Shown here piece after piece: positions 1 to 64,000 of a DNA stretch of 64,000 nucleotides. Location: the NCBI RefSeq assembly GCF_001941425.1, contig NZ_CP009244.1, forward strand, positions 744,001 to 808,000. The letters are read 5' to 3'. The notes beneath the pieces are model-generated. The model searched no databases. It was not told where the DNA came from and worked only from the letters and a program-made list of their open reading frames with translations. This DNA comes from Corynebacterium ammoniagenes DSM 20306. Lineage in GTDB: Bacteria; Actinomycetota; Actinomycetes; Mycobacteriales; Mycobacteriaceae. A program made the translations under genes and the position numbers. Position 1 is the stretch's first letter. Every line of letters begins with the position of its first letter.

Positions 1-85
1 CCTCCCTGTCACTGACGAAGACTTCAACTCCATCCGTGAACTCTGCGAAGAAACCCAGGCCGAGGCCTGCAACTCCGTAGGTTAA
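1..85 (+). CDS. phnD: Phosphonate ABC transporter substrate-binding protein, C-terminal end (partial)
   Basis: Only the last 27 codons are in the window, read in frame from base 2 to a TAA at 83-85 (residues LPVTDEDFNSIREL... to ...ACNSVG). The gene ends 26 bases before the ATG of the phosphonate ATPase gene. Position, strand and the acidic, helix-like tail fit the periplasmic/lipoprotein binding protein PhnD of a PhnCDE phosphonate importer. The identification rests mainly on context, because too little sequence is present to see a family motif. Confidence 0.6.
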   Translation, partial: LPVTDEDFNSIRELCEETQAEACNSVG

Positions 86-111
86 GCAAGACAAGAAATC
101 AGAGGAAAGCA

Positions 112-936
112 ATGGTTACTCCAGAGATGCAACGCGAATTCGACAACCAATACGCCGTGCAATTAGATAATGTCACCAAAGATTTCGGCGGGGGAGTCAA
201 AGGCCTTGACGACGTCAAGCTGGGCTTTCGCACCGGTGAAATCACAGTTCTGTTGGGCCTATCCGGCTCCGGCAAATCGACGCTGCTGCGCCACCTCAAT
301 GGCTTGCACGCTCCAACCACCGGTAATGTCCGCGTCTTGGGTCAAAATGTTGCCGAGCTGAAAAAGAAGGAACTTCGCGAACTACGTCGTGATATCGGCT
401 TCATCTTCCAGGATTTCAACTTGGTCGGTCCGATGTCCGTGCTGGAAAATGTCTGCACTGGTGCACTGGGACGGCTTAAAGGTCCACGCTTGTCGTTGAT
501 GAGCTACCCCAAGTCAGTCAAGCAGGAAGCATTGGAAACCTTAGATCGCGTGGGCTTGGCAGAACGTGCTCACCAGCGTGCGGATACCTTATCCGGTGGC
601 CAGCAACAGCGCGCCGCGATTGCGCGTGCGTTGATGCAGCACCCCAAGATTTTGCTTGCCGATGAGCCAGTAGCCGCATTGGATCCTGTATCTTCCGGAG
701 CCGTTATTTCCTTGTTGGAGCAAATCTGCCGAGAGGATAACCTCACCGTGATTTCCTCCCTGCACCAGGTGCAGTTGGCCATCGACTTCGCTGACCGCAT
801 CGTTGGCCTGCAAGCCGGCAAGGTCGGCTTTGACCAGTCCACCGACGGAATGACCGCCGCGACGGCACAAGAGATTTATCAGTCGGTTGCAGTGGCACCA
901 GCACATTCCGAAGAAATTGCAGCTGCTGGAGCTTAA
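112..936 (+). CDS. phnC: Phosphonate ABC transporter ATP-binding protein PhnC
   Basis: This is the cytoplasmic ATPase that powers uptake of phosphonates (or phosphite/phosphate-like anions). The 274-residue protein has a Walker A motif GLSGSGKST at about residues 49-57, a Q-loop in FIFQDFNLV, the ABC signature LSGGQQQ, and Walker B ILLADEP followed by the D-loop and a switch histidine in SSLHQVQ. Length and motif spacing match PhnC. The start at 112 follows a purine-rich GAGGAAAG. The gene sits between the phnD tail and the fused permease, and its stop lies 3 bases before the permease start, so the genes are almost certainly one transcript. The substrate is assigned from family and neighbours; transport of another organophosphonate or of phosphite cannot be excluded. 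Confidence 0.88.
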   Translation: MVTPEMQREFDNQYAVQLDNVTKDFGGGVKGLDDVKLGFRTGEITVLLGLSGSGKSTLLRHLNGLHAPTTGNVRVLGQNVAELKKKELRELRRDIGFIFQDFNLVGPMSVLENVCTGALGRLKGPRLSLMSYPKSVKQEALETLDRVGLAERAHQRADTLSGGQQQRAAIARALMQHPKILLADEPVAALDPVSSGAVISLLEQICREDNLTVISSLHQVQLAIDFADRIVGLQAGKVGFDQSTDGMTAATAQEIYQSVAVAPAHSEEIAAAGA

Positions 937-939
937 ATC

Positions 940-2625
940 ATGACATCGACTGTAAATATGTCGCACAATGCGACGAAAAAGCCCCGCAATATCAACCAGA
1001 TGGCGGCCTATATTGTCCTTATAGGATTAGCCGTCGCTGGAGCCTGGTCCGTCAATTCCATCGGCATCAACATCCCAACGTTGCTGCAATCTGCAGATAA
1101 TGCCGTCAACTTTGTCTCCCGCATGTTCCCGTTGAATTTCCCACCAATCGGGGAACTGACGTCCATGATTGTGGAAACCCTGGCCATCGTCTTTTTGGCC
1201 ACTGCGTTAGCCGTCGTGCTTTCTGTTCCTGTTTCCCTCTGGGCAGCGCGCCCGACCAGCCCGAATACCACGGTGCACTGGCTATCACGTGCCTTTATCG
1301 TGTTGATGCGCGCCATCCCAGACCTGATTTTGGCCATCTTATTCCTCCGCGTCTTCGGCCTGGGTTCGCTCGGCGGCATCTTAGCCATGGGGCTGCACTC
1401 CATCGGCATGATCGGCAAGCTGTATTCAGATGCTATCGAAGAGCTTGACGATGGCCCCCGGGAAGCCATTCAATCCAATGGTGCCGGGCGCAACCAGCAG
1501 ATTTGGTCTGCTATTCCGCAGACCTTGATGCCGCAGATTATTGCTACCGCGCTGCACCGCTTCGACATTAACCTGCGTACCTCCGTGCTTTTGGGTTATG
1601 TCGGCGTCGGCGGCATTGGTCAAGAAATCGCTGACTCGCTGCGTGTTCTGGACTACCAACGCGGCATGGCACTCGCGATTGTGGTTCTGCTGCTGTGTAT
1701 CGCAGTCGAGCTGCTGTCTGGCGCTCTACGTGCAGCCATCATGAACCGCACGTCCAATAAACCAAGCTGGCGCCAGACCTGGTCTGACAAGCTCTTTGGT
1801 AAAAAAGGCGACGGGACTCAAGTAGCTGTCGCTGCACCTGCGACGAGCATCAATCCGCCGTGGAGCGCAGAGCGCGTCAACCGCGTGCTCGTTATGGCCA
1901 CGATTGTTATCTTGACCGTACTGTCTTGGTTCGCTGTGGATCTCTCCCTGCGTGAATTCCTCGTGGGGCTGACGGAACTTCCCGCGACCCTGGCGCTATT
2001 TTTGCCACCATCATCTGGCGGTATCGCAGCCGATATCTTCCTGCTGATGGTTGATACCTTGAAGATTGCCTTTGCCGCCACCTTCCTCGGTGCTGTGTTA
2101 GCCATTCCTATCGGAGTGTTAGCCGCGCGCAACGTGGTGATGAATAAGTGGGTTAATTCCACCTTCCGCATCTTTATCGTGGTGGTCCGCGGAATCCCAG
2201 AGCTCATCTTGGCCATCGTCTTCGTGGTTATCTCCGGTCTAGGCGCGGTCGCCGGAACCCTGGCGCTGTCGCTCGGCGCGGTAGGTCTGCTGTCGAAGCT
2301 GGTTGCAGACTCCATTGAAGAAACCGACATGGATGTCCAAGAAGCTGTCCGCGCAGCAGGGGCCAGCAACGTTCAAGTATTCTTCGCTTCCACGATTCGC
2401 CAGGCAGCACCAGCATTTGTTGCACACACCCTGTACTTGCTGGATAACAACATCCGCTCCGCAACCCTGTTGGATGTGGTCGGTGCCGGCGGTATCGGAT
2501 TCCAGCTGCTCAACGCCTCACGCGTAAACCAATTCGATGTGGTGACTTATATCCTCATCGTCATGGTGGCCGTGGTCCTGGCGGTGGAAGTTCTATCCAT
2601 GTGGCTGCGCAAAGCAGTCCGTTAA
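940..2625 (+). CDS. phnE: Fused phosphonate ABC transporter permease (PhnE1-PhnE2)
   Basis: This 561-residue integral membrane protein contains two BPD-type permease domains in tandem, at roughly residues 70-280 and 335-555. Each has its own EAA-type coupling loop: EAIQSNGAGRNQQIW in the first half and EAVRAAGASNVQVFF in the second. Single PhnE proteins are about 260-290 residues and work as a pair, so this polypeptide supplies the whole translocation pore. The linker at about residues 265-310 is charged and alanine-rich. The start at 940 has GGAG in the preceding gene's end; ATG 958 is an alternative. The gene follows phnC by 3 bases and precedes the HAD hydrolase by about 37 bases. Confidence 0.88.
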   Translation: MTSTVNMSHNATKKPRNINQMAAYIVLIGLAVAGAWSVNSIGINIPTLLQSADNAVNFVSRMFPLNFPPIGELTSMIVETLAIVFLATALAVVLSVPVSLWAARPTSPNTTVHWLSRAFIVLMRAIPDLILAILFLRVFGLGSLGGILAMGLHSIGMIGKLYSDAIEELDDGPREAIQSNGAGRNQQIWSAIPQTLMPQIIATALHRFDINLRTSVLLGYVGVGGIGQEIADSLRVLDYQRGMALAIVVLLLCIAVELLSGALRAAIMNRTSNKPSWRQTWSDKLFGKKGDGTQVAVAAPATSINPPWSAERVNRVLVMATIVILTVLSWFAVDLSLREFLVGLTELPATLALFLPPSSGGIAADIFLLMVDTLKIAFAATFLGAVLAIPIGVLAARNVVMNKWVNSTFRIFIVVVRGIPELILAIVFVVISGLGAVAGTLALSLGAVGLLSKLVADSIEETDMDVQEAVRAAGASNVQVFFASTIRQAAPAFVAHTLYLLDNNIRSATLLDVVGAGGIGFQLLNASRVNQFDVVTYILIVMVAVVLAVEVLSMWLRKAVR

Positions 2626-2662
2626 AAGCAATTCGCTTAATTTTTGAAAGTAGGAAATGTAC

Positions 2663-3343
2663 ATGTTTAAACTCGCTATCTTCGATATGGCAGGCACAAC
2701 CGTCAACGACCGCGATGAGGTCTATCGTGTCTTGCGGGAAGCCGCTGAGATGGAAGGCTCTCAGTTCAGCGACGAAGTCTTCCAGCAGTACATGGGCACG
2801 GAGAAATTCTGGGCCATCGGCAAGCTTTTAGAAGCTGGCGGCATTGAACCCACCCAGGAAGTCCACGAACGCGCATGGCAGTGGTTCCGCGCAGAATTGG
2901 CACGGACCTATACCGAACATGCCCCAACGCCATTGCAAGGCATTGAAGAGATGTTTGCTCAATTGCGTGAGCAGGGCGTCAAAATTGGATTGACCACGGG
3001 TTTCGCCCGCGAGATCGTAGATATCATCCTGGGCGCTATGGGCTGGGATAACAACGTCGTCGACTTTGTTGCTGCCGGTGATGAAGTAGCGCAGGGCCGC
3101 CCAGAGCCATTGCTTATCCAAAAAGTCATGGAAGAAGCCGGCATTACGGACACCGCAGAAGTCATCAGCTCAGGCGATACAGAAGCGGACGTCATTTCTG
3201 CTCAGCGCGCCGGGGTCACCAGCGTTGGTGTGTTGACGGGGCACTTGACCACGGAACAGTTCCAGCAGCTCGGCGCCGACCACATTTTAGATTCGGCTGC
3301 AGATATCGTCTCTCTTTTCAAAAACCAACCCGCCCAGCTGTAA
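2663..3343 (+). CDS. Phosphonatase-like HAD hydrolase (PhnX relative)
   Basis: This HAD-superfamily protein of 226 residues is of the phosphonatase-like clade. Motif I is DMAGTT, with the nucleophile Asp followed by Ala-Gly-Thr as in phosphonoacetaldehyde hydrolase. In the cap, MGTEK aligns with the MGxxK of PhnX, whose lysine forms the Schiff base with the aldehyde. GRPEP replaces the usual HAD lysine by arginine, and SSGDTEAD is motif III. These are the features expected for C-P bond cleavage of phosphonoacetaldehyde or a similar 2-oxo/aldehyde phosphonate. ATG 2657 lies only 2 bases after AAAGTAGG, whereas ATG 2663 is spaced 8 bases from it, so 2663 is preferred. The gene lies inside the phosphonate uptake operon. 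No PhnW transaminase is visible, so the physiological substrate is open. Confidence 0.8.
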   Translation: MFKLAIFDMAGTTVNDRDEVYRVLREAAEMEGSQFSDEVFQQYMGTEKFWAIGKLLEAGGIEPTQEVHERAWQWFRAELARTYTEHAPTPLQGIEEMFAQLREQGVKIGLTTGFAREIVDIILGAMGWDNNVVDFVAAGDEVAQGRPEPLLIQKVMEEAGITDTAEVISSGDTEADVISAQRAGVTSVGVLTGHLTTEQFQQLGADHILDSAADIVSLFKNQPAQL

Positions 3344-3367
3344 ACCAGCCCTGTTAAAGGAAGACCC

Positions 3368-4468
3368 ATGGAAACCACCGTCCCGACTGAACCGATTTGT
3401 GCACTGGTGTGGACAGGAGCGCAGAATTTTGAATTCGTCGCCCTGGCAGAGCCAGAATTACACGACGGTGAAAGCCTTATTCGCTTAAACGCCGCCACCA
3501 TTTGTGGTTCGGATTTGCACACCATTTCCGGTCGGCGCAGTCAACCCTGCCCATCCGTCCTGGGGCATGAAGGCGCCGGGGTGGTGGTGGAGACCAAAAA
3601 TCCAGACTTAGAAATCGGACAGCGCGTGACCTTTTCTGTCACCGCGCCGTGTCTAGAATGCGACCGCTGCCAGCAGGGACGCACTGCGAAATGCCGCAGC
3701 GTTTTAAAAACGGGGCATGAGGCTTTCAACAGCCAGTGGCCATTATCGGGTACCTATGCCACGCACATTCTACTGCGGAAGAACCAGCCGGTCGCAGTGC
3801 TTTCCGATGCTATTGCGAACACCACTGCCTCTGTAGCCTCGTGCGCGGGCGCCACCGTGATGGCAGCGGTAGAAGCAGGCGGGGATCTGCGCGGTCAGCG
3901 CGTACTTATTGTTGGCTTAGGAATGTTGGGCCTTATTGCCTGTGATGTCGCGATTCAACGTGGGGCGAGTGCAGTCTATGCTTCCGACCCCAACCCGGAG
4001 CGTCGTCAGTGGGCGAGTGCCCTGGGCGGGGTGCACGCTTTCGACCCGGCTGAAGAGGCAGTAGATAGCGGCAGTATCGATATTGCTTTTGATTTCTCCG
4101 GAGTCAACGCTGGGGTTAACACCGCTATTTCTTCGCTGGATATCGGCGGCCGTGCTGTACTAGCTGGCAGTGTGGCGACCAGCGCCGCCATCAACGTGAA
4201 CCCGGAGACCTTGGTGCGTAATTGGCAGACCATAACCGGTGTTCATAATTATGAGCCGCGCCATTTACAAGAAGCCGTGGACTTTCTTGCGCATAGCGGC
4301 ATTGATTGGAACGCTGTCATCTCCGCGCCCATTGCTTTGGAAGAAGTCCCTGCCACCGTTGAAGAGCTTATCAACGGCGACAAGGATAAAGACTGCAAGC
4401 GCTATTTGCGCACGGCAGTTGTATTAAGCGACGGTGCGGCCATCGACAAAGACCTTCTTCGGCATTGA
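3368..4468 (+). CDS. Zinc-dependent alcohol dehydrogenase, phosphonate-catabolism-associated
   Basis: This 366-residue medium-chain dehydrogenase/reductase would oxidise an alcohol or reduce an aldehyde with NAD(P). Catalytic zinc ligands are visible in CGSDLHT and GHEGAG. The structural zinc site is CLECDRCQQGRTAKC, and the nucleotide-binding Rossmann turn is VGLGMLG at about residue 180. A subgroup of these enzymes is repeatedly found with phosphonate genes, and the position 24 bases after the phosphonatase-like gene fits that. A plausible role is producing or removing a phosphonoaldehyde (for example from a hydroxyphosphonate), but this is inference. The 3' end overlaps the convergent helicase gene by 45 bases, and a hairpin terminator follows at 4478. 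Confidence 0.78.
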   Translation: METTVPTEPICALVWTGAQNFEFVALAEPELHDGESLIRLNAATICGSDLHTISGRRSQPCPSVLGHEGAGVVVETKNPDLEIGQRVTFSVTAPCLECDRCQQGRTAKCRSVLKTGHEAFNSQWPLSGTYATHILLRKNQPVAVLSDAIANTTASVASCAGATVMAAVEAGGDLRGQRVLIVGLGMLGLIACDVAIQRGASAVYASDPNPERRQWASALGGVHAFDPAEEAVDSGSIDIAFDFSGVNAGVNTAISSLDIGGRAVLAGSVATSAAINVNPETLVRNWQTITGVHNYEPRHLQEAVDFLAHSGIDWNAVISAPIALEEVPATVEELINGDKDKDCKRYLRTAVVLSDGAAIDKDLLRH

Positions 4469-7400
4469 GCGCTCTAGAGCCCATTCGAACTGAATGGGCT
4501 TTTCGCCGCGGTGGGAGACATAGTCCACCTTGCCCAAAAATGTATAGGCCGATGCCGTGCCGACATCGTTCTCGTTATGAAAGCGTGTGGCGATGGCAAT
4601 AGTCTGCCCGCGCTGTTGATGGTGGATATAGCGTTGCCCGGATGCGCTGCTGAGTGAAGTTTGATTTTGAGACTCCCAATGCAACAGGTCCGGGGAGATG
4701 GGGTAGTCGCGGTAATCCGTGGCGGCGCTAATACCCTCGCGTTTTTTAAACGTCACGAGGAATAAATCCGTACGCAGTGGTGCGAAGTGACGAACACCTT
4801 CACGAGGTAAAGAAACCATGTCAGCTAACGGTTTATCTTCTAAGGCACCCATCAATTCCGCTAGGGAGTAATCGGCGTGCGATTGCAAAACGCTAATGCC
4901 GGAGGCTTCGGGGAGCACTCGCGAAGAATTGATCGCGTAGTCCATGATTTGTCGTAATTCGTCGCGCACGGCAGGGTAGCGGCGCAAAAGTCTTAAAGCG
5001 TCCGTGAAATCGTTAGGGAGCAACTTTCTGGGTTGATTCGCCCAAAAAGACAGCACGAGCATCCGAGCATAAATTTTCTCCGTGTCGTCTAATTCTGCTG
5101 GGTCAGCCGCTGCTGGATCCAGCAGGCGGACATAGTACTCAGCACGCGTGAGATCATTGATGTGGAGCATTGCGCGCAATCTTTTGAGCAAGAATTCTTC
5201 GGTGTCATCTGGTTCGCCAAGCTTCGCTGGCAAAGACCTCGTCTCGCGGAGCAGGCGAGTCCAGGAATACTGGTTGGCGCCACGAGATTTGTAAATATCG
5301 CTGATGGAAATTCCAGATTCTGCCAAGAACTCGGAAAGATCTGTGGTGCGGATTTCGAAAGCTAAGGCCTTAATCTTCTTCAGCGAATTACTCGATGCAT
5401 TGCGAATATTTCTTAAGACTTGTTCTTGGGTGACGCGATCCAAGCTGATATTGGAGCCTGCAGGCATGGAACGAAACCCTGCCTCGATTTCCGTGACGAG
5501 GTGAGCCCCACGCTTTTTCGTTAGAGCTTGATAACGCTCAGTGAAGTCGAATTGCTGGTTCTGTTGTCCGATAAAATCCAACACCACGCAGGCGTCTTTG
5601 CCGTGCGATAGCCGCAGGCCACGGCCTAGTTGTTGGATAAACAACACCGGGGATTGCGAGGGACGCAGCAGCAATAAGGTATTGACCTCTGGGATATCGA
5701 CGCCTTCGTTGAATAGATCCACGGAGAAGATAGCTTTGATCATTCCCGACCGTAGATCCGCAATTGCTCGATTGCGCTCAGACAGGGAAGTGCCACCGTG
5801 GATAGCTCGGGCAGGAAGGCCAAAAGCGGTAAATTGTTCGGCCATAAAATCGGCGTGCTTGATGGAAACACAAAAGCCTAAGGCTTTGAGCTGAGAGATA
5901 TCAATGACGCGTTTTTCTATTTCAGCGATGATAAATCTCGTGCGCTTTGCTCCCGCGTGCACGTACAAGTCGCTGAGCTCCGTGGCATCGTATGCCTGCT
6001 TATTTCGATTCCACGTCAAACCGGTAAGGTCCGTGCCGTCGGCAATGCCGTAATAGTGCATCGGTGTTAGAAGCTGCAGGTGCAATGCATCCCAAAGTCG
6101 CAGTTCATGCGATACTCGGTAGTCGAAGAATTTCTGTACGCTTTCACCGTCGGAGCGCTCGGGAGTGGCTGTCAATCCTAAAAGCTCTTGCGGTTGGAGA
6201 TGATTTAACAAACGCCGGTAAGTCGATGCCTCGGCGTGGTGAAATTCATCAATGACCACGAACTCGAAGTGTTCTGCGGATAATTTATCCAACACCGGTT
6301 GCTTGAGCGATTGCACGCTAGCGAAGACAAAGTCCCATTCGCGTGGGCGTTGCCCACCGACGAAGAGCTCGCCGAAGGAGGCATCGCTCAGCACCTCGCG
6401 GTATGTTCTTTGGGCTTGTTGGAGAATTCTTTCTTGGTGGGCAATAAAAAGCAGTCGGGGTCTACGCCCAAGTGACTCGCTGTAGTTGCGGTAGTCCAGC
6501 GCAGCAACGACGGTCTTTCCGGTACCAGTTGCTGCGACGAGGAGATTGCGGTGTCGGTCTTTGACTTGTCGTTCGGATTCGAGCGCTTCCAACATTTCCT
6601 GCTGGTAGGGGTAGGGCTCAACCCGAAGCCCCGACAGTTCTAATTGCTGATCTTCTCGGCCGCCGCCTCGCGCCTGAATAAGGCTGTCCTTCAGCAGCTG
6701 AAAATCACGTTGCGGCACAAATGACTTGAAGTGGCTGTCGTGCCAGTAGGAATCAAAGGTCTTGATGAACTTATCGATGATTTCCGGCGTGGTCGGGCTA
6801 GAGCCTCGGACATTCCACTCCCAGCCATCGATAAGCGCAGAGCGAGAGAGATTGGAACTGCCGATAAAAGCGGTATCGAATCCGGAATTGCGCCGAAATA
6901 GCCACGCTTTGGCATGCAGGCGGGTGCTTTTGTGCTCGTAACACACACGAACTTCTGCGCCATAGCGCTTAACTAGTGCTTCAACAGCGGTGGCCTCGGT
7001 TGCCCCACAGTATGTTGAGGTAATAACCCGCAGCGGAATGTTGTGGTCACGCAAAAACTCTAGTTGATCATTGAGCACGGAGATACCAGAGTTTTTAACG
7101 AAGGCACACAGCAAATCGACCGAATCAGCGGTCTTAATTTCGCGTGCCAATTCCGTGGACATATTGGTTTCATCAACTGCATTGGTAAAAAGCGCGGTGG
7201 AATGAAAAGGTACTTCGGGAAGTGCTGGAGGAGAAGCAAGCTCATTGTCGAAAATCGCGGAGAGCAGTTCTTCAGAGTGGATTTCTTCTTGTGCACCTAA
7301 TAGTGCTGTGATGCTGTTAATCAAGGACAGTCGCTGCGCAGGATCACTCAGCTCGCCTAGGCGCTGCTCAAGCACGCGTGAGATTCCGCGTGATACTGCG

Positions 7401-7564
7401 ACTTGATAGCGCTGCGCGATTTCTTCATCGGTGCTATCAGCGATGTGCACGCCCGCATGAGGATGCAGCGCCTTGGTGTGTTTTAGTCTGTGGCGAACCC
7501 TCGCGGTCACGGGAGTTTCATAAATGCCAAAGGGCAAGGCCGAATCATTATTAGCGGTGCTCAC
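4424..7564 (-). CDS. PLD nuclease - SF2 helicase - DUF3427 protein
   Basis: This large 1046-residue protein has three recognisable parts. A phospholipase-D-like nuclease module at about residues 130-280 has the half-HKD HAK at 217-219 and GSSNLS at 235-240. A superfamily 2 helicase core at about 315-700 has Walker A ATGTGKT (345-351), DEFH box (439-442), TATPER, and motif VI with QQLGRGLR. The C-terminal region at about 780-1040 resembles DUF3427. The predicted action is ATP-driven translocation or unwinding of nucleic acid coupled to cleavage. The gene begins with an ATGA overlap at the stop of the NUDIX gene, so the two are co-translated. Proteins of this design are often suspected of DNA repair or defence against foreign DNA; nothing here proves either. 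Its last 45 bases overlap the convergent dehydrogenase gene. Confidence 0.82.
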   Translation of the reverse strand: MSTANNDSALPFGIYETPVTARVRHRLKHTKALHPHAGVHIADSTDEEIAQRYQVAVSRGISRVLEQRLGELSDPAQRLSLINSITALLGAQEEIHSEELLSAIFDNELASPPALPEVPFHSTALFTNAVDETNMSTELAREIKTADSVDLLCAFVKNSGISVLNDQLEFLRDHNIPLRVITSTYCGATEATAVEALVKRYGAEVRVCYEHKSTRLHAKAWLFRRNSGFDTAFIGSSNLSRSALIDGWEWNVRGSSPTTPEIIDKFIKTFDSYWHDSHFKSFVPQRDFQLLKDSLIQARGGGREDQQLELSGLRVEPYPYQQEMLEALESERQVKDRHRNLLVAATGTGKTVVAALDYRNYSESLGRRPRLLFIAHQERILQQAQRTYREVLSDASFGELFVGGQRPREWDFVFASVQSLKQPVLDKLSAEHFEFVVIDEFHHAEASTYRRLLNHLQPQELLGLTATPERSDGESVQKFFDYRVSHELRLWDALHLQLLTPMHYYGIADGTDLTGLTWNRNKQAYDATELSDLYVHAGAKRTRFIIAEIEKRVIDISQLKALGFCVSIKHADFMAEQFTAFGLPARAIHGGTSLSERNRAIADLRSGMIKAIFSVDLFNEGVDIPEVNTLLLLRPSQSPVLFIQQLGRGLRLSHGKDACVVLDFIGQQNQQFDFTERYQALTKKRGAHLVTEIEAGFRSMPAGSNISLDRVTQEQVLRNIRNASSNSLKKIKALAFEIRTTDLSEFLAESGISISDIYKSRGANQYSWTRLLRETRSLPAKLGEPDDTEEFLLKRLRAMLHINDLTRAEYYVRLLDPAAADPAELDDTEKIYARMLVLSFWANQPRKLLPNDFTDALRLLRRYPAVRDELRQIMDYAINSSRVLPEASGISVLQSHADYSLAELMGALEDKPLADMVSLPREGVRHFAPLRTDLFLVTFKKREGISAATDYRDYPISPDLLHWESQNQTSLSSASGQRYIHHQQRGQTIAIATRFHNENDVGTASAYTFLGKVDYVSHRGEKPIQFEWALERSMPKKVFVDGRTVA
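4478..4504 (+). terminator. Rho-independent terminator of the phosphonate operon, inside the helicase coding sequence
   Basis: A perfect 9-bp stem AGCCCATTC / GAATGGGCT with a 5-base loop GAACT is followed by TTTC, ending ten bases or so after the alcohol dehydrogenase stop. The same bases encode residues KPIQFEWA near the C-terminus of the helicase on the other strand, so one stretch serves as terminator on + and as codons on -. The T run is short, so efficiency may be moderate. Confidence 0.65.
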
Positions 7565-7953
7565 AGAGATTGCACCACCAGTTCCACCGCCGGGATATCA
7601 GCTGGTGCCCACATCAATTCGCGCGCTTGGTCAGCGGTAACCCAGCGGGTTTCATCATGATCCGATAATTGTGGTGAGCCCTGGGTGATGTCGCAGTAAT
7701 ACGTGGTCAGCTCAATCGTGGCAAAAGAATACTCATACGTCGTGGTAGTGATTTTCTTACCCACGTGTGCTGTTATCGAGAGCTCTTCGGTGATCTCTCG
7801 GGCGAGGGCTTGCTCGGGAGTTTCCCCGGATTCAATCTTGCCGCCGGGAAACTCCCAGTATCCGGCAAGAGAAGTACCGGGGGCTTTGCGGCAGGCGAGA
7901 ACCTTATTATCACGGCAAAAGACGGCGGCCACAACGCGAATGATGTTACTCAT
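7561..7953 (-). CDS. NUDIX hydrolase, (deoxy)nucleoside triphosphate pyrophosphohydrolase (MutT-like)
   Basis: This small NUDIX hydrolase of 130 residues would convert a (possibly damaged) NTP or dNTP to the monophosphate and pyrophosphate. The NUDIX box runs from residues 38 to 60 (GGKIESGE, seven residues, REITEEL), with the usual G near the end replaced by S (EELSI). EFPGG just before it is typical of MutT-like enzymes. An upstream in-frame extension to 8043 exists, but the family's N-terminus (IRVVAAVF) and the GAAGGA next to ATG 7953 favour the short form. The stop overlaps the helicase start by 4 bases, which couples nucleotide sanitation or signalling to the helicase-nuclease. Confidence 0.8.
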   Translation of the reverse strand: MSNIIRVVAAVFCRDNKVLACRKAPGTSLAGYWEFPGGKIESGETPEQALAREITEELSITAHVGKKITTTTYEYSFATIELTTYYCDITQGSPQLSDHDETRWVTADQARELMWAPADIPAVELVVQSL

Positions 7954-8005
7954 TCCTTCATTATGGACCACCGTCTTGGTGCGGACCACCGCCCTGGTCT
8001 TAGAC

Positions 8006-8398
8006 CTAAAAAGGTACTCCGCAGCGGAAAATGACATTCGCAAATGGGGTGGTATCGCCCGTGCGGATGATCAGCTTGGCATCGTGAAGCTGCGCTTTGA
8101 GCTCTTCGTGGGTGATGGTAGAAATCGCGGCATCGGCAAGCTTGCCGGTTTCTTGCACAACAGAGATAAACTCCTGCGAGCTTTCTGTCGCGATGGTCGC
8201 TCCTTCTACTACCAACTCTGCCATGACGGCGCGTAAGACCGCGTCCATGGTGGGAAGGCCAAAGGTAATGCTCAGATCGACAACGGTGACCTCTTCTGGA
8301 AGCGGCAGCCCGGCATCGGCAAAGACTACCGAGTCCGTGTGCCCCAGATAGGACAGTGCTTCATTGAGCTGAGGATTAATGAGTCCGCGTTTAAGCAT
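8006..8398 (-). CDS. rbsD: D-ribose pyranase
   Basis: RbsD interconverts the beta-pyran and beta-furan forms of ribose so that ribokinase receives its substrate. The protein is 130 residues, the usual size, and has the catalytic pair H20 and D22 in GHTD, followed by ADAGLPLP. A long upstream extension of the reading frame lies inside rbsK and is not expected to be translated. ATG 8398 gives the standard MLKRGLINPQL start and overlaps the rbsK stop by 8 bases. It is the last gene of the ribose operon; the next gene downstream (NUDIX) starts about 50 bases away. Confidence 0.92.
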   Translation of the reverse strand: MLKRGLINPQLNEALSYLGHTDSVVFADAGLPLPEEVTVVDLSITFGLPTMDAVLRAVMAELVVEGATIATESSQEFISVVQETGKLADAAISTITHEELKAQLHDAKLIIRTGDTTPFANVIFRCGVPF

Positions 8399-9308
8399 GA
8401 TTGACCTCGGGAAGAACGTCGTGCGGGTGAGGGTAGGAGGCTTGTGCGCCATTAGCCAGCGTCGATGTAGCACCCACGCGCGCTGCGAATGTCGCTGCTT
8501 GGACCAAGTCATCGCCTTCCAAAAGGCGTGCGCACAAAGCGCCAGCGAAGGCATCGCCTGCGCCAGTGGTATCGACAGCCGTGACCTTTGGCGTTGGGAT
8601 ATCAATGAGCTTTTCTCCAGTTGCCACCAATGCGCCGCTGGCGCCGAGGGTGAGAACAACGGAGCTAAAGCCGGCATCGATAAGCAACTGCGCCAGAGCT
8701 TTCGGCTCCTCCGATGTCACTGGAATGCCAAGCTGGGTAAGAATCAACCCTGCTTCGTGCTCATTGGCAAGCAGTGGATCGGCCGCGAGCAATGCCTGCT
8801 CATCGACCCTGATTACCGGGGCCAGATTGGTAATGACCCGGCCCTGCGCAGCGTTGACCGCGGCGGCAAAACCGTCCGCGGGAATTTCGCCTTGCAGCAA
8901 CACGATGTCAGCATCGGCGATAGTCGCGCGGCGCTCCTCGACGAAAGAGCCATCGACGTGTGCATTCGCGCCGGGAATAACCACGATGGTGTTTTCGCCA
9001 TCATCGGAGACGGTGATAATGGCGAGTCCCGTGGTGTCATCGACTTCCGCGACATCGTCCAAATTCACGCCCGAGTCGCGCAGGTGCTTGAGCGCAGGCT
9101 CCACATAGGGATCATGTCCGACCGCGCCGACGAATTTCACGTCTGCTCCCAAATACGCCGCGGCAACAGCTTGGTTAGCGCCCTTGCCGCCGGCGGTGAT
9201 GCCGCCACCGGCACCCAGCAAGGTCTCACCCGGTTTGGGGTGGCGGGTTACACGCGAGGTGAGGTCGGCGTTGATGGATCCAACTACAGTTAAGTTTCCC
9301 ATGGTCAC
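8391..9308 (-). CDS. rbsK: Ribokinase
   Basis: This PfkB-family kinase phosphorylates D-ribose to ribose 5-phosphate, feeding the pentose phosphate pathway. It has 305 residues from GTG 9308 or 303 from ATG 9302; both are in frame and neither has a strong ribosome-binding site. Signature 1 is GGKGANQAVA at about residues 41-50 and signature 2 is DTTGAGDAFAGAL with the catalytic Asp, at about residue 250. The gene lies directly after rbsB (5-base gap) and overlaps rbsD. A broad ribokinase-like sugar kinase is the alternative, but the operon makes ribose by far the best call. Confidence 0.92.
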   Translation of the reverse strand: MTMGNLTVVGSINADLTSRVTRHPKPGETLLGAGGGITAGGKGANQAVAAAYLGADVKFVGAVGHDPYVEPALKHLRDSGVNLDDVAEVDDTTGLAIITVSDDGENTIVVIPGANAHVDGSFVEERRATIADADIVLLQGEIPADGFAAAVNAAQGRVITNLAPVIRVDEQALLAADPLLANEHEAGLILTQLGIPVTSEEPKALAQLLIDAGFSSVVLTLGASGALVATGEKLIDIPTPKVTAVDTTGAGDAFAGALCARLLEGDDLVQAATFAARVGATSTLANGAQASYPHPHDVLPEVNHA

Positions 9309-9313
9309 TGAAT

Positions 9314-10261
9314 TTACTTGAACTCAGCGACATTCTCGCCCGTGACGGTGACAACCTCCACGGGGACCTCTGCTTCAGCGGTGCCACCTTCCAAGAGGGT
9401 GGCGGCCTGCTCTACCGCGCGTGCACCCAGCTCATCGGGCTGCTGCGCGATGGTGCCTTCCAAGGTGCCTTCTTCGACAGCGGCGAGACCGTCTTCGGTG
9501 CCGTCAAAGCCGAAGACCTTGATTTCCTCGCCAGCGCGGGCGCCCAAGGCTTCGATAGCGCCGAGGGCCATCTCATCATTTTCTGCGAAAATGGCCTTGA
9601 TATTGGGGTTGGCCTGCAAGAGGTTGGTGGTGACGTTAAGCCCTTCGGTGCGGTCGAAGTTAGCAGTTTGCTTAGCGACGACGTTGATGTCTGGGTACTC
9701 GGCGATGCCTTCTTCAAAGCCTTGGCCGCGGTCACGGGAGGCGGAAGAACCAGCGATGCCCTGCAAGACGAGGATGTCGCCTTCTTCGCCGATGGACTCA
9801 GCCAGTGCTTGTGCTGCTTGCTTGCCGCCGGCGACGTTATCGGAAGCAACGAAACTTGCGACGTCGCCAGCGTTGGAGGAGCGGTCCACGGCGATGACTG
9901 GGATGTCCGCGTTGTTGAGGGATTCCACAGCGGAGCCAACGGCATCGGAATCAGTGGGGTTGACGATGACCACGTCAGCGCCGGAGGTTTCCGCATTGCG
10001 CAGCTGGTCCGCCTGGGTTGCTGCGTCATCGGAGGCATCCTGGACGTCTAGTTCAATGCCGAGTTCATCAGCCTTAGCCTGTGCGCCGTCGCGCAATTCG
10101 ACGAAGAATGGGTTGGTCTGCGTCGACAGCGCCAGGGTGACAGATCCGCCGCCTTCGCCATCGGAGCTTTCGCCGCGGTTACATGCGGCAGCGCCCAAGG
10201 AAAGGGCAGCGATGGAGGTGATAGCTAGTGCCTTGCGTGCGGTGGTGGAAAGAGAAAACAT
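9314..10261 (-). CDS. rbsB: Ribose ABC transporter substrate-binding lipoprotein
   Basis: This 315-residue extracytoplasmic sugar-binding protein of the periplasmic binding protein type-1 (RbsB) family starts with a lipoprotein signal peptide. A positively charged start and a hydrophobic stretch are followed by the lipobox LGAAAC at about residues 22-27, giving a membrane-anchored mature protein. The mature part begins with VTLALSTQTNPFF and contains the sugar-contact style motifs NPTDSDAVG, DRSSN and ENDEMALGA. It lies 69 bases downstream of rbsC; that gap contains only a probable ribosome-binding region (CAAAGGACTGCTCATG). Confidence 0.9.
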   Translation of the reverse strand: MFSLSTTARKALAITSIAALSLGAAACNRGESSDGEGGGSVTLALSTQTNPFFVELRDGAQAKADELGIELDVQDASDDAATQADQLRNAETSGADVVIVNPTDSDAVGSAVESLNNADIPVIAVDRSSNAGDVASFVASDNVAGGKQAAQALAESIGEEGDILVLQGIAGSSASRDRGQGFEEGIAEYPDINVVAKQTANFDRTEGLNVTTNLLQANPNIKAIFAENDEMALGAIEALGARAGEEIKVFGFDGTEDGLAAVEEGTLEGTIAQQPDELGARAVEQAATLLEGGTAEAEVPVEVVTVTGENVAEFK

Positions 10262-10330
10262 GAGCAGTCCTTTGAAGTGAAGTAGGTGAGTGGGAAAAGC
10301 ACAGGAGACAATATGAAGTTAGAAAGTTTC

Positions 10331-11320
10331 TTATTGCGCGGTTCTATTGCGGATGACATCGAAGCCAACGGCTAGGGCAATGACCAAACCAATGACAATT
10401 TGTTGCCAGAACGACGACACATTGAGCAGGTTCAATCCATTGCGGATTACAGCCAACAGCAGTGCACCAACCAACGTTCCGGTCGCACGGCCTTGACCGC
10501 CAGCTAGCGATGCACCACCGATGACCACAGCAGCAATCGCATCGAGCTCATAGCCCACGCCGGCCTGGGGCTGCGCGGAACTTAAACGCCCCGCCATGAC
10601 TAAGCCAGCCAGAGCGGCGAAAAGGCCAGAGAGTCCAAAGACAATGATTTGGATGCGCTTGACGGGCAGGCCCGAAAGACGTGCGGCTTCGAGGTTGCCG
10701 CCGATGGCGTACATGGACCGTCCCAGCACGGTGCGCTCCAAGATGAACCAGCAGATAAGACCTGCGATGACCATCATGACAATGGGAATTGGGATACCGG
10801 CAACGGTTGAGCCCAACCAGTTCACCGTCGGTGCGGTGCCGATGGGGGAGCCATCAGAGATGACCAAGGTGGCACCACGTGCAATGGACATCATGGCGAG
10901 TGTGGCAATGAAGGAGGGAATCTTGCCATAAGCAGTGGCGATGCCGCAGATGGCACCCGCCAACAGGCCCGTGAGCAGACCGGCGATCAACGTCAACCAG
11001 CCCGGCATGTTGACATCGGTAAAGAAGGACGCGGAGACCATCGCTCCCAGCGCAGCAACGGAGCCGACCGAAAGGTCAATGCCGGCGGTGATGATGACAA
11101 AAGTCATGCCAAAGGCCAAGATGGCCACGGTGGCGGCCTGGATGCCGATATTGAGGAAGTTATTGACGGTCAAAAAGTGTGGCGTGGCAATAAACAACGC
11201 GACGCACAAGATGATGAGCCCAACGAGAGCACCATTGTTCATCACCCAAGCAAGAAACTTATTCTGTTGCTTTTTGGGTTTGGGTGCCGCAGTGGGCGAA
11301 GAGTTGAGAGCGGTGGTCAC
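10331..11320 (-). CDS. rbsC: Ribose ABC transporter permease
   Basis: This 329-residue integral membrane protein of the RbsC/BPD_transp_2 type has about eight to ten hydrophobic segments. It carries the characteristic AGIDLSVGSVAALGAM loop, GKIPSFIATLAMMSIARG, and the C-terminal GGASLAGGQG...GTLVGALLLAVIRNGLN. It forms the pore for ribose as a homodimer with RbsA. Its start overlaps the end of rbsA by 4 bases, so translation is coupled. Confidence 0.92.
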   Translation of the reverse strand: MTTALNSSPTAAPKPKKQQNKFLAWVMNNGALVGLIILCVALFIATPHFLTVNNFLNIGIQAATVAILAFGMTFVIITAGIDLSVGSVAALGAMVSASFFTDVNMPGWLTLIAGLLTGLLAGAICGIATAYGKIPSFIATLAMMSIARGATLVISDGSPIGTAPTVNWLGSTVAGIPIPIVMMVIAGLICWFILERTVLGRSMYAIGGNLEAARLSGLPVKRIQIIVFGLSGLFAALAGLVMAGRLSSAQPQAGVGYELDAIAAVVIGGASLAGGQGRATGTLVGALLLAVIRNGLNLLNVSSFWQQIVIGLVIALAVGFDVIRNRTAQ

Positions 11321-12894
11321 TGGGAATCCTCCTTAAGAGTGGAAAAGGCTGCGTCATGGTCATGATCGTGGACTGATTCGGCGCTGGCGGCGGATGAAAG
11401 ATTGGATACGGCCAAAGCCATGATGTCGTCTTGGCTGGTGTCTTTGGGCAGTTCGCCGGCGATTTTCCCGCCGGACATAACCATGATGCGATCGGACATA
11501 CCTAAGACTTCCGGCAAATCGGAAGAGACCATGAGCACCGCACCACCGTTGGCGGTGATTTCATTGATGATGTTATAAATTTCCACCTTGGCGCCCACGT
11601 CCACGCCGCGGGTGGGTTCATCCAGCAACAAAACCTTGGAGTTAGCCAGCACCCAGCGGCCAAAGACGGCCTTTTGCTGGTTGCCGCCAGAAAGGTTACG
11701 GATGGGCTGATCGATATTGGCCATGCGAATGCGCAGCTTTTCAGCCACGTCTTGTGCCCGGCGCTTTTGCCCGGAGCGGTCAGCCAGTCCAGCCTTGGCG
11801 GTTGCGGCCAAGGTGGCATAGCCCAGGTTTTCATTAACCGTGCCATCGAGAACTAACGCTTGGCCCTTGCGGTCTTCGGGAATATGGCCAATGCCAGCGC
11901 GAATCGCGGACTGAACATCGCCAGCCTTGAGCTTTTTACCGGAGACATTGACTGTGCCCGAATCATATTTATCCGCCCCGGCAATCGCGCGCACCACTTC
12001 GGTACGCCCGGCGCCGACCAAGCCTGCCAGGCCAACAATTTCACCCGCGTGCACGGTGAAAGAGACATCGTCGAATTTGCCCTCCGAGGTTAATCCCGAT
12101 ACTTCCAGCAGGGGTGCTCCTGCTTCAGGAATAACCCCGCGTGGGTACTGGTCTTCAATCGCGCGGCCCACCATGTGCTGGACTAAGGTGTCCTCATCCG
12201 TGGAGGCAGGTACCTCAGCGACGAACTCACCATCGCGCAAAATAGAAATGGTATCGGCAATGCGCGCCAGTTCATCAAGGTGGTGGGAGATAAATACCAT
12301 CGCCACGCCCTTGGCTTTGAGCTCTTCGATGATGGCGAATAGGGCGTCAACTTCCTTGCCAGTCAAAGCTGCGGTGGGCTCATCCAAAATCAGGATGCGG
12401 GCATTCATCGACAGTGCTTTCGCAATCTCGATGAGCTGCTGCTTTGCAATACCCAGCTCACCTACGGGTTGTTTGAGCGGGACATCCAAACCAATGAGGT
12501 TGAGTGCTGCCTGCGCTTGCGCATTGAGGTGTTTGTAATTGACCAAACCAAAGCGCTTCGGGGTGCGGCCTAACATGATGTTTTCGGCGACCGAGAGCGT
12601 GGGCACCAAGTTGAGCTCTTGGTGGATGGTGGCAATGCCATGCGCTTCGGAGTCTTTAGTGGATGTGATGGTGACTTCGGAGCCATCGATAAGAATTTTT
12701 CCGGAATCGGGCTCATGCACGCCAGCAATCATTTTGATCAGCGTGGACTTGCCAGCACCATTTTCACCGAGCAAGGCTTGGACCTCGCCGCGGTGAACGG
12801 ACAAGGTGACGTCTTTAATGACGTTGACGGGGCCGAAGGATTTGGAGACATTCACTAGTTGAAGAACGGTGTTGTCGTCTTTGTTATCGGGCAT
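11317..12894 (-). CDS. rbsA: Ribose ABC transporter ATP-binding protein (double ATPase)
   Basis: This 525-residue protein has two ABC ATPase domains in tandem, as usual for sugar importers of the RbsA type. The first has Walker A GENGAGKST and Walker B ILILDEPTAAL. The second has a degenerate P-loop (GLVGAGRTE), signature LSGGNQQKA and VLLLDEPTRGVDVGAK. ATG 12894 stands 7 bases after a strong AAGGAGGT, while the in-frame GTG at 12903 lies within that site, so 12894 is the start. The C-terminal tail is histidine/aspartate-rich (SVHDHDHD). It is the first transport gene of the operon, 24 bases after rbsR. Confidence 0.93.
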   Translation of the reverse strand: MPDNKDDNTVLQLVNVSKSFGPVNVIKDVTLSVHRGEVQALLGENGAGKSTLIKMIAGVHEPDSGKILIDGSEVTITSTKDSEAHGIATIHQELNLVPTLSVAENIMLGRTPKRFGLVNYKHLNAQAQAALNLIGLDVPLKQPVGELGIAKQQLIEIAKALSMNARILILDEPTAALTGKEVDALFAIIEELKAKGVAMVFISHHLDELARIADTISILRDGEFVAEVPASTDEDTLVQHMVGRAIEDQYPRGVIPEAGAPLLEVSGLTSEGKFDDVSFTVHAGEIVGLAGLVGAGRTEVVRAIAGADKYDSGTVNVSGKKLKAGDVQSAIRAGIGHIPEDRKGQALVLDGTVNENLGYATLAATAKAGLADRSGQKRRAQDVAEKLRIRMANIDQPIRNLSGGNQQKAVFGRWVLANSKVLLLDEPTRGVDVGAKVEIYNIINEITANGGAVLMVSSDLPEVLGMSDRIMVMSGGKIAGELPKDTSQDDIMALAVSNLSSAASAESVHDHDHDAAFSTLKEDSQ

Positions 12895-12918
12895 TGTGTG
12901 CACCTCCTTGCAGAAGTT

Positions 12919-13911
12919 TTAGGGAGAAAAGTCGATGGATTCGCGAGGAATAAAGCGGGTTTCAACCACCGCGGATTGCGGGGGAGATTTGCCGCCGAAC
13001 GATGCCACCAGGTTGCGTAGTGCAATCCTGCCCATCTCTTCCACGCTTTGGTCAATGATGGAGACCGGCGCGGGTTGGATGCGCATGAAGACAAAGTCAT
13101 CAAAGCCGACAAGAGCAATTTGCTTACCGATGTCTACGTGTTCCCGGTACAGCGCCTCCAAGGCACCAAAGGTCATCATTGAATCGCCTGCGATAATTGC
13201 CGTGGGCTTTTGCGCAAGGAGTTTCTGGGTTCCCAAAAAGCCTTCCTCATGGAGGTAGCCGCCGTGGTGGATGATGTATTCCAAGCCCAACTCTTCGGAA
13301 AACGAGCGGAATTCTTTCAACCGCTCCAGACCCGTGGAGGTGGTTTGCGGACCTGCGAGATAACCCACTTTGCGGTGACCGCGTTCGGCTAAGGCCTGCA
13401 GCGCTGCTTTCAGACCCGGTGCTGAATTTGAGACTACTGCGGGAATGTTGCTGCCTTCGATATAGCGGTCAACAAAGAGCAGGGGAGTAGAGCGGGCAAC
13501 GTGTTCGAGCATCTCCGCGGAATCGGAGTGCGGCACTGCGAGAATGCCATCGACTTGGCGGGCGCGCAGGGCCTCAATGGCTTCTTCCATCTTCGGAGTG
13601 TTTTCACCGCTGCTGGTAATGATGGTGGCATAGCCTGCCTGATTCGCTTCATCTTCAATGGCAGCGGCCATGGCGGCAAAAAATGGGTTAATAAGGCTGG
13701 GAATAACCACGCCTATCGCATCAGTGCGGGAGCTTTTCAACGCGCGTGCCTGCGCATTAGGCCGGTAGTCCAGTTCCTTGGCGAGGGATTGGATTGATTC
13801 CCGAGTCTTTTTCGCAATTGCCGGATTATTAGCCAGCGCGCGGGATACGGTGGAGACAGAAACACCACATGCTTGGGCGATATCCCGCAGCGTGGTCGGA
13901 GCAGTCACCAT
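12919..13911 (-). CDS. rbsR: LacI-family ribose operon repressor
   Basis: This 330-residue repressor has an N-terminal LacI helix-turn-helix (TLRDIAQACGVSVSTVSRALANN, first about 30 residues, split here by reading only its ends), a hinge with YRPNAQARAL, and a periplasmic-binding-protein-like effector domain. It heads the rbs operon and should sense ribose or a ribose phosphate and repress rbsRACBKD. The ribosome-binding site AAAGGAG is well placed 7 bases before ATG 13911. A perfect 16-bp palindrome 44 bases upstream of the start is the obvious operator, which implies autoregulation. Confidence 0.9.
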   Translation of the reverse strand: MVTAPTTLRDIAQACGVSVSTVSRALANNPAIAKKTRESIQSLAKELDYRPNAQARALKSSRTDAIGVVIPSLINPFFAAMAAAIEDEANQAGYATIITSSGENTPKMEEAIEALRARQVDGILAVPHSDSAEMLEHVARSTPLLFVDRYIEGSNIPAVVSNSAPGLKAALQALAERGHRKVGYLAGPQTTSTGLERLKEFRSFSEELGLEYIIHHGGYLHEEGFLGTQKLLAQKPTAIIAGDSMMTFGALEALYREHVDIGKQIALVGFDDFVFMRIQPAPVSIIDQSVEEMGRIALRNLVASFGGKSPPQSAVVETRFIPRESIDFSP

Positions 13912-13954
13912 ATCATGCTCCTTTGCGTGAGTGTGAGGTAACCGGATCTACGCT

Positions 13955-13970
13955 ATGCAAACGTTTGCAT
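13955..13970. promoter_or_regulatory. RbsR (LacI-type) operator
   Basis: The perfect 16-bp palindrome ATGCAAACGTTTGCAT has the central CG and AAAC/GTTT arms typical of LacI/GalR-family operators. It lies 44 bases upstream of the rbsR start, where it would overlap or follow the operon promoter. No clear -10/-35 pair could be assigned around it. Confidence 0.8.
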
Positions 13971-14185
13971 TGTGTATGAATCTAAACCTAGCCAGTGCAC
14001 TTTTGGAGTGTCAAGTGTTGCGGCTCACCAATTTATGAAGCTGCCACCCCCAGTATCTCACATTGCGCCACGTTAACCAGTGGTTTTGAAAGGCAGGGAG
14101 GGGGTAGGTTTTATTAACTCCACGTTAACTTTTTCAGTGGGGCTCGGGGACCACAATCTGGCCACGGTGTGCTTATGATGAGCCC

Positions 14186-15370
14186 GTGACTAATCGTTTC
14201 AGCGCCACGGCTTTCTTAGGCCTTCTGTCTGTCCTGGCACTGGCTGTGCTTGGTGTGCGGGACACATCTGGGTTGTTGGATCTGGGCGCACGCCTGCTCC
14301 CGATTTTCATTTTCGTCATTGCCATTTCAGTCGTGGTCAATGTGTCTTCGCAAGTAGGACTATTTGAAGAAGCCGTCGCGCGGTTAGAAAAGCTTGCTCC
14401 CCAGCACCGCGTAGCCCGGCCGGTCATCTTATGGATCCTGTTGGTCGTTGTGGCAGTGGTGGTCACCGTCTTCTTATCGCTGGATACCACCGCAGTCATG
14501 ATTACGGCGTTGGCCATCCCGCTTGCCCGGCGCAATAAGATTCCCGTAGTCGGTGTGGCTTTCGCCGTCGTGTGGATTGCCAATGTGGCATCACTACCGC
14601 TGCCGGTGTCGAATCTGACCAACCTTTTGGCACTGAGTTCCAATGCGTTTAGCGGAACTTTTGATTACCTCAGTCATTCCTGGAAGCCCGCGCTGTGCGC
14701 CATTGTCCTTGTCATCGCTGCGGCTGCGATACTCACGCTTTATCACGCGCAAGCAAGCACATACCGCGATGACCACGCCAGCACCGCCACCAGTGCGAAT
14801 TATCAGCACCGGCGTTTGCTCATTATCTGCGCAGTCGTCGTCGGCGTTTTAATGCCCGTGCTTGCTTCCCCCATTCCGTATTGGCTTAGCAGCACCATCG
14901 CTGCCATCATCGTTCTGCTCGCCTGCATATCCCGTAACCGGGAGCTAGTGACTGTTGATTTGGTTCCCTGGAATTCCTTGCTCCTGGTCACCGTGATTTC
15001 TGCCATTGCAGCGGTGGTTCACTCCACCGGTGTTGCAACCTGGCTAGGCACGCTCACCCCGGATAACCCGAGTAGTTTCGCGGAGCTGGTCTCGATTGCC
15101 GGAGCTGGCGGTATCACGGCGAATCTGATGAATAACATTCCGGCCTTTTTATTTTTAGAACCGATGGTCAGCACTCCCGCAAGCTATATCGCGCTGCTCA
15201 TCGGTGTCAACGCCGCACCGATTATTACGCCGTGGGCAAGCTTGGCCACGCTGTTGTGGCACGACCAGCTTCGCCGCGCCGATGTCACCATCAGCTGGAA
15301 GTCTTTCATCCTATTAGGACTCATCCTCGCACCAGTCGTGGTGCTATTACCAACCGCGATGCTGGGGTAG
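14186..15370 (+). CDS. SLC13/ArsB-superfamily permease
   Basis: This hydrophobic protein of 394 residues has about ten to eleven predicted membrane segments and resembles the ArsB/NhaD/SLC13 ion-transporter superfamily. It carries LSLDTTAVMITALAIPLARR and NVASLPLPVSNLTNLLALSS in the first half and a second similar pair, MNNIPAFLFLEPM, in the second half. These pseudo-repeated helix-hairpin motifs (DTT..., SNLTN, NNIPA) are where the ion or anion is bound. Substrate cannot be told: arsenite, dicarboxylate, sulfate and Na+/H+ exchange are all possible. The start is GTG 14186, because the nearby ATGs at 14175 and 14178 run into a stop. It is monocistronic and ends 11 bases from the convergent ABC genes. 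Confidence 0.65.
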   Translation: MTNRFSATAFLGLLSVLALAVLGVRDTSGLLDLGARLLPIFIFVIAISVVVNVSSQVGLFEEAVARLEKLAPQHRVARPVILWILLVVVAVVVTVFLSLDTTAVMITALAIPLARRNKIPVVGVAFAVVWIANVASLPLPVSNLTNLLALSSNAFSGTFDYLSHSWKPALCAIVLVIAAAAILTLYHAQASTYRDDHASTATSANYQHRRLLIICAVVVGVLMPVLASPIPYWLSSTIAAIIVLLACISRNRELVTVDLVPWNSLLLVTVISAIAAVVHSTGVATWLGTLTPDNPSSFAELVSIAGAGGITANLMNNIPAFLFLEPMVSTPASYIALLIGVNAAPIITPWASLATLLWHDQLRRADVTISWKSFILLGLILAPVVVLLPTAMLG

Positions 15371-15381
15371 AAGACATGCAA

Positions 15382-16434
15382 TTAGGCAGGGTAACTGAGC
15401 AATCGGTGAGGTTTGATTCCGACGCTGTCCCCAATAGCTGGCCGCCGAGTGCTAGTAGTGCGGAAGGTGAAATCACCATTGGTGGCGGTGATGCTGAAAT
15501 GGTCACGTTCAAAAAGCACTGATTCGAGCGTGGCCGCAATCGCGCCGGGAGTATCGGCTGCTACCAACTGGGCATCGAAAGGCAATAAAGCAAGCTTTAC
15601 TTCCGTAGAACTAGGAGAAGGCGTAGCAGAGGAGAAATCCTCAATCATGTCTGATTCCCACGTCATACCCAGCGCCTGAGAGTGCGCGCCATCGGCGCTA
15701 AGTTCCGCGGGAATAATCGTGGCATCAGAAATGAATGCCGCGACATGCGCAGACTGCGGGCGCACCAAAAGGTCTTCTGGCGTCGCAATCTGCTCAATCC
15801 GGCCTTCTTGTAAGACCACGATGCGATCGGCAATCGCCAAGGCTTCGCTGCGATCGTGGGTAACGTGCACCGTCGTCAGTCCGACGCGCTTGGTCAAAGC
15901 TACGAGCTCGCGGCGCAAAATATCGCGCAAGGGTTCATCGAGCGCGGATAATGCTTCATCGAGAAGCAGCACGGTGGGGTCTGCGATAATTGCACGCGCT
16001 AAAGCCACGCGTTGGCGCTGGCCGCCGGATAAGCTGCTCGGCCGGCGCTGATCAAAACCATCCAGGCCCACCAAGGCTAAGGTGCGCTGGACTTTTTCCT
16101 TCCGGGACTGGGAAGAATCCTTGGTAAATTTCAACGGGTAGCCCACATTATCGGCCACGCTCATATGCGGCCAGACAGCATGTTGTTGAAAAACCATGCC
16201 CATGCCACGATTTTCCGGAGCAACTCCGGTTAGATCTTTGCCACCGACATGCACGGTGCCAGCGCTGGGATGCACGAAGCCGGCGATAGTGCGCAAGAGC
16301 GTGGTCTTACCGGAACCAGACGGGCCGACCAGCGCGACAAATTCATGGGGTGTGATATCGAGGCTGATGTCTTGTAGACCCTTGGTGCCATCCGGAAATG
16401 TCACGTCAAGCTCGCGTAAAGATATGGCAGACAT
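15382..16434 (-). CDS. ABC importer ATP-binding protein (Fe3+/2-aminoethylphosphonate type)
   Basis: This 350-residue ATPase is of the FbpC/PotA-like class. Walker A GPSGSGKTT is at 37-45, then Q-loop VFQQHAVWPHM, signature LSGGQRQRVALARA, Walker B VLLLDEALSALD and switch histidine VTHDRSEA. The C-terminal 110 residues form a TOBE-like regulatory domain. It follows the permease gene by 3 bases and is the last gene of a binding protein-permease-ATPase operon. Family members import ferric iron, thiamine, polyamines or 2-aminoethylphosphonate; the binding protein does not settle which. Confidence 0.8.
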   Translation of the reverse strand: MSAISLRELDVTFPDGTKGLQDISLDITPHEFVALVGPSGSGKTTLLRTIAGFVHPSAGTVHVGGKDLTGVAPENRGMGMVFQQHAVWPHMSVADNVGYPLKFTKDSSQSRKEKVQRTLALVGLDGFDQRRPSSLSGGQRQRVALARAIIADPTVLLLDEALSALDEPLRDILRRELVALTKRVGLTTVHVTHDRSEALAIADRIVVLQEGRIEQIATPEDLLVRPQSAHVAAFISDATIIPAELSADGAHSQALGMTWESDMIEDFSSATPSPSSTEVKLALLPFDAQLVAADTPGAIAATLESVLFERDHFSITATNGDFTFRTTSTRRPAIGDSVGIKPHRLLSYPA

Positions 16435-16437
16435 GGG

Positions 16438-18045
16438 TTATGACCTTACTTTCGGTGACTTCAAGGTAATAGACAGCGCGATGATGCCCACCAACATGAA
16501 CATCAACGACAGTGCAGAAGCTTGGTTGTAGTTGCCGGCTTGTTGCAGGTTAAATACCTGCACACCCAAGGTTGTGGTACCTGGTGCAATGAGCAAAATC
16601 GATACGGTGAGCTCTCGAATAGCAGTAACCAACACTAATACTGCGCCAGATATGGCAGCGGGGATGGTCATAAAACCGGTGGTGCTAAATAGCGCGCGGA
16701 CTGGGCCTGCACCCGAAATCCTTGCGGCTTCTTCCACCGCAATCGGCGTATTTTGCAGCGGCGCTCGCACCGCCTGCAGCACGAGTGCCGTAAACGCACA
16801 AATATATGCTCCAAGAATGACCCATATGGTGTTGTAAATGCCTGTGTAGCGGCCAAAAATCAGCCACGCAACACCGATGATAAGACCCGGAAGCGCGGTG
16901 GGAAGCAGGACTAATAGCGTTAACGCGGTATTGCCGAAAAGCTTCGTTCTAGTCACCAGAATTCCTACGAGCCAGCCCAAGATGCCGCAAACTATCGCCG
17001 CGCCAAGAGCCAGAATCAGAGAATTTTGAAAGCCATCGACAACGCGCGGGTTGCCCAGGGCGCTGGCAAAGTTCTGAAGTGAAATAGTCTTCATAGTAAA
17101 CGGCACACCAGGCGCGGGAAGCAGTGCGAGGTAGCCCAAGCCGATGATGGGGGCGACGGTGATGAGTACCGCCCCCACCCACGCGATAATGCTTACCGGT
17201 GTGCGTGCGGTACCCAACTCCATGCGCGCGGTAGCGCCAGTATCCTGCAATGAGGATGCCGAAAAACGGGCCACCAGATGGTCGGCGAACACGGCGGCGA
17301 TGCCAAGAAATAGCAGCACCACACCGATGGTGGAGACAACCTGGAGCGGGTTGTCGACGGTACCGGAGTCCATGAAGCGATAAACCATCGTCGCCAGAGT
17401 TTCAAAGCGGGCTGGCGAGCCCAGCAGAGCCGGGATACCGAAATCCGATAAATTTGCCACCGCCGTCAACGTGAACGCTGAAAGCAACGCGGGCCGAAGA
17501 AGCGGCAGGGTAATCGTGCGCAGCGCCGTAAAGCTCGATGCCCCAGAAATTCGTGCGGCCTGTTCGAGATCGCTCGGAAGCGACCGTAAGCCATTGGAAA
17601 CGATGATGTAGACCATGGGATAGGAGTGCACAATCAGCAATAGCGTGACGCCATCGGCACCATAGATATTCCATATCTCCTGGCCAAACCAACGGTTTAC
17701 TCCCTGAGATGGGCCAAAGAGCTGCATCCACGCGATGGCGCCAATAAATGGCGGCACAAGCAGCGGTGACAGCAGCAGCAAGCGCAGCCATCTCGCACCG
17801 TGGGTATCGAGCCGGTCAATGGCAAGCGCCACCAAGGTTCCAATGATCACCGCACCCAGTGCTGATAGCACGGTGGTATACAGCGAGTTCCACGCTGCAG
17901 TCCCCAGTCCTTGTTCAAGCAGGATGGGAATTTGATTCCCGCCCAGTGCTAGGCTGACCACCAGGGATAAGGGGATGAGGAAAAGCCCTACGATGATGAG
18001 CCAGACGCCGAGGCGGAAAATAGAAAGAGAGGAGAGTAATCGCAT
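16438..18045 (-). CDS. ABC importer permease with two fused membrane domains (FbpB-like)
   Basis: This 535-residue membrane protein has two binding-protein-dependent permease domains (about residues 50-260 and 330-530), each with an EAA loop: EQAARISGASSFTALRTI and EEAARISGAGPVRALFST. This double-permease form is typical of ferric-ion and 2-aminoethylphosphonate importers. The region before ATG 18045 is pyrimidine-rich with no recognisable ribosome-binding site. Only 17 bases separate it from the binding-protein stop, so it may depend on translation of the upstream gene. Confidence 0.82.
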   Translation of the reverse strand: MRLLSSLSIFRLGVWLIIVGLFLIPLSLVVSLALGGNQIPILLEQGLGTAAWNSLYTTVLSALGAVIIGTLVALAIDRLDTHGARWLRLLLLSPLLVPPFIGAIAWMQLFGPSQGVNRWFGQEIWNIYGADGVTLLLIVHSYPMVYIIVSNGLRSLPSDLEQAARISGASSFTALRTITLPLLRPALLSAFTLTAVANLSDFGIPALLGSPARFETLATMVYRFMDSGTVDNPLQVVSTIGVVLLFLGIAAVFADHLVARFSASSLQDTGATARMELGTARTPVSIIAWVGAVLITVAPIIGLGYLALLPAPGVPFTMKTISLQNFASALGNPRVVDGFQNSLILALGAAIVCGILGWLVGILVTRTKLFGNTALTLLVLLPTALPGLIIGVAWLIFGRYTGIYNTIWVILGAYICAFTALVLQAVRAPLQNTPIAVEEAARISGAGPVRALFSTTGFMTIPAAISGAVLVLVTAIRELTVSILLIAPGTTTLGVQVFNLQQAGNYNQASALSLMFMLVGIIALSITLKSPKVRS

Positions 18046-18062
18046 AAAAGGGAAGGAAAGAT

Positions 18063-19118
18063 TTACTTCATAGCATCCTGGAATGTGGCAACCGCGGCGT
18101 CTTGACCTTCAGTTACTGCTTCCAAATCAGGGTTGAGCAGGTTGATATCTGCGAGTGCTGGAGTGCCCTCCGGGGTATCCACGGATTCGCGTACCGGTAG
18201 GTAGGCCTGGTCAACTGCGATTTCTTGTGCTTCTTCGGACAGCAGGAAGTTGATGTACGCCTCGGCGGCTTCCTTATTCTCTGAAGCTTCGAAGATACCT
18301 GCCGGCTCCGTGATGTACGGTGAGCCTTCTTCTGGGTAGGCAGTGGCGATGGGGGAGCCTGCCTCAGCCAAGTCACGCACGAGGTAATCCACAACTACAC
18401 CGACCGGACGTGAACCTGAAGCAATTTCCTGCGATGTTGGGCCATTGGACTGGGCAATCATTGGTTGATTTTCACCTAGTGCGGTAATCCAGTCTTCGCC
18501 GAGCTCATCAGATTCAAGCCACACGGAGGCATTGAAGGCTGCCGCACCAGAAACCGCCGGATCCGGCATGACAAGTTGATCCTTGTACTTTGGATCCAGC
18601 AGGTCCTGCCAGGACTTCGGCGCTTCGTCTTCGCTGATGACATCAGTGTTGTAGGCAATCACCGTGGGAATGATTCGGGTGCCGACATAAAATCCTTCTT
18701 CGTCGACGACTTCCTCCATGATGCCTTCAGTGTCGACATTTTCTAGCTCCGCAAGGTCGCCCTCTGCTGCGTAGCCTTCGAAGGTTGGGGAATCAGCAGC
18801 CCATAAGATATCTGCTTCGATGTCACCTGATTCTTTTTCCGATGCAATTCGGGCATTGAGATCACCCGTGCCCGCGCGATAGACCTCGACAGTGATATCT
18901 GGGTGCGCTTCCATGAACGCAGAATTGATCTCATCGACTTTTTCTTCTGGCTCCGAGGTATAAACCGTGAGCGTGATCTGCTCATCGCTGGAAGCTCCCG
19001 TGGAGTCAGCCGCAGCATCACTTCCGCCTTCGGTTGGTTCTGAGCACGCTACCAAAACGAATGCCGTGGCTGCAGCCGATGCGGCAACAAGGGAGGAACG
19101 GAAGAAAGAACGAGACAT
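18063..19118 (-). CDS. ABC importer substrate-binding lipoprotein (Fe3+/AEP-like)
   Basis: This 351-residue binding protein is of the FbpA-like family. The lipoprotein signal ends in the lipobox VLVAC at about residue 25, followed by an acidic, Ser/Gly-rich linker. The mature domain starts ITLTVYTSEPEEKV and contains EADILWAADSP, NGPTSQEIASG and VVVDYLVRD. The start was set at ATG 19118 (MSRSFFRSS) because GGAG lies 6 bases upstream and the signal peptide begins there; the 25-residue upstream extension lacks such support. The tandem tyrosines typical of iron-binding FbpA are not evident, so a ligand other than iron, such as 2-aminoethylphosphonate, is a fair alternative. Confidence 0.75.
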   Translation of the reverse strand: MSRSFFRSSLVAASAAATAFVLVACSEPTEGGSDAAADSTGASSDEQITLTVYTSEPEEKVDEINSAFMEAHPDITVEVYRAGTGDLNARIASEKESGDIEADILWAADSPTFEGYAAEGDLAELENVDTEGIMEEVVDEEGFYVGTRIIPTVIAYNTDVISEDEAPKSWQDLLDPKYKDQLVMPDPAVSGAAAFNASVWLESDELGEDWITALGENQPMIAQSNGPTSQEIASGSRPVGVVVDYLVRDLAEAGSPIATAYPEEGSPYITEPAGIFEASENKEAAEAYINFLLSEEAQEIAVDQAYLPVRESVDTPEGTPALADINLLNPDLEAVTEGQDAAVATFQDAMK

Positions 19119-19294
19119 GAAAGCTCCTGTGGGGATGGGAATATTACTAACAACAGATCGATAGTGCCTTATGAAAGAGTCTTGCAAGTGCACTAATGGT
19201 TAACCCAAGCAAAACAATTGTATCTCCCGTATGAGAGATTAGCGTGGATCTGGCCTTGTTGAGACTCCCGTCACTGGAGCTTGCTTCCTGATGA

Positions 19295-20959
19295 TCAATT
19301 GGCCGGTAAGGAAAGATTTTGATCCGTAATGACGTTAATCAAGGCAGACCGTTTTTCTTCTTTCACGGAAACCAATGCTTGTTGAATTGCAGCTGCAACG
19401 TCGTCATTGGAAGTTAGAGCTTGTCCGAAAGCTCCATATCCTTCGGCAACCTTTGCGAAATCCGGATTGTCGACTTGGGTGCCGGATACACGGTGTGGGA
19501 AGTGATTTTCTTGGTGATCGCGAATAGTACTGAACTCACCGTTAGAGAAGACGACAATCAGAATCGGCGCGTCGTGCTGAACGGCGGTGGCTAGTTCTTG
19601 GGAATTCATGAGGAACTCTCCGTCACCTGCGATTGTCACGACGGTACGTGAGGGGTCTTCCAAAGCTGAAGCTGTAGCTGAGGGAACGCTGTAGCCCATC
19701 GAGCCGTTCTTCACACTTAGCTGCGACGGATACTGCTGGGTACGTAAGTAACGTTGAGCCCAGATGCAGTGATTTCCGGCACCAAAGGTAAACAAGGCAG
19801 AGTCATCTAGCTGTTTTTGGAGCTCGTCAAAAACAACCTCCATATTCACCGTTCCAGGCCGTGTGTTGCGCAGCGGCTCTACGGTAACAGGAGCCGAGAA
19901 TTTCATGTGTGCATGGTGCGCGTCTTCGAACCACTGAGAATTCAGTTGTTCTCTCATCGCAATATTATCGAGGTCGCCAACAAATTCCTCAGGGTTGGCG
20001 AGGATATGCCGAGTTACTGGAGCGGAATTCCCGTGCAGGTTCGCGTCGATATTGACAAATATATTCTTAGAGTCTGGGGTTTGACGGAGCTGATAGCCGT
20101 CTGTAGGAACGTCGGTAAAGAGCGCCCCGATAGCAATCACCAGATCCGCGGATTGAAAAACGTCTGCGGCAGTATCGGAGCGTCCGTAGCCTAACCAGCC
20201 AGCGTTGGCTGGGCTATCAAATGGAACACGATCAGTAGCGCGCCAGTCATGCAGCACCGGGATCTTGTTTTCTTCGGCAAACTTGGTCAAAGCATTTGAA
20301 GACTGCGGAGTCCATCCCGGACCACCGACGTATAGTAGGGGCTGCTTCGCCTTATGAAGTGCGTCTTGGACAAATTCCAGATCTTTATTTGACACTGCGC
20401 CGCTACTTACGGGGATGGGCGAAACTATTGTGCCTTCGAATGGTTCGTAAAGTATGTCCTCTGGTAGGCCGACAACTACCGGGCCGGGGCGGCCAGACAT
20501 CGCTAGGTGGAATGCTTGTGCGACAACTTCATGGGTGCGTGAAGGATCATCGAGGACGAAGACCTGCTTCGTCTGCGTTCCGAACCAAGCCTTCGGATCG
20601 AACTCTTGGAAAGACTCGCGGTCTCGGTCTGAGTTTGGGATCAAGCCGATGAATAATACTAGTGGAGTAGCGTCCTGCCACGCGGTGTGGATTCCAATCA
20701 ATGCATTCGCTGCGCCTGGCCCTCGCGTGACCATGGCGACTCCGGGAGTATTGGTTAACTTTCCATGCGCTTCTGCCATATATGCAGCCCCACCTTCGTG
20801 GCGGCAAACAATCGTTTCGATCTCAGCTTCATAGAGCCCGTCCAATACCGGCAGGAAGCTCTCACCAGGAACCTCAAAAACTCGATTGACGTTGTGTGTT
20901 TTCAAGGCAGCAACGATTGCCTGACCAACGTGCATTCGGTCTTGATTCACGGATGTCAT
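19295..20959 (-). CDS. ThDP-dependent acetolactate synthase-like enzyme
   Basis: This 554-residue thiamine-diphosphate enzyme has the standard three-domain layout: PYR domain with catalytic glutamate in CRHEGGAAYMAE (about residue 55), central domain, and PP domain with the metal/ThDP motif GDGEFLMNSQELA...VVFSN. It should decarboxylate a 2-oxo acid and may ligate the product to a second carbonyl. The retained glutamate argues against glyoxylate carboligase, where it is a valine. It sits 58 bases below an MHS transporter and has AAAGG before its ATG, so transporter and enzyme probably form one unit. No regulatory or FAD-specific motif tells whether it is a true acetolactate synthase, and the substrate is unknown. 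Confidence 0.72.
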   Translation of the reverse strand: MTSVNQDRMHVGQAIVAALKTHNVNRVFEVPGESFLPVLDGLYEAEIETIVCRHEGGAAYMAEAHGKLTNTPGVAMVTRGPGAANALIGIHTAWQDATPLVLFIGLIPNSDRDRESFQEFDPKAWFGTQTKQVFVLDDPSRTHEVVAQAFHLAMSGRPGPVVVGLPEDILYEPFEGTIVSPIPVSSGAVSNKDLEFVQDALHKAKQPLLYVGGPGWTPQSSNALTKFAEENKIPVLHDWRATDRVPFDSPANAGWLGYGRSDTAADVFQSADLVIAIGALFTDVPTDGYQLRQTPDSKNIFVNIDANLHGNSAPVTRHILANPEEFVGDLDNIAMREQLNSQWFEDAHHAHMKFSAPVTVEPLRNTRPGTVNMEVVFDELQKQLDDSALFTFGAGNHCIWAQRYLRTQQYPSQLSVKNGSMGYSVPSATASALEDPSRTVVTIAGDGEFLMNSQELATAVQHDAPILIVVFSNGEFSTIRDHQENHFPHRVSGTQVDNPDFAKVAEGYGAFGQALTSNDDVAAAIQQALVSVKEEKRSALINVITDQNLSLPAN

Positions 20960-21017
20960 TGTTGTGACCTTTCAAATCTCAATTGGTAGCCCGAACAGCG
21001 TGCTGTGCGGAATCTGC

Positions 21018-22403
21018 TTAGCTATCTTGGCGTACGACGTTGTCTTTAACGCGATATTTTTCGCCCACAAATCCGCCTATGGCGGTAATCAGCGCGACAA
21101 TCACAAGAATTACGATGCCGGGGGTTGAGCTTGGCTGCTCATTAGTGGAGTTCATCCAGGTTGCAATGAAGGGCAGTAGTCCGGAAATCGCTCCTGCAAC
21201 GTTGGCACTAATTGCTACTCCGGAGTAACGCATCTTGGCCGGAAACAGTTCGGACAAAAGGACACCAGAGACTGAATAGGTAATAGTGACAGAGGAGATA
21301 CCTAAGCAGACGGCGATGGTCAATGCTATGGCGTTGCCAGAATCAATCATGGCCCAGATTGGCCAAGATAGAAGTGCGGTCGCAACGCCGCCCCAGCCGA
21401 TAATGCGACCCGGCCCGAACTTTTCACCCAGGCGGCCGAAGAAGAGATTAATGAAGATTTGGCAGATAGCGCCCAGAAGAGTGGCATTGACGACCATTTG
21501 GCGGTCAAGCCCTAATGATTCTGTTGCATAGCTAAGTACATACGTACTCATGACGAAGAACCCGCCAATGCCGAGCAGTGCCGCTGCGGTTGCTAGCGCT
21601 AACTGAGGTAAATAGTCGCGGAAGAGATCTTTCAATGATCCCTTCTCTTTTTCCTCACCCTCCACTGCGCTCAGGGCTTCAAATACTGGAGATTCTTCGA
21701 CTTTAAGTCGAATCCACAAAGCAACGCCAAGGAAAGGAAATGCTACCAAGAACGGAATACGCCACGCCCAAGAATCTACAGTCTCTGGTGGAAGCATCAG
21801 AATGAGGGCAAATATGCCAGAAGAGAGCAAGGTGCCTACTGGTGAACCAATTTGGACTAGTGCAGCATAGCGGCCGCGCTTTTCCTCGGGGGCATGTTCA
21901 ATAGCCATGGTGGTTGCACCGCCCCACTCGCCGCCAACGGCAACGCCCTGCAGCAGGCGAAGAACCGTGAGCATGACCGGAGCCCATACCCCGATGGACC
22001 CGTAAGTTGGTAGGAGGCCAATGACACCGGTGGCGACACCAATTACGGCGATTGAAATAATCAAGGCCGGTCGCCGTCCGTATTTGTCGCCGATGTGACC
22101 GAAAATTATCGCGCCTAGTGGCCTTGCAAGGAACCCCACACCGAAAGTCGCGAACGCTGCGAGTGTCGCATTAGCACCACCTACACCCGCGAAGAAAAGG
22201 TGATTAAAAACTAGTGCCGAAGCGGTACCGAAGAGGAAAAAGTCATACCACTCTAGGGCGGTACCAACGAATGCCGCACGGGCGATGCGACCTACTTCTT
22301 TAGGGTCAACCTCAACTTCTGCCCCTCGAGCAATCTGTTCCTTTAGTTCGCCCGAGTCCAGCTGGGAAGCAGCTGGGTTTGAAGAGCTTGTCGACGAATT
22401 CAC
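21018..22403 (-). CDS. MFS transporter, metabolite:H+ symporter (MHS) family
   Basis: This 461-residue, 12-helix major facilitator protein of the ShiA/ProP-like MHS group has RAAFVGTALEWYDFFLFG at the first helix, GHIGDKYGRRPAL in the loop between helices 2 and 3, and GEWGGATTM in helix 5. A central hydrophilic loop (ESPVFEAL...EEKEKGS) separates the halves. Members take up organic acids or zwitterions with protons. The start is GTG 22403 behind GAGGGG. It lies between a PucR-type regulator and the ThDP enzyme on the same strand, so it probably imports the substrate of that enzyme. Confidence 0.8.
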   Translation of the reverse strand: MNSSTSSSNPAASQLDSGELKEQIARGAEVEVDPKEVGRIARAAFVGTALEWYDFFLFGTASALVFNHLFFAGVGGANATLAAFATFGVGFLARPLGAIIFGHIGDKYGRRPALIISIAVIGVATGVIGLLPTYGSIGVWAPVMLTVLRLLQGVAVGGEWGGATTMAIEHAPEEKRGRYAALVQIGSPVGTLLSSGIFALILMLPPETVDSWAWRIPFLVAFPFLGVALWIRLKVEESPVFEALSAVEGEEKEKGSLKDLFRDYLPQLALATAAALLGIGGFFVMSTYVLSYATESLGLDRQMVVNATLLGAICQIFINLFFGRLGEKFGPGRIIGWGGVATALLSWPIWAMIDSGNAIALTIAVCLGISSVTITYSVSGVLLSELFPAKMRYSGVAISANVAGAISGLLPFIATWMNSTNEQPSSTPGIVILVIVALITAIGGFVGEKYRVKDNVVRQDS

Positions 22404-22545
22404 TTTGTGATCCCCTCACGTGTTGGAAAAGTCAATTACATATATCTCAACACCTTAAATAATGTGACCTGCATTTCATATGATTGTTTTAAAGACAGGG
22501 AAACGGCAAATATTGACGACGGAAAATTGTGCGAATGCACATCTG

Positions 22546-23679
22546 TTAGCTCGGGGACGATAGCGCCACAACTACTAATGAAGCTTGGTTTGGCACTGTT
22601 ATATCCAAACCGGAGCGGGAAGAGAATTGCTTAATTCGGTTAATTACTGTGTTGCGATGGCAGAAGGAAAGTTGGGCAGTCTGTTTGATTGAGCCAGTTT
22701 CAAGGTAAGCCCGTACCGTATCGAGGATGGGGTCTTTGGCACGTCTAAGCTCATGGAGGTAGTCGGATATTTCATGAATCTGTCGGCCATATACGGATGT
22801 CAGGGCATCGCGCGCAACAGCCCACATTGCGTTTTTGATAGGTTCTATCCCCGTGGGACGGCCGAACGAATTGAACAATTGTGGGGAAGAACGCACCGCA
22901 CCTCTAACCTCCGCAAGCCCAACAACGGTTTCAAAGCGAATGCCGGGGAAGTGCGCTAGCTTTTCGATCTGGCGTTCAATTTCGGTTGATTTGGTCCGCC
23001 AAAATGCTACGTAGCTGGTCCCGAAACTTTGGCAGAATACCTTTCCTGACGCTGTTGCAGGTTCTAGTCTCGAATGAACTTCGTCCGCAACGGATGGATG
23101 GAAGACAACTACTTCGCATTCGATGGATGCGTCAACTTCCAGGATATGTGAAATTTCGTTAAGTCCTCGTTCTCCTAAGGAGTCGGATGAAAAAAGACGA
23201 TCTAGATAGCGCGAGTTAGCAATACGAAAATCCTGGGCGCTGCGTGCTTCTTCCCGCTGGAATGACGTGCGGACGTAAAAGGCATACTCGGTGACCACAT
23301 AATTGAGTTTTTCTACGTGCTCAATCAGTACAGGAAGCGATTCTTCTCCCGACGCCATCTTCAGGTAATTCCAAATAACCTTAAAATCCAAGTGGATTGC
23401 GTCAACCAATTGGGGAAGGTCGATGTCTTGTCGTGCACGGCGATTGCCGAACTGTTCCGCATGGTCTTTAAGGCCCGGCTGCGTTTGGTTCGAAGTTGTC
23501 GCTTTTAGTATCAGGGTGAGTACTTCATGGGCGGTTGAGCGAAGCTCGCTTTCGGGTATTACTGACTCGCCGTAAAGACCGACCTCATTGAATTCGTGAA
23601 TGAAGTCTTCTACGAGAAGTGGCATGTCATTTAAAGCCTTCTCAATAAGCTCGTCCCATTGATTTTCGTGCATATGCAC
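22546..23679 (-). CDS. PucR-type transcriptional regulator (CdaR/helix-turn-helix 30 family)
   Basis: This 377-residue regulator ends in the PucR-type C-terminal helix-turn-helix (YLETGSIKQTAQLSFCHRNT and NRIKQF, about residues 315-350). The N-terminal two thirds form an effector or signal region without transmembrane segments. It is divergent from the amidohydrolase gene (about 118 bases between starts) and upstream of the MHS transporter on the same strand, so it is the likely activator of both sides. The start may be GTG 23679 or ATG 23673. The gene and its surroundings are clearly more A+T-rich than most of the window. Confidence 0.75.
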   Translation of the reverse strand: MHMHENQWDELIEKALNDMPLLVEDFIHEFNEVGLYGESVIPESELRSTAHEVLTLILKATTSNQTQPGLKDHAEQFGNRRARQDIDLPQLVDAIHLDFKVIWNYLKMASGEESLPVLIEHVEKLNYVVTEYAFYVRTSFQREEARSAQDFRIANSRYLDRLFSSDSLGERGLNEISHILEVDASIECEVVVFHPSVADEVHSRLEPATASGKVFCQSFGTSYVAFWRTKSTEIERQIEKLAHFPGIRFETVVGLAEVRGAVRSSPQLFNSFGRPTGIEPIKNAMWAVARDALTSVYGRQIHEISDYLHELRRAKDPILDTVRAYLETGSIKQTAQLSFCHRNTVINRIKQFSSRSGLDITVPNQASLVVVALSSPS

Positions 23680-23797
23680 AATCGTAGACCGGAAAGTTTA
23701 ATGGATTCACATCTTCTGTGGGATATTGCCAAATTAGGACTCAGTCGTACTACTTTGAGTTGTACATCACAGTCATTCGTTTAGTTTGGAATTCAAG

Positions 23798-25447
23798 ATG
23801 CGATCATCCCTAAATCAATCACCAATTACGCTTATAGAAAACGCGCGATTCCTGACTCAGGATCCGCAGAACCCTGTTGCGGACGCGGTCGTAATTGTCG
23901 AAGGAAAAATAATTGCATTAGACGAATCTGCAGGTCGATTTCAAAATGTCGAGAAAATTGACGCGGAGGGCGCAATAGTTGTCCCTGGGTTCAACGATGT
24001 TCACGCGCACAGTGTGTGGTTTGGACAGACTCTCCTTGAAATTGACTTAAGTCAATCCAAAACTCCCGGAGCTGTGTATGAGGCACTAGCAGGTGCACTT
24101 AAACATGAGGGTTCTGAGCAGCTGGGAGCAAAACCCCAATGGTTAATCGCATCGGGCTTTAATCCCAATTTGCTTGAAGGCGCAGAACTCGAAATTAACA
24201 AATTAGATCGTTCAACTGGTGGCCGTCCCCTGTTGATTAAACACAACTCCGGGCACGCTTACACGGTCAATAGCAAAGCTCTCGAAATTGCTGGTGTTGA
24301 CCCGCGCGACCCAGTTGAGATTGAAGGAGGTGAGATAGTCACAGACCAAGATGGACTTGCGACCGGTCTATTAGATGAAAATGCGATGCGCATTATTCAA
24401 GACATTCTCCAACCAGAAGCGAGTTCTGAGCTGGTGCAGGCTCTAGAAAGAGCGACTCAGCATTATGTGACGGAAGGGCTGACTTCGGTTACCGATGCCG
24501 GAGTAGCTGGAGGCTGGATTGGTCACTCTCCACGTGAAATATCAGCGTATCAAGCTGCCGAAATACCAACGCGTATGCAGCTGATGCCCACGATCGACGT
24601 ACTCCACAATCTTTCAGGTCACACTAGCGAAGAGCCTGGCTACGGGATTGACACGGGATTGCGAACTGGTTTTGGTGACGACAAGCTGCAGATTGGGCCC
24701 ACGAAAATTTTCACTGATGGCTCGCTATTGGGAACGACAGCAGCTATGTCCGAGGACTATCAGTGCTGCTCCCATCATGGATACTTTCAGGGTGACGTCG
24801 AAGAAATGAGAGGTCAAGCTCTCAGAGCCGCGTCTTTAGGGTGGTCTTTGGCCTTGCACGCTATTGGTGATGCTGCCGTGGAGTTTTCGATAGGCGTCAT
24901 AATGGAAGCAATAGATTCTTTCGGGGCACCGTCTATGCCGCACCGCATCGAGCACGGTGGAGTGGTTCAAGATGATCAGATTAAGAGAATGGCGGATTAC
25001 GGAATAATTCTGGTTCCGCAGCCACGGTTTATTCGCGAATTCGGGGATTCAATGGCTGAGAAAATCGGAGTTGAACGCACTAACTTGTCATATCCAGCCA
25101 AGAGGTTACTCGACGCAGGCATGATTCTACCAGGAAGTTCAGATCGTCCAGTGGCGAATGGAGCGCCGCTCAAAGTCATGGAAGCGTTCGTAAACCGTGA
25201 AACTGAAACTGGAGAACTCTACGGCACGAGTGAACGTATTACGGCTGCAGAAGCCCTGTATGCATACACAGCAGGGTCCGCTTATGTCACTGGGTGGGGT
25301 GGAAAGAAAGGTCAGATTAAACCTGGACAGCTTGCTGACCTCGCGTTTTTGGAGGATAACCCTCTCGAAGTTGCCAGCACATCAATTGGTTCAATCGAGG
25401 TCGTCGGCACCATGGTCGGCGGTGAAATGGTTCACGGGAAGTTCTGA
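23798..25447 (+). CDS. YtcJ-like amidohydrolase
   Basis: This metal-dependent amidohydrolase-superfamily protein of 549 residues belongs to the amidohydrolase 3/YtcJ group, which hydrolyse amides or similar bonds. The N-terminal beta sandwich starts ITLIENARFLT. The metal motif DVHAH stands at about residue 68, FTDGSLLGTTAA and LHAIGD are further family blocks, and the HRIEHG motif follows. There is no signal peptide, so it is cytoplasmic. ATG 23798 is preferred over the in-frame TTG at 23786; the ribosome-binding site (GGA, 8 bases upstream) is weak. It is followed 44 bases later by an M20 hydrolase, so the pair may act in sequence on one amide or ureide. Confidence 0.75.
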   Translation: MRSSLNQSPITLIENARFLTQDPQNPVADAVVIVEGKIIALDESAGRFQNVEKIDAEGAIVVPGFNDVHAHSVWFGQTLLEIDLSQSKTPGAVYEALAGALKHEGSEQLGAKPQWLIASGFNPNLLEGAELEINKLDRSTGGRPLLIKHNSGHAYTVNSKALEIAGVDPRDPVEIEGGEIVTDQDGLATGLLDENAMRIIQDILQPEASSELVQALERATQHYVTEGLTSVTDAGVAGGWIGHSPREISAYQAAEIPTRMQLMPTIDVLHNLSGHTSEEPGYGIDTGLRTGFGDDKLQIGPTKIFTDGSLLGTTAAMSEDYQCCSHHGYFQGDVEEMRGQALRAASLGWSLALHAIGDAAVEFSIGVIMEAIDSFGAPSMPHRIEHGGVVQDDQIKRMADYGIILVPQPRFIREFGDSMAEKIGVERTNLSYPAKRLLDAGMILPGSSDRPVANGAPLKVMEAFVNRETETGELYGTSERITAAEALYAYTAGSAYVTGWGGKKGQIKPGQLADLAFLEDNPLEVASTSIGSIEVVGTMVGGEMVHGKF

Positions 25448-25491
25448 TCTGAGATACAGGTAGAAGCAGATAAGTAGCGAAAGGAAAAATA

Positions 25492-26724
25492 ATGAGCACA
25501 GATTGGAACCAACGATTCCTCGCACACTTTGATGCGATGAGTGAAAACGGTGCAACCGAGGGCGGTGGTGTAGAACGTCAGGCTGCTAGCGAGGGTGACA
25601 TAGCGAACCGCAAATGGTTTGAGGCCTTACTGCAGGAGCTTGGCGCAAAAGTTTCTTACGATGAAATCGGTAATCAGTATGGTGTATTCGAATTTGACCC
25701 TGAATTACCGTTTGTCGGTTTAGGATCTCACCTGGATTCACAACCGTTAGCTGGTCGATACGACGGCGCTTATGGTGTACTTGCTGGAGCCCATGCTGCA
25801 GCACGAGTCGTAGAACGAATTAAGCAAACCGGGGAGACTCCAACAAGAAATATTGCAGTTATCAACTGGTTCAATGAAGAAGGTTCGCGTTTTGCCCCTT
25901 CGATGATGGGTAGCTCCGTATTTACTGAAAAGTTGTCTCTTGAGACTGCTCTGAACACCACCGATTTATCAGGAACTACTGTCAGTGAAGCAATAGGCCG
26001 TGCTAATTGGCAACCAGTGCAGGCTTCTCCCGTAATTTCGGAATATGCTGAAATTCACGTTGAACAGGGGAAAGAGCTAGAACATGCGGGCAATCAGATT
26101 GGATTAGTAACTGCCACGTGGGGTGCGCGTAAATTCCAATTAACTGTGAAAGGCGAGCAAGGCCATACCGGGTCCACCTTGATGTCTGACCGCAAGGATG
26201 CGCTATTTGGCGCTTCTTTAGTTATTGCATCCGTACGCAGGTTTACCGATCAATTCGAACCGGGACAGCTGCAGGCTTCAGTCTCGCAGCTGACTCTTGA
26301 GCCAAATTCGCCGGTTACTATTGCCCGCGAAGTGATATTCAACGTTGATTTACGATCACCAGAGTCAAGCGTATTGCGCAGTGCGCAGGACGAATTGCAG
26401 TCCATTATTGAATCAGCAGAATCAGAATCTAAGACTGAAATACAATGCGATCAAACTCATCATTGGGATCTGAACCCGTATCCGCGAGACGGCGTTGAAC
26501 TTAGCAGAGAAGTTGTGGAAAAGCTCGGAATTTCTTACCAAGAAATTTTCACCGTGGCAGGTCATGACTCCACGAACATGAAAGATTTCGTTCCCACTGT
26601 TATGTTATTCGTCCCGAGTAAGGATGGAATCTCGCACAACGAAGCGGAGTATACGAAGCCGGAAGATTGTCTCGCTGGTGTGGAAGTATTCACTGAAGTC
26701 GCAGGTAGATTGATTTTCTCTTAG
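25492..26724 (+). CDS. M20-family Zn hydrolase (N-carbamoyl-L-amino-acid hydrolase/allantoate amidohydrolase type)
   Basis: This 410-residue metallo-amidase of the hydantoinase/carbamoylase group would release ammonia and CO2 from an N-carbamoyl compound or cleave an amide. Metal-ligand motifs are GSHLDSQPLAGRYDGAYG (His and bridging Asp, about residue 82), NWFNEEGSRF (Glu-Glu) and the late AGHDSTNM (His). A dimerisation/lid domain lies at about residues 210-325. AGGAAA precedes ATG 25492. It is co-oriented with the amidohydrolase gene and overlaps the convergent second PucR gene by 4 bases. Base composition is lower in G+C (about 45-50 % in sampled lines) than downstream genes. Confidence 0.8.
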   Translation: MSTDWNQRFLAHFDAMSENGATEGGGVERQAASEGDIANRKWFEALLQELGAKVSYDEIGNQYGVFEFDPELPFVGLGSHLDSQPLAGRYDGAYGVLAGAHAAARVVERIKQTGETPTRNIAVINWFNEEGSRFAPSMMGSSVFTEKLSLETALNTTDLSGTTVSEAIGRANWQPVQASPVISEYAEIHVEQGKELEHAGNQIGLVTATWGARKFQLTVKGEQGHTGSTLMSDRKDALFGASLVIASVRRFTDQFEPGQLQASVSQLTLEPNSPVTIAREVIFNVDLRSPESSVLRSAQDELQSIIESAESESKTEIQCDQTHHWDLNPYPRDGVELSREVVEKLGISYQEIFTVAGHDSTNMKDFVPTVMLFVPSKDGISHNEAEYTKPEDCLAGVEVFTEVAGRLIFS

Positions 26725-28166
26725 TCCGATCCAGAGGCGGACTCTTGAACTACCGCGAAAAGAAGTTCTGCAAAAACTGTAGGTTCAGAAAGATCGATTT
26801 CGCACACTTTCTCAATGTGCGCCACACGGTTTCGCACCGTGTGGCGGTGCACATTTAATGCCTCGGCTGTTTGATTAAGTTGCCCGCCTTTACGCAGATA
26901 CACGGTAAGGGTTCTGGCTAAATCGCTATTGCTCTCGGCATCAATGGTGCGAAGAACATTGATTGTTTCGCGCCGCCGGCTCGCCAAAGCTTTCCGCACA
27001 GCCGATGCATTAAGCCACGGCATGTTCTGACTGTGAGGAGACAAGTATTCACCCAACGGTAAGGGGCGAGCACGATCTAAGAGTTCTTGGACGTGGTCAA
27101 ATGCAAGCTCCGTCGAAGCAATTCGCTTGCCGATGGCCACGCGGAGCACACGCATTGAGTTCCCGAACATGGCAACAATGTCCTTGGTATCCGCATCCCC
27201 ACTGAATAAGGCAACAAAGCTGTGCTTATCGAATTGCGCTGTGTAGAGAAATTGCCCGTGCGTTTCTAGTTGCGCATCTAAGGCATTATGCGCACGTTCT
27301 AAACTTCGTGAATCTTCCGCGAGCGCTATGACCGGGCGAGTAAAGCCATCCTTGTCGCGCGGGAAATCCAATGTTGCAGGAAGCGTCTGGGAGGGGGAGG
27401 TGGCGTCGGGAAGCCCCAGTGTAAGACGCAAGGCAAAGGAATTGAGTTCATTGCGCGCTTGTCGAAGTTCCACCGGGCGGGCTAACAACATATCCGCAAG
27501 GCCGGCGCAGTGCCGGATTAGGGAGCGGTCTTCAGCACTAAATGGATGTTCCGATTCGGCTTTGAGGGTATGCGAACGCTCGCCGTGCGTGGTCATGTCA
27601 TAGGAGGTGAAAAATTTATGTCCCAGCGGTGGGGAAGTTTCCATCACCACCTCTCCGCGCTCGTTGACTATGCGTAGTTCACCGTCAAGGAGATAGGCCG
27701 TTTCATGCAGTAAGTCCGTAAGGCTTCCCCTGGTTGCGGTATGCGTCAGCGTTTCCTGGGCATCCAAAAGACGACGCTGTGCGATGTCATTGCGGCGGTT
27801 TAGTTCTTGGTGGACTGCAGAAACGATCGAAATAAAAGCGATGGGGCGCGGAACTTCGAAAAGGCCGATCCCTAGCTCGTGTGCGGCATCGATAACGCTT
27901 TGGGGCACGGTTGGAAATATCAGACCTGTGCCGATACCTACCGCGACTGCCCCGGCTTCGGCGAGGTGCGTCAGGTACTTGGCCAGCTCATCTTCACGGT
28001 CTTTAAAGGCAATGGCAATGGTCAGGACAACGGAATCCTGCTTAATAAACTCCGTCGCATCTTCTAATTCATTGGTTTGGACGCCCGAAAAAGTGGCGGA
28101 GGAAGGCATACAGATAGGTCTAATTTCCAACGCGCTTTGGTTAAATAACCACTCAAATTCGAGCAT
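26721..28166 (-). CDS. PucR-family transcriptional regulator
   Basis: This 481-residue protein has an N-terminal PucR-like domain (about residues 5-120, with GTGLIFPTVPQSV), a GGDEF-like middle region without its signature, and a C-terminal PucR helix-turn-helix (YLRKGGQLNQTAEALNVHRH, then TVRNRV). Such proteins activate purine, GABA or other nitrogen-compound catabolism. It is divergent from the GABA aminotransferase gene, with a 16-bp inverted repeat between them, which suggests it controls gabT and the following permease. No strong ribosome-binding site precedes ATG 28166. Confidence 0.8.
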   Translation of the reverse strand: MLEFEWLFNQSALEIRPICMPSSATFSGVQTNELEDATEFIKQDSVVLTIAIAFKDREDELAKYLTHLAEAGAVAVGIGTGLIFPTVPQSVIDAAHELGIGLFEVPRPIAFISIVSAVHQELNRRNDIAQRRLLDAQETLTHTATRGSLTDLLHETAYLLDGELRIVNERGEVVMETSPPLGHKFFTSYDMTTHGERSHTLKAESEHPFSAEDRSLIRHCAGLADMLLARPVELRQARNELNSFALRLTLGLPDATSPSQTLPATLDFPRDKDGFTRPVIALAEDSRSLERAHNALDAQLETHGQFLYTAQFDKHSFVALFSGDADTKDIVAMFGNSMRVLRVAIGKRIASTELAFDHVQELLDRARPLPLGEYLSPHSQNMPWLNASAVRKALASRRRETINVLRTIDAESNSDLARTLTVYLRKGGQLNQTAEALNVHRHTVRNRVAHIEKVCEIDLSEPTVFAELLFAVVQESASGSD

Positions 28167-28180
28167 TTTCTGCTATCCGT

Positions 28181-28196
28181 TCTGTATATCTACAGA
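28181..28196. promoter_or_regulatory. Candidate PucR operator between regulator and gabT
   Basis: The inverted repeat TCTGTA-TATC-TACAGA (6-bp perfect arms, 4-base spacer) lies 15 bases upstream of the PucR start and about 90 bases upstream of gabT. Position between divergent genes suggests a regulator-binding site; there is no experimental consensus to compare with. Confidence 0.45.
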
Positions 28197-28284
28197 TTTT
28201 CTCTTCGCCATTATGTACATGGTGTGGAGCACAGCTTAGCGCCATACTGAGAAGGAACACAAAGTGAATCTCGAAGGAGGAGAC

Positions 28285-29598
28285 ATGAAGGACTTCGATT
28301 ACCATCTGCCGCAAGAACGTCGCGTCGTTACTGATGGTTTTGGGGAAAAGAGCGCGGCTCTCAACTCGCGCCGGGAGGCCGCAGTTGCTCGTGCATTAAC
28401 CCCAGGTCTGCCTGGATATGTCGTTGCCGCGGACGGGGGAGTCTTAGTTGATGCAGACGATAACTCCTACATCGATTTCGCGTCCGGAATCGCCGTCACC
28501 TCTGTGGGTGCGTCGAATAAGCGAGTAACCGACGCTATCGCCAAGGCAGCAGCGGAGTTTACGCACTCGTGCTTTATGGTCTCTCCTTACCAGTCGTACG
28601 TGGAGGTGTGCGAAAAGCTCAACCAACTGACTCCCGGTGACCATGACAAGAAGTCTGTGCTTTTAAACTCCGGCGCTGAAGCAGTGGAAAATGCGGTGAA
28701 GATTGCTCGCAAGTACACCGGCAAGAATGCCGTGGCGGTCTTTGATCACGGCTACCATGGCCGGACCAATTTGACGATGTCAATGACTGCTAAGAACAAG
28801 CCGTACAAGACTGGCTTTGGCAGCCTTGCCGCTGACGTGCACCGAGTGCCAATGTCTTACCCCGCTCGTGACGGACTTAAGGGTGAGGAAGCCGCAGCTC
28901 GTGCGATCAAGGTTTTGGACCAGCAGGTAGGCGCAGAAAACTTGGCTTGTGTTGTTATTGAGCCAGTGCAAGGCGAAGGCGGATTCATCGTCCCAGCCCA
29001 GGGGTTCCTTCCCGCAATTGCGCAGTGGTGCCGCGACAGCGATGTCGTGTTTATCGCGGATGAAATTCAATCCGGCTTTGGACGCACCGGCCAATGGTTT
29101 GCCTCCGAGGATGAGCAAGTTGTCCCCGATATTGTCACCACCGCGAAGGGCATTGCTGCAGGTATGCCACTGTCAGGAGTAACTGGCCGCGCTGAGATTA
29201 TGGACAGCCCCATCCCAGGCTCGCTTGGCGGCACTTATGGCGGCAATCCTGTCGCGTGTGCAGCGGCACTCGCTGCGATTGAAGAGTTCGAAGTCCACGA
29301 CCTTCCAGGCCGCGCGCGGGAGATCGAGGCAATCATTCGTGAGTACCTGGAGCCATTGACCGAATCTGAGGCAGTGGTCGATGTGCGCGGACGCGGCGCG
29401 ATGATGGCCATTGAACTTATCAATGGTGAGGTCACTGCAGAGATCGCTGCGGCCTGTAAGAAGCAGGGCCTGCTCATTTTGACCTGTGGTATCGACGGCA
29501 ATGTGGTTCGTCTGTTGCCAGCATTGACCATTCCTGAGCACTTGTTGCGCGAGGGGCTGGACATCCTCACTACCGAAATAAACACCGCGTTGAGCTAA
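28285..29598 (+). CDS. gabT: 4-aminobutyrate aminotransferase
   Basis: This class III PLP-dependent aminotransferase of 437 residues transfers the amino group of GABA (or 5-aminovalerate and similar omega-amino acids) to 2-oxoglutarate. Visible are NSGAEAVENAVKIAR for cofactor phosphate binding, the DEIQSGFGRTG block with the cofactor-contacting Asp, and the Schiff-base lysine in TTAKGIAAGMP at about residue 290. ATG 28285 follows AAGGAGG by 4 bases, while the in-frame GTG 28264 lies upstream of that site and is unlikely. It is controlled presumably by the divergent PucR protein and lies upstream of an amino-acid permease. No succinate-semialdehyde dehydrogenase is next to it. Confidence 0.88.
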   Translation: MKDFDYHLPQERRVVTDGFGEKSAALNSRREAAVARALTPGLPGYVVAADGGVLVDADDNSYIDFASGIAVTSVGASNKRVTDAIAKAAAEFTHSCFMVSPYQSYVEVCEKLNQLTPGDHDKKSVLLNSGAEAVENAVKIARKYTGKNAVAVFDHGYHGRTNLTMSMTAKNKPYKTGFGSLAADVHRVPMSYPARDGLKGEEAAARAIKVLDQQVGAENLACVVIEPVQGEGGFIVPAQGFLPAIAQWCRDSDVVFIADEIQSGFGRTGQWFASEDEQVVPDIVTTAKGIAAGMPLSGVTGRAEIMDSPIPGSLGGTYGGNPVACAAALAAIEEFEVHDLPGRAREIEAIIREYLEPLTESEAVVDVRGRGAMMAIELINGEVTAEIAAACKKQGLLILTCGIDGNVVRLLPALTIPEHLLREGLDILTTEINTALS

Positions 29599-29623
29599 CA
29601 CCAGGTGATTTGGACCCAGTACT

Positions 29624-29661
29624 TTCCCGGCTATCGATACAACAATCGTGATAGCCGGGAA
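29624..29661 (+). terminator. Strong hairpin between gabT and the permease (terminator or attenuator)
   Basis: A 12-bp perfect stem TTCCCGGCTATC / GATAGCCGGGAA encloses a 14-base loop, 26 bases after the gabT stop. There is no U run, so it may be an mRNA-stabilising or processing hairpin, or a weak terminator reducing expression of the downstream permease, rather than a classical terminator. Confidence 0.5.
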
Positions 29662-29689
29662 TAGTCATATACACCGGCAGGAAAGAATT

Positions 29690-30933
29690 TTGAATAGCAA
29701 TAATCTAAAGGTTGACGATTCTGTCAATCCCTCGAAAGAAACTAAGGGCGAAAGCCAAAGCCGTATTACGCCGTGGCAAGGTGTGGCACTGATCTTCGGT
29801 ACCAATATCGGTGCCGGCATTTTGAGCCTTCCTTATGCAGGGCGCAACGGCGGGTTCCTCGCACTGTTTTTAGCGCTGCTTATCGCAGGTATTTTGACCA
29901 CGCTATCCATGATGTATGTGGCCGAAGTGTCGCTGCGTACCCAAAAGCCCCTTCAGCTGTCCGGTCTGGCCGAACAATACTTGGGACACTGGGGACGCGG
30001 CTGGTATTCGCCGCTATTGCGATCAACGGCACAGGCGCGCTGATTGGTTATGCCGCTGGTTCCGGTGAACTGCTGGACAACATTTTGGGCATACCGCCGA
30101 CTATCGGCACGCTTATATTCTTCGCGCTGGGCACCTTCATTATGTACAAGGGCCTGGAAGCAACCGGTGTGGCAGAGGCAGTTATCACCATTGCGATGGC
30201 AGCAATCGTGGCCATCTTGGTGCTGTGGACGTTCATCGGCCCAGGCATTGAATTCGGTAACCTGTGGATTTTGCGCCCATACTTCATCATCCCGATCATG
30301 AACTTGGCCGTGTTCACCTTCATGGCGCAGTACGTGGTGCCGGAGCTAGCCCGCGGTATGCGCGATAAGCACCCCGACAAAATTGTGCCAACCATTATCG
30401 GCGGCATGGTCGCCACAGGTATCACCCTGGCAGCTGTTCCTTTCGCAGCGCTTGGCCTATTAGGAACCGACGTATCGGAAGTCGTCACCGTCTCTTGGGG
30501 CGAGGAGCTCGGTCCGATCGCATACTATCTGGCTAATATCTTCGCGCTTTTTGCCATGATGACATCGTTCCTGGCCATCGGCTATACCACCATGCGTAAT
30601 GTCTTGGATATCTTCCACTGGCCACAACATGGCTGGCAGCGCGGTGCTGCGGTGGCTATGACTGTTGGCTTGCCACTGGTAATTACGTTTGCGGGCTTTG
30701 GCGGATTCGTTTCTGCATTGAGCTACGCCGGCGGCATCGCGGGTGTCGTCATGTCCATTATCCCGGTGATGTTGCTGCACGCATCACGGAAACACGGTGA
30801 CCGCAATCCAGAATGGTCGCTGGGCTGGCCGGCAAACCCCGTCCTGCAGGCAACCATCATCATTGTCTATGGTCTTGCATTCCTCTATTCCATCGGCAGC
30901 ATCTTAGGACTCGTCCCAGCAGGGTGGGAGTAA
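29690..30933 (+). pseudogene. Aromatic/hydroxy-amino-acid-type permease, frameshifted
   Basis: A membrane transporter of the aromatic amino acid permease (HAAAP/Mtr-TyrP-like) style is split between two reading frames. The first part (from TTG 29690, behind AGGAAAG, to the stop at 30043) carries GTNIGAGILSLPYAGR and runs through LGHWGRG. The second part continues in another frame as LVFAAIAINGTGALIGY and on through about nine further membrane segments to 30933. The switch is at about 30001, where GGCTGG would restore one frame if it read GGCCTGG, i.e. a one-base deletion. The intact protein would be about 414 residues. Both halves keep good family sequence, so the lesion is recent or a sequencing error. 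Location after gabT suggests uptake of GABA or a related amino acid. Confidence 0.72.
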
Positions 30934-30954
30934 ATCGCGACAAGGAGTTCGGCT

Positions 30955-32553
30955 CTAGCTCGGCTCCCACATCTTGAAACGGGTTTCCAACACCACGACG
31001 TTGGGTCCAGACTCTGCAGAGAGTGCATCGCTGAGCACTACCTGCAGATTCTCTGGCGTGGCCGTGGTTGCCGGCACTTTGAAGGACTCCGCGAGTTTCA
31101 CAAAATCCGGGCGGGCTAACTCGGTGGCCGTGGCGGTGCCGAAGGCATCGTTCATGTATTCGCGCAAGATTCCGTATCCGCCGTCATCGATAATCAGCCA
31201 GGTCACGGGCACATTATGCTGCACCGCGGCCGCTAGTTCCGAGGTGGAATACAGCGCGGAACCATCGCCGGATACCGCAAAGGTGCGTGTGCCCACGCCC
31301 AGCGCACCGCCGTAGGCTGCGGGAAAGCCGTAGCCTAATCCGCCCGCGCCTTGGGCTGAGTGGAAACCGCCGTCTTTTCCGTCCCACGTATTCCACGCCC
31401 AGTACGCAGCAATGGTCATATCCCAAAAGGTGGGCATCTCATCCGGGACCGCCTGGCGAATAGCGTCCATGACGTGCTGTTCATGTTCTAAGCCTGCAGC
31501 GTCCATGCGCTCGGCAACCTTGGCATTGACGGTGGCGGCAGTCGTCGCGCCGCCATGCGACGCTGGCTCCACAGCCGGTAATAATTGTGCGAGGAAGGTG
31601 GAAATATCCGCACGAATCCCAAGGCCAGGATGGTTGGAGGCTAAGACTTTGGCTTCCGCATCTACTTGAATAATGGTGCCTTGTGGCTGCAAGGTGTAGT
31701 AATTGGAGGTCACTTCACCGAGAGAACTTCCCAAGACCAATAGCGTATGGGCATTGGCTAATAGGTCGGTAACGTGGCGGTTTTCAATAAAATGCACGGC
31801 CAGCGGGTGGTTTCGCGGAATCGCGGTATTGCCGCCGACAGTGCACACCACCGGGGCATCAATCTTTTCCGCCAGCTCGGCTAGAAGTTTTCCGGCACCG
31901 GATCGTCGCACGCCACCGCCGGCCACGATGACAGTCGATTGGGCATTGATCAGCTCCGCAGCTTGGGCTACCAGGGCAGGAGCAGCTTCCGGTTGGTCCA
32001 CGGCCATCGCCGGAATACCAGTGGGAAAGTCTTGGGCTTCTAAGAGGATATCCTGGGGAATCTCTACCCAGACGGGGCCTTGAGGTGCGGTCATCGCTAA
32101 GCGATAAGCATCATCAAGCGTGCTCGGGATTGCCGCCGCACGCTGCACCGTTGCCTGGTATTTGGTGACATTGCGCACGGATTCTTTCTGCTCATCCAAC
32201 TGATGCAACATACCTTTGCGCCGCGCACCCAGGCCCGCGCGGGGAATTTGCGAGGAAATCACAATCATCGGCACGCCCGTGGCATATGATTCCTGCAAAC
32301 CAGCTAGTGAGGTCAGCGCGCCGGGCCCGGTGGACAGGAAAAGTGCGGCAGGCTTGCCAGTGGCGCGGGTATAGCCATCGGCAGCAAAAGCCGCATTATT
32401 TTCCACGCGGCTGGAATAAAAGTGCAGGGGGCTGCGCGAGAGGGCATCGAAAAGCCCCAGCGCATGTTGGCCAGGAATGCCAAAAACATCCGTAATACCT
32501 AGCGCTTGCAGGGTTTCAACGACCACATCACCGCCATTGCGCGTACTCATCAT
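30955..32553 (-). CDS. ThDP-dependent 2-oxo acid decarboxylase/synthase (possible 2-ketoarginine decarboxylase, AruI-like)
   Basis: This 532-residue thiamine-diphosphate enzyme has the PYR domain with catalytic glutamate in SRVENNAAFAADGYTRA (about residue 50) and the PP domain with GDGSALYSTSELAAAV...IDDGGYG. The central domain lacks obvious FAD-binding features. The SD AAGGAG precedes two consecutive ATGs; the second (32550) is better spaced. It lies 5 bases after the agmatinase-family gene, so the two are one operon. In the arginine transaminase pathway a related enzyme turns 2-ketoarginine into 4-guanidinobutyraldehyde, which after oxidation is hydrolysed by an agmatinase-family enzyme to GABA. 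That role is inferred from the neighbours; a generic acetolactate-synthase-like activity remains possible. Confidence 0.7.
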   Translation of the reverse strand: MMSTRNGGDVVVETLQALGITDVFGIPGQHALGLFDALSRSPLHFYSSRVENNAAFAADGYTRATGKPAALFLSTGPGALTSLAGLQESYATGVPMIVISSQIPRAGLGARRKGMLHQLDEQKESVRNVTKYQATVQRAAAIPSTLDDAYRLAMTAPQGPVWVEIPQDILLEAQDFPTGIPAMAVDQPEAAPALVAQAAELINAQSTVIVAGGGVRRSGAGKLLAELAEKIDAPVVCTVGGNTAIPRNHPLAVHFIENRHVTDLLANAHTLLVLGSSLGEVTSNYYTLQPQGTIIQVDAEAKVLASNHPGLGIRADISTFLAQLLPAVEPASHGGATTAATVNAKVAERMDAAGLEHEQHVMDAIRQAVPDEMPTFWDMTIAAYWAWNTWDGKDGGFHSAQGAGGLGYGFPAAYGGALGVGTRTFAVSGDGSALYSTSELAAAVQHNVPVTWLIIDDGGYGILREYMNDAFGTATATELARPDFVKLAESFKVPATTATPENLQVVLSDALSAESGPNVVVLETRFKMWEPS

Positions 32554-32558
32554 TCTCC

Positions 32559-33560
32559 TTATTTGCCGCTCGCCGCGTTGGCACGCAGGTCCGCCATGAG
32601 CGTAATCAGGTCATAAGCCACGTGCGATGCCGCGATACCGGTTATTTCCGCATGGTCGTAGGCAGGGGAGACTTCCACAAGATCCGCGCCGACAATATTT
32701 AATCCACGCAGGCCACGAATGATTTCTAGCAGCTCACGAGAAGTCAGCCCACCAGCTTCCGGCGTACCCGTGCCGGGAGCATGCGCAGGGTCGAGGACGT
32801 CGATGTCCACAGAAATATACAGCGGTCGTTTGCCAACACGGTCTCGCAGCTTGTCGATGATTTCATCCACACCCTGCCGAAATACGTCCGAGGAAGTGAC
32901 AATGCCAAATCCAAAGCGGCGGTCATCTTCTAAATCCTTCTTGCCATACAGCGGACCGCGAGTACCGACGTGGCAGATGCCTTCGGTATCTAAGATGCCT
33001 TCTTCCACAGCGCGACGAAACGGAGTGCCGTGGGTGTAGTCCGCGCCGAAGTAGGTATCCCAGGTATCGAGATGCGCATCGAAATGCAGCAAAGCAACCG
33101 GGTCTTTCGCCCGTGCCGACGCCGCACGCAGCAGCGGCAGTGCGATGGTGTGATCGCCGCCGATAGTCATCAAGGACGATCCATCCTCGGTCAGATCCAA
33201 AGCATCTTGTTCAATGGCCTCGATAGCTTCATTGATATTGAAAGGGTTGATGGCCATATCGCCGGCATCAACCACCTGCGTTTGCGCGAACGGGGAGGTA
33301 TCCGTCGCCGGATTATAAGGACGCAAAAGACGCGACGACTGCCGCACATGATTGGACCCAAAACGCGCGCCGGGGCGGTACGACACTCCGGAGTCAAAGG
33401 GCACGCCCACGACCTTAATATCAGCGGAGCGGTCTTCAGTTTCAATATCGCGCAATCGCGGCAAAAGCGCATAGGTGGATTCGCCGCTATAGCGCGGGAC
33501 CAGAGCAGAGTTCACGGGGCCGACGTGGCCGCCTTCTTCAACACGGGGAGTCTCTAGCAT
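32559..33560 (-). CDS. Agmatinase-family ureohydrolase (agmatinase or guanidinobutyrase)
   Basis: This 333-residue manganese ureohydrolase releases urea from a guanidino compound. All metal-binding blocks are present: GGDHT at about residue 146, [10 protein letters not shown] at about 168, and [20 protein letters not shown] at about 250-270 (sequence broken here into its parts: [16 protein letters not shown]). The N-terminus with a long YRPGARFG loop fits agmatinase, guanidinobutyrase and guanidinopropionase equally. The neighbouring ThDP enzyme and gabT favour 4-guanidinobutyrate to GABA plus urea. It is the first gene of a two-gene operon, 34 bases below the broken XRE-cupin regulator on the same strand. 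Confidence 0.82.
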
Positions 33561-33594
33561 GGGACGAGGAGTCCTTTCTTCGAGGTAGTGGTGG

Positions 33595-34164
33595 TTATGA
33601 CACTCCAGTGAGAACCCATAACACTTCGGCCTTTTCGCCTGTGGGGTTGCGCCAAGTGTGTGGTTCTGCGCCGGGAAATGTCAGAGTGTCTCCAGCTGCG
33701 AGAGTGAATTCTTCTGCAGAAGTCCGCACCACAAAGCTGCCCGTTATGACATGTACGGACTCCGTAGTGCAGTTCATCGTGTAAGGCTCTTCTTCGCCAT
33801 GTCCATGGCCATCGACTGTCATGTGGATGATCTGGATATCGCGCTGCGTGGGTGGCGTAATTAGCCTTTCGACGATTCCTGCGCCACCGAGATCGACGCG
33901 AGGGGCGCTTGCGAACTCCACCACGGACACTTCCGGAGCATCGAGAAGCTGGCCCGGATTGATGCCGAGTACTTGGCATCAAGTGACCAGAGATTGAACG
34001 GAAGGGCTGGTGAGGTCGCGTTCCACGCGAGAGATGAATCCTTTGGAAAATCCTGTGCGCTCGGCAACTTGCTCCAGCGTAAAGTGTCGCCGTTCGCGCA
34101 GTGCGCGCAAGCGGCGCCCCAAGGCGATATCGCTGGGAACCGGTTGAATAGGAAGAGTCTTCAT
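33595..34164 (-). pseudogene. XRE-cupin transcriptional regulator interrupted by an in-frame TGA
   Basis: A small regulator with an N-terminal XRE helix-turn-helix (RRLRALRERRHFTLEQVA, TGFSKGFISRVERD) and a C-terminal cupin ligand domain ([29 protein letters not shown]) reads in one frame from ATG 34164 to 33595. At codon 62 (33981-33979) it meets TGA, between SVQSLVT and CQVLGINPGQLLD. Without that stop it would be a normal XRE-cupin protein of about 189 residues. As it stands, only the DNA-binding domain is made, or a separate cupin from GTG 33930. Such proteins (PuuR-like) repress polyamine or amino-acid catabolic genes, here probably the ureohydrolase operon and the divergent symporter. 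Confidence 0.82.
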
Positions 34165-34206
34165 CCTTTTACCTTAATGAGCATTTGGATCTTTTGAGCG
34201 GAGACT

Positions 34207-34285
34207 GTTGCCTAATGGGCAACTAATGTTTAGCATAGGGTCATCTACTGTGATTCGCAATACATTGGCCAGAAAGGGCAATGTA
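34207..34285. promoter_or_regulatory. Tandem inverted repeats between XRE-cupin gene and symporter
   Basis: There are two similar inverted repeats with 5-base spacers. GTTGCC-TAATG-GGCAAC is at 34207-34223, and TACATTGGCC-AGAAA-GGGCAATGTA (one mismatch in the 10-bp arms) is at 34261-34285. Both have TTG(G)CC...GG(G)CAA arms. They lie between the divergent regulator and symporter starts and are good candidates for operators of the regulator. Confidence 0.5.
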
Positions 34286-34333
34286 GATAACGCGAAATCA
34301 AAATTGTTCCCGAGATACGGATGAGGACCCCTT

Positions 34334-35914
34334 ATGGACTGGCCAAACATTGCGGTTTTACTTCTCTACCTAGTCGGCATGCTTGCCTTCGGAGTATGGG
34401 GATCGCGGCGAATCACAAATACCGGTGACTACCTGGTTGCCGGAAGAAACCTGGGAGGTGTGCTTTATACCGGCACCATGGTGGCGGTTGTTTTAGGTGG
34501 TGCCTCTGCGGTCGGCGGAATTGGATTGGGCTATACCTATGGCATTTCCGGGTTTTGGCTGGTTACCGCCATTGGCGTCGGCGTTTTAATTTTGAGCCTA
34601 GCCTTCGCACCTGCATTGCAACGGTTGCGCATTTTCACGGTGTCGCAGATGTTGACGTTGCGCTACGGTGTTGAATCCACCCAGGCATCATCGCTGATCA
34701 TGCTGGCGTATACCTTGATGTTGGCCGCGACCTCCTCTGGCGCGTATGCCTCGGTCTTTGTGGTGCTCTTTGGATGGGAACGTTGGGTTTCCATCCTCGT
34801 TGGTGGCGCGGTCGTTCTGGTCTATGCCACGGTCGGCGGCATGTGGTCGATTACCTTGGCGGACATGGCGCAGTTTATTGTCATGACCGTTGGCTTCTTC
34901 GTGTTGATGCTGCCAATTTCTCTCTCCCGCGCTGGCGGCTGGTCTGGACTGCACGACCGCTTGGATTCCGAATTTTTCGATATCGGTGGCATGGGACTGC
35001 AATCGATCATCACTTATTTTGTCATTTACACTCTCGGTCTTCTCATCGGCCAAGACATCTGGCAACGCGTATTTACCGCGAAAACCCCTGGTGTTGCCCG
35101 GTGGGGCGGTACCGCAGCTGGCATCTACTGCATCATCTTCGGTGTAGCTGGGGCGATCATCGGCATGGCCGCTGCGATCTTGTTGCCTGGTATTGAAGTA
35201 CGCGATGATGTCTTTGCATCTGTTGCGCTCGAGGTACTTCCCGCAGGTATCGGCGGCATTGCGCTGGCAGCCGGGGTAGCAGCCATGATGTCTACTGCTT
35301 CGGGCGGATTGATCGCCGCAGCTACCGTGCTCCAAGCAGATGTTATTCCACTGTTGAAAGGAATGTCTGAAAAGCGCGGACCACGCAAGCTCAGCCCGAT
35401 GGAGGTTGTGAAAGTAGCGGATGCTTCTGCGGCACGTGCAGAACAGGCTGAAGAAGATGTCAATATCAACCGCCGGTGGGTTCTAATCTTCGGTGTGCTC
35501 GTCTTATTTATTGCCATGGCTGTTCCCGATGTAGTTGCAGCACTGACCATCGCTTATGACATTTTGGTAGGTGGACTGCTGGTAGCCATCATCGGTGGTT
35601 TGGTCTGGAAGCGTGGCACGGGCGCTGGTGCTACGTGGGCGATGGTAACCGGGAGTTTGGGCACGCTGGTCACCATGGGTATTTTGGAACTTTTGGCAGA
35701 GAACCGGTTCGACGGTGTCTTCGCTAATGAACCGATCTACGTGGGATTAGCACTCTCCGCGGTGACCTATATTGGAGTGTCCCTGGCCACCAAGCCTACT
35801 GACCCAGAGGTACTCGCAGCGTGGCTCAAGCGCACTAAAGAAGGCGCGCCTTCCTTGGAACAAGTCGAGGAAGACGCGCGCGATATTGAAATGGAATTCG
35901 CCGAGGAAATCTAG
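34334..35914 (+). CDS. Sodium:solute symporter (SSS family)
   Basis: This 526-residue transporter has about thirteen membrane segments. It shows the SSS N-terminal SRRITNTGDYLVAGRNLGG (a charged loop after helix 1), GGASAVGGIGLGYTYGISG, TVSQMLTLRYG, and the central YATVGGMWSITLADMAQF signature. The C-terminus is cytoplasmic and acidic. It would import an organic solute with Na+; given the divergent XRE-cupin gene and the ureohydrolase operon, agmatine, guanidinobutyrate, putrescine or an amino acid are likely cargoes. AGGA precedes ATG 34334 by 8 bases. Its last 4 bases overlap the convergent aminotransferase gene. Confidence 0.82.
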   Translation: MDWPNIAVLLLYLVGMLAFGVWGSRRITNTGDYLVAGRNLGGVLYTGTMVAVVLGGASAVGGIGLGYTYGISGFWLVTAIGVGVLILSLAFAPALQRLRIFTVSQMLTLRYGVESTQASSLIMLAYTLMLAATSSGAYASVFVVLFGWERWVSILVGGAVVLVYATVGGMWSITLADMAQFIVMTVGFFVLMLPISLSRAGGWSGLHDRLDSEFFDIGGMGLQSIITYFVIYTLGLLIGQDIWQRVFTAKTPGVARWGGTAAGIYCIIFGVAGAIIGMAAAILLPGIEVRDDVFASVALEVLPAGIGGIALAAGVAAMMSTASGGLIAAATVLQADVIPLLKGMSEKRGPRKLSPMEVVKVADASAARAEQAEEDVNINRRWVLIFGVLVLFIAMAVPDVVAALTIAYDILVGGLLVAIIGGLVWKRGTGAGATWAMVTGSLGTLVTMGILELLAENRFDGVFANEPIYVGLALSAVTYIGVSLATKPTDPEVLAAWLKRTKEGAPSLEQVEEDARDIEMEFAEEI

Positions 35915-37044
35915 CTTTCAGCAAAGTAGTCGCGGATGATGCCAATGCCGCGTTGGATGTCATCTTGCGAGGCGGCGAAAGACAGACGGATGTGGCCTTC
36001 AGCATCTGGGCCGTATTCGGCGCCGGCGCGAACAAGGACTCCGCGATCGGCTAAGTCGGCTGCTACCTGGGAGGAGTCTTGTCCAGTGTCATAAGCAAAG
36101 AAGGCGTAGAAGGCTCCTTCGGGCTGTACTAAATGGATGTGGGGGACATCGTTAAGCAAGTGCACCACGAGATCGCGACGCCGCCGGTATTCTCCCAACA
36201 TTGGGGCAAAGGTCGTTTCCGGCAACTGGATGGCAGCCAAGGCCGCAAGTTGTGCGGGCTCGGAGACGGAACCATTAAAGGTGCGGTGAAATTGCGCAAT
36301 CGCCGCGATTAGCTCCTGGTCACCGGCAACATAGCCCACGCGGAAGCCCGTCATGCAGTACTTTTTGGAAAAAGTCTGCACGTACAACGTGCGTTGCTGC
36401 AATCCCGCTACTTCCAGCGCGGAGGTAAAAGCAGCTTCGGTATAGGTCAGGGCAGCGTAGGCTTCGTCGGAGACCACGATGGTGTCCGTGCCTTCGAGCA
36501 ACTGCGCAAGCTGTTCTAGTTCCTCGCGTGTGTGCACGATGCCATTGGGATTCGACGGGTTGGAAAAGACCACCATCTTCGCGCCCTGGAGCGCGACAGC
36601 GAGCTTGTCGAAATCAAAGTGCAGGTCTGATCCCATCGGCACAAATTCCACAGTGCCGCCGGCTAAGACCACTTGGTCGGCATACAAAGAATAGGCCGGC
36701 TGGGGGATAACTACCTTGTCACCAGGTTCAATCAGCGCGAAGAATATCGCGCCCAACCCACCCGTTGCGCCGTGGGTGACCACCACATTATTGCGGTCCC
36801 ACGATGCGGGGCGAGCGGGAAGTGCCTGCAGGAGGGCATCGCGAAGCTCTGCTATGCCATGCTGATCGGTGTAGTTGACCCGGCCTTGCTCAACGGCCTG
36901 CACGCTAGCGTCGATGACTTCCTGCGGCGGGGAGAAATCTGGTTCCCCCAGCGCCAAGGACACCGCCCCGGGTGGAACCACTCCTAAAGGCGGGCGAAGA
37001 GAGGCGGCACGTTGGGCAAGGATGCGGTGAGCGATGGGGGACAT
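35911..37044 (-). CDS. Class I aminotransferase (candidate 2-aminoadipate aminotransferase)
   Basis: This 377-residue fold-type I PLP aminotransferase resembles aspartate aminotransferases. Visible are GEPDF near residue 33, YTDQHGIAELR, NPSNPNG at about 161, SDEAYAALTY with the cofactor Asp/Tyr, the Schiff-base lysine in TFSKKYCMTGFRVGY at about 227, and the carboxylate-binding arginine in HIRLSFA. It is third in an operon with a sodium:amino-acid symporter and a binding protein, divergent from the GntR regulator of the DUF1338 operon. It therefore fits conversion of 2-aminoadipate to 2-oxoadipate. The alternative is arginine:pyruvate transamination for the neighbouring guanidino pathway. 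AAGGAA precedes ATG 37044. Confidence 0.72.
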   Translation of the reverse strand: MSPIAHRILAQRAASLRPPLGVVPPGAVSLALGEPDFSPPQEVIDASVQAVEQGRVNYTDQHGIAELRDALLQALPARPASWDRNNVVVTHGATGGLGAIFFALIEPGDKVVIPQPAYSLYADQVVLAGGTVEFVPMGSDLHFDFDKLAVALQGAKMVVFSNPSNPNGIVHTREELEQLAQLLEGTDTIVVSDEAYAALTYTEAAFTSALEVAGLQQRTLYVQTFSKKYCMTGFRVGYVAGDQELIAAIAQFHRTFNGSVSEPAQLAALAAIQLPETTFAPMLGEYRRRRDLVVHLLNDVPHIHLVQPEGAFYAFFAYDTGQDSSQVAADLADRGVLVRAGAEYGPDAEGHIRLSFAASQDDIQRGIGIIRDYFAES

Positions 37045-37065
37045 GCAATTCCTTAAATCGGGAGG

Positions 37066-37932
37066 TTATTGGATTTCAGAGAGATCGCCAGGGGTTGCTT
37101 CTTCGATGGAGTCCAAGTCTCCGAAGTATTCGTTTAATATCTCGTCGAGCTGGCCGGAGTCCTGCATCTCCGTCAGGACATTGTTGACGGCTTCAACCCC
37201 GGCGGTATCTCCTTTTTGCAGGCCGATTCCGTACCACTCATTAGAAAAGTGAGAACCATCAGACTTGGTCATATCCAGGACTTCAAATTCGCCGTCGTAC
37301 TGTCCAGCAAAGCCCGCCAGAATCGGCGCATCGGAGGTCATGGCATCCACGTTGCCTTGGGATAAGGCTTCGATACAGCTAGAGGTTGTGTCATATTCCT
37401 GCAACTGAACCGCAGGAATCTCTTCCTTAATCCGCTGGGCCGGCTTGGAACCGGCACTGGAACATAAAATCTTGCCGTCTAAATCATCTAAGGACTCAAT
37501 CGCGGAGTCATCACTGCGCACCAAAAGCGCCTGGTGGGTCAACAGGACAGGGCCTGCGAAGTCGACTTCTTCCATGCGGTCGGGGGTAATGGAGTAACCG
37601 CCTTGAATGAGGCTGACTTCGCCATTGCGCAATAAGGTCTCGCGCTGGGCGGCAGGAGTTTCCCGATATTCAATATTCGGTGGAGTCCACCCATTTTCTG
37701 CCGCGATGGTTTCCACAACGTGGTTGGCAATTTCGACTTCAGCGCCGGTAAAGCTTCCGTCGCCTTCGCGCAGGCCGATGCCCGGCTGGTCGAATTTCAC
37801 GCCAATGGTGATATTGCCTGATTCGATGGTATCTAAAAGCCCTTGTTCTCCAGAGGAAGTAGAACACGCTGATAGCGATAGCCCGAGAATGACCATCCCG
37901 GTGGCCAGGGTGCGAGGCGTGGACATGATCAT
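37066..37932 (-). CDS. Polar amino acid-type substrate-binding lipoprotein
   Basis: This 288-residue SBP family 3 protein has a lipoprotein signal ending in the lipobox LSLSAC (about residues 17-22) and a mature domain with GVKFDQPGIG, GAEVEIANHV, EVSLIQGGYSITPDR and FAGPVLLTHQALLVR. Such proteins bind glutamate, lysine/arginine or similar amino acids for an ABC importer, but no partner permease or ATPase is next to it, so it may serve a distant transporter. ATG 37932 and 37926 are both possible. It follows the symporter stop by 3 bases. Confidence 0.78.
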   Translation of the reverse strand: MIMSTPRTLATGMVILGLSLSACSTSSGEQGLLDTIESGNITIGVKFDQPGIGLREGDGSFTGAEVEIANHVVETIAAENGWTPPNIEYRETPAAQRETLLRNGEVSLIQGGYSITPDRMEEVDFAGPVLLTHQALLVRSDDSAIESLDDLDGKILCSSAGSKPAQRIKEEIPAVQLQEYDTTSSCIEALSQGNVDAMTSDAPILAGFAGQYDGEFEVLDMTKSDGSHFSNEWYGIGLQKGDTAGVEAVNNVLTEMQDSGQLDEILNEYFGDLDSIEEATPGDLSEIQ

Positions 37933-37935
37933 CTC

Positions 37936-39483
37936 TTAGCTTCTTTCTGTATTTTCAATGACTTTGGACTTGCTGCCCATGAGGTTCACCCGTTCATTTT
38001 CTGCAACGGGTTCGACTTCACCAGCGGCCACGGACTTGCGGTAGCCGGCGATTTCCTTGCGCAGCGGCTTGGCCAAGAGGTAGATGCCCAGCAGATTCGG
38101 TACAGCAACAAGGAAGAAGGTGGCATCGGAAAAGCGCACCACGGTGTCTAGGGAGACGGAAGCACCGACAACAATCATGATGATGTAGACGACGTTGTAG
38201 ATATTGCGTGCCAGCTTGCTGTCATTGAAGATGTAGGCGAAGTTGACCTGGCCGTAGTAGCAGTAGGACAAGACCGTGGAGAACGTGAACAAGATAATGC
38301 AAGCGGTCAGAACGTAGGTAAAGCCATAAGAGACAGTGGCAAAGGCATTGGTGGCCAAGGTGATGCCATCGGCGCCTTCATTGAGGTGTTCACCAGTGAC
38401 GATGATGGCAATCGCGGTAAGGCTACATACAATGACGGAGTCCAAAAATGGCTCCCATGCCGCAACCAATCCTTCTTCTGCCGGACGACGGTTTTTGGTA
38501 ACACCGTGTGCCAACGCTGCGGTACCAACGCCGGCGACGTTGGAAAATAGTGCTCGCTGAATACCGATGATGGCTACGCCTAAGATGCCGCCGGAGATAC
38601 CTTCTGGGGTAAACGCACCTTGGAAAATCGTCACGATAGCACCAGGGATAGCGGTGAAGTTAAACGCCAGCACGATGAAGACGGCAATGGCATATAGCAC
38701 CGACATGACGGGAACGAGGCGGCTGGTGGCATTGGCGATGGATTGAATACCGCCAACAAGCACAATGGCGGCGGGAATCGCGATGGCGATGCCAACGATC
38801 CAGCCGTTGTTGTACAAGAAGCTGTCTTCACCACCGGTTATATCAGTCAAGTGCATGGCTACCTGGTTGGCCTGGAAGATATTACCCGCGCCCATAACAG
38901 CCAGCGCCATGCCGATGGCGTAGAAATAGCCTAAGGATAAACCGAGTTTCGGCTTGCCAAGGGATTTGAGTCCGTACTCCAAAAAGTACATGGGGCCAGC
39001 GGCGACCGTGCCATCGTCGTTAACTCGGCGAAACATCTGGCCCAAGGTGGCCTCGGCGAGCTTAACCGCCATGCCGAGCACACCCGCGGCGGCAATCCAA
39101 AAGGATGCGCCGGGGCCACCTAGGGTAATCGCGACTGCGACGCCGGCGATATTGCCCAAGCCGATGGTGCCGGCAAGTTCTGTGGCAAAGGCTTGGAAAC
39201 TGGTCACCTGACCAGGATCTGACTTCTTTGCCAAAAGGCCGCGGACGACGCGGATTGCTTGTTTTGCGTCTTTGATGGGGCGTACCCGCAGGTAGACATT
39301 ACAAAAGATGCCACCGGCGACGAGCCACACCACGACGAGGGGGAGGTCTGCGCCAAAGACGGGAACGGAGAAGAACACTACGGCTTCAAGGAAGTCCACA
39401 AACGGTCCGAAGACCGATTGGATTGCGCCATCGATGCCGCTGGCTTCCTGCGCAAGAATCTGGGTTGTAATTATGGTACTCAA
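37936..39483 (-). CDS. Sodium:alanine/glycine symporter family protein (AlsT/AGCS)
   Basis: This 515-residue AGCS-family transporter carries SFQAFATELAGTIGLGNIAG, GGPGASFWIAAAGVLGMAVKL, the GPMYFLEYGL motif and SNVAGVGTAALAHGV. It has about eleven membrane segments and moves a small neutral amino acid with Na+ in known members. Here, as first gene of the aminotransferase operon and divergent from the GntR gene, it may import lysine, pipecolate, aminoadipate or alanine. The apparent start is TTG 39483 with AAGG eight bases upstream; a start further inside is possible. Confidence 0.82.
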   Translation of the reverse strand: MSTIITTQILAQEASGIDGAIQSVFGPFVDFLEAVVFFSVPVFGADLPLVVVWLVAGGIFCNVYLRVRPIKDAKQAIRVVRGLLAKKSDPGQVTSFQAFATELAGTIGLGNIAGVAVAITLGGPGASFWIAAAGVLGMAVKLAEATLGQMFRRVNDDGTVAAGPMYFLEYGLKSLGKPKLGLSLGYFYAIGMALAVMGAGNIFQANQVAMHLTDITGGEDSFLYNNGWIVGIAIAIPAAIVLVGGIQSIANATSRLVPVMSVLYAIAVFIVLAFNFTAIPGAIVTIFQGAFTPEGISGGILGVAIIGIQRALFSNVAGVGTAALAHGVTKNRRPAEEGLVAAWEPFLDSVIVCSLTAIAIIVTGEHLNEGADGITLATNAFATVSYGFTYVLTACIILFTFSTVLSYCYYGQVNFAYIFNDSKLARNIYNVVYIIMIVVGASVSLDTVVRFSDATFFLVAVPNLLGIYLLAKPLRKEIAGYRKSVAAGEVEPVAENERVNLMGSKSKVIENTERS

Positions 39484-39587
39484 CTTCGGGCCTTTCTTGT
39501 TGATAAGGGAAGGAGTGCGGTGCCACGAAGGTCACGATTTGATGTGAGTTACAAAATCAGCGTGTTTGTGACGTGCACCTCATGATA

Positions 39588-39601
39588 GGTTATCGATAAC
39601 C
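39588..39601. promoter_or_regulatory. Candidate GntR operator, symporter/GntR intergenic region
   Basis: The perfect 14-bp palindrome GGTTATCGATAACC lies about 105 bases upstream of the symporter start and 134 bases upstream of the GntR start. Its 12-bp core GTTATCGATAAC recurs exactly upstream of the catabolic operon at 40558, which makes a common regulator likely. Confidence 0.65.
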
Positions 39602-39734
39602 CATAGGTGAAGTGTTTGCGAAAAGTTTCTTCTGTTGGGTGGGAAATTTATTACTGTGCCGGCGAAATTAACTCTCTAGAATCCGTCGGTAGCGAAGCGA
39701 TTTAATTTAAAGCAGGTTGAAGGAGCGTTCGAAG

Positions 39735-40445
39735 ATGACATCAAGCGAGGTATGGGCTCAACGAATTGAACAAGTTGGGCGGGAAGCCCCCATGGGGCAG
39801 GCAACGCTGAAGCAATCAACGCAAAACCTGATTAGGCAATTGCTCTTTTCCGGTGCGATGGTTCCGGGGGAGATTTATTCGGCGAATTCACTGGCCGCCC
39901 ACTTAGGGATTTCCAATTCGCCCGCACGCGAAGCGATGATGGCTCTGTCGTCGCAAGGGCTTTTAGAGCCGGTGCGCAACCGCGGCTTTCGTGTGGTGGA
40001 GCTATCTGCCCATGACCGTCACGAGGTCTACGAGTTGCGGGTGCTCATTGAGGTTGAGGCCGTGCGTCGTGCGGCGTTGCGCGAGCTTAGCGAGGAAGAG
40101 CTGGACCGAATTATTGGTTTAGCCGAGCATTCGGTGGAGGTGCTACCGGCCACGCCGGAGGATCCTGCGCTTCCATATTTAAACGCTGACCACGACTTTC
40201 ATATGGGGTTAGTGGATTTGATGCGAAATTCACGCTGGTCGACCATCGTGTCCGGCTTGCGCGATGAGTCGCGCGTGAATGGCGCCTATCGCCACTTGGA
40301 AAATAACCAAGGGTTGCACCATTCCGCGCAGGAGCACCTGGATATCGCGTATGCCGTGCGCGATGGCGATGCCGAACGGGCGGCGCAATTGATGATTAGA
40401 CACCTTGAATACTCTCGACCTCACGATTATCCAACTTCTTTTTAG
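39735..40445 (+). CDS. GntR-family (FCD/FadR-type) transcriptional regulator
   Basis: This 236-residue regulator has an N-terminal winged helix (LIRQLLFSGAMVPGEIYS, LAAHLGISNSPAREAMMALSSQGL, about residues 25-80 in two pieces) and a C-terminal FCD all-helical ligand domain with DHDFHMGLVDL and HHSAQEHLDIA, whose Asp/His residues bind a metal and ligand. ATG 39735 is chosen because AAGGAG lies 10 bases upstream; the in-frame TTG 39717 precedes that site. It sits between two divergent gene arms, both preceded by the same palindrome, and is the likely repressor responding to lysine, pipecolate, aminoadipate or a later intermediate. Confidence 0.85.
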   Translation: MTSSEVWAQRIEQVGREAPMGQATLKQSTQNLIRQLLFSGAMVPGEIYSANSLAAHLGISNSPAREAMMALSSQGLLEPVRNRGFRVVELSAHDRHEVYELRVLIEVEAVRRAALRELSEEELDRIIGLAEHSVEVLPATPEDPALPYLNADHDFHMGLVDLMRNSRWSTIVSGLRDESRVNGAYRHLENNQGLHHSAQEHLDIAYAVRDGDAERAAQLMIRHLEYSRPHDYPTSF

Positions 40446-40557
40446 TTGCTATTTCTCCTTCTTGACTCCCGGTATCTGCTCTAAACCTGCAGGTGTTGGG
40501 AGTTTTAAAATTTTCGCCACTCAAACCTATTGCGCAGATCACAAATCTAGGGTTAGA

Positions 40558-40569
40558 GTTATCGATAAC
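40558..40569. promoter_or_regulatory. Candidate GntR operator, upstream of lysine/aminoadipate catabolic operon
   Basis: The perfect 12-bp palindrome GTTATCGATAAC is identical to the core of the site at 39588 and lies 50 bases before the GTG start of the FAD oxidoreductase gene. A related half (GATAAC) follows directly at 40571, giving a locally repeated GATAAC pattern. Confidence 0.65.
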
Positions 40570-40619
40570 AGATAACTGGCAATAAGTGGCGCACGCCATA
40601 GGTGTGAAAGGAGGAAGAT

Positions 40620-41810
40620 GTGGTTGACGTAAAAGTGCCTCTCGTTCCGAGCTATACCCAGAGGCAGCCAGAGATCGCCAGCATTGTGATCATCGGCGGA
40701 GGAATCATGGGAATGAGTGCCGCCTGGCACTTAGCATCCCGTGGTGTCACCGGCATTGTCGTGGTGGAACAACATGAAATTGGTCGGGGTTCCTCCGCCA
40801 AACCCATGGGTGGAGTACGCGCCAATTTCTCTGACCCCATGAATGTCATTCTGGGCAAGCGATCCTTGGAATCTTTCCGCACCTGGAAAGAAGACTTTGG
40901 CACCAACCTGGAATTGGCGAAAGTCGGATACCTCTTTTTGGCACGTTCCGAAGAAGAAGTAGCCAACCTAGAAGAAGCCACCAAGACTCAAAATGAGTTG
41001 GGCGTGAACTCTTCCATGATTACTCCGGAGCAAGTCGCCGAAGTCAATCCATTTATTGACCCGAAAGCCATTCTTGCTGGCTCGCTTTCTCCCGATGATG
41101 GCTACGCCTGCCCGGCAGCAGCGGTGGAAGGCTACATGCGCGCTGCTGTTGAATTAGGTGTCACGGTCATGGACCACACGGAAGTTCTAGATATTGGCAC
41201 CTCCGGTGGAGCCATTGAATCCGTGACTACCCAGCGCGGAGTGATCCGCACCGAGCAAGTCATCTGCGCGGCGGGTGCGTGGTCCGCCAAAATCGGGGAG
41301 ATGGCTGGGCATACCCTTCCCGTGGTACCTGTTCGCCGGATGATCGGATTGACCACGCAGATGCCGCAGGCACATCCCACGGTTCCTTTTACCTTGGATT
41401 TGTCCACCACCATGTACATGCACAACTACTACAACGGCATGTTGCTGGGCATTTCACACCCACAAGAACCAAACTTCAATCGCGATTACAGCTTCGAATG
41501 GCTCGACGCCTTCAATTCAGCAGCCGAGGTTTTCGCGCCTAGTTTGCGCAACCCGCAGTTGGATTCCGGCTGGGCGGGATTTTATGAAAACACCCCGGAC
41601 CGCAATGCCATCATCGGTGCCTCTGAAAGCGTGTCTGGCTTTTACTACTGCACGGGATTTTCTGGACACGGGTTCTTGCAAGGTCCTGCCGCCGGCGAAT
41701 TCATGGCTGACATTGTCCAAGACAGACCATCATTTCTTCCGCACGATGGCTATTCCACCGCGCGGTTTGAACAAGATCTGAAATCTGTCATTGAAAAGAA
41801 CATCATCTAA
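40620..41810 (+). CDS. FAD-dependent amine oxidoreductase, DAO family (candidate L-pipecolate oxidase, AmaA-like)
   Basis: This 396-residue flavoprotein has the Rossmann FAD-binding motif VIIGGGIMGMSAAWHL near residue 22, GRGSSAKPMGGVRANF after it, ICAAGAWSAKIG in the middle and the late GFSGHGFLQGPAAGE, as in sarcosine oxidase, DadA and pipecolate oxidase proteins. Upstream of the DUF1338, aldehyde dehydrogenase and YdiJ-like genes it best fits oxidation of L-pipecolate to piperideine-6-carboxylate, which opens to aminoadipate semialdehyde. Another cyclic or secondary amino acid cannot be excluded. GTG 40620 follows AAAGGAGGAAG; the overlapping ATG 40618 hits a stop after four codons. Confidence 0.75.
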   Translation: MVDVKVPLVPSYTQRQPEIASIVIIGGGIMGMSAAWHLASRGVTGIVVVEQHEIGRGSSAKPMGGVRANFSDPMNVILGKRSLESFRTWKEDFGTNLELAKVGYLFLARSEEEVANLEEATKTQNELGVNSSMITPEQVAEVNPFIDPKAILAGSLSPDDGYACPAAAVEGYMRAAVELGVTVMDHTEVLDIGTSGGAIESVTTQRGVIRTEQVICAAGAWSAKIGEMAGHTLPVVPVRRMIGLTTQMPQAHPTVPFTLDLSTTMYMHNYYNGMLLGISHPQEPNFNRDYSFEWLDAFNSAAEVFAPSLRNPQLDSGWAGFYENTPDRNAIIGASESVSGFYYCTGFSGHGFLQGPAAGEFMADIVQDRPSFLPHDGYSTARFEQDLKSVIEKNII

Positions 41811-41845
41811 CCCCCAACCTGAATGTCGAGATTTAAGGAATAAGA

Positions 41846-43246
41846 ATGGCATTTCAAAAGACGTGGGAGCTTCGCGCCCGCTTTGCTCGTAGCCTCTCCG
41901 AGATGTACGGCGTGGAAGTTCCCGCCTACACCACCTTGGTGGAGGTTTCAGAGGCAGTTAATCAGGACTACATGGACAAGATGGGCGCGGAGGGCGAAAG
42001 GTTAGGCACCATTGGCCGAGTCACCGCCGAGCGCCACGGCGCCATTCGCGTCGGCTCCCCGCAAGAAATGGGACAAGTAGCCCAGGTCTTTGCCGGGTTT
42101 GGCATGTACCCCGTGGGCTTTTATGACCTGCGCGATGCCGCCAAATCTTCCGTGCCGGTGGTCTCCACAGCATTTCGCCCAATTGATAAAGAGGAACTAG
42201 CGAATAACCCTTTCCGCGTCTTTACCTCCATGCTGGCGGCCGATGACCCGCGCTTTTTCACCCCGGACTTACAAGAACGCCTGCAGAATTTCATCGCGCA
42301 GCGCCAGATCTTCTCTCAAGAACTGCTGAGTATCGCCGCCAAGGCCGCACGAGATGAAGGCCTTGAAGAAGCAGAGGCCGATGAATACATCAAGCTGGCG
42401 ACCGCAGCTTTTGAGCTTAACGATGAACCTATTGATGATCAGTGGTACCGCGAACTCGAGGCAATCTCGGCCGTTGCCAGCGATATTGGCGGCGTGCGTT
42501 ATACCCACATCAACCACCTGACCCCACGCGTACTCGATATCGATGATTTGTATGACCGGATGGAAGCCCGTGGAATCACCATGATTGATGAAATCCAAGG
42601 CCCACCGGATTGGGACGGCCCGGATATCTTGCTGCGTCAGACCTCATTCCGGGCTCTCGATGAAGAACGCACCTTCAAATTCGCGGACGGCACCGTCGGC
42701 CCCGGTGCGTTGCGCGTGCGCTTTGGCGAAGTCGAGCAGCGCGGCATTGCGCTGACGCCCCGCGGCCGGGAACTGTATGACTCCATGAACACCGAAGTCG
42801 ATGAGAAATTGGCAGCCGGCGCGGAGCACACACGCGTGGAAATCGCCCGTGGCATTTGGGAGCAGCACCTACCAAAGACGGAAAAGGGGCTGCGCGAACA
42901 GGGCCTGGGGTATTTCACGTATGAAGTCACCGGTTCCACCGACTCAGGGGAGTACGACGTCGAGCAGCTTATCGATGCCGGGGTGCTTGCACCGCAGCCC
43001 ATCGTGTACGAGGATTTCCTGCCTCGTTCTGCCGCCGGCATCTTCCAGTCCAACCTGAAAGAAGAAGGCACCCGTGACAATGAACAGCAAGGAGCGGACT
43101 ATGACATCGAGGCACTCTCACGCATCGTCGGTCGCGACATCGTGGAGCCGTATCAGCTGTACCGAGCCCAGGAAGAGGCCTCCTTGTTAGCCGCTGCTCA
43201 GCAGCTAGGAGTAACCATCCACCCCACACCAGCACTTCAGAACTAA
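41846..43246 (+). CDS. hglS: 2-oxoadipate dioxygenase/decarboxylase, DUF1338/HglS (YdcJ) family
   Basis: This 466-residue member of the DUF1338 (VOC-fold) family converts 2-oxoadipate, O2-dependently and with Fe(II), to D-2-hydroxyglutarate plus CO2 in characterised proteins. Family hallmarks are ERHGAIRVG (H64 and R68), MYPVGFYDL, STAFRPID, NPFRVFTSML, HINHLTPRVLDID (H221, H224), PDILLRQTSF and RFGEVEQRGIALTPRGR (E295/E297). The two histidine motifs and the glutamate should form the metal site. The neighbouring AmaB-like and D-2-hydroxyglutarate dehydrogenase-like genes supply the steps before and after, which strongly supports this reaction. The start ATG 41846 lies behind AAGGAAT. Confidence 0.87.
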   Translation: MAFQKTWELRARFARSLSEMYGVEVPAYTTLVEVSEAVNQDYMDKMGAEGERLGTIGRVTAERHGAIRVGSPQEMGQVAQVFAGFGMYPVGFYDLRDAAKSSVPVVSTAFRPIDKEELANNPFRVFTSMLAADDPRFFTPDLQERLQNFIAQRQIFSQELLSIAAKAARDEGLEEAEADEYIKLATAAFELNDEPIDDQWYRELEAISAVASDIGGVRYTHINHLTPRVLDIDDLYDRMEARGITMIDEIQGPPDWDGPDILLRQTSFRALDEERTFKFADGTVGPGALRVRFGEVEQRGIALTPRGRELYDSMNTEVDEKLAAGAEHTRVEIARGIWEQHLPKTEKGLREQGLGYFTYEVTGSTDSGEYDVEQLIDAGVLAPQPIVYEDFLPRSAAGIFQSNLKEEGTRDNEQQGADYDIEALSRIVGRDIVEPYQLYRAQEEASLLAAAQQLGVTIHPTPALQN

Positions 43247-43273
43247 CCACACTGTTGAAAGGAACCTATTTCC

Positions 43274-44797
43274 ATGGCTATCCAAACTCATGATGAACTT
43301 CTCACCACCATCAAAGACGCCCTGCAAGCATGCGGCTATGTCGGGGAACTCGGCGGCGGCAGCTTGCAAACCCGCACACCCATGACCGGCGAAGACCTCT
43401 TCGCTATTGAAGGCACCACCAAGGAACAGGCAACAGAGATGATTGCCCTAGCCGATGAAGCCTTCAAATCCTGGCGCGAAGTACCAGCCCCACGCCGCGG
43501 AAATGTGGTCAAGCGCTGGGGACAGCTGCTAGCTGAACACAAGCATGACCTCGGACTACTCGTCCAAATTGAGGCCGGCAAGTCCATCTCGGAGGCCGAG
43601 GGCGAAGTCCAAGAGATGATTGATATCTGTGACCTCGCGCTGGGACAATCCCGCATGCTCTACGGCAAGACCATGCCGTCCGAACGCCCCGGTCACCGCC
43701 TGATGGAAACCTGGCACCCCATTGGCGTTGTCGGCGTAATTTCCGCATTCAACTTCCCGGTAGCCGTGTACTCCTGGAATACTGCGAACGCCCTAGTCTG
43801 CGGCGATACTGTGGTGTGGAAGCCCTCGGAGATGTGCGCGCTTTCTGCTTTGGGCGCGCACGCCTTGCTCTCGCGCGCGATTGCCGATTGCGGCGAAGAC
43901 CAAAACATCAGCCAGCTCATCCTCGGTGACCGCAACGTCGGCGAAGTCCTGCTCGATGACCCTCGCGTGGAGCTAGTCTCCGCCACCGGTTCCACCCGCA
44001 TGGGCCGTGAGGTTGCACCTCGCGTGGCTTCCCGTTTCGGCCGCTACCTGCTGGAACTCGGCGGGAATAACGCTGGCATCGTCACGCCTTCTGCCGACCT
44101 CGACCTGGCGCTGCGTGGCATCGTCTTCGCTGCCGCCGGCACCGCAGGGCAGCGTTGCACCACCATGCGCCGGTTGATCGTGCACGAGTCTATCGCTGAT
44201 GAACTCGTGGATAAGATTGTCGCCGCTTACAAGACCTTGACCATTGGCGACCCGCGCGATGAGTCCGTCCTCGTCGGACCATTGCTGCACCAAGGCGCTT
44301 ATGACGATATGCAACAGGCGCTGAAGACCGCCAAGGAACAAGGCGGCGACGTACTCGTCGGTGGTGAGCGCGTGCTTGTCGATGACTCCGAGAAGTCCTT
44401 CTACGTCCAACCCGCCGTAGTGCGCATGCCGGAGCAATCCGACATTGTGCACAATGAAACCTTCGCGCCAATCCTCTATGTCATGACCTACTCTGACTTT
44501 AACGAGGCCATCGCGCTGCACAACGCGGTTCCACAGGGGTTGTCCTCTGCTATCTTTACCGAAAACAACTCGGAAGCAGAGATCTTCTTGTCGGCCTCCG
44601 GCTCTGACTGCGGTATCGCTAACGTCAACATCGGTACCTCCGGTGCGGAAATCGGTGGCGCATTCGGCGGTGAGAAGGAAACCGGCGGCGGCCGCGAATC
44701 CGGCTCCGATGCATGGAAGGCCTATATGCGTCGTTCCACCAACACCGTCAACTACTCCGGTGAATTGCCACTGGCTCAAGGAGTGAAGTTCCTCTAA
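43274..44797 (+). CDS. amaB: Aldehyde dehydrogenase, ALDH7/AmaB-like (2-aminoadipate semialdehyde dehydrogenase)
   Basis: This 507-residue NAD(P)-dependent aldehyde dehydrogenase has NFPVAVYSWN, the glutamate in LELGGNNAG (about residue 260), catalytic cysteine C295 in AGQRCTT, and the ALDH7-type C-terminal block IGGAFGGEKETGGGRESGSD (about 450-470) with AYMRRSTNTVNYS. This antiquitin/AmaB signature is linked to oxidation of 2-aminoadipate 6-semialdehyde to 2-aminoadipate in lysine breakdown. GAAAGGAA precedes ATG 43274. The stop TAA shares its last A with the ATG of the next gene (TAATG), coupling translation to the YdiJ-like enzyme. Confidence 0.84.
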   Translation: MAIQTHDELLTTIKDALQACGYVGELGGGSLQTRTPMTGEDLFAIEGTTKEQATEMIALADEAFKSWREVPAPRRGNVVKRWGQLLAEHKHDLGLLVQIEAGKSISEAEGEVQEMIDICDLALGQSRMLYGKTMPSERPGHRLMETWHPIGVVGVISAFNFPVAVYSWNTANALVCGDTVVWKPSEMCALSALGAHALLSRAIADCGEDQNISQLILGDRNVGEVLLDDPRVELVSATGSTRMGREVAPRVASRFGRYLLELGGNNAGIVTPSADLDLALRGIVFAAAGTAGQRCTTMRRLIVHESIADELVDKIVAAYKTLTIGDPRDESVLVGPLLHQGAYDDMQQALKTAKEQGGDVLVGGERVLVDDSEKSFYVQPAVVRMPEQSDIVHNETFAPILYVMTYSDFNEAIALHNAVPQGLSSAIFTENNSEAEIFLSASGSDCGIANVNIGTSGAEIGGAFGGEKETGGGRESGSDAWKAYMRRSTNTVNYSGELPLAQGVKFL

Positions 44798-47715
44798 TGT
44801 CTGCCGCATTGCCACAGCGCACCTTAAAGTTTGACCGCGTGGATCCATCCGTGTTCAAACGGATGGCGCGCTCTGGCATGCGCGAAGACATGACCACCCG
44901 CGCTGCCTATTCTTCAGATGCATCCATCTTTCGCCGCATTCCCAAAGCGGTGATTGAACCGAAATCGGTCGACGATATTCGCGATGGCATCATGATTGCC
45001 AAGCACCTCGGGTGGTCAGTTATCTCGCGCGGCGGCGGGACTTCTGTCGCGGGAAATGCGTTGGGCACGGGGTTGATTATTGATACCTCGCGCTATTTCA
45101 ACCGCATCCTCGACATTGATATCGAGAACCGCACCGCCACCGTGGAACCCGGTGTCGTCTGCGATGCGCTGCGCGATGCCGTCGCGGAGCACGGCCTGAC
45201 CTATGGCCCGGATCCCTCGACGCACTCGCGCTGCACCATCGGCGGAATGGTGGCCAATAATGCCTGCGGTTCCCACTCCGTCGCCTACGGCACGGCTGCC
45301 GAAAACCTCGTGTCCGTCACGGTCATGCTAGCTAATGGCGAAGAAGTCACGTTCGAGGGCGGGGGAGTCAGCGACGTAGGCATCGATAAGCAATTGCATG
45401 AGCTTGTCGATGCCCACGCGGACCTTTTTGCCACCGAACTTGGCCGCTTCCCGCGCCAAGTCTCTGGCTATGGCCTGCATTATTTTTTGGACAAGCACGG
45501 TTTTGACGCAGCCAAAGCGATTGCTGGTTCCGAAGGCACCGTCGGTGTGATTACGCAGATGACCGTGAAACTCGTGGAAGTACCTCGGGCAAAAGCACTG
45601 GCTGTGCTGGGCTTTGACACTGTCTACGATGCTGCAGCGGCGGCGTCGCAACTGCGCCTGCCCGGCGTTGCCACCATTGAAGGCATGGGTGGGGATTTGC
45701 TCGATGCTCTGCGCATGAAAAATGGTCAAGAAAACGCCGGCGAGGATCTCCCCGGAATCCGCAAAGGCATTCCCGCTGGTGGCTGGCTGTACTGCGAGGT
45801 CGGCGGGGATAGCGTCGACGAGGCAATCGCCAATGCCGAAAAGGTCGCCGCCACCATCGCAACCATTGACTCGGTGGTGGTGTCCGAGCCGCAGCAGATG
45901 CGCAAACTGTGGCACATCCGTGAGGCAGCCGCCGGCGTGGTCACGCGCTTGCCTGACGGTGGAGAAGCGTGGCCGAACTGGGAAGACTCTGCTGTACCAC
46001 CGGAAAACCTCGCCGATTACCTGCGGGACCTGTATGCGCTGATGGATAAATACAGCCTGCGTGGAATTCCTTTCGGCCACTTTGGCGAAGGCTGCGTGCA
46101 CGTGCGCATGTCTTTCGACTTTGGCACGGACGAGGGCATCCGAATCTTTGAAAACTTCATGAACGATGCCGCGGAATTAGTCGCCTCCTACGATGGTTCT
46201 TTGTCCGGGGAACACGGCGATGGTCGCGCCCGCTCGGCGCTGTTAGACCGCATGTACTCTTCTGAGATGCGCGAGGTCTTTGGCCAGTTCAAAGAGATTT
46301 TAGACCCCGATTCACTGTTTAACCCCGGCGTGCTCGTGGACCCCGATGAGGTCACCGATGGCCTGCGCATGGCGCCCGGTCAGCGCACATTTGAAATCAC
46401 GCCGGTGCATAAGTTCAGCCAGGACAAAGGCTCCATGGTCAATGCCGTCAACCGCTGCGTGGGTGTCTCCGCGTGCCGGTCAGAAGAAGATTCCATGTGC
46501 CCGTCGTTTCAGATCACCGGCGATGAAGTCCATTCCACCCGCGGCCGCGCACGCCTGTTATCAGAGATGTTCCGCGGCGAATCCGTCACCGATGGCTATG
46601 AGTCCAAGGAAGTCCTCGAAGCCTTAGACCTGTGTTTATCGTGCAAGGCTTGTGCCTCGGAATGCCCCGTCAACGTCGATATGGCGACGTACAAGTCGGA
46701 ATTTTTGCACAAGCACTATCAAGGAAAACTGCGCCCGGCGGCGCATTATGTCATGGGCTGGCTGCCGCTATTAGGACACATCGCGCACAAGATTCCACTG
46801 GCCCCGCGCCTGATTGACACCGCCATGCGCACCCCGGGATTGAAGAAGCTCATCGCGTTGCTCGGCGGTCTGGATACCTCCCGCTCGCTGATCCGCTTCG
46901 CACCACAATCCTTACGCAAGTGGCACAAGAAGCATAAGACCATCGAATCCACCAAGACCGTTGTGTTGTGGCCGGATTCCTTCAACGCCTCGCTGGAAAC
47001 CTCACCCGCTATTGCCGCGATCGAAGTACTGGAAGCGCTTGGCTACAACGTGGAAATTCCCCAGGAGTTTGTCTGCTGCGGTTTGACCTGGCATTCCACC
47101 GGTCAGCTGGATATGACCAAGCGCGTGCTGAAGCAGACAGCGAAAGTCATGCAGCCCTACTTGGACCGCGGCCTGACTGTTATCGGCGTGGAGCCGTCAT
47201 GCACGGTCATGTTGCACAATGAGGCAACAGAGCTTTCCGATGACCCCGTCATCGACAAGCTTGCCCAATCCACCGTGTCCTTTGCTGAATTCGTGGCGCC
47301 GCTGATCAAAGAAAAAGTCGATGCCGGCGAAATCCAACCTGCCAACATTAGTGCGCTGACCCAAGTTCACTGCCACGAGAAATCGCTCGGTGACCCGCAA
47401 CATTCCGCACAGCTTCTCGATGCCCTCGGCGTTTCCGAAGCCGACATCGAAACCGGCTGCTGTGGACTTGCCGGCAACTGGGGTTTTGAAAAGGGCCATG
47501 CCGAGCTATCCATGGCACTTGGCGAACGCGAGCTTTTCCCCAAGGTCCGCGATGCGGAAAAGAACAACCAGGCCGTCATCGCCGATGGCTTTTCGTGCCG
47601 CACCCACATCGGCGAAGGCACCGGCGTTGCGCCCAAGCACGTCGCGGAGATTGTGCGCGACGTGATGAAAAGCGAGTATTCGGGCGCGATGGATGTGGAA
47701 GGATCATTTTTCTGA
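44797..47715 (+). CDS. ydiJ: FAD/Fe-S D-2-hydroxyglutarate dehydrogenase, YdiJ-like
   Basis: This 972-residue fusion of a GlcD-like flavin dehydrogenase and a GlcF-like iron-sulfur/CCG module oxidises D-2-hydroxyglutarate to 2-oxoglutarate, passing electrons to the respiratory chain. The FAD domain (about residues 50-260) has RGGGTSVAGNALG and GPDPSTHSRCTIGGMVANNA, and the C-terminal FAD-oxidase part includes FGHFGEGCVHVRMSF and GSLSGEHGDGRARS. Cysteine clusters CVGVSACRSEEDSMCPS (from about 554) and CLSCKACASECP (from about 613) bind Fe-S centres, and two CCG motifs (CCGLTWHST, CCGLAGNWG) follow. Length fits YdiJ (about 1000). It is the last gene of the operon and uses the product of the DUF1338 enzyme. 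Confidence 0.86.
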   Translation: MSAALPQRTLKFDRVDPSVFKRMARSGMREDMTTRAAYSSDASIFRRIPKAVIEPKSVDDIRDGIMIAKHLGWSVISRGGGTSVAGNALGTGLIIDTSRYFNRILDIDIENRTATVEPGVVCDALRDAVAEHGLTYGPDPSTHSRCTIGGMVANNACGSHSVAYGTAAENLVSVTVMLANGEEVTFEGGGVSDVGIDKQLHELVDAHADLFATELGRFPRQVSGYGLHYFLDKHGFDAAKAIAGSEGTVGVITQMTVKLVEVPRAKALAVLGFDTVYDAAAAASQLRLPGVATIEGMGGDLLDALRMKNGQENAGEDLPGIRKGIPAGGWLYCEVGGDSVDEAIANAEKVAATIATIDSVVVSEPQQMRKLWHIREAAAGVVTRLPDGGEAWPNWEDSAVPPENLADYLRDLYALMDKYSLRGIPFGHFGEGCVHVRMSFDFGTDEGIRIFENFMNDAAELVASYDGSLSGEHGDGRARSALLDRMYSSEMREVFGQFKEILDPDSLFNPGVLVDPDEVTDGLRMAPGQRTFEITPVHKFSQDKGSMVNAVNRCVGVSACRSEEDSMCPSFQITGDEVHSTRGRARLLSEMFRGESVTDGYESKEVLEALDLCLSCKACASECPVNVDMATYKSEFLHKHYQGKLRPAAHYVMGWLPLLGHIAHKIPLAPRLIDTAMRTPGLKKLIALLGGLDTSRSLIRFAPQSLRKWHKKHKTIESTKTVVLWPDSFNASLETSPAIAAIEVLEALGYNVEIPQEFVCCGLTWHSTGQLDMTKRVLKQTAKVMQPYLDRGLTVIGVEPSCTVMLHNEATELSDDPVIDKLAQSTVSFAEFVAPLIKEKVDAGEIQPANISALTQVHCHEKSLGDPQHSAQLLDALGVSEADIETGCCGLAGNWGFEKGHAELSMALGERELFPKVRDAEKNNQAVIADGFSCRTHIGEGTGVAPKHVAEIVRDVMKSEYSGAMDVEGSFF

Positions 47716-47761
47716 GTGATTCTTAAAAATCTGGATATGCTAGTTCGATTTTGTCTCGTAG

Positions 47762-47890
47762 CGACTCATTATTCGAGCTGCGCAATGGCTGGCAGGCTAT
47801 TCGCTTTCGGTCAAGGCCATCGCTATGGATGCGGAAGTAGAGCTATGGACACGCGCCGAGCACATCAAGATCAAGCTGCATCAAAAGATT
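47762..47890 (+). other. Possible coding relic in intergenic region
   Basis: The frame from 47762 (after a stop at 47759) reads a protein-like stretch including RAAQWLAGYSLSVKAIAMD and EVELWTRAEHIKIKLHQK, without a start codon or ribosome-binding site. Composition resembles real coding sequence, so this may be a leftover of a deleted gene or chance. I do not recognise a family. Confidence 0.25.
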
Positions 47891-49958
47891 AATCAATCTC
47901 ATTTTGCTTTGACGGCCACCAGACCTTCTTGCCGATGTCAGTGACCAGGCCTGGAATCAGCAGGGTGCGCACGATGAAGGTATCCAAGAGGACACCGAAA
48001 GCAACAATGAATGCCAGCTGCACCATGAACATCAGTGGAATGACAGAAAGTGCCGCGAAGGTGGCCGCGAGCACTACGCCGGCTGAGGTAATAACTCCAC
48101 CGGTGACCGAGAGCGAATGCAGCACCGCCTTTTCCGTGCCTTTTTCAGGGGTTTCCTCTTTCGCGCGGGTCATGAGGAAGATGGTGTAGTCCACGCCGAG
48201 CGCGACAAGGAAGATGAATCCGTACAGCGGCACGGTGGGATCTGCATTAGAGAAACCGAAGATCTGGTTAAAGACCAGTGCGGATACACCCATTGCGGAA
48301 GCGAAGCTGATTACTGTTGCAAGCAGCAACAGCACCGGAAGCACGAGTGCACGCAGCAAGATAATGAGCACGACGAGAACCACTGCTAAGACCAGTGGCA
48401 CGATGACTCGCAGATCTCGTTCAGCAGTGAGGTTCGAGTCCAGGGACGTGGCAGATTCTCCACCCACGAGGATTTCGCCATCGAGGGAAGCGAATTCATC
48501 GCGAAGCAGTGCAACCGTATCTTGTGCCTTCAGCGAGTCTGCTTCCTGATTCAACGTGGCTTGAAAATAAATCCGGCCGTCGACCACGTTTGGCTCCAAG
48601 TTCATTGGAGGAGTATTCGCCGGTGCACCGGACTCCGAGGTGAGTGTTACTTGGGAGATTTCCGGATGTTTGTCCAAAATTCCCATGACGGCATCTTCCA
48701 GTTCTTGCGGTGCGATGATAGAAGCAGGCGAACCAGCCCCAGCATCGAAATGCTCATTGAGGATTGCTTGCCCGGCTTTGGCATCGGTTTCAGATAGTAA
48801 AATATCGGAGTTGGAGACACCGGTAGCACCCAGCGTCGGCAGCCAGGCAGCACCTGCGAAAAGCACGATTAAGGTGCCAACCCAGACTTTGCGGGGGCTT
48901 CCTTCGACGAGGTTAGCGACCTTGTTCCAGAACTTATGCGAGCTTCCAGACCCGGAAATCTTCGGAGTGACGGGCCAAAATGCCGCGCGTCCGCACAAAA
49001 ACAGCAGTGCCGGCAACAGAGTTAATGCGGCGACCCATGCAAAGAAGATGCCGGTGGCCGCGATAGGGCCCAAGGATTGGTTTGAATTGAGATCAGAAAC
49101 CAACAAACACAGTAGTGCAATGGCTACAGTCGCAGCTGATGCAGTGATGGCACCGAAAGAGGCCTTCCACGAGGCTTTCAAAGAATCCGCGACAGATTCT
49201 GTGTGCTGTAATTCTTCTCTCTGGCGTGCCACCAGAAGCAGTGAATAGTCGGTAGCTGCGCCGATAACTAAAATGGACAAGATGCCCTGGGATTGTCCGT
49301 TAAGGGCAATGATTCCGGCTTTTGCCATCCAGTAGGTGGCCAAAATAGCTGCGCACAACCCAGCGACAGCGGTGAAAATGACAAGGAATGGCAATAGCAC
49401 GGCACGGTAGACCACCACCAAAATAACCAGCACCGCGGCAAGTGCGACTAACAATAGGATGCCGTCGATGCCCGCGAAAGCATTGGCCAGATCAGCGCTA
49501 AAACCGGCCGGGCCAGAAACATAGAAATCACCGTATTGGGATGGCTCAAATCCCTGGTCAGAAACCTCTGCGGATAGTTTTTCAACAACCTCGGTTGGGT
49601 CTGCGGAATCAGTATCAATGAGCGCTATGTATTCGACAGCCTCACCGTCTTCGGAAATTTGTGGGCCAATGACCTGCAAGATGCCTTCGACAGAGCCCAG
49701 AGCTTGCATCCCAGATTCCAAAGCAGCGTCGTCGACCTCATTGACCTTGCCCGTAATAATTGCAGGAATGCCTTGGTTATCTGAGAACTCTTCGGCCAGT
49801 TCACCCGCCCGCGTTGATTCCGCTGTAGCAGGCAAGAATGTGGATTTATCGTTGGTGCTAACTTCTGAAATTTTTCCAAAAGTCGGGCCGCCCACGCCTG
49901 CAATGGCAAGCCAAATAATGAGCAGTGCGAGGGCGCTCGCGATGCGAGTGAGTTTCAT
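47889..49958 (-). CDS. MMPL/RND-family transporter
   Basis: This 689-residue RND-type membrane protein has two similar halves, each with an extracytoplasmic loop (about residues 35-165 and 365-500) and six membrane segments. It carries GAATDYSLLLVARQREELQ in the first half and ALGVDYTIFLMTRAKEETP in the second, the MMPL signature with the membrane Asp-Tyr pair that carries protons. Relatives (YdfJ-like, MmpL) export lipids or drugs; in mycolic-acid bacteria some move envelope lipids. GGGAGG abuts the ATG directly. It follows the KDG kinase by 26 bases on the same strand, so it may be transcribed from the sugar-acid operon without a clear functional link. Confidence 0.8.
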   Translation of the reverse strand: MKLTRIASALALLIIWLAIAGVGGPTFGKISEVSTNDKSTFLPATAESTRAGELAEEFSDNQGIPAIITGKVNEVDDAALESGMQALGSVEGILQVIGPQISEDGEAVEYIALIDTDSADPTEVVEKLSAEVSDQGFEPSQYGDFYVSGPAGFSADLANAFAGIDGILLLVALAAVLVILVVVYRAVLLPFLVIFTAVAGLCAAILATYWMAKAGIIALNGQSQGILSILVIGAATDYSLLLVARQREELQHTESVADSLKASWKASFGAITASAATVAIALLCLLVSDLNSNQSLGPIAATGIFFAWVAALTLLPALLFLCGRAAFWPVTPKISGSGSSHKFWNKVANLVEGSPRKVWVGTLIVLFAGAAWLPTLGATGVSNSDILLSETDAKAGQAILNEHFDAGAGSPASIIAPQELEDAVMGILDKHPEISQVTLTSESGAPANTPPMNLEPNVVDGRIYFQATLNQEADSLKAQDTVALLRDEFASLDGEILVGGESATSLDSNLTAERDLRVIVPLVLAVVLVVLIILLRALVLPVLLLLATVISFASAMGVSALVFNQIFGFSNADPTVPLYGFIFLVALGVDYTIFLMTRAKEETPEKGTEKAVLHSLSVTGGVITSAGVVLAATFAALSVIPLMFMVQLAFIVAFGVLLDTFIVRTLLIPGLVTDIGKKVWWPSKQNEID

Positions 49959-49984
49959 CCTCCCGACGATACCCCAGCTAGTAG

Positions 49985-50950
49985 CTAGCGGCTAACGATT
50001 TCGATGCCTACTGGGGCATCAATAAGTCGAAGCTGGTCTGGCGTGGGGTAACCTTCCCAATCGCCCGAATTTAGACAAGCAAAAGCGCCGACGCGATTTC
50101 CAGACTCCAAACACGATGCAAGATCTAGAGTCCCACTTTTTAAGAATGCATCGATGAAACCGGCAGCGAATCCATCACCGGCGCCGACCGTGTCGACGGC
50201 AGTAATCGCAATTGCGGGAACGTGGATTAGCTCATTATCACGTAATGCCCAGGATCCCTCTTCGCCTTCTTTCAGCACAACGTAGCCGGTGGTGAGGTGT
50301 TGCAGCGCAGAAAGCAAGACCTGCGGATCTGATTGCGGATCGAGGTCAGTCACCAACGCGGCCTCTGCCCGACCGGCAAAAACGATATCAGCATACGAAA
50401 GCGCTTGACGGTAAAAGGGCGCGGCTTTTTCTTGCGGCCACAGGCGTGTGCGGTGGTTGATATCAAAGGAGGTGCGAACCTTTTCCTGCTGAGCCTTCTT
50501 CAGGGCCGCCAACCCAGTCTCACGTGCGGACTTCGAAATAGCGAGGGTAATGCCGCTGGTGTGGAAAAGATCTGCGCCCGCAAAAAGATCTTCAGGGATA
50601 TCTGAATCCGAAATACGCGCAGCAGCACTGTCTTTTCGGTAGTAGGTAACATCCTGCGTACCGGCTAGACCAGATGTCTTGACCATTAGTCCGGTCGGAG
50701 CATCATCGATGCTTTTCGCCCGCACATCAATACCTTCGCCGCGTAACTCTGTAGCTATCATGCGGCCGAAAGCATCTGCGCCTAACTGGCTAAACCACGT
50801 GACGTGGTTTCCCAACCGGGTCAAAGCGACAGAAAGGTTGGATTCCGCGCCGCCGAAGCCAAGCGTCATCTGAGAACGAGAGCCCTGATGCCCAGCAATA
50901 TTGCTCCGGATAAGCGCCATCGTCTCACCAAGAGTCACTATGTTTGGCAC
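49985..50950 (-). CDS. kdgK: 2-keto-3-deoxygluconate kinase, PfkB family
   Basis: This 321-residue sugar kinase has PfkB signature 1-like FGGAESNLSVALTRLGNH at about residues 33-50 and signature 2 AVDTVGAGDGFAAGF at about 246-260 with the catalytic Asp. The pattern of GLMVKTSGLAGTQDVTYYRKDSAA (only its flanks are cited: GLMVKT, TYYRKDSAA) is typical of KDG kinases. It should phosphorylate 2-keto-3-deoxygluconate to KDPG, the substrate of the aldolase encoded just upstream, with no gap between the genes. Other PfkB substrates such as deoxygalactonate are possible. Confidence 0.82.
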   Translation of the reverse strand: MPNIVTLGETMALIRSNIAGHQGSRSQMTLGFGGAESNLSVALTRLGNHVTWFSQLGADAFGRMIATELRGEGIDVRAKSIDDAPTGLMVKTSGLAGTQDVTYYRKDSAAARISDSDIPEDLFAGADLFHTSGITLAISKSARETGLAALKKAQQEKVRTSFDINHRTRLWPQEKAAPFYRQALSYADIVFAGRAEAALVTDLDPQSDPQVLLSALQHLTTGYVVLKEGEEGSWALRDNELIHVPAIAITAVDTVGAGDGFAAGFIDAFLKSGTLDLASCLESGNRVGAFACLNSGDWEGYPTPDQLRLIDAPVGIEIVSR

Positions 50951-51574
50951 TTAGGCTCCTTTCGCAGAGTCGATGCTCTCGACAAAGTTGCGAGTACGCT
51001 CAGCTAAACCGCTGTAGTCCTTGCTCTTAAACACATCGCCTAACAAGGGACCACCCACACTGACGGCAGGGGAACCTGCTTGGATCCACTCTTTGGCTTG
51101 GGCCAAATCCACACCGCCACTGGGAATTGCCTGCAGACCAGGGAAAGGTCCGCGCAGGTGCTTAAGATATTGCGCGCCGACGGTTTGCGCAGGGAAAATC
51201 TTGACGGCTTTACATCCGACCGCCAGTGCGTGCGCTACTTCGGTTGGGCTAAAGACACCGGGGATATAGCGTTCACCAGCTGCCTTCAGCACTCCTTCAT
51301 TGAAATTCGGCGCAATGATGAATTTACTGCCGGCGGTCAAGGCGGTCTCCGCGTCTTGCTGATTGAGCACGGTACCGACGCCAATGTGGGCGCGGTCTGC
51401 AAACTTCGCCATGAGAGCTGGGAGGAGTTCCAGGGTGCGCGGCGTGGTTAGGGTGAGTTCAATCGTGGTCACGCCGTTGTCCACGAGTGTCTCTACTACT
51501 GGTTCATAATCTTGTGCATCCGGTGCGCGAAGCACAGCAATAACGGGTGAGGTTCCAATAATGGTGTCCATCAA
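50951..51574 (-). CDS. eda: 2-dehydro-3-deoxyphosphogluconate (KDPG) aldolase
   Basis: This 207-residue class I aldolase cleaves KDPG to pyruvate and glyceraldehyde 3-phosphate. The catalytic glutamate is in TTIELTLTTP (about residue 38) and the Schiff-base lysine in CKAVKIFPA (about 125), with the phosphate-binding GGVDLAQ following. Two adjacent ATGs (51574, 51571) are possible. It overlaps neither neighbour but is contiguous with kdgK and 10 bases below the IclR gene. No 6-phosphogluconate dehydratase is nearby, so KDPG here comes from KDG rather than from the Entner-Doudoroff route. Confidence 0.88.
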   Translation of the reverse strand: MMDTIIGTSPVIAVLRAPDAQDYEPVVETLVDNGVTTIELTLTTPRTLELLPALMAKFADRAHIGVGTVLNQQDAETALTAGSKFIIAPNFNEGVLKAAGERYIPGVFSPTEVAHALAVGCKAVKIFPAQTVGAQYLKHLRGPFPGLQAIPSGGVDLAQAKEWIQAGSPAVSVGGPLLGDVFKSKDYSGLAERTRNFVESIDSAKGA

Positions 51575-51584
51575 ATTTACTTTC

Positions 51585-52328
51585 TTAAAGTATGTCTGGG
51601 ATGTTGAGGCTGGGCGGCAGGGTGGATTTCAATGTGCTACGAAGCAGGTTTCCCAGCTCTATTTGGCGTTCTTGTGGCATTCGGTCTGCGGGTACGGTCA
51701 GGCTCATTGCTGCAACGGGGAGTGAGCCGCGTTTAATGGCGACACCTACGCAGGAGATTCCTGCTTCATTTTCTTCAATTTCCAGCGCAAAGCCTGCGGC
51801 GTGCGCAGATTCGACGGCGCACCAGACTTGGTCAGTTGATTCATCGCCAAGAAAACCATCGAGTTCTGCGCGCGTGTTCACATGGGTGGCTAACATCGCG
51901 CGGCCCAAAGACGTGGTTGCTTGCGGGTTTACGATGCCGATGTGAGAGACCACGCGGATGGAGTGGTCAGGCTCGATCTTTTCTATGTATCGCACGCCTT
52001 TGCCCTCGGGGACCCCGACGTGGCAAAGCTCGTTGGATTGAGCGCTGACTTCAACTGCTGCCGCATGAAGAATTTCCCGAAGGTTGTCTTGTTTTAGATA
52101 CACATCAGCAAGTGCCAGTGTCCGCGTGCCCAGGAAGTAGTTTCCGCTTTCTGATTCCTGTTCGGCATACCCGCGAGCTTTTAGCGTTGCGAGGATTCTA
52201 TGAATGACAGCTTTGTCCAGGGATGTCTTAGATGCAATCTCTTTGATTGCCATTCCTTCTGGTCCAGCAGCTGCAAGTTCTTCTAGAACCGTTAAGGCGC
52301 GACTTAAACCTGTGAGCAAAGTAGCCAT
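51585..52328 (-). CDS. IclR-family transcriptional regulator (KdgR-like)
   Basis: This 247-residue regulator has an N-terminal winged helix (MAIKEIASKTSLDKAVIHRI, about residues 25-45) and a C-terminal IclR effector domain with GVPEGKGVRYIEK, TTSLGRAMLATH and GISCVGVAIKRG. It lies second in the MHS-iclR-eda-kdgK operon and probably controls it, sensing 2-keto-3-deoxygluconate or the imported acid. A 30-bp compound inverted repeat upstream of the operon is its likely operator. The start at 52328 overlaps nothing and lies 12 bases below the transporter stop. Confidence 0.85.
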   Translation of the reverse strand: MATLLTGLSRALTVLEELAAAGPEGMAIKEIASKTSLDKAVIHRILATLKARGYAEQESESGNYFLGTRTLALADVYLKQDNLREILHAAAVEVSAQSNELCHVGVPEGKGVRYIEKIEPDHSIRVVSHIGIVNPQATTSLGRAMLATHVNTRAELDGFLGDESTDQVWCAVESAHAAGFALEIEENEAGISCVGVAIKRGSLPVAAMSLTVPADRMPQERQIELGNLLRSTLKSTLPPSLNIPDIL

Positions 52329-52340
52329 ACGATCTTTCCT

Positions 52341-53762
52341 CTACGCAGTTCGGGCTTCACCGTCGACAGCATCGGTCTTAATGGACAGATCGCGGTCAAC
52401 AGTTTCTGGTACTAACCACGATGCCACAACGGTGCAGACCATGGTAAAGGCCAAGTAGATGGCCAGTGGGATCCAGTTGCCGAACTGGAGGAGCAGCCAG
52501 GAACAAATCATGGGCGCGAAGCCGCCACCAATGACAGAAGAAATCTCACGCGCGACAGTCACACCGGCGTAGCGATAGCGAGTGCCGAACAGCTCTGGGA
52601 AGTAGCTCATCTGCACACCCACATTGCCGTAAGCAGCAAAGATGTAGCCCAAGACAACGGCGAGGGCGACCATCCAGACGACGCCCGTGTTCAGCAGGTT
52701 GAAGTATACGAAAGGCATGATGACCCCAATTGCAGCAATCAGCAGGTAGATAGGCTTGCGGCCTACCTTGTCTGAGATATAGCCCCACGCAAAGGCAGAG
52801 ATGATGCCGAAGATAGCGCCGATAAGCTGGATATCAGTAATGGTGGACCGTGGGAAGAAATCATCCGTACCGTGCGCGATGACCTGGGTGGTTACAAAAG
52901 TAACGAAGAAGGTCTGCACAGTGTATGAGTTGGTATTTGGTCCCCAGTTCATGATGGCTACCAGCGCGATGCGCTTCCAACCATGCTTTACAGCCTGTAC
53001 CAGTGGAGCTGCCTCTTCTTCGATCTCCTTGGTCGATTCCTTCAGCTCAGTAAATACTGGGGATTCAGTGAGGTGACGACGAATGAGCCATGCTGCGAAG
53101 GTGATCAACAGGGAGAACCAGAAGATGACGCGCCAACCCCATGCCAAGAACATTTCCTCTGGCATAAACCACTGAAGAGCAGCAAAAGCAAAGGTGCCCA
53201 CGACGGTGCCGGCCGCTGCGCCCATCATCACGGTGGAGGAGAGACGTCCACGGGAGCCAGGCCGTGCAGTTTCTGTCAGCAGGGTTGCAGAGCCAGATTG
53301 TTCTGCGCCTGCTCCCAAGCCCTGTACCAGGCGAAGGACGAACAGGAGAATCGGAGCAAAAATGCCGATGGCCGCGTAGGACGGAATAACTCCGATGAGG
53401 AATGTGGCAGCACCCATGATGGCCAGGGTGGTAACCAATACCCATTTACGGCCGAACTTTTCGCCAAAGTGCGCAAAGACTAGACCGCCGAGCGGACGGG
53501 CTAGGAAGCCGACACCAAAGCCGAGGAATGACATAAGCGAACCGGCGAGCGGGTCTGCCTCAGGAAAGAACACAGAAGGGAAAACAAGCGCTGCGGCTAG
53601 GCCGTAAATGGCGAAGTCGAACTGCTCCAGCATCGTGCCGACGCCACCCGCGAGAGCGGCACGTCGAATGTTTTTATCTGAACGAGCATGCGCATAGACC
53701 TGGTCTATGTCTCGATCATGCTGCTGACTCCCATGCGTAATGGGGGAATTGGGATGACTCAT
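52341..53762 (-). CDS. MFS transporter, metabolite:H+ symporter family (sugar acid uptake)
   Basis: This 473-residue, 12-helix MHS protein has AALAGGVGTMLEQFDFAIYG at helix 1, FAHFGEKFGRKWVL in the helix 2-3 loop (GRR/GRK type), GAGAEQSGSATLL in helix 5 and a central loop with ESPVFTELKESTKEIEEEA (residues split by a short charged run). The start is set at ATG 53762 with AAGGAT about 8 bases upstream; the 17-residue upstream extension lacks support and would lie close to the operator. As first gene of the operon it should import the sugar acid later metabolised via KDG. GC and style match the rest of the window. Confidence 0.82.
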   Translation of the reverse strand: MSHPNSPITHGSQQHDRDIDQVYAHARSDKNIRRAALAGGVGTMLEQFDFAIYGLAAALVFPSVFFPEADPLAGSLMSFLGFGVGFLARPLGGLVFAHFGEKFGRKWVLVTTLAIMGAATFLIGVIPSYAAIGIFAPILLFVLRLVQGLGAGAEQSGSATLLTETARPGSRGRLSSTVMMGAAAGTVVGTFAFAALQWFMPEEMFLAWGWRVIFWFSLLITFAAWLIRRHLTESPVFTELKESTKEIEEEAAPLVQAVKHGWKRIALVAIMNWGPNTNSYTVQTFFVTFVTTQVIAHGTDDFFPRSTITDIQLIGAIFGIISAFAWGYISDKVGRKPIYLLIAAIGVIMPFVYFNLLNTGVVWMVALAVVLGYIFAAYGNVGVQMSYFPELFGTRYRYAGVTVAREISSVIGGGFAPMICSWLLLQFGNWIPLAIYLAFTMVCTVVASWLVPETVDRDLSIKTDAVDGEARTA

Positions 53763-53801
53763 CGAAGAAATCCTTTTGCGGTGGGATATGAAACTGTAGT
53801 G

Positions 53802-53831
53802 CGTTGAGCGCAACGCGCGTTTCTCTCAACG
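53802..53831. promoter_or_regulatory. Compound inverted repeat, candidate IclR operator
   Basis: Outer arms CGTTGAG and CTCAACG (53802-53808, 53825-53831) flank, with equal 3-base gaps, the inner perfect palindrome AACGCGCGTT (53812-53821). The nested dyad spans 30 bases and lies 40 bases upstream of the transporter start, as expected for a regulator site at the operon promoter. Confidence 0.6.
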
Positions 53832-53911
53832 AAACTTAACGGATACTTTAAGTGTTGTGGAGAGGAAACGTTAAATACTGTGACAAATCCAACAAAAGAC
53901 GCTTGCGGGAG

Positions 53912-53948
53912 AAATAAAAAAGTGCCTGACCATTCGCAGGTCAGGCAC
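53912..53948 (-). terminator. Rho-independent terminator of the SdaC-like/PTS operon
   Basis: A 10-bp perfect stem GTGCCTGACC / GGTCAGGCAC with a 7-base loop lies 14 bases past the PTS stop codon. On the minus strand it is followed by TTTTTTATTTC, the classical arrangement. It also separates this operon from the sugar-acid operon. Confidence 0.85.
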
Positions 53949-53961
53949 GCATTTTAAATTA

Positions 53962-55902
53962 TTAATCCAGCACCTTTTGGATTGATGCAGCTGCATCTTC
54001 GGGGGTATTGGCAGCATAGAGCTCATCGCGGAATTCTTGTTTCATGACATTACGCGCAAGCTTCGATAGCAGTTTCAGGTGTGCTTTTCCAGCGTCTTCG
54101 GGCACTGCGATGAGGAAAATAAGCCGGGATGGTTCTTCGTTTTCTGCCCACACCACGCCGGGTTCAACCACGCGTGCAAACGCGAGAGTGGGGACAGATA
54201 CCGCACTGCTGCGCGCATGGGGGATTGCCACTTGGTGGTCGACAGAGGTGGAGTGCTGCGCTTCGCGGGCTAGCGCGGCCTCGATAACCGCGTCGGGGTC
54301 AGAGAACCTGGTGCCTGACATATCTACCAATGAGGAAATGGCTTCGTCGCGCGAGTTAAATGACGCATCGAGCACAATCGTGTCTTCATCGATAAGCGCT
54401 GTGTCTAGCTTAGCCTTAGTGGCGACAGGTGAGGCGGCAGCCGTTGTTTCTGGTGTGGATTCTGGCTCAGATTCTGGCTCTGGCTTCGGGTTGCGGCGTT
54501 GGGAAACGCCTACCAGCACCAAGATGAGCAGCGCATTGACCACGACGCCCGCGGCCATGGCGATGAAGAATCCAAAGACATTGTCCACCGCGCCAAAGAC
54601 AGCGACGATGGGGCCGCCGTGCATGACATTATCGGCCACGCTAAACATGCCGGCGAGGGCACCGGCGACGGCACCGCCCACGATATTTGCTGGAATGACC
54701 TGCAGTGGACGCGCGGCGGCAAGCGGAATAGCGCCTTCGGTAATACCAAAAAAGCCCATGAACAACGCGGCGATACCGGAGTCTTTTTCCGCCTTGTTAA
54801 ACCAGGTGCGGCGCAGGAGTGTTGCCACACCAACCGCGAGTGGGGGAACGGCAATCGCAGTGGCGGCCATACCCATGGGCAGGGGATTGCCAGCGGCAAT
54901 GAGCCCGCCGCCGAAAAGGAATGCCGTTTTATTAAAGGGCCCGCCCATATCTGCTGCGATCATCGCGCCAATGATTCCGCCAAGAACCAGGGTCGAGGCA
55001 CCTTGCATGCCGGACAGGGCGACCGTGAGGGCATCGAAAAGCGATGCAACCGGAGCACCGATAAGATAGATAAATAACAGGCCAACGACCACCGTGGTGA
55101 TGATGGGAATGACAATGATGGGCCAAATCGGCGCCACAAATTTGTGAACGGGGATTTTCTTAATCGCCAGCGCGACGTAGCCTGACAAGATACCCGTGAT
55201 GATGCCGCCGATAAAGCCGGCGTTTGCTTCCGAGCCGTACAGGTCACCGTTGACGGCGATAAGACCAGTAATAAGGCCTGGTGCAAGGCCCGGTCTGTCC
55301 GCGATGCCAACGGCAATATAACCCGAGAGCACGGGAATCATCAGCGAGAAGGCCAAGTCACCGATTTGGGAGATGATCATCCACGGCGAATCCTCCGGGA
55401 TGACCAACCCTTCTGCGGTGGCGTTGCCGCCAATCGAAAGCGACAGTGCCAGCAGCAAACCACCGGTGACCACGAATGGAATCATGTGCGAGACACCATT
55501 CATGAGAGCTTTATACAGCGTCTGCCCGAAGCTTAGGTTCGTGGAGTCTTCTTCGCTATCATCGCTTGTCGATGCAGCCTGGCTGAAAGTCGGCGCCTCC
55601 AAGGACTTTTGCAGCAGGTCTTTGGGCTTTTTAATCGCCACGTCGACGCCAGTGGCGATGAGGCGCTTGCCCACGAACCGTTCTTTGTTGATAACGGTGT
55701 CAGCGCCAATGAGGATTGCGTCAGCATTTTCGATGTCTTCGGCGGTGAAGTGACCTTCCACGCCGATAGAACCGTGGGTTTCGATCTTGATGCGATAACC
55801 CAAGTCCTCGGCGGCTGCCTCTAGGTTTTCAGCCGCCATGTAAGTATGGGCGATACCAGTGGGGCATGCTGTGATCGCGAGGATGAGCGGTTTATTCGTC
55901 AT
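53962..55902 (-). CDS. PTS fructose-type EIIBCA component
   Basis: This 646-residue phosphotransferase permease has domains in the order EIIB (about residues 1-100, active cysteine C13 in TACPTGIAHT), EIIC (about 135-475, with GMAATAIAVPPLAVG and FFGITEGAIPLAAARP) and EIIA (about 500-646, phospho-histidine in AIPHARSS). The sugar is phosphorylated during uptake, with fructose the best guess (ptsF/fruA-like). It follows a serine-type transporter by 16 bases with a weak ribosome-binding site (AGGGAT), and no 1-phosphofructokinase gene is near. The flexible linker between C and A is rich in Pro, Glu and Thr. A hairpin terminator follows. Confidence 0.85.
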   Translation of the reverse strand: MTNKPLILAITACPTGIAHTYMAAENLEAAAEDLGYRIKIETHGSIGVEGHFTAEDIENADAILIGADTVINKERFVGKRLIATGVDVAIKKPKDLLQKSLEAPTFSQAASTSDDSEEDSTNLSFGQTLYKALMNGVSHMIPFVVTGGLLLALSLSIGGNATAEGLVIPEDSPWMIISQIGDLAFSLMIPVLSGYIAVGIADRPGLAPGLITGLIAVNGDLYGSEANAGFIGGIITGILSGYVALAIKKIPVHKFVAPIWPIIVIPIITTVVVGLLFIYLIGAPVASLFDALTVALSGMQGASTLVLGGIIGAMIAADMGGPFNKTAFLFGGGLIAAGNPLPMGMAATAIAVPPLAVGVATLLRRTWFNKAEKDSGIAALFMGFFGITEGAIPLAAARPLQVIPANIVGGAVAGALAGMFSVADNVMHGGPIVAVFGAVDNVFGFFIAMAAGVVVNALLILVLVGVSQRRNPKPEPESEPESTPETTAAASPVATKAKLDTALIDEDTIVLDASFNSRDEAISSLVDMSGTRFSDPDAVIEAALAREAQHSTSVDHQVAIPHARSSAVSVPTLAFARVVEPGVVWAENEEPSRLIFLIAVPEDAGKAHLKLLSKLARNVMKQEFRDELYAANTPEDAAASIQKVLD

Positions 55903-55918
55903 ATCCCTATTAAATCAC

Positions 55919-57178
55919 TTAAGAGACCATGTCCCAGATGGTTGCGAACAAAACAATGGCACCCATGACCATCACGAAGTAGTTGGCCTTGCGGTTGCGG
56001 AACTTCTTGAGCGCATCGACCTTGTAAATTGCATACATCGGTAACAGGTAAGTCATCAGCGCGAAGAAGATACCGCCCACGACGGAAATCATGTCCAGAA
56101 TGGACGGGTTAACGACCGCAACCAGGGAAGTCACGACGAAGATGAACAGGTAGGTCCACAGGTCCATCTTGCGGGAGGGAACATCCTTGGTAGAAGGTGC
56201 GACGAGACCAACCAGGTACTTGGTGCCTTCGACGGTGCCCAAAGAGTGTCCGAAGTAAGAAGAAGCAATGGCGCAGATGACCACGATTGGTGCCATATAT
56301 GCCATAAATGGCGTGCCGGTAACGTTAGCGAAGTAGGACAGGACCGGAAGGTTTTGCTCATTGGCAACGTCCATGCCGTCGGCGCCCATGGCGAGTGCAC
56401 TGGACCAGACGAAGAACATGGTAAAGACCGTCAGCAAAATGGTGGCATTGCGGATAACTTTGGTGGTCTGACGGCCATGGTTTTGGCCGTAGTTGTTTTC
56501 CATGTCCAAGACGAACTGGGAAATGGCTGCGACAAACGAAAATGCGAAGACCAAAACCGGCAAGATGAGAATCATTGCGCTGAGTAGGCCGCCAGCATCT
56601 TTCGGGCCGGCGTCCATGAAGGAGCTGAAATCCCACTGCGGAATCAAGTAGAGGGAGACCGCGGCGAGGGCGATAATCAGCGGGTAGACCACAAATTGTG
56701 CGACGACCAGCATGATCTTGTCACCAAACGCCAGCGCCAGCGTCATCAGGCCAACCAGAACTGGTGCCAGAATCCATCGAGAGATGGAGGGTCCATCGAG
56801 CTGATTGACGACGAAACTATCGACGGTGTTGACGATACTGACACCGTAGATCAGTACAACGGGGAAGAACGTAAACCAATAGATGATGGCAATGACGATG
56901 CCGGCCTTCTTGCCGAAGTAGTCCGTCAACACCACTAATACGTCCTCGCCTTGGAGACGAGACGAGCTCATCATCCACGAAAACGCGAGGTGGGCGAAGT
57001 ATGTCATCGGCCCAATGAGGATGGTGGCGATTAGTAGCGGCCAGAATCCGAAACTGCCGGCAGAAATTGGCAAAAACAAAATTCCGGCACCGACTGCGGT
57101 GCCGAAAAGTGTAATTGTCCAGGATCTATTGACTGAGCCTTTTGTTTCGGGTGGCTCGGTGACTTGGGTGTCAGTCAT
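55919..57178 (-). CDS. SdaC/HAAAP-type serine-threonine transporter family protein
   Basis: This 419-residue transporter has about eleven membrane segments and resembles SdaC-type serine:H+ symporters. It carries TLFGTAVGAGILFLPISAG near residue 25, GEDVLVVLTDYFGKK, DMENNYGQNHGRQT in a loop and SSYFGHSLGTVEGTKYL. ATG 57178 (MTDTQ) is chosen although GGAG is 10 bases upstream; an upstream extension to 57256 has no support. It is first in a two-gene operon with the PTS permease. Substrate is probably serine or threonine, by family only. Confidence 0.78.
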   Translation of the reverse strand: MTDTQVTEPPETKGSVNRSWTITLFGTAVGAGILFLPISAGSFGFWPLLIATILIGPMTYFAHLAFSWMMSSSRLQGEDVLVVLTDYFGKKAGIVIAIIYWFTFFPVVLIYGVSIVNTVDSFVVNQLDGPSISRWILAPVLVGLMTLALAFGDKIMLVVAQFVVYPLIIALAAVSLYLIPQWDFSSFMDAGPKDAGGLLSAMILILPVLVFAFSFVAAISQFVLDMENNYGQNHGRQTTKVIRNATILLTVFTMFFVWSSALAMGADGMDVANEQNLPVLSYFANVTGTPFMAYMAPIVVICAIASSYFGHSLGTVEGTKYLVGLVAPSTKDVPSRKMDLWTYLFIFVVTSLVAVVNPSILDMISVVGGIFFALMTYLLPMYAIYKVDALKKFRNRKANYFVMVMGAIVLFATIWDMVS

Positions 57179-57380
57179 GAAATGAATTCTCCTTGCGAAC
57201 CTTTTTGGGGCGTCGGTATGTTGTACCGCACCAACACAACTACTATATGGCAGCAATCACTTTAAGGAAACTTCCAACCCAGGCCAGTCCGGATGGTGGC
57301 GCACGTCACCTTGCAGGTGTACGATTTAAGACAAAAGCGTACATGTTGAATTCTTTGTTTAATTGATTGGAAGGTTTGTT

Positions 57381-58550
57381 ATGAAGGAAACTGATGTTGT
57401 CATCGTTGGGGCAGCTAGAACCCCATTTGGAAAGCTGCTGGGAGGCTTATCTGCGGTCCCGGCAACTCAGTTGGGAGCCCATGCAATTCGTGGGGCCTTG
57501 AACAAAAATAATATTGATGCTGAACTTATTGATGCCGTCATAATGGGCCAGGTCCTCCAAGCTGGATGCGGCCAAAACCCGACTAAACAGGCCGCGCTAG
57601 CTGCGGGTATTCCCGCTAGTGCGCACACCACAACTGTGAATAAGGTGTGCTTGTCTGGGCTGAGCGCGATTATTGATGCGTCCAGACTGTTGCGCTCTGA
57701 GGAAGCGAGCGTGGTGGTTGCAGGAGGCATGGAGTCCATGTCACAAGCACCGCATCTTTTGCGTGGTTCCCGAACCGGTCAGAAATATGGACCGATGACT
57801 GCGGTTGACCACATGGATTTTGATGGTCTGCGCGCAGCGGACCTTGATATTTCGATGGGCAGTCTTTCCGAGAAATATTCCGATCGTTATCCCGTCACTC
57901 GTGAAGAACAAGATAAAGCTGCCGCCTTGTCTCACCAGCGATCTTTGTCAGCAGATTTTTCTGACGAGATAGTCGGAATTGAGGTGCAGCACCGCAAAGA
58001 CACTATGGTACTGAGCCGTGATGAGGGCGTCCGAGAAGGCGTGACCACCGAGTCATTGTCCAAGCTGCGACCTGCTTTTGAAGAGGACGGAACAATTACC
58101 GCAGGAAACGCCTCTCCCATTTCTGATGGAGCCGCGGCCGTAGTACTAACTACCCGCGCGACCGCAGAGAGCAAGGGCTGGGAGGTATTGGCGACTTTAC
58201 GGGCGGTCGGCCAAGTTGCAGGGCCTGATAGCTCCCTCCAAGCACAACCAGCGAATGCTCTAAAGAAAGCCCTGGATCGTGAAGGTTGGGGAGTAGAAGA
58301 ACTCGACGTCATCGAGATAAACGAAGCATTTGCCGCCGTCGTTGTTCATTCGGCTAATGAACTTGGCATTTCCCCCGACCGAGTTAATGCGCAAGGTGGA
58401 GCTATTGCTATGGGGCATCCCATCGGGGCATCGGGTGCGCGGCTGGTCGTTCATGCCGCCTACGCGCTTAAAAAGGGTGCCAACAAAGCAGGTGTTTCCC
58501 TGTGTGGCGGTGGGGGCCAAGGCGAAGCATTATTAATGGAACGTAATTAA
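57381..58550 (+). CDS. Acetyl-CoA C-acyltransferase (thiolase)
   Basis: This 389-residue thiolase catalyses CoA-dependent cleavage of a 3-ketoacyl-CoA or the reverse condensation. It has the nucleophile C90 in VNKVCLSGLSA, NEAFAAVVVH, the catalytic histidine in GHPIGASGARLV (about 340) and the second cysteine in SLCGGGGQGEA (about 375). ATG 57381 follows GGAAGG by 6 bases; the upstream TTG 57363 lies before that site. It opens an operon with a 3-hydroxyisobutyryl-CoA hydrolase-like and an enoyl-CoA hydratase gene. Upstream an inverted TGTACG...CGTACA (57318-57343) may be regulatory. Confidence 0.88.
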   Translation: MKETDVVIVGAARTPFGKLLGGLSAVPATQLGAHAIRGALNKNNIDAELIDAVIMGQVLQAGCGQNPTKQAALAAGIPASAHTTTVNKVCLSGLSAIIDASRLLRSEEASVVVAGGMESMSQAPHLLRGSRTGQKYGPMTAVDHMDFDGLRAADLDISMGSLSEKYSDRYPVTREEQDKAAALSHQRSLSADFSDEIVGIEVQHRKDTMVLSRDEGVREGVTTESLSKLRPAFEEDGTITAGNASPISDGAAAVVLTTRATAESKGWEVLATLRAVGQVAGPDSSLQAQPANALKKALDREGWGVEELDVIEINEAFAAVVVHSANELGISPDRVNAQGGAIAMGHPIGASGARLVVHAAYALKKGANKAGVSLCGGGGQGEALLMERN

Positions 58551-58559
58551 AGGACTGAA

Positions 58560-59588
58560 ATGACAGATTCATTGCTGACTACGCGTGTAGGACGAGCAGG
58601 CATTATTACGCTCAACCGACCAAATGCGCTCAATGCCCTTGACCTAGACATGATTCGTAGCATGACGAGCACTTTGCGGGACTGGGCGAACGATGACGAA
58701 ATCTACCTTGTCGTCGTTCGTGGTGCGGGGGAGCGTGCACTGTGTGCCGGTGGCGATATTGCTGAGCTGTACAAAGATGAAAATTTGGGCAAGGTTTTCT
58801 TCAATGAAGAGTACGAGCTCAATCATCTCATCGCTAACTATCCCAAACCTTATGTCGCGTTAATGAAAGGCATCGTGCTCGGTGGGGGTGTGGGGATTTC
58901 CAGTCACGGTTCCCACCGAATCGTTACTGACAGCACCCGTCTCGGTATGCCAGAAGTTGGTATTGGGTTTGCTCCTGATGCCGGCGGTTCATTTGTTCTA
59001 GCACAGTCCGCGGATCGGCTCGGACGTCATCTGGCGTACACAGCCATTCACGTTGGGGCAGCGGAAGCTATTGATCTTGGCTTTGCTGACTATTTTGTCC
59101 CCGAACAAAAGCTTGATCCGCTCGTAGAAGCGTTAGCAGAGTCCGGCAATATTGCAGAGATCGACAACTTTGCTGCCGAGACAGGGGAGAGTTTCCCCGG
59201 AGTTCGAGACGAAATGGTTGATGTCTATTCTGCAGATTCCGTTGAAGAAACCCTTGCTCGACTCGATAAAGCTTCCGCCGATAAAGATGACACGTATTGG
59301 GCTGCTCATGCAGCATCAAAGATTCGTGCGGCTTCGCCATTGTCTTTGAAAGTTACAGAACTGCTTCTGGATCGCGCATCCGTCGGTACATTGGGAGATG
59401 CACTGACGACAGAGTATTGGATGGCGTTGAACATGAGAGCTTATGGCGACTTTGTTGAGGGCGTGCGTGCGCAGATCGTTGAAAAAGACAGAAATCCAAA
59501 GTGGAAGTACACCGACCTTAAAGATGTTGATCCAAAGGTAGTCGTCAGCATTCTTGACCAGCGTGGAAATAACGGACCAGAATTTTAA
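58560..59588 (+). CDS. 3-hydroxyisobutyryl-CoA hydrolase-like protein (crotonase superfamily, EchA9-like)
   Basis: This 342-residue crotonase-fold protein is of the HIBCH group: [18 protein letters not shown] near residue 60, [19 protein letters not shown] near 105 and [16 protein letters not shown] near 140 (cited in short parts), with the longer C-terminus usual for this subfamily. It would hydrolyse 3-hydroxyisobutyryl-CoA in valine breakdown, or a similar short acyl-CoA. AGGA precedes ATG 58560, 9 bases after the thiolase stop. The pairing with a crotonase directly downstream recalls the mycobacterial echA9-echA8 pair (from memory). Confidence 0.8.
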
Positions 59589-59598
59589 GGAGATTGTC

Positions 59599-60372
59599 GT
59601 GGAATACAACAACATCATCGTTGAGACTAAAGACCGAGTTGGGTTGATTACTCTGAATCGTCCGAAGGCTCTTAATGCCTTGAACCAGGACACCCAAACC
59701 GAAATCATCGCTGCAGCAACTGAATTTGATGCGGACTCCGAGATCGGTGCCATTGTACTGACTGGCTCAGAAAAGGCATTCGCTGCCGGCGCTGATATTA
59801 AAGAAATGGCACCACAAGGGTTCGTAGAAATGTACAAAGCGGATTGGTTTGCGGATTGGGAAAAATTAACGGCACTGCGTACCCCGATTATCGCCGCAGT
59901 TAATGGGTATGCGCTCGGCGGTGGCTGTGAACTGGCAATGATGTGCGACTTCATTATCGCTGGTGAAAAGGCGAAATTTGGGCAACCCGAAGTAAACCTG
60001 GGTATCACTCCTGGTATGGGAGGATCCCAAAGACTGACACGGGCAGTAGGAAAAGCCAAAGCAATGGAGATGTGCTTGACCGGGCGCATGATGGACGCAA
60101 ACGAAGCTGAACGCAGCGGGCTCGTTGCGCAGGTTGTCGCGCCCGAGGAACTAGTGGAGAAAGCGTTAGAGACAGCCGCGCTAATTGCGTCGAAGTCTCA
60201 ATTGACTACGTCCATGATTAAAGAACAGGTCAACACCGTTTTTGAGACCTCATTGTCTCAAGGCCTGCTTTTTGAACGTCGAACCTTCCATGCGCTGTTC
60301 TCGTCTGAAGACCAGAAAGAAGGAATGGCAGCGTTTTCTGATAAGCGAGACGCTAACTTCAAAAACGCTTAA
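59599..60372 (+). CDS. Enoyl-CoA hydratase (EchA8-like)
   Basis: This 257-residue crotonase hydrates trans-2-enoyl-CoA to L-3-hydroxyacyl-CoA. The oxyanion-hole motif is [11 protein letters not shown], and both catalytic glutamates are in place in [12 protein letters not shown] and [20 protein letters not shown]. The start is GTG 59599, 6 bases after AAGGAG; the in-frame ATG 59554 lies inside the preceding gene and lacks a site. Length and sequence resemble mycobacterial EchA8. It is the last gene of the thiolase operon and overlaps the convergent MarR gene by 4 bases. Confidence 0.88.
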
Positions 60373-60893
60373 AACGTCTTATCGACTTTATCGCCGGCCT
60401 GGCTTCGCAGCGCTGCCCCTATGCGGCGCACTGCATCCTGGTCGGCTTTATCCATGGGCAGGTTAGCGAAGTAATCATCTATGGCGGGGCTCGCAGCCCC
60501 AGACAAAGCAATGCCTTGATCCGTGATGCTGACCAGGGTGGAACGCTTATCCTTCGGATCTCGGCTGCGCTCAACCAGTCCAGCATCTTCTAACTTTGAT
60601 ACGTTGTGCGTCAACGAAGCTGGGGCGAGCTGAAGACGAGCGCCAATCTTGGACATTGGCAGGCCACCGCGACGCGAATAAACCAACATGGTGAGCAGTT
60701 CAAAGTGGCCGAACGTAATACCGAAAGGTTTCAACACATCTTCAGCCCCTTGAACAAGGATCTCTGCCATCCGTACTGCGGTTGTCAGTGTGGCTAGGCC
60801 ATCGGCACTTTCCAAGGAATTATGCTTCTCCCATTGCCGATGTCCCTCAGCTATGGAATCAAAAGAAGTGGCAGCCATGGAGCGTGCTTTCAC
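60369..60893 (-). CDS. MarR-family transcriptional regulator
   Basis: This 174-residue regulator has a winged helix ([50 protein letters not shown]). It starts at GTG 60893 five bases after AGGAGG. It lies 49 bases below the acyl-CoA synthetase stop on the same strand, with an 18-bp inverted repeat in that gap, and is convergent with the enoyl-CoA hydratase. It probably controls this acyl-CoA gene group in response to an aromatic or acyl-CoA ligand. Confidence 0.82.
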
Positions 60894-60917
60894 AACGTCC
60901 TCCTTTGGCTGCCGAAT

Positions 60918-60935
60918 GTATTAATAGCCTAATAC
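60918..60935. promoter_or_regulatory. Candidate MarR operator
   Basis: The inverted repeat GTATTA-ATAGCC-TAATAC (perfect 6-bp arms, 6-base spacer) lies 24 bases before the MarR start. A+T-rich TATTA/TAATA arms of this spacing are typical of MarR-family autoregulatory sites. Confidence 0.5.
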
Positions 60936-60942
60936 CCTATCC

Positions 60943-62673
60943 TTATCCTTTGAGCGACGGAAAATCCGAATCTGCGAACTCCGTGGTCGCCTTCTTTTCC
61001 CCACCATCTTCGGCGTGGATTTCATTCTCACGTTTCCTTAAATCAACACGACGAATCTTGCCCGATACGGTCTTGGGCAATTCGAAGAATTCAAGACGGC
61101 GAATACGCTTGTACGGCGCTAGTCCGTCGCGGCAATGCTTGAGAATGGATTCTGCGGTCTCAGCATTTGGCTCGTATCCGTTGCTGAGTGCCACATAGGC
61201 TTTCGGAACGGCGAGGCGAATTGGGTCTGGGGACGGGACGACCGCAACCTCGGCGACAGCAGCATGCTCAATAACCACAGATTCCAGCTCAAATGGCGAC
61301 AGGCGGTAGTCGGATGCCTTGAAGACATCATCAGCGCGTCCGATGTAGTAGATATAGCCATCTTCGTCACGCTCAGCGATATCGCCGGTGTGGTAATAGC
61401 CTTCGCGGAAGACTTCTTGGTTCTTTTCCGGGGAAGCGACATAACCGACGAACAGGCCAATTGGGCGAGGATCCATCTGAATGCAGATTTCACCCGTATC
61501 GCCGTGCTCACCAGTAGCTGGGTCAATCAAGCTAATGTTAAATCCAGGCAGTGGCTTTCCCATCGAGCCAGGTTTAACTGCTTCTCCTGGTGTGTTTGCA
61601 ATCTGAAGCGAGGACTCAGTCTGTCCAAATCCATCGCGAATTTCGCCGCCCCAACCGCGCTTGATGGCATTGAAAAGCTCTGGGTTTAGCGGCTCACCAG
61701 CACCTACAATCTTCTTCGGAGGAGTCTTCATGAGAGACAAGTCCGCTTGAACGAGCATGCGCCATACCGTTGGCGGGGCACAGAAGCTGGTAACGCCTTC
61801 GGCATCCATCTGCGCCATCAGAGCAGGAGCATCAAAGCGAGAGTAGTTGTAGATGAAGATGGTGGCGCCTGCGATCCACGGCGCAAAGAAATTTGACCAT
61901 GCATGCTTCGCCCAACCAGGCGCAGCTACATTGAGGTGAACATCGCCCGGTTCCAGGCCGATCCAGTACATCGTGGTCAAGTGCCCAACAGGATACGAGA
62001 CATGGGTGTGTGCAACCAGCTTCGCTTTGGACGTGGTGCCCGAAGTGAAATACAACAGGAGGGTGTCATCAGCTCGAGTTTCCTGCGTCGGCGTGTATTC
62101 AACAGGCGCGTTGAAAGAGTCCGAGTAGTACAGAGTCTCGTGAGCAGATTGTGCAGCGTCGCCATCCTGAATCTGAATGACAGTGAAATCACCGGTCACG
62201 TCTTGAAACTTTGCCGCATCTTCCGAGTTTGCGATCACCCAGGAGACATCGGCACGTTCGGTACGATCTTGTAGGTCATCTGCGCCCAGCATCGAAGTAG
62301 CAGGATTGAGGACAAAGCCCGCACGAATGCATGCAAGCATGGTTTCCCACAGTTCAAGCTGGTTGTTGAGCATCAGCATTACATGATCACCACGCTGGGC
62401 CCCTTGCTCAGTCAGCCAGTTGGCCAGTTGCTGCGAGCGCTGCGACATCTGTGAAAAGGTACGGCGCGTGCTGGTTCCGTCCTGTTCGTTGATTACCAAA
62501 GCCTCACGGTCTTTCGATTCTGGCTCGCTAGCCAAGTGGTCAAACCAGTCGATGGCAAAGTTGAAGTGTTCAAATCGTGGCCACTCGAAGCCCTCGACTG
62601 CACCTTGGTAGTTTTCACGATTATCCACGAGAAAGTCGCGGGCTGCTAGAAATTGTTCGGTAACCGTATTCAT
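60943..62673 (-). CDS. Acyl-CoA synthetase (AMP-forming)
   Basis: This 576-residue ANL-superfamily ligase activates a carboxylic acid to its CoA thioester via an acyl-AMP. The P-loop-like motif YFTSGTTSKAKLVAH is near residue 210, the A5-like DGFGQTESS near 345, GYYHTGD near 430, and the C-terminal lysine sits in PKTVSGKIRRVDL near 540. This is the short/medium-chain type. ATG 62673 follows AGGAG by 5 bases; the upstream TTG 62685 is not supported. It is the likely entry enzyme for the acid degraded by the neighbouring acyl-CoA dehydrogenase, hydratase and thiolase. Confidence 0.85.
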   Translation of the reverse strand: MNTVTEQFLAARDFLVDNRENYQGAVEGFEWPRFEHFNFAIDWFDHLASEPESKDREALVINEQDGTSTRRTFSQMSQRSQQLANWLTEQGAQRGDHVMLMLNNQLELWETMLACIRAGFVLNPATSMLGADDLQDRTERADVSWVIANSEDAAKFQDVTGDFTVIQIQDGDAAQSAHETLYYSDSFNAPVEYTPTQETRADDTLLLYFTSGTTSKAKLVAHTHVSYPVGHLTTMYWIGLEPGDVHLNVAAPGWAKHAWSNFFAPWIAGATIFIYNYSRFDAPALMAQMDAEGVTSFCAPPTVWRMLVQADLSLMKTPPKKIVGAGEPLNPELFNAIKRGWGGEIRDGFGQTESSLQIANTPGEAVKPGSMGKPLPGFNISLIDPATGEHGDTGEICIQMDPRPIGLFVGYVASPEKNQEVFREGYYHTGDIAERDEDGYIYYIGRADDVFKASDYRLSPFELESVVIEHAAVAEVAVVPSPDPIRLAVPKAYVALSNGYEPNAETAESILKHCRDGLAPYKRIRRLEFFELPKTVSGKIRRVDLRKRENEIHAEDGGEKKATTEFADSDFPSLKG

Positions 62674-62776
62674 GAGACTCCTCAAGATTGATTATGGACA
62701 CTGCCCGTAGCGCCACCGCAGCTCTGTGTTATGAGCAACTCGGGCTGGGCTTGTGTGACGTGTGTCCCCGTTGAGC

Positions 62777-62796
62777 TTACTTCGATATCGAAGTAA
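62777..62796. promoter_or_regulatory. 20-bp perfect palindrome upstream of acyl-CoA synthetase
   Basis: TTACTTCGATATCGAAGTAA is a perfect dyad, 104 bases upstream of the synthetase start and 23 bases past the TetR stop. A fully symmetric site of this size is typical for a TetR-family dimer pair, so the adjacent TetR protein is the natural candidate. Confidence 0.65.
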
Positions 62797-62818
62797 TTTC
62801 TAGAGCTTCTTGGAATTT

Positions 62819-63391
62819 CTACGGTTTCTTCAATCCTGTCAGGATGAGTTGGCCCAGGCTGGCGTAGGCTTCCTTGGTTTCTAGGACGTCTAAATAGGTC
62901 CCTTGCTGAATGTCATCCATGGCCTGCTGGATGAGTCGAGAGGTAAACGAAATGGAAGTGATTTGGAATTCGCCAGAGGCAACTCCACGCTCGAGCAGGC
63001 TGTGAATGATTTCGATAGCGGCCTTGGTGTTGATGCCATAAATGTCGCGCGCGACAGGATCGCTGGCAAGATCTTGCATGAACTTGGGGCTAGCTGCAGA
63101 AAGGGCCTCTTTGATGTTGTCGAAGTAATCGATGAAAGCCTTTTCGAAGGAGGTTCTTGACGTGATTTCTGGAGTTGTTCGCCGGCTAATTTCTTTAAAG
63201 TAGCTCACTAGAATTCGTGCCAGGATTTCGTCGCGAGTGGTGCCAAGTCCATAGATGGTTGATTTCGAGCATCGATAGCGTTTGCTGGCGTTATCGATGG
63301 TGAAAGATTCAAAGCCCTCGCTGAGAAAGTCGTTTAGGAGGGCATTGAAAAGCTCTCTTTGGCGAGGTGTTAGGGGCTTTTTTGTGGGCAT
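62819..63391 (-). CDS. TetR-family transcriptional regulator
   Basis: This 190-residue regulator has an N-terminal helix-turn-helix (FESFTIDNASKRYRCSKSTIYG, about residues 25-46, quoted only as FTIDNAS and CSKSTIYG) and a C-terminal ligand-binding domain with DYFDNIKEAL. The unusual arginine/cysteine-rich recognition region (KRYRCSKSTIYGLG) differs from the common KGTLYRHF pattern. ATG 63391 is preferred, with AAGGAA 5 bases upstream; the extension to 63448 lacks a site. It is divergent from an acyl-CoA dehydrogenase (131 bases between starts) and upstream of the synthetase. Confidence 0.82.
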   Translation of the reverse strand: MPTKKPLTPRQRELFNALLNDFLSEGFESFTIDNASKRYRCSKSTIYGLGTTRDEILARILVSYFKEISRRTTPEITSRTSFEKAFIDYFDNIKEALSAASPKFMQDLASDPVARDIYGINTKAAIEIIHSLLERGVASGEFQITSISFTSRLIQQAMDDIQQGTYLDVLETKEAYASLGQLILTGLKKP

Positions 63392-63522
63392 TAGGTTCCT
63401 TTTGTTGATGTAGGGGTTATCGAATATTGGTGACATGGCGCACAACACGGTGTACGCTAACTTTATAAATCGTACTAGTAGGCTTGGCTAATCAAGTCTT
63501 ATCACTTTGGGAGAGTCTAACT

Positions 63523-64000
63523 ATGCCACCGATTATAAAGAGCGACGACGCAACACAGTCCCTGTTGGAAGGGATCCCATTCCCGCACACAGATATTCTC
63601 GGGGTTGCTGATCAGCTAGAGCCTGAAGAGTCCAAACGGCTGCATGCCCTGCATGAATTCCTGCAAACGAAGATCCGTCCGGAGGTGGGTGAATATTGGG
63701 ATCGCGAGGAATTTCCATTCCACCTGCTTCCTGAACTCGCTAAATACGGGCTGGGTGAGATTGCAGTATCGGGGACGTCTCGACTCTATCGCGGCTTGGC
63801 ATACGCAGAAGTTACTCGTGCGGACGTTTCATTGTCTGCATTGGTGGGCATTCATAATGAGCTGATTGTGGCGCTTATCGATGCCCTGGCGAGTGATGCA
63901 CAGCGTGAAAAATGGTTGGATGGCCTGCGTAGTTTTGAAAAGATCGGATGCTTCGCGCTGACAGAGCCCGAGCATGGTTCGGACATTGCGGGTGGTCTTG
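63523..64000 (+). CDS. Acyl-CoA dehydrogenase, N-terminal part (partial, runs off the window)
   Basis: The first 159 codons are present from ATG 63523 with GGGAGAG upstream. The N-terminal helical domain is followed by AYAEVTRADVSLSALVGIHNE and the FAD-contact motif CFALTEPEHGSDIAGGL, quoted here as ALTEPEHGSD, at about residue 150. Acyl-CoA dehydrogenases desaturate acyl-CoA to enoyl-CoA; the TEPEHGSD form is common in glutaryl-CoA and short-branched-chain types. It pairs with the enoyl-CoA hydratase and thiolase nearby. Confidence 0.85.
   Translation, partial: MPPIIKSDDATQSLLEGIPFPHTDILGVADQLEPEESKRLHALHEFLQTKIRPEVGEYWDREEFPFHLLPELAKYGLGEIAVSGTSRLYRGLAYAEVTRADVSLSALVGIHNELIVALIDALASDAQREKWLDGLRSFEKIGCFALTEPEHGSDIAGGL

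Follow-up and report, generated by a model that had tools for sequence, protein, structure and literature searches.

A candidate GntR-controlled route from L-pipecolate to 2-oxoglutarate, built around HglS, in Corynebacterium ammoniagenes

Which compound enters a Corynebacterium gene cluster that joins an HglS-type dioxygenase to an oxidase, two dehydrogenases, an aminotransferase and transport genes, and how far could the encoded enzymes carry it? In Pseudomonas putida, the steps of the D-lysine/pipecolate route are catalyzed by AmaA, AmaB, HglS and YdiJ, and a preliminary description of the cluster had read it as a one-locus lysine/pipecolate pathway down to 2-oxoglutarate. We analyzed the whole 64,000-nucleotide stretch of C. 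ammoniagenes DSM 20306 that contains it (NZ_CP009244.1, positions 744,001 to 808,000; hereafter the window) together with related loci and genomes. From these sequence comparisons, the locus is probably a GntR-controlled regulon that would convert L-pipecolate to 2-oxoglutarate; the route through piperideine-6-carboxylate (P6C) dehydrogenase and HglS to D-2-hydroxyglutarate and 2-oxoglutarate was retained from the earlier reading, while the entry from lysine was not.

The gene set that had been listed for the span 35911..47715 was recovered in full, as seven genes and gntR are present there as ORFs, each with its Pfam family above the cut-off, and the suspected actinobacterium is a Corynebacterium with a genome of 2.79 Mb in a single contig. 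On the plus strand, the genes for the DAO-family oxidase (DAO), HglS, the aldehyde dehydrogenase (ALDH) and the FAD/Fe-S dehydrogenase (here the last enzyme) follow each other closely in this order: 35 bp and 27 bp separate the first three, and the last two share 1 bp (TAATG), an operon-like spacing that agrees with the four-gene operon proposed earlier. The minus arm holds an AGCS symporter, a lone family 3 solute-binding protein and an aminotransferase (AT), spaced by 3 and 21 bp, and gntR sits between the divergent arms. All seven genes recur in a near relative, Corynebacterium sp. J010B-136 (locus L002), with identities of 82-91%, and its GntR is 74% identical. The features, in window positions, are as follows.

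35911..37044, minus strand: class I/II aminotransferase (Pfam Aminotran_1_2), proposed L-2-aminoadipate aminotransferase, putative substrate
37066..37932, minus strand: family 3 solute-binding protein (SBP_bac_3) whose start resembles that of a lipoprotein, putative ligand
37936..39483, minus strand: AGCS family amino acid:cation symporter (TIGR00835)
39589..39600, no strand: palindrome GTTATCGATAAC, exact match, proposed GntR operator of the divergent arm
39717..40445, plus strand: FCD-type GntR regulator (PF07729 and PF00392 above cut-off)
40558..40569, no strand: palindrome GTTATCGATAAC, 50 bp upstream of the DAO start, candidate GntR operator for the catabolic operon
40620..41810, plus strand: DAO-family flavoenzyme (PF01266), proposed L-pipecolate oxidase/dehydrogenase, putative substrate
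41846..43246, plus strand: HglS, 2-oxoadipate dioxygenase/decarboxylase forming D-2-hydroxyglutarate (PF07063, NF050083, residues)
43274..44797, plus strand: L-piperidine-6-carboxylate / 2-aminoadipate semialdehyde dehydrogenase of the ALDH7 type (NF050084)
44797..47715, plus strand: FAD/4Fe-4S/CCG flavoprotein (Pfam domains), proposed D-2-hydroxyglutarate dehydrogenase outside the YdiJ clade

Two of these steps are backed by curated models. The product of 41846..43246 is assigned by its sequence to the HglS family, catalytic residues included: the profile search that had been suggested for it returned PF07063 (E 1.5e-136) and NF050083 (743.6 bits, above the cut-off of 600), and the score against the sister model NF049974 (393.8 bits) lies below the cut-off of 550. 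According to PMC7286885, P. putida HglS converts 2-oxoadipate to D-2-hydroxyglutarate, with His70, His226 and Glu294 binding the metal and Arg74 holding the far carboxylate of 2-oxoadipate. The window protein retains H70, R74, H226, E294 and S403, and the His70-His226-Glu294 triad with Arg74 is retained in all 95 HglS rows compared (from the window, 80 loci and 14 stretches of genomes, four of the 14 duplicating loci of the set of 80). The position of P. putida Val402 varies, being Arg in the window and Arg, Lys, Ala or Thr in 69, 17, 8 and 1 of the 95 rows, respectively. The ALDH, described before as ALDH7/AmaB-like, exceeds the cut-off of the L-piperidine-6-carboxylate dehydrogenase model NF050084 (811.7 vs. 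730 bits), and its nearest solved chain is 6rtr (Pcd; E 1.1e-211). The HglS route is known chemistry, and curated models for both enzyme families exist.

In order to place the cluster among its relatives, 91 HglS loci were compared (the best 80 of 130 related stretches, the window, and ten Corynebacterium stretches left after the removal of four repeats), with gene presence scored by tblastn at percent-identity thresholds chosen after a first look. ALDH7 was found at 79 loci, DAO at 44, the last enzyme at 33, a GDH-like enzyme at 32, lysine 6-aminotransferase (LAT) at 22, OCD (cyclodeaminase/imine-reductase-family, mu-crystallin) at 11, and the window-type AT at 6. DAO and LAT never occur together (0/91, Fisher p 2.4e-8; 0 among the 79 long-flank loci, p 1.1e-7), where the p values, like the other co-occurrence p values, disregard shared ancestry and treat loci as independent; 25 of the 91 loci have neither. 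We read LAT and DAO as alternative suppliers of piperideine-6-carboxylate. OCD genes are present at 11/44 DAO loci vs. 0/47 others, and in our reading the OCD-family proteins of these relatives would supply L-pipecolate. GDH-like and LAT genes are likewise never found at the same locus (0 of 91), and the last enzyme lies near 22/44 DAO loci vs. 2/22 LAT loci. A complete set (DAO, HglS, ALDH, AT or GDH-like, and last enzyme) is found within the fetched span at 21 of the 91 deduplicated loci, and the one-locus pathway is therefore not unique. Among the 15 Corynebacterium HglS loci, DAO, HglS and ALDH7 stand together at 12, and only four (the window, L002, L106 and L109) have the strict operon of four genes, in which ALDH is immediately followed by the last enzyme; L104 has another gene between the two.

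Gene presence was also profiled across 242 Corynebacterium genomes, in some of which three candidates were scored for the last enzyme and six to eight for the others, which makes absence less firm than presence. HglS is encoded in 15 genomes (E<=1e-3), DAO in 12 (E<=1e-50), the GDH-like enzyme in six (E<=1e-60) and the AT in six (E<=1e-50), the latter three all within the HglS set, three of the 15 HglS genomes having no DAO. None of the six AT genomes carries the GDH-like enzyme (zero overlap among 15; chance 0.017), and three of the 15 HglS genomes (G131, G215, G231) have neither. No substrate-specific model matches the AT: none of the 25 NCBIfam models listed (of 78) reaches its cut-off and the 2-aminoadipate transaminase model NF049976 is not among these 25, while a GabT-type protein at 28264-29595 scores 344 bits against NF049976, below the cut-off of 650. 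As for transport, the AGCS symporter exceeds the TIGR00835 cut-off (333.7 vs. 272.65 bits) and has a homologue (at least 59% identity) at all 12 DAO-bearing Corynebacterium HglS loci. The solute-binding protein stays below the TIGR01096 cut-off (177.8 vs. 256.35 bits) and is alone, the cluster containing no ABC permease or ATPase gene; its homologue (55-56%) adjoins HglS and the GDH-like gene in L112 and L113. These minimal relatives (SBP-HglS-GDH in L112 and L113, HglS-GDH-last enzyme in L032) suggest that 2-aminoadipate modules exist on their own.

The regulator, which starts at TTG 39717 or at ATG 39735, is flanked by copies of the perfect palindrome GTTATCGATAAC, one in each intergenic region, and in the ten Corynebacterium loci displayed, GTTATCGATAAC or close variants persist while the flanks change. 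The form GTTATMKATAAC occurs three times in the genome (a control pattern 0 times), twice at the locus and once in a coding region; this third exact copy (1616623), in a coaE-like ORF, was discounted as a regulon site. When the 300 bp preceding DAO were scanned for either of two forms of the palindrome with up to one mismatch, a copy was found at 20/24 loci whose GntR is 46% identical or more vs. 1/19 DAO loci without this GntR (p 2e-7; the 19 leave out L025, which begins at the gene). The exceptions are L006, L014, L020 and L022, with this GntR and no palindrome before DAO, and L004, with the palindrome and without this GntR. In the Nesterenkonia loci L005 and L020, a copy with at most one mismatch precedes HglS, and L020 has a further one-mismatch copy (14788) immediately ahead of the start codon of OCD, a position that supports placing OCD in the same regulon. 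The exact palindrome is present in 11/12 DAO-bearing Corynebacterium genomes, where 17 of the 19 sites, in 10 genomes, are at the cluster; the exact site of G131 is outside the cluster and G231 lacks one, each of these two genomes having one-mismatch copies at the cluster itself. It is also present in 33/230 Corynebacterium genomes without DAO (39 sites). One of these site pairs, in G110, which has no HglS, flanks a GntR-AGCS pair, and thus the symporter belongs with the regulator. As regulons elsewhere, two site pairs were set aside, that of G110, whose GntR-AGCS pair has no catabolic genes, and that of G114, which lies inside unrelated ORFs.

The last enzyme had been described as YdiJ-like, which holds for the domain layout and the pocket and fails for family membership, with 440.9 bits against the YdiJ model NF049975 (cut-off 1350; E. 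coli YdiJ as positive control, 1727.9) and 26.5% identity to E. coli YdiJ, itself reported as a D-2-hydroxyglutarate dehydrogenase (PMC9504171). Its closest named proteins are mostly from C. casei (86%). In a 31-row tree, the proteins from Corynebacterium group together (99/100), and HglS-linked proteins of Micrococcales, Rhodococcus, Mycobacterium and Propionibacteriaceae make up a second clade (91/100, not starred), near which long branches and an open fork are flagged; given these separate clades, co-location with HglS either had more than one origin or persisted while the proteins diverged widely. Orthologues (at least 58% identity, broken copies included; 52 genomes in total) are present in 15/15 HglS genomes vs. 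37/227 other Corynebacterium genomes (p 1.6e-11), at the HglS locus in ten of the 15 and elsewhere in five. In many lineages the gene has been recruited to the HglS locus or retained there, and its presence in 37 genomes without HglS indicates another or wider role within Corynebacterium. A 44% homologue encoded on a plasmid of Rhodococcus ruber adjoins a gene annotated as hydroxyacid-oxoacid transhydrogenase, an enzyme that forms D-2-hydroxyglutarate, and this neighbour gives an independent hint at a D-2-hydroxyglutarate role.

Could the last gene instead encode a D-lactate dehydrogenase, placed here by coincidence? The distance from YdiJ, in identity and in model score, and the 37 genomes without HglS speak for such an enzyme, and the residues of the pocket speak against it. 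In human D-2-HGDH, the residues that bind the metal and the lactate part are Arg386, His434, His441, Glu475 and His476, and those for the far carboxylate are Thr390, Lys401, Tyr432 and Asn443; in D-lactate enzymes, yeast exceptions aside, hydrophobic or small residues replace the latter four (PMC7801405). The last enzyme keeps all five of the former, which are also kept in D-lactate enzymes and do not decide the substrate. Lys401 and Asn443 are not kept, being Trp and Arg in the last enzyme and Ala and Arg in E. coli YdiJ, and Thr390 corresponds to Ala and Val, respectively. This Arg and the small residue at Thr390, shared with YdiJ, differ from the Leu and Tyr of the host paralogue and the Ile and Trp of 8jdc, a mitochondrial D-lactate dehydrogenase, at the Asn443 and Thr390 positions. 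The pocket arginine is found in 28 of 32 aligned rows (counted besides three structure fragments) and is absent from three paralogue-type rows, with L051 misaligned and uninformative. The pocket is thus predicted to be of the YdiJ type rather than the human type, though the protein belongs to a separate clade, and these residues, together with the presence of the enzyme in all 15 HglS genomes, weaken the D-lactate reading to the point that we hold it highly improbable.

The entry compound of the preferred pathway depends on DAO, for which the proposed family (PF01266) was confirmed and the equivalence to AmaA was lost, at 79.6 bits against model NF050086 (cut-off 600). DAO matches just broad SoxB/ThiO/N-methyltryptophan oxidase models, with 0 of the 25 NCBIfam models listed above cut-off, and its nearest solved chain is 1y56_B (E 1.8e-64, next best 3.9e-31; residues 17-385 of 396 aligned), which we take to be the beta subunit of L-proline dehydrogenase from Pyrococcus horikoshii. 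The PDB table labels this chain sarcosine oxidase. Such broad matches, and a cluster in which neither the ORFs nor the Pfam families include a pipecolate-forming gene, would also suit an oxidase of some other secondary amine that yields 2-aminoadipate semialdehyde (saccharopine or an N6-substituted lysine), with an entry other than pipecolate. We consider this unlikely in view of the confinement of OCD/mu-crystallin genes to DAO loci, the best model of the one such protein scanned, from L005 (Pip2C/Pyr2C reductase, 180.4 bits, below the cut-off of 322), and the presumed kinship of DAO with L-proline dehydrogenase. A pathway for L- or D-lysine, its first steps encoded elsewhere (racemase/aminotransferase with imine reductase, or another route), would accord with the role of P. 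putida HglS in D-lysine catabolism (PMC7286885) and with a weak OCD-family protein about 39 kb upstream of the cluster (L120:7893-8822). The genome search for lysine entry covered four families (LAT, OCD, Ldh_2 and Sacchrp_dh), and among the proteins followed up no specific model for a pipecolate-forming gene was above cut-off. Entry from lysine, as claimed in the preliminary description, is unproven, because the best LAT (TIGR03251) reaches 141.5 bits against a cut-off of 520.8, the two strongest OCD proteins, out of three, score above the cut-off for tyramine oxidase subunit B, and the Ldh_2 protein, nearest to sulfolactate dehydrogenase and below that cut-off, is unspecific. The third, weak OCD protein matches no specific model, and of five Sacchrp_dh hits two are above the Pfam cut-off, C. 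glutamicum being matched as well. With exact operators outside coding regions also confined to the two sites at the locus, a lysine pathway seems decidedly unlikely, and pipecolate is better supported than lysine as the entry compound. The real substrate might also be extracellular L-2-aminoadipate, with DAO and ALDH7 as accessories, as the minimal relatives L112, L113 and L032 would allow; the joint presence of DAO, HglS and ALDH7 at 12/15 Corynebacterium HglS loci and the palindrome placed before DAO make this very unlikely. Imported L-pipecolate is therefore our preferred entry compound, with 2-aminoadipate second.

In the preferred L-pipecolate pathway, import of pipecolate or 2-aminoadipate would fall to the AGCS symporter, perhaps together with the solute-binding protein, and DAO, judged from its context, would oxidize L-pipecolate to piperideine-6-carboxylate, which opens to 2-aminoadipate semialdehyde. 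The ALDH7 enzyme, placed in its family by a curated cut-off, is predicted to convert the semialdehyde to L-2-aminoadipate, from which the AT, to go by its exclusivity with the GDH-like enzyme, may form 2-oxoadipate. HglS, with Fe(II) and O2, would then yield D-2-hydroxyglutarate, as its family and catalytic residues indicate, and the FAD/Fe-S enzyme, as suggested by its pocket and co-occurrence, would produce 2-oxoglutarate. GntR would bind GTTATCGATAAC, a computed motif, at both divergent promoters and be released by a pathway compound. A broader reading, which could go either way, is that of a modular actinobacterial pipecolate/2-aminoadipate regulon, controlled in Corynebacterium and some of the Micrococcales by a single FCD-GntR/GTTATCGATAAC switch, with at least three unrecognized enzyme types: an L-pipecolate oxidase of the proline-dehydrogenase-beta branch, a non-YdiJ clade of D-2-hydroxyglutarate dehydrogenases, and, in relatives, a GDH-family NAD(P)-type L-2-aminoadipate dehydrogenase that replaces the AT. 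As far as shown, what is new is the combination of another oxidase branch and another dehydrogenase clade with AT and GDH-like enzymes that stand in for each other and with one candidate operator in common; no title or abstract matching a Corynebacterium HglS cluster was found in a literature search that had most subscription journals outside its reach. The analysis offers testable functions for the actinobacterial families of DAO ('sarcosine oxidase beta'), the FAD/Fe-S protein ('binding domain-containing protein'), the class I aminotransferase and the GDH-like dehydrogenase, as well as a concrete candidate operator, and it suggests an HglS route that is put together from exchangeable modules and used for pipecolate in addition to lysine.

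Compared with known systems, the proposed pathway has the course of the P. putida route, from pipecolate/P6C through 2-aminoadipate, 2-oxoadipate and D-2-hydroxyglutarate to 2-oxoglutarate. It differs from that route in an oxidase that fails the AmaA model and a last enzyme that fails the YdiJ model, in a class I/II aminotransferase proposed for 2-aminoadipate with no NF049976 match, and in having the steps at one locus with a candidate operator. The actinobacterial LAT-Pcd lysine clusters likewise have HglS beside P6C dehydrogenase, and the window passes both NF050083 and NF050084; here, however, DAO stands in place of LAT. With E. coli YdiJ, the last enzyme shares the FAD and Fe-S parts in one long chain and the pocket arginine, whereas its low identity, separate clade and model score (440.9 vs. 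1350 bits) set it apart. Finally, 1y56 chain B is the closest solved relative of DAO, but the Corynebacterium enzyme has no adjoining alpha-subunit or carrier gene, and the substrate proposed for it is a six-membered ring.

The GDH-like (ELFV) dehydrogenases associated with HglS clusters, of which examples from related stretches are listed here, are candidate L-2-aminoadipate dehydrogenases, an activity with no known earlier description.

L014, 13175-14317: GDH-like (ELFV) dehydrogenase
L114, 12835-13992: GDH-like (ELFV) dehydrogenase
L032, 11450-12592: GDH-like (ELFV) dehydrogenase

Three matches within window positions 28264-33560 were considered together.

GabT-type aminotransferase: two GABA transaminase models passed
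TPP enzyme: second-best model 5-guanidino-2-oxopentanoate decarboxylase, below its cut-off
Agmatinase-family ureohydrolase: TIGR01230 passed

Taken together, these matches suggest a gene neighbourhood that leads from arginine/guanidinobutyrate to GABA. In Mycolicibacterium (L039), the TPP enzyme and the ureohydrolase likewise have homologues close to HglS.

Within the main cluster, the binding protein at 37066-37932 has no ABC partners; it may serve a permease or act with the AGCS symporter. The FAD/4Fe-4S flavoprotein, the last enzyme of the cluster, has a homologue on pYYL1.1, a Rhodococcus ruber plasmid typed as conjugative (L132), and that homologue adjoins a gene annotated as hydroxyacid-oxoacid transhydrogenase.

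In L141, from a Corynebacterium genome lacking HglS (G110), two copies of the proposed GntR operator occur with a GntR-AGCS pair (7566-10035), and no HglS, DAO or ALDH7 gene was detected in the 17 kb examined around it; the pair may be a transporter-only remnant, or the switch may have been put to separate use.

The alignment of HglS proteins (95 rows: the window, 80 loci and 14 genome stretches, four of which repeat loci among the 80) placed Arg or Lys in 86 rows at the position corresponding to Val402 of the P. putida enzyme, which is part of the substrate loop.
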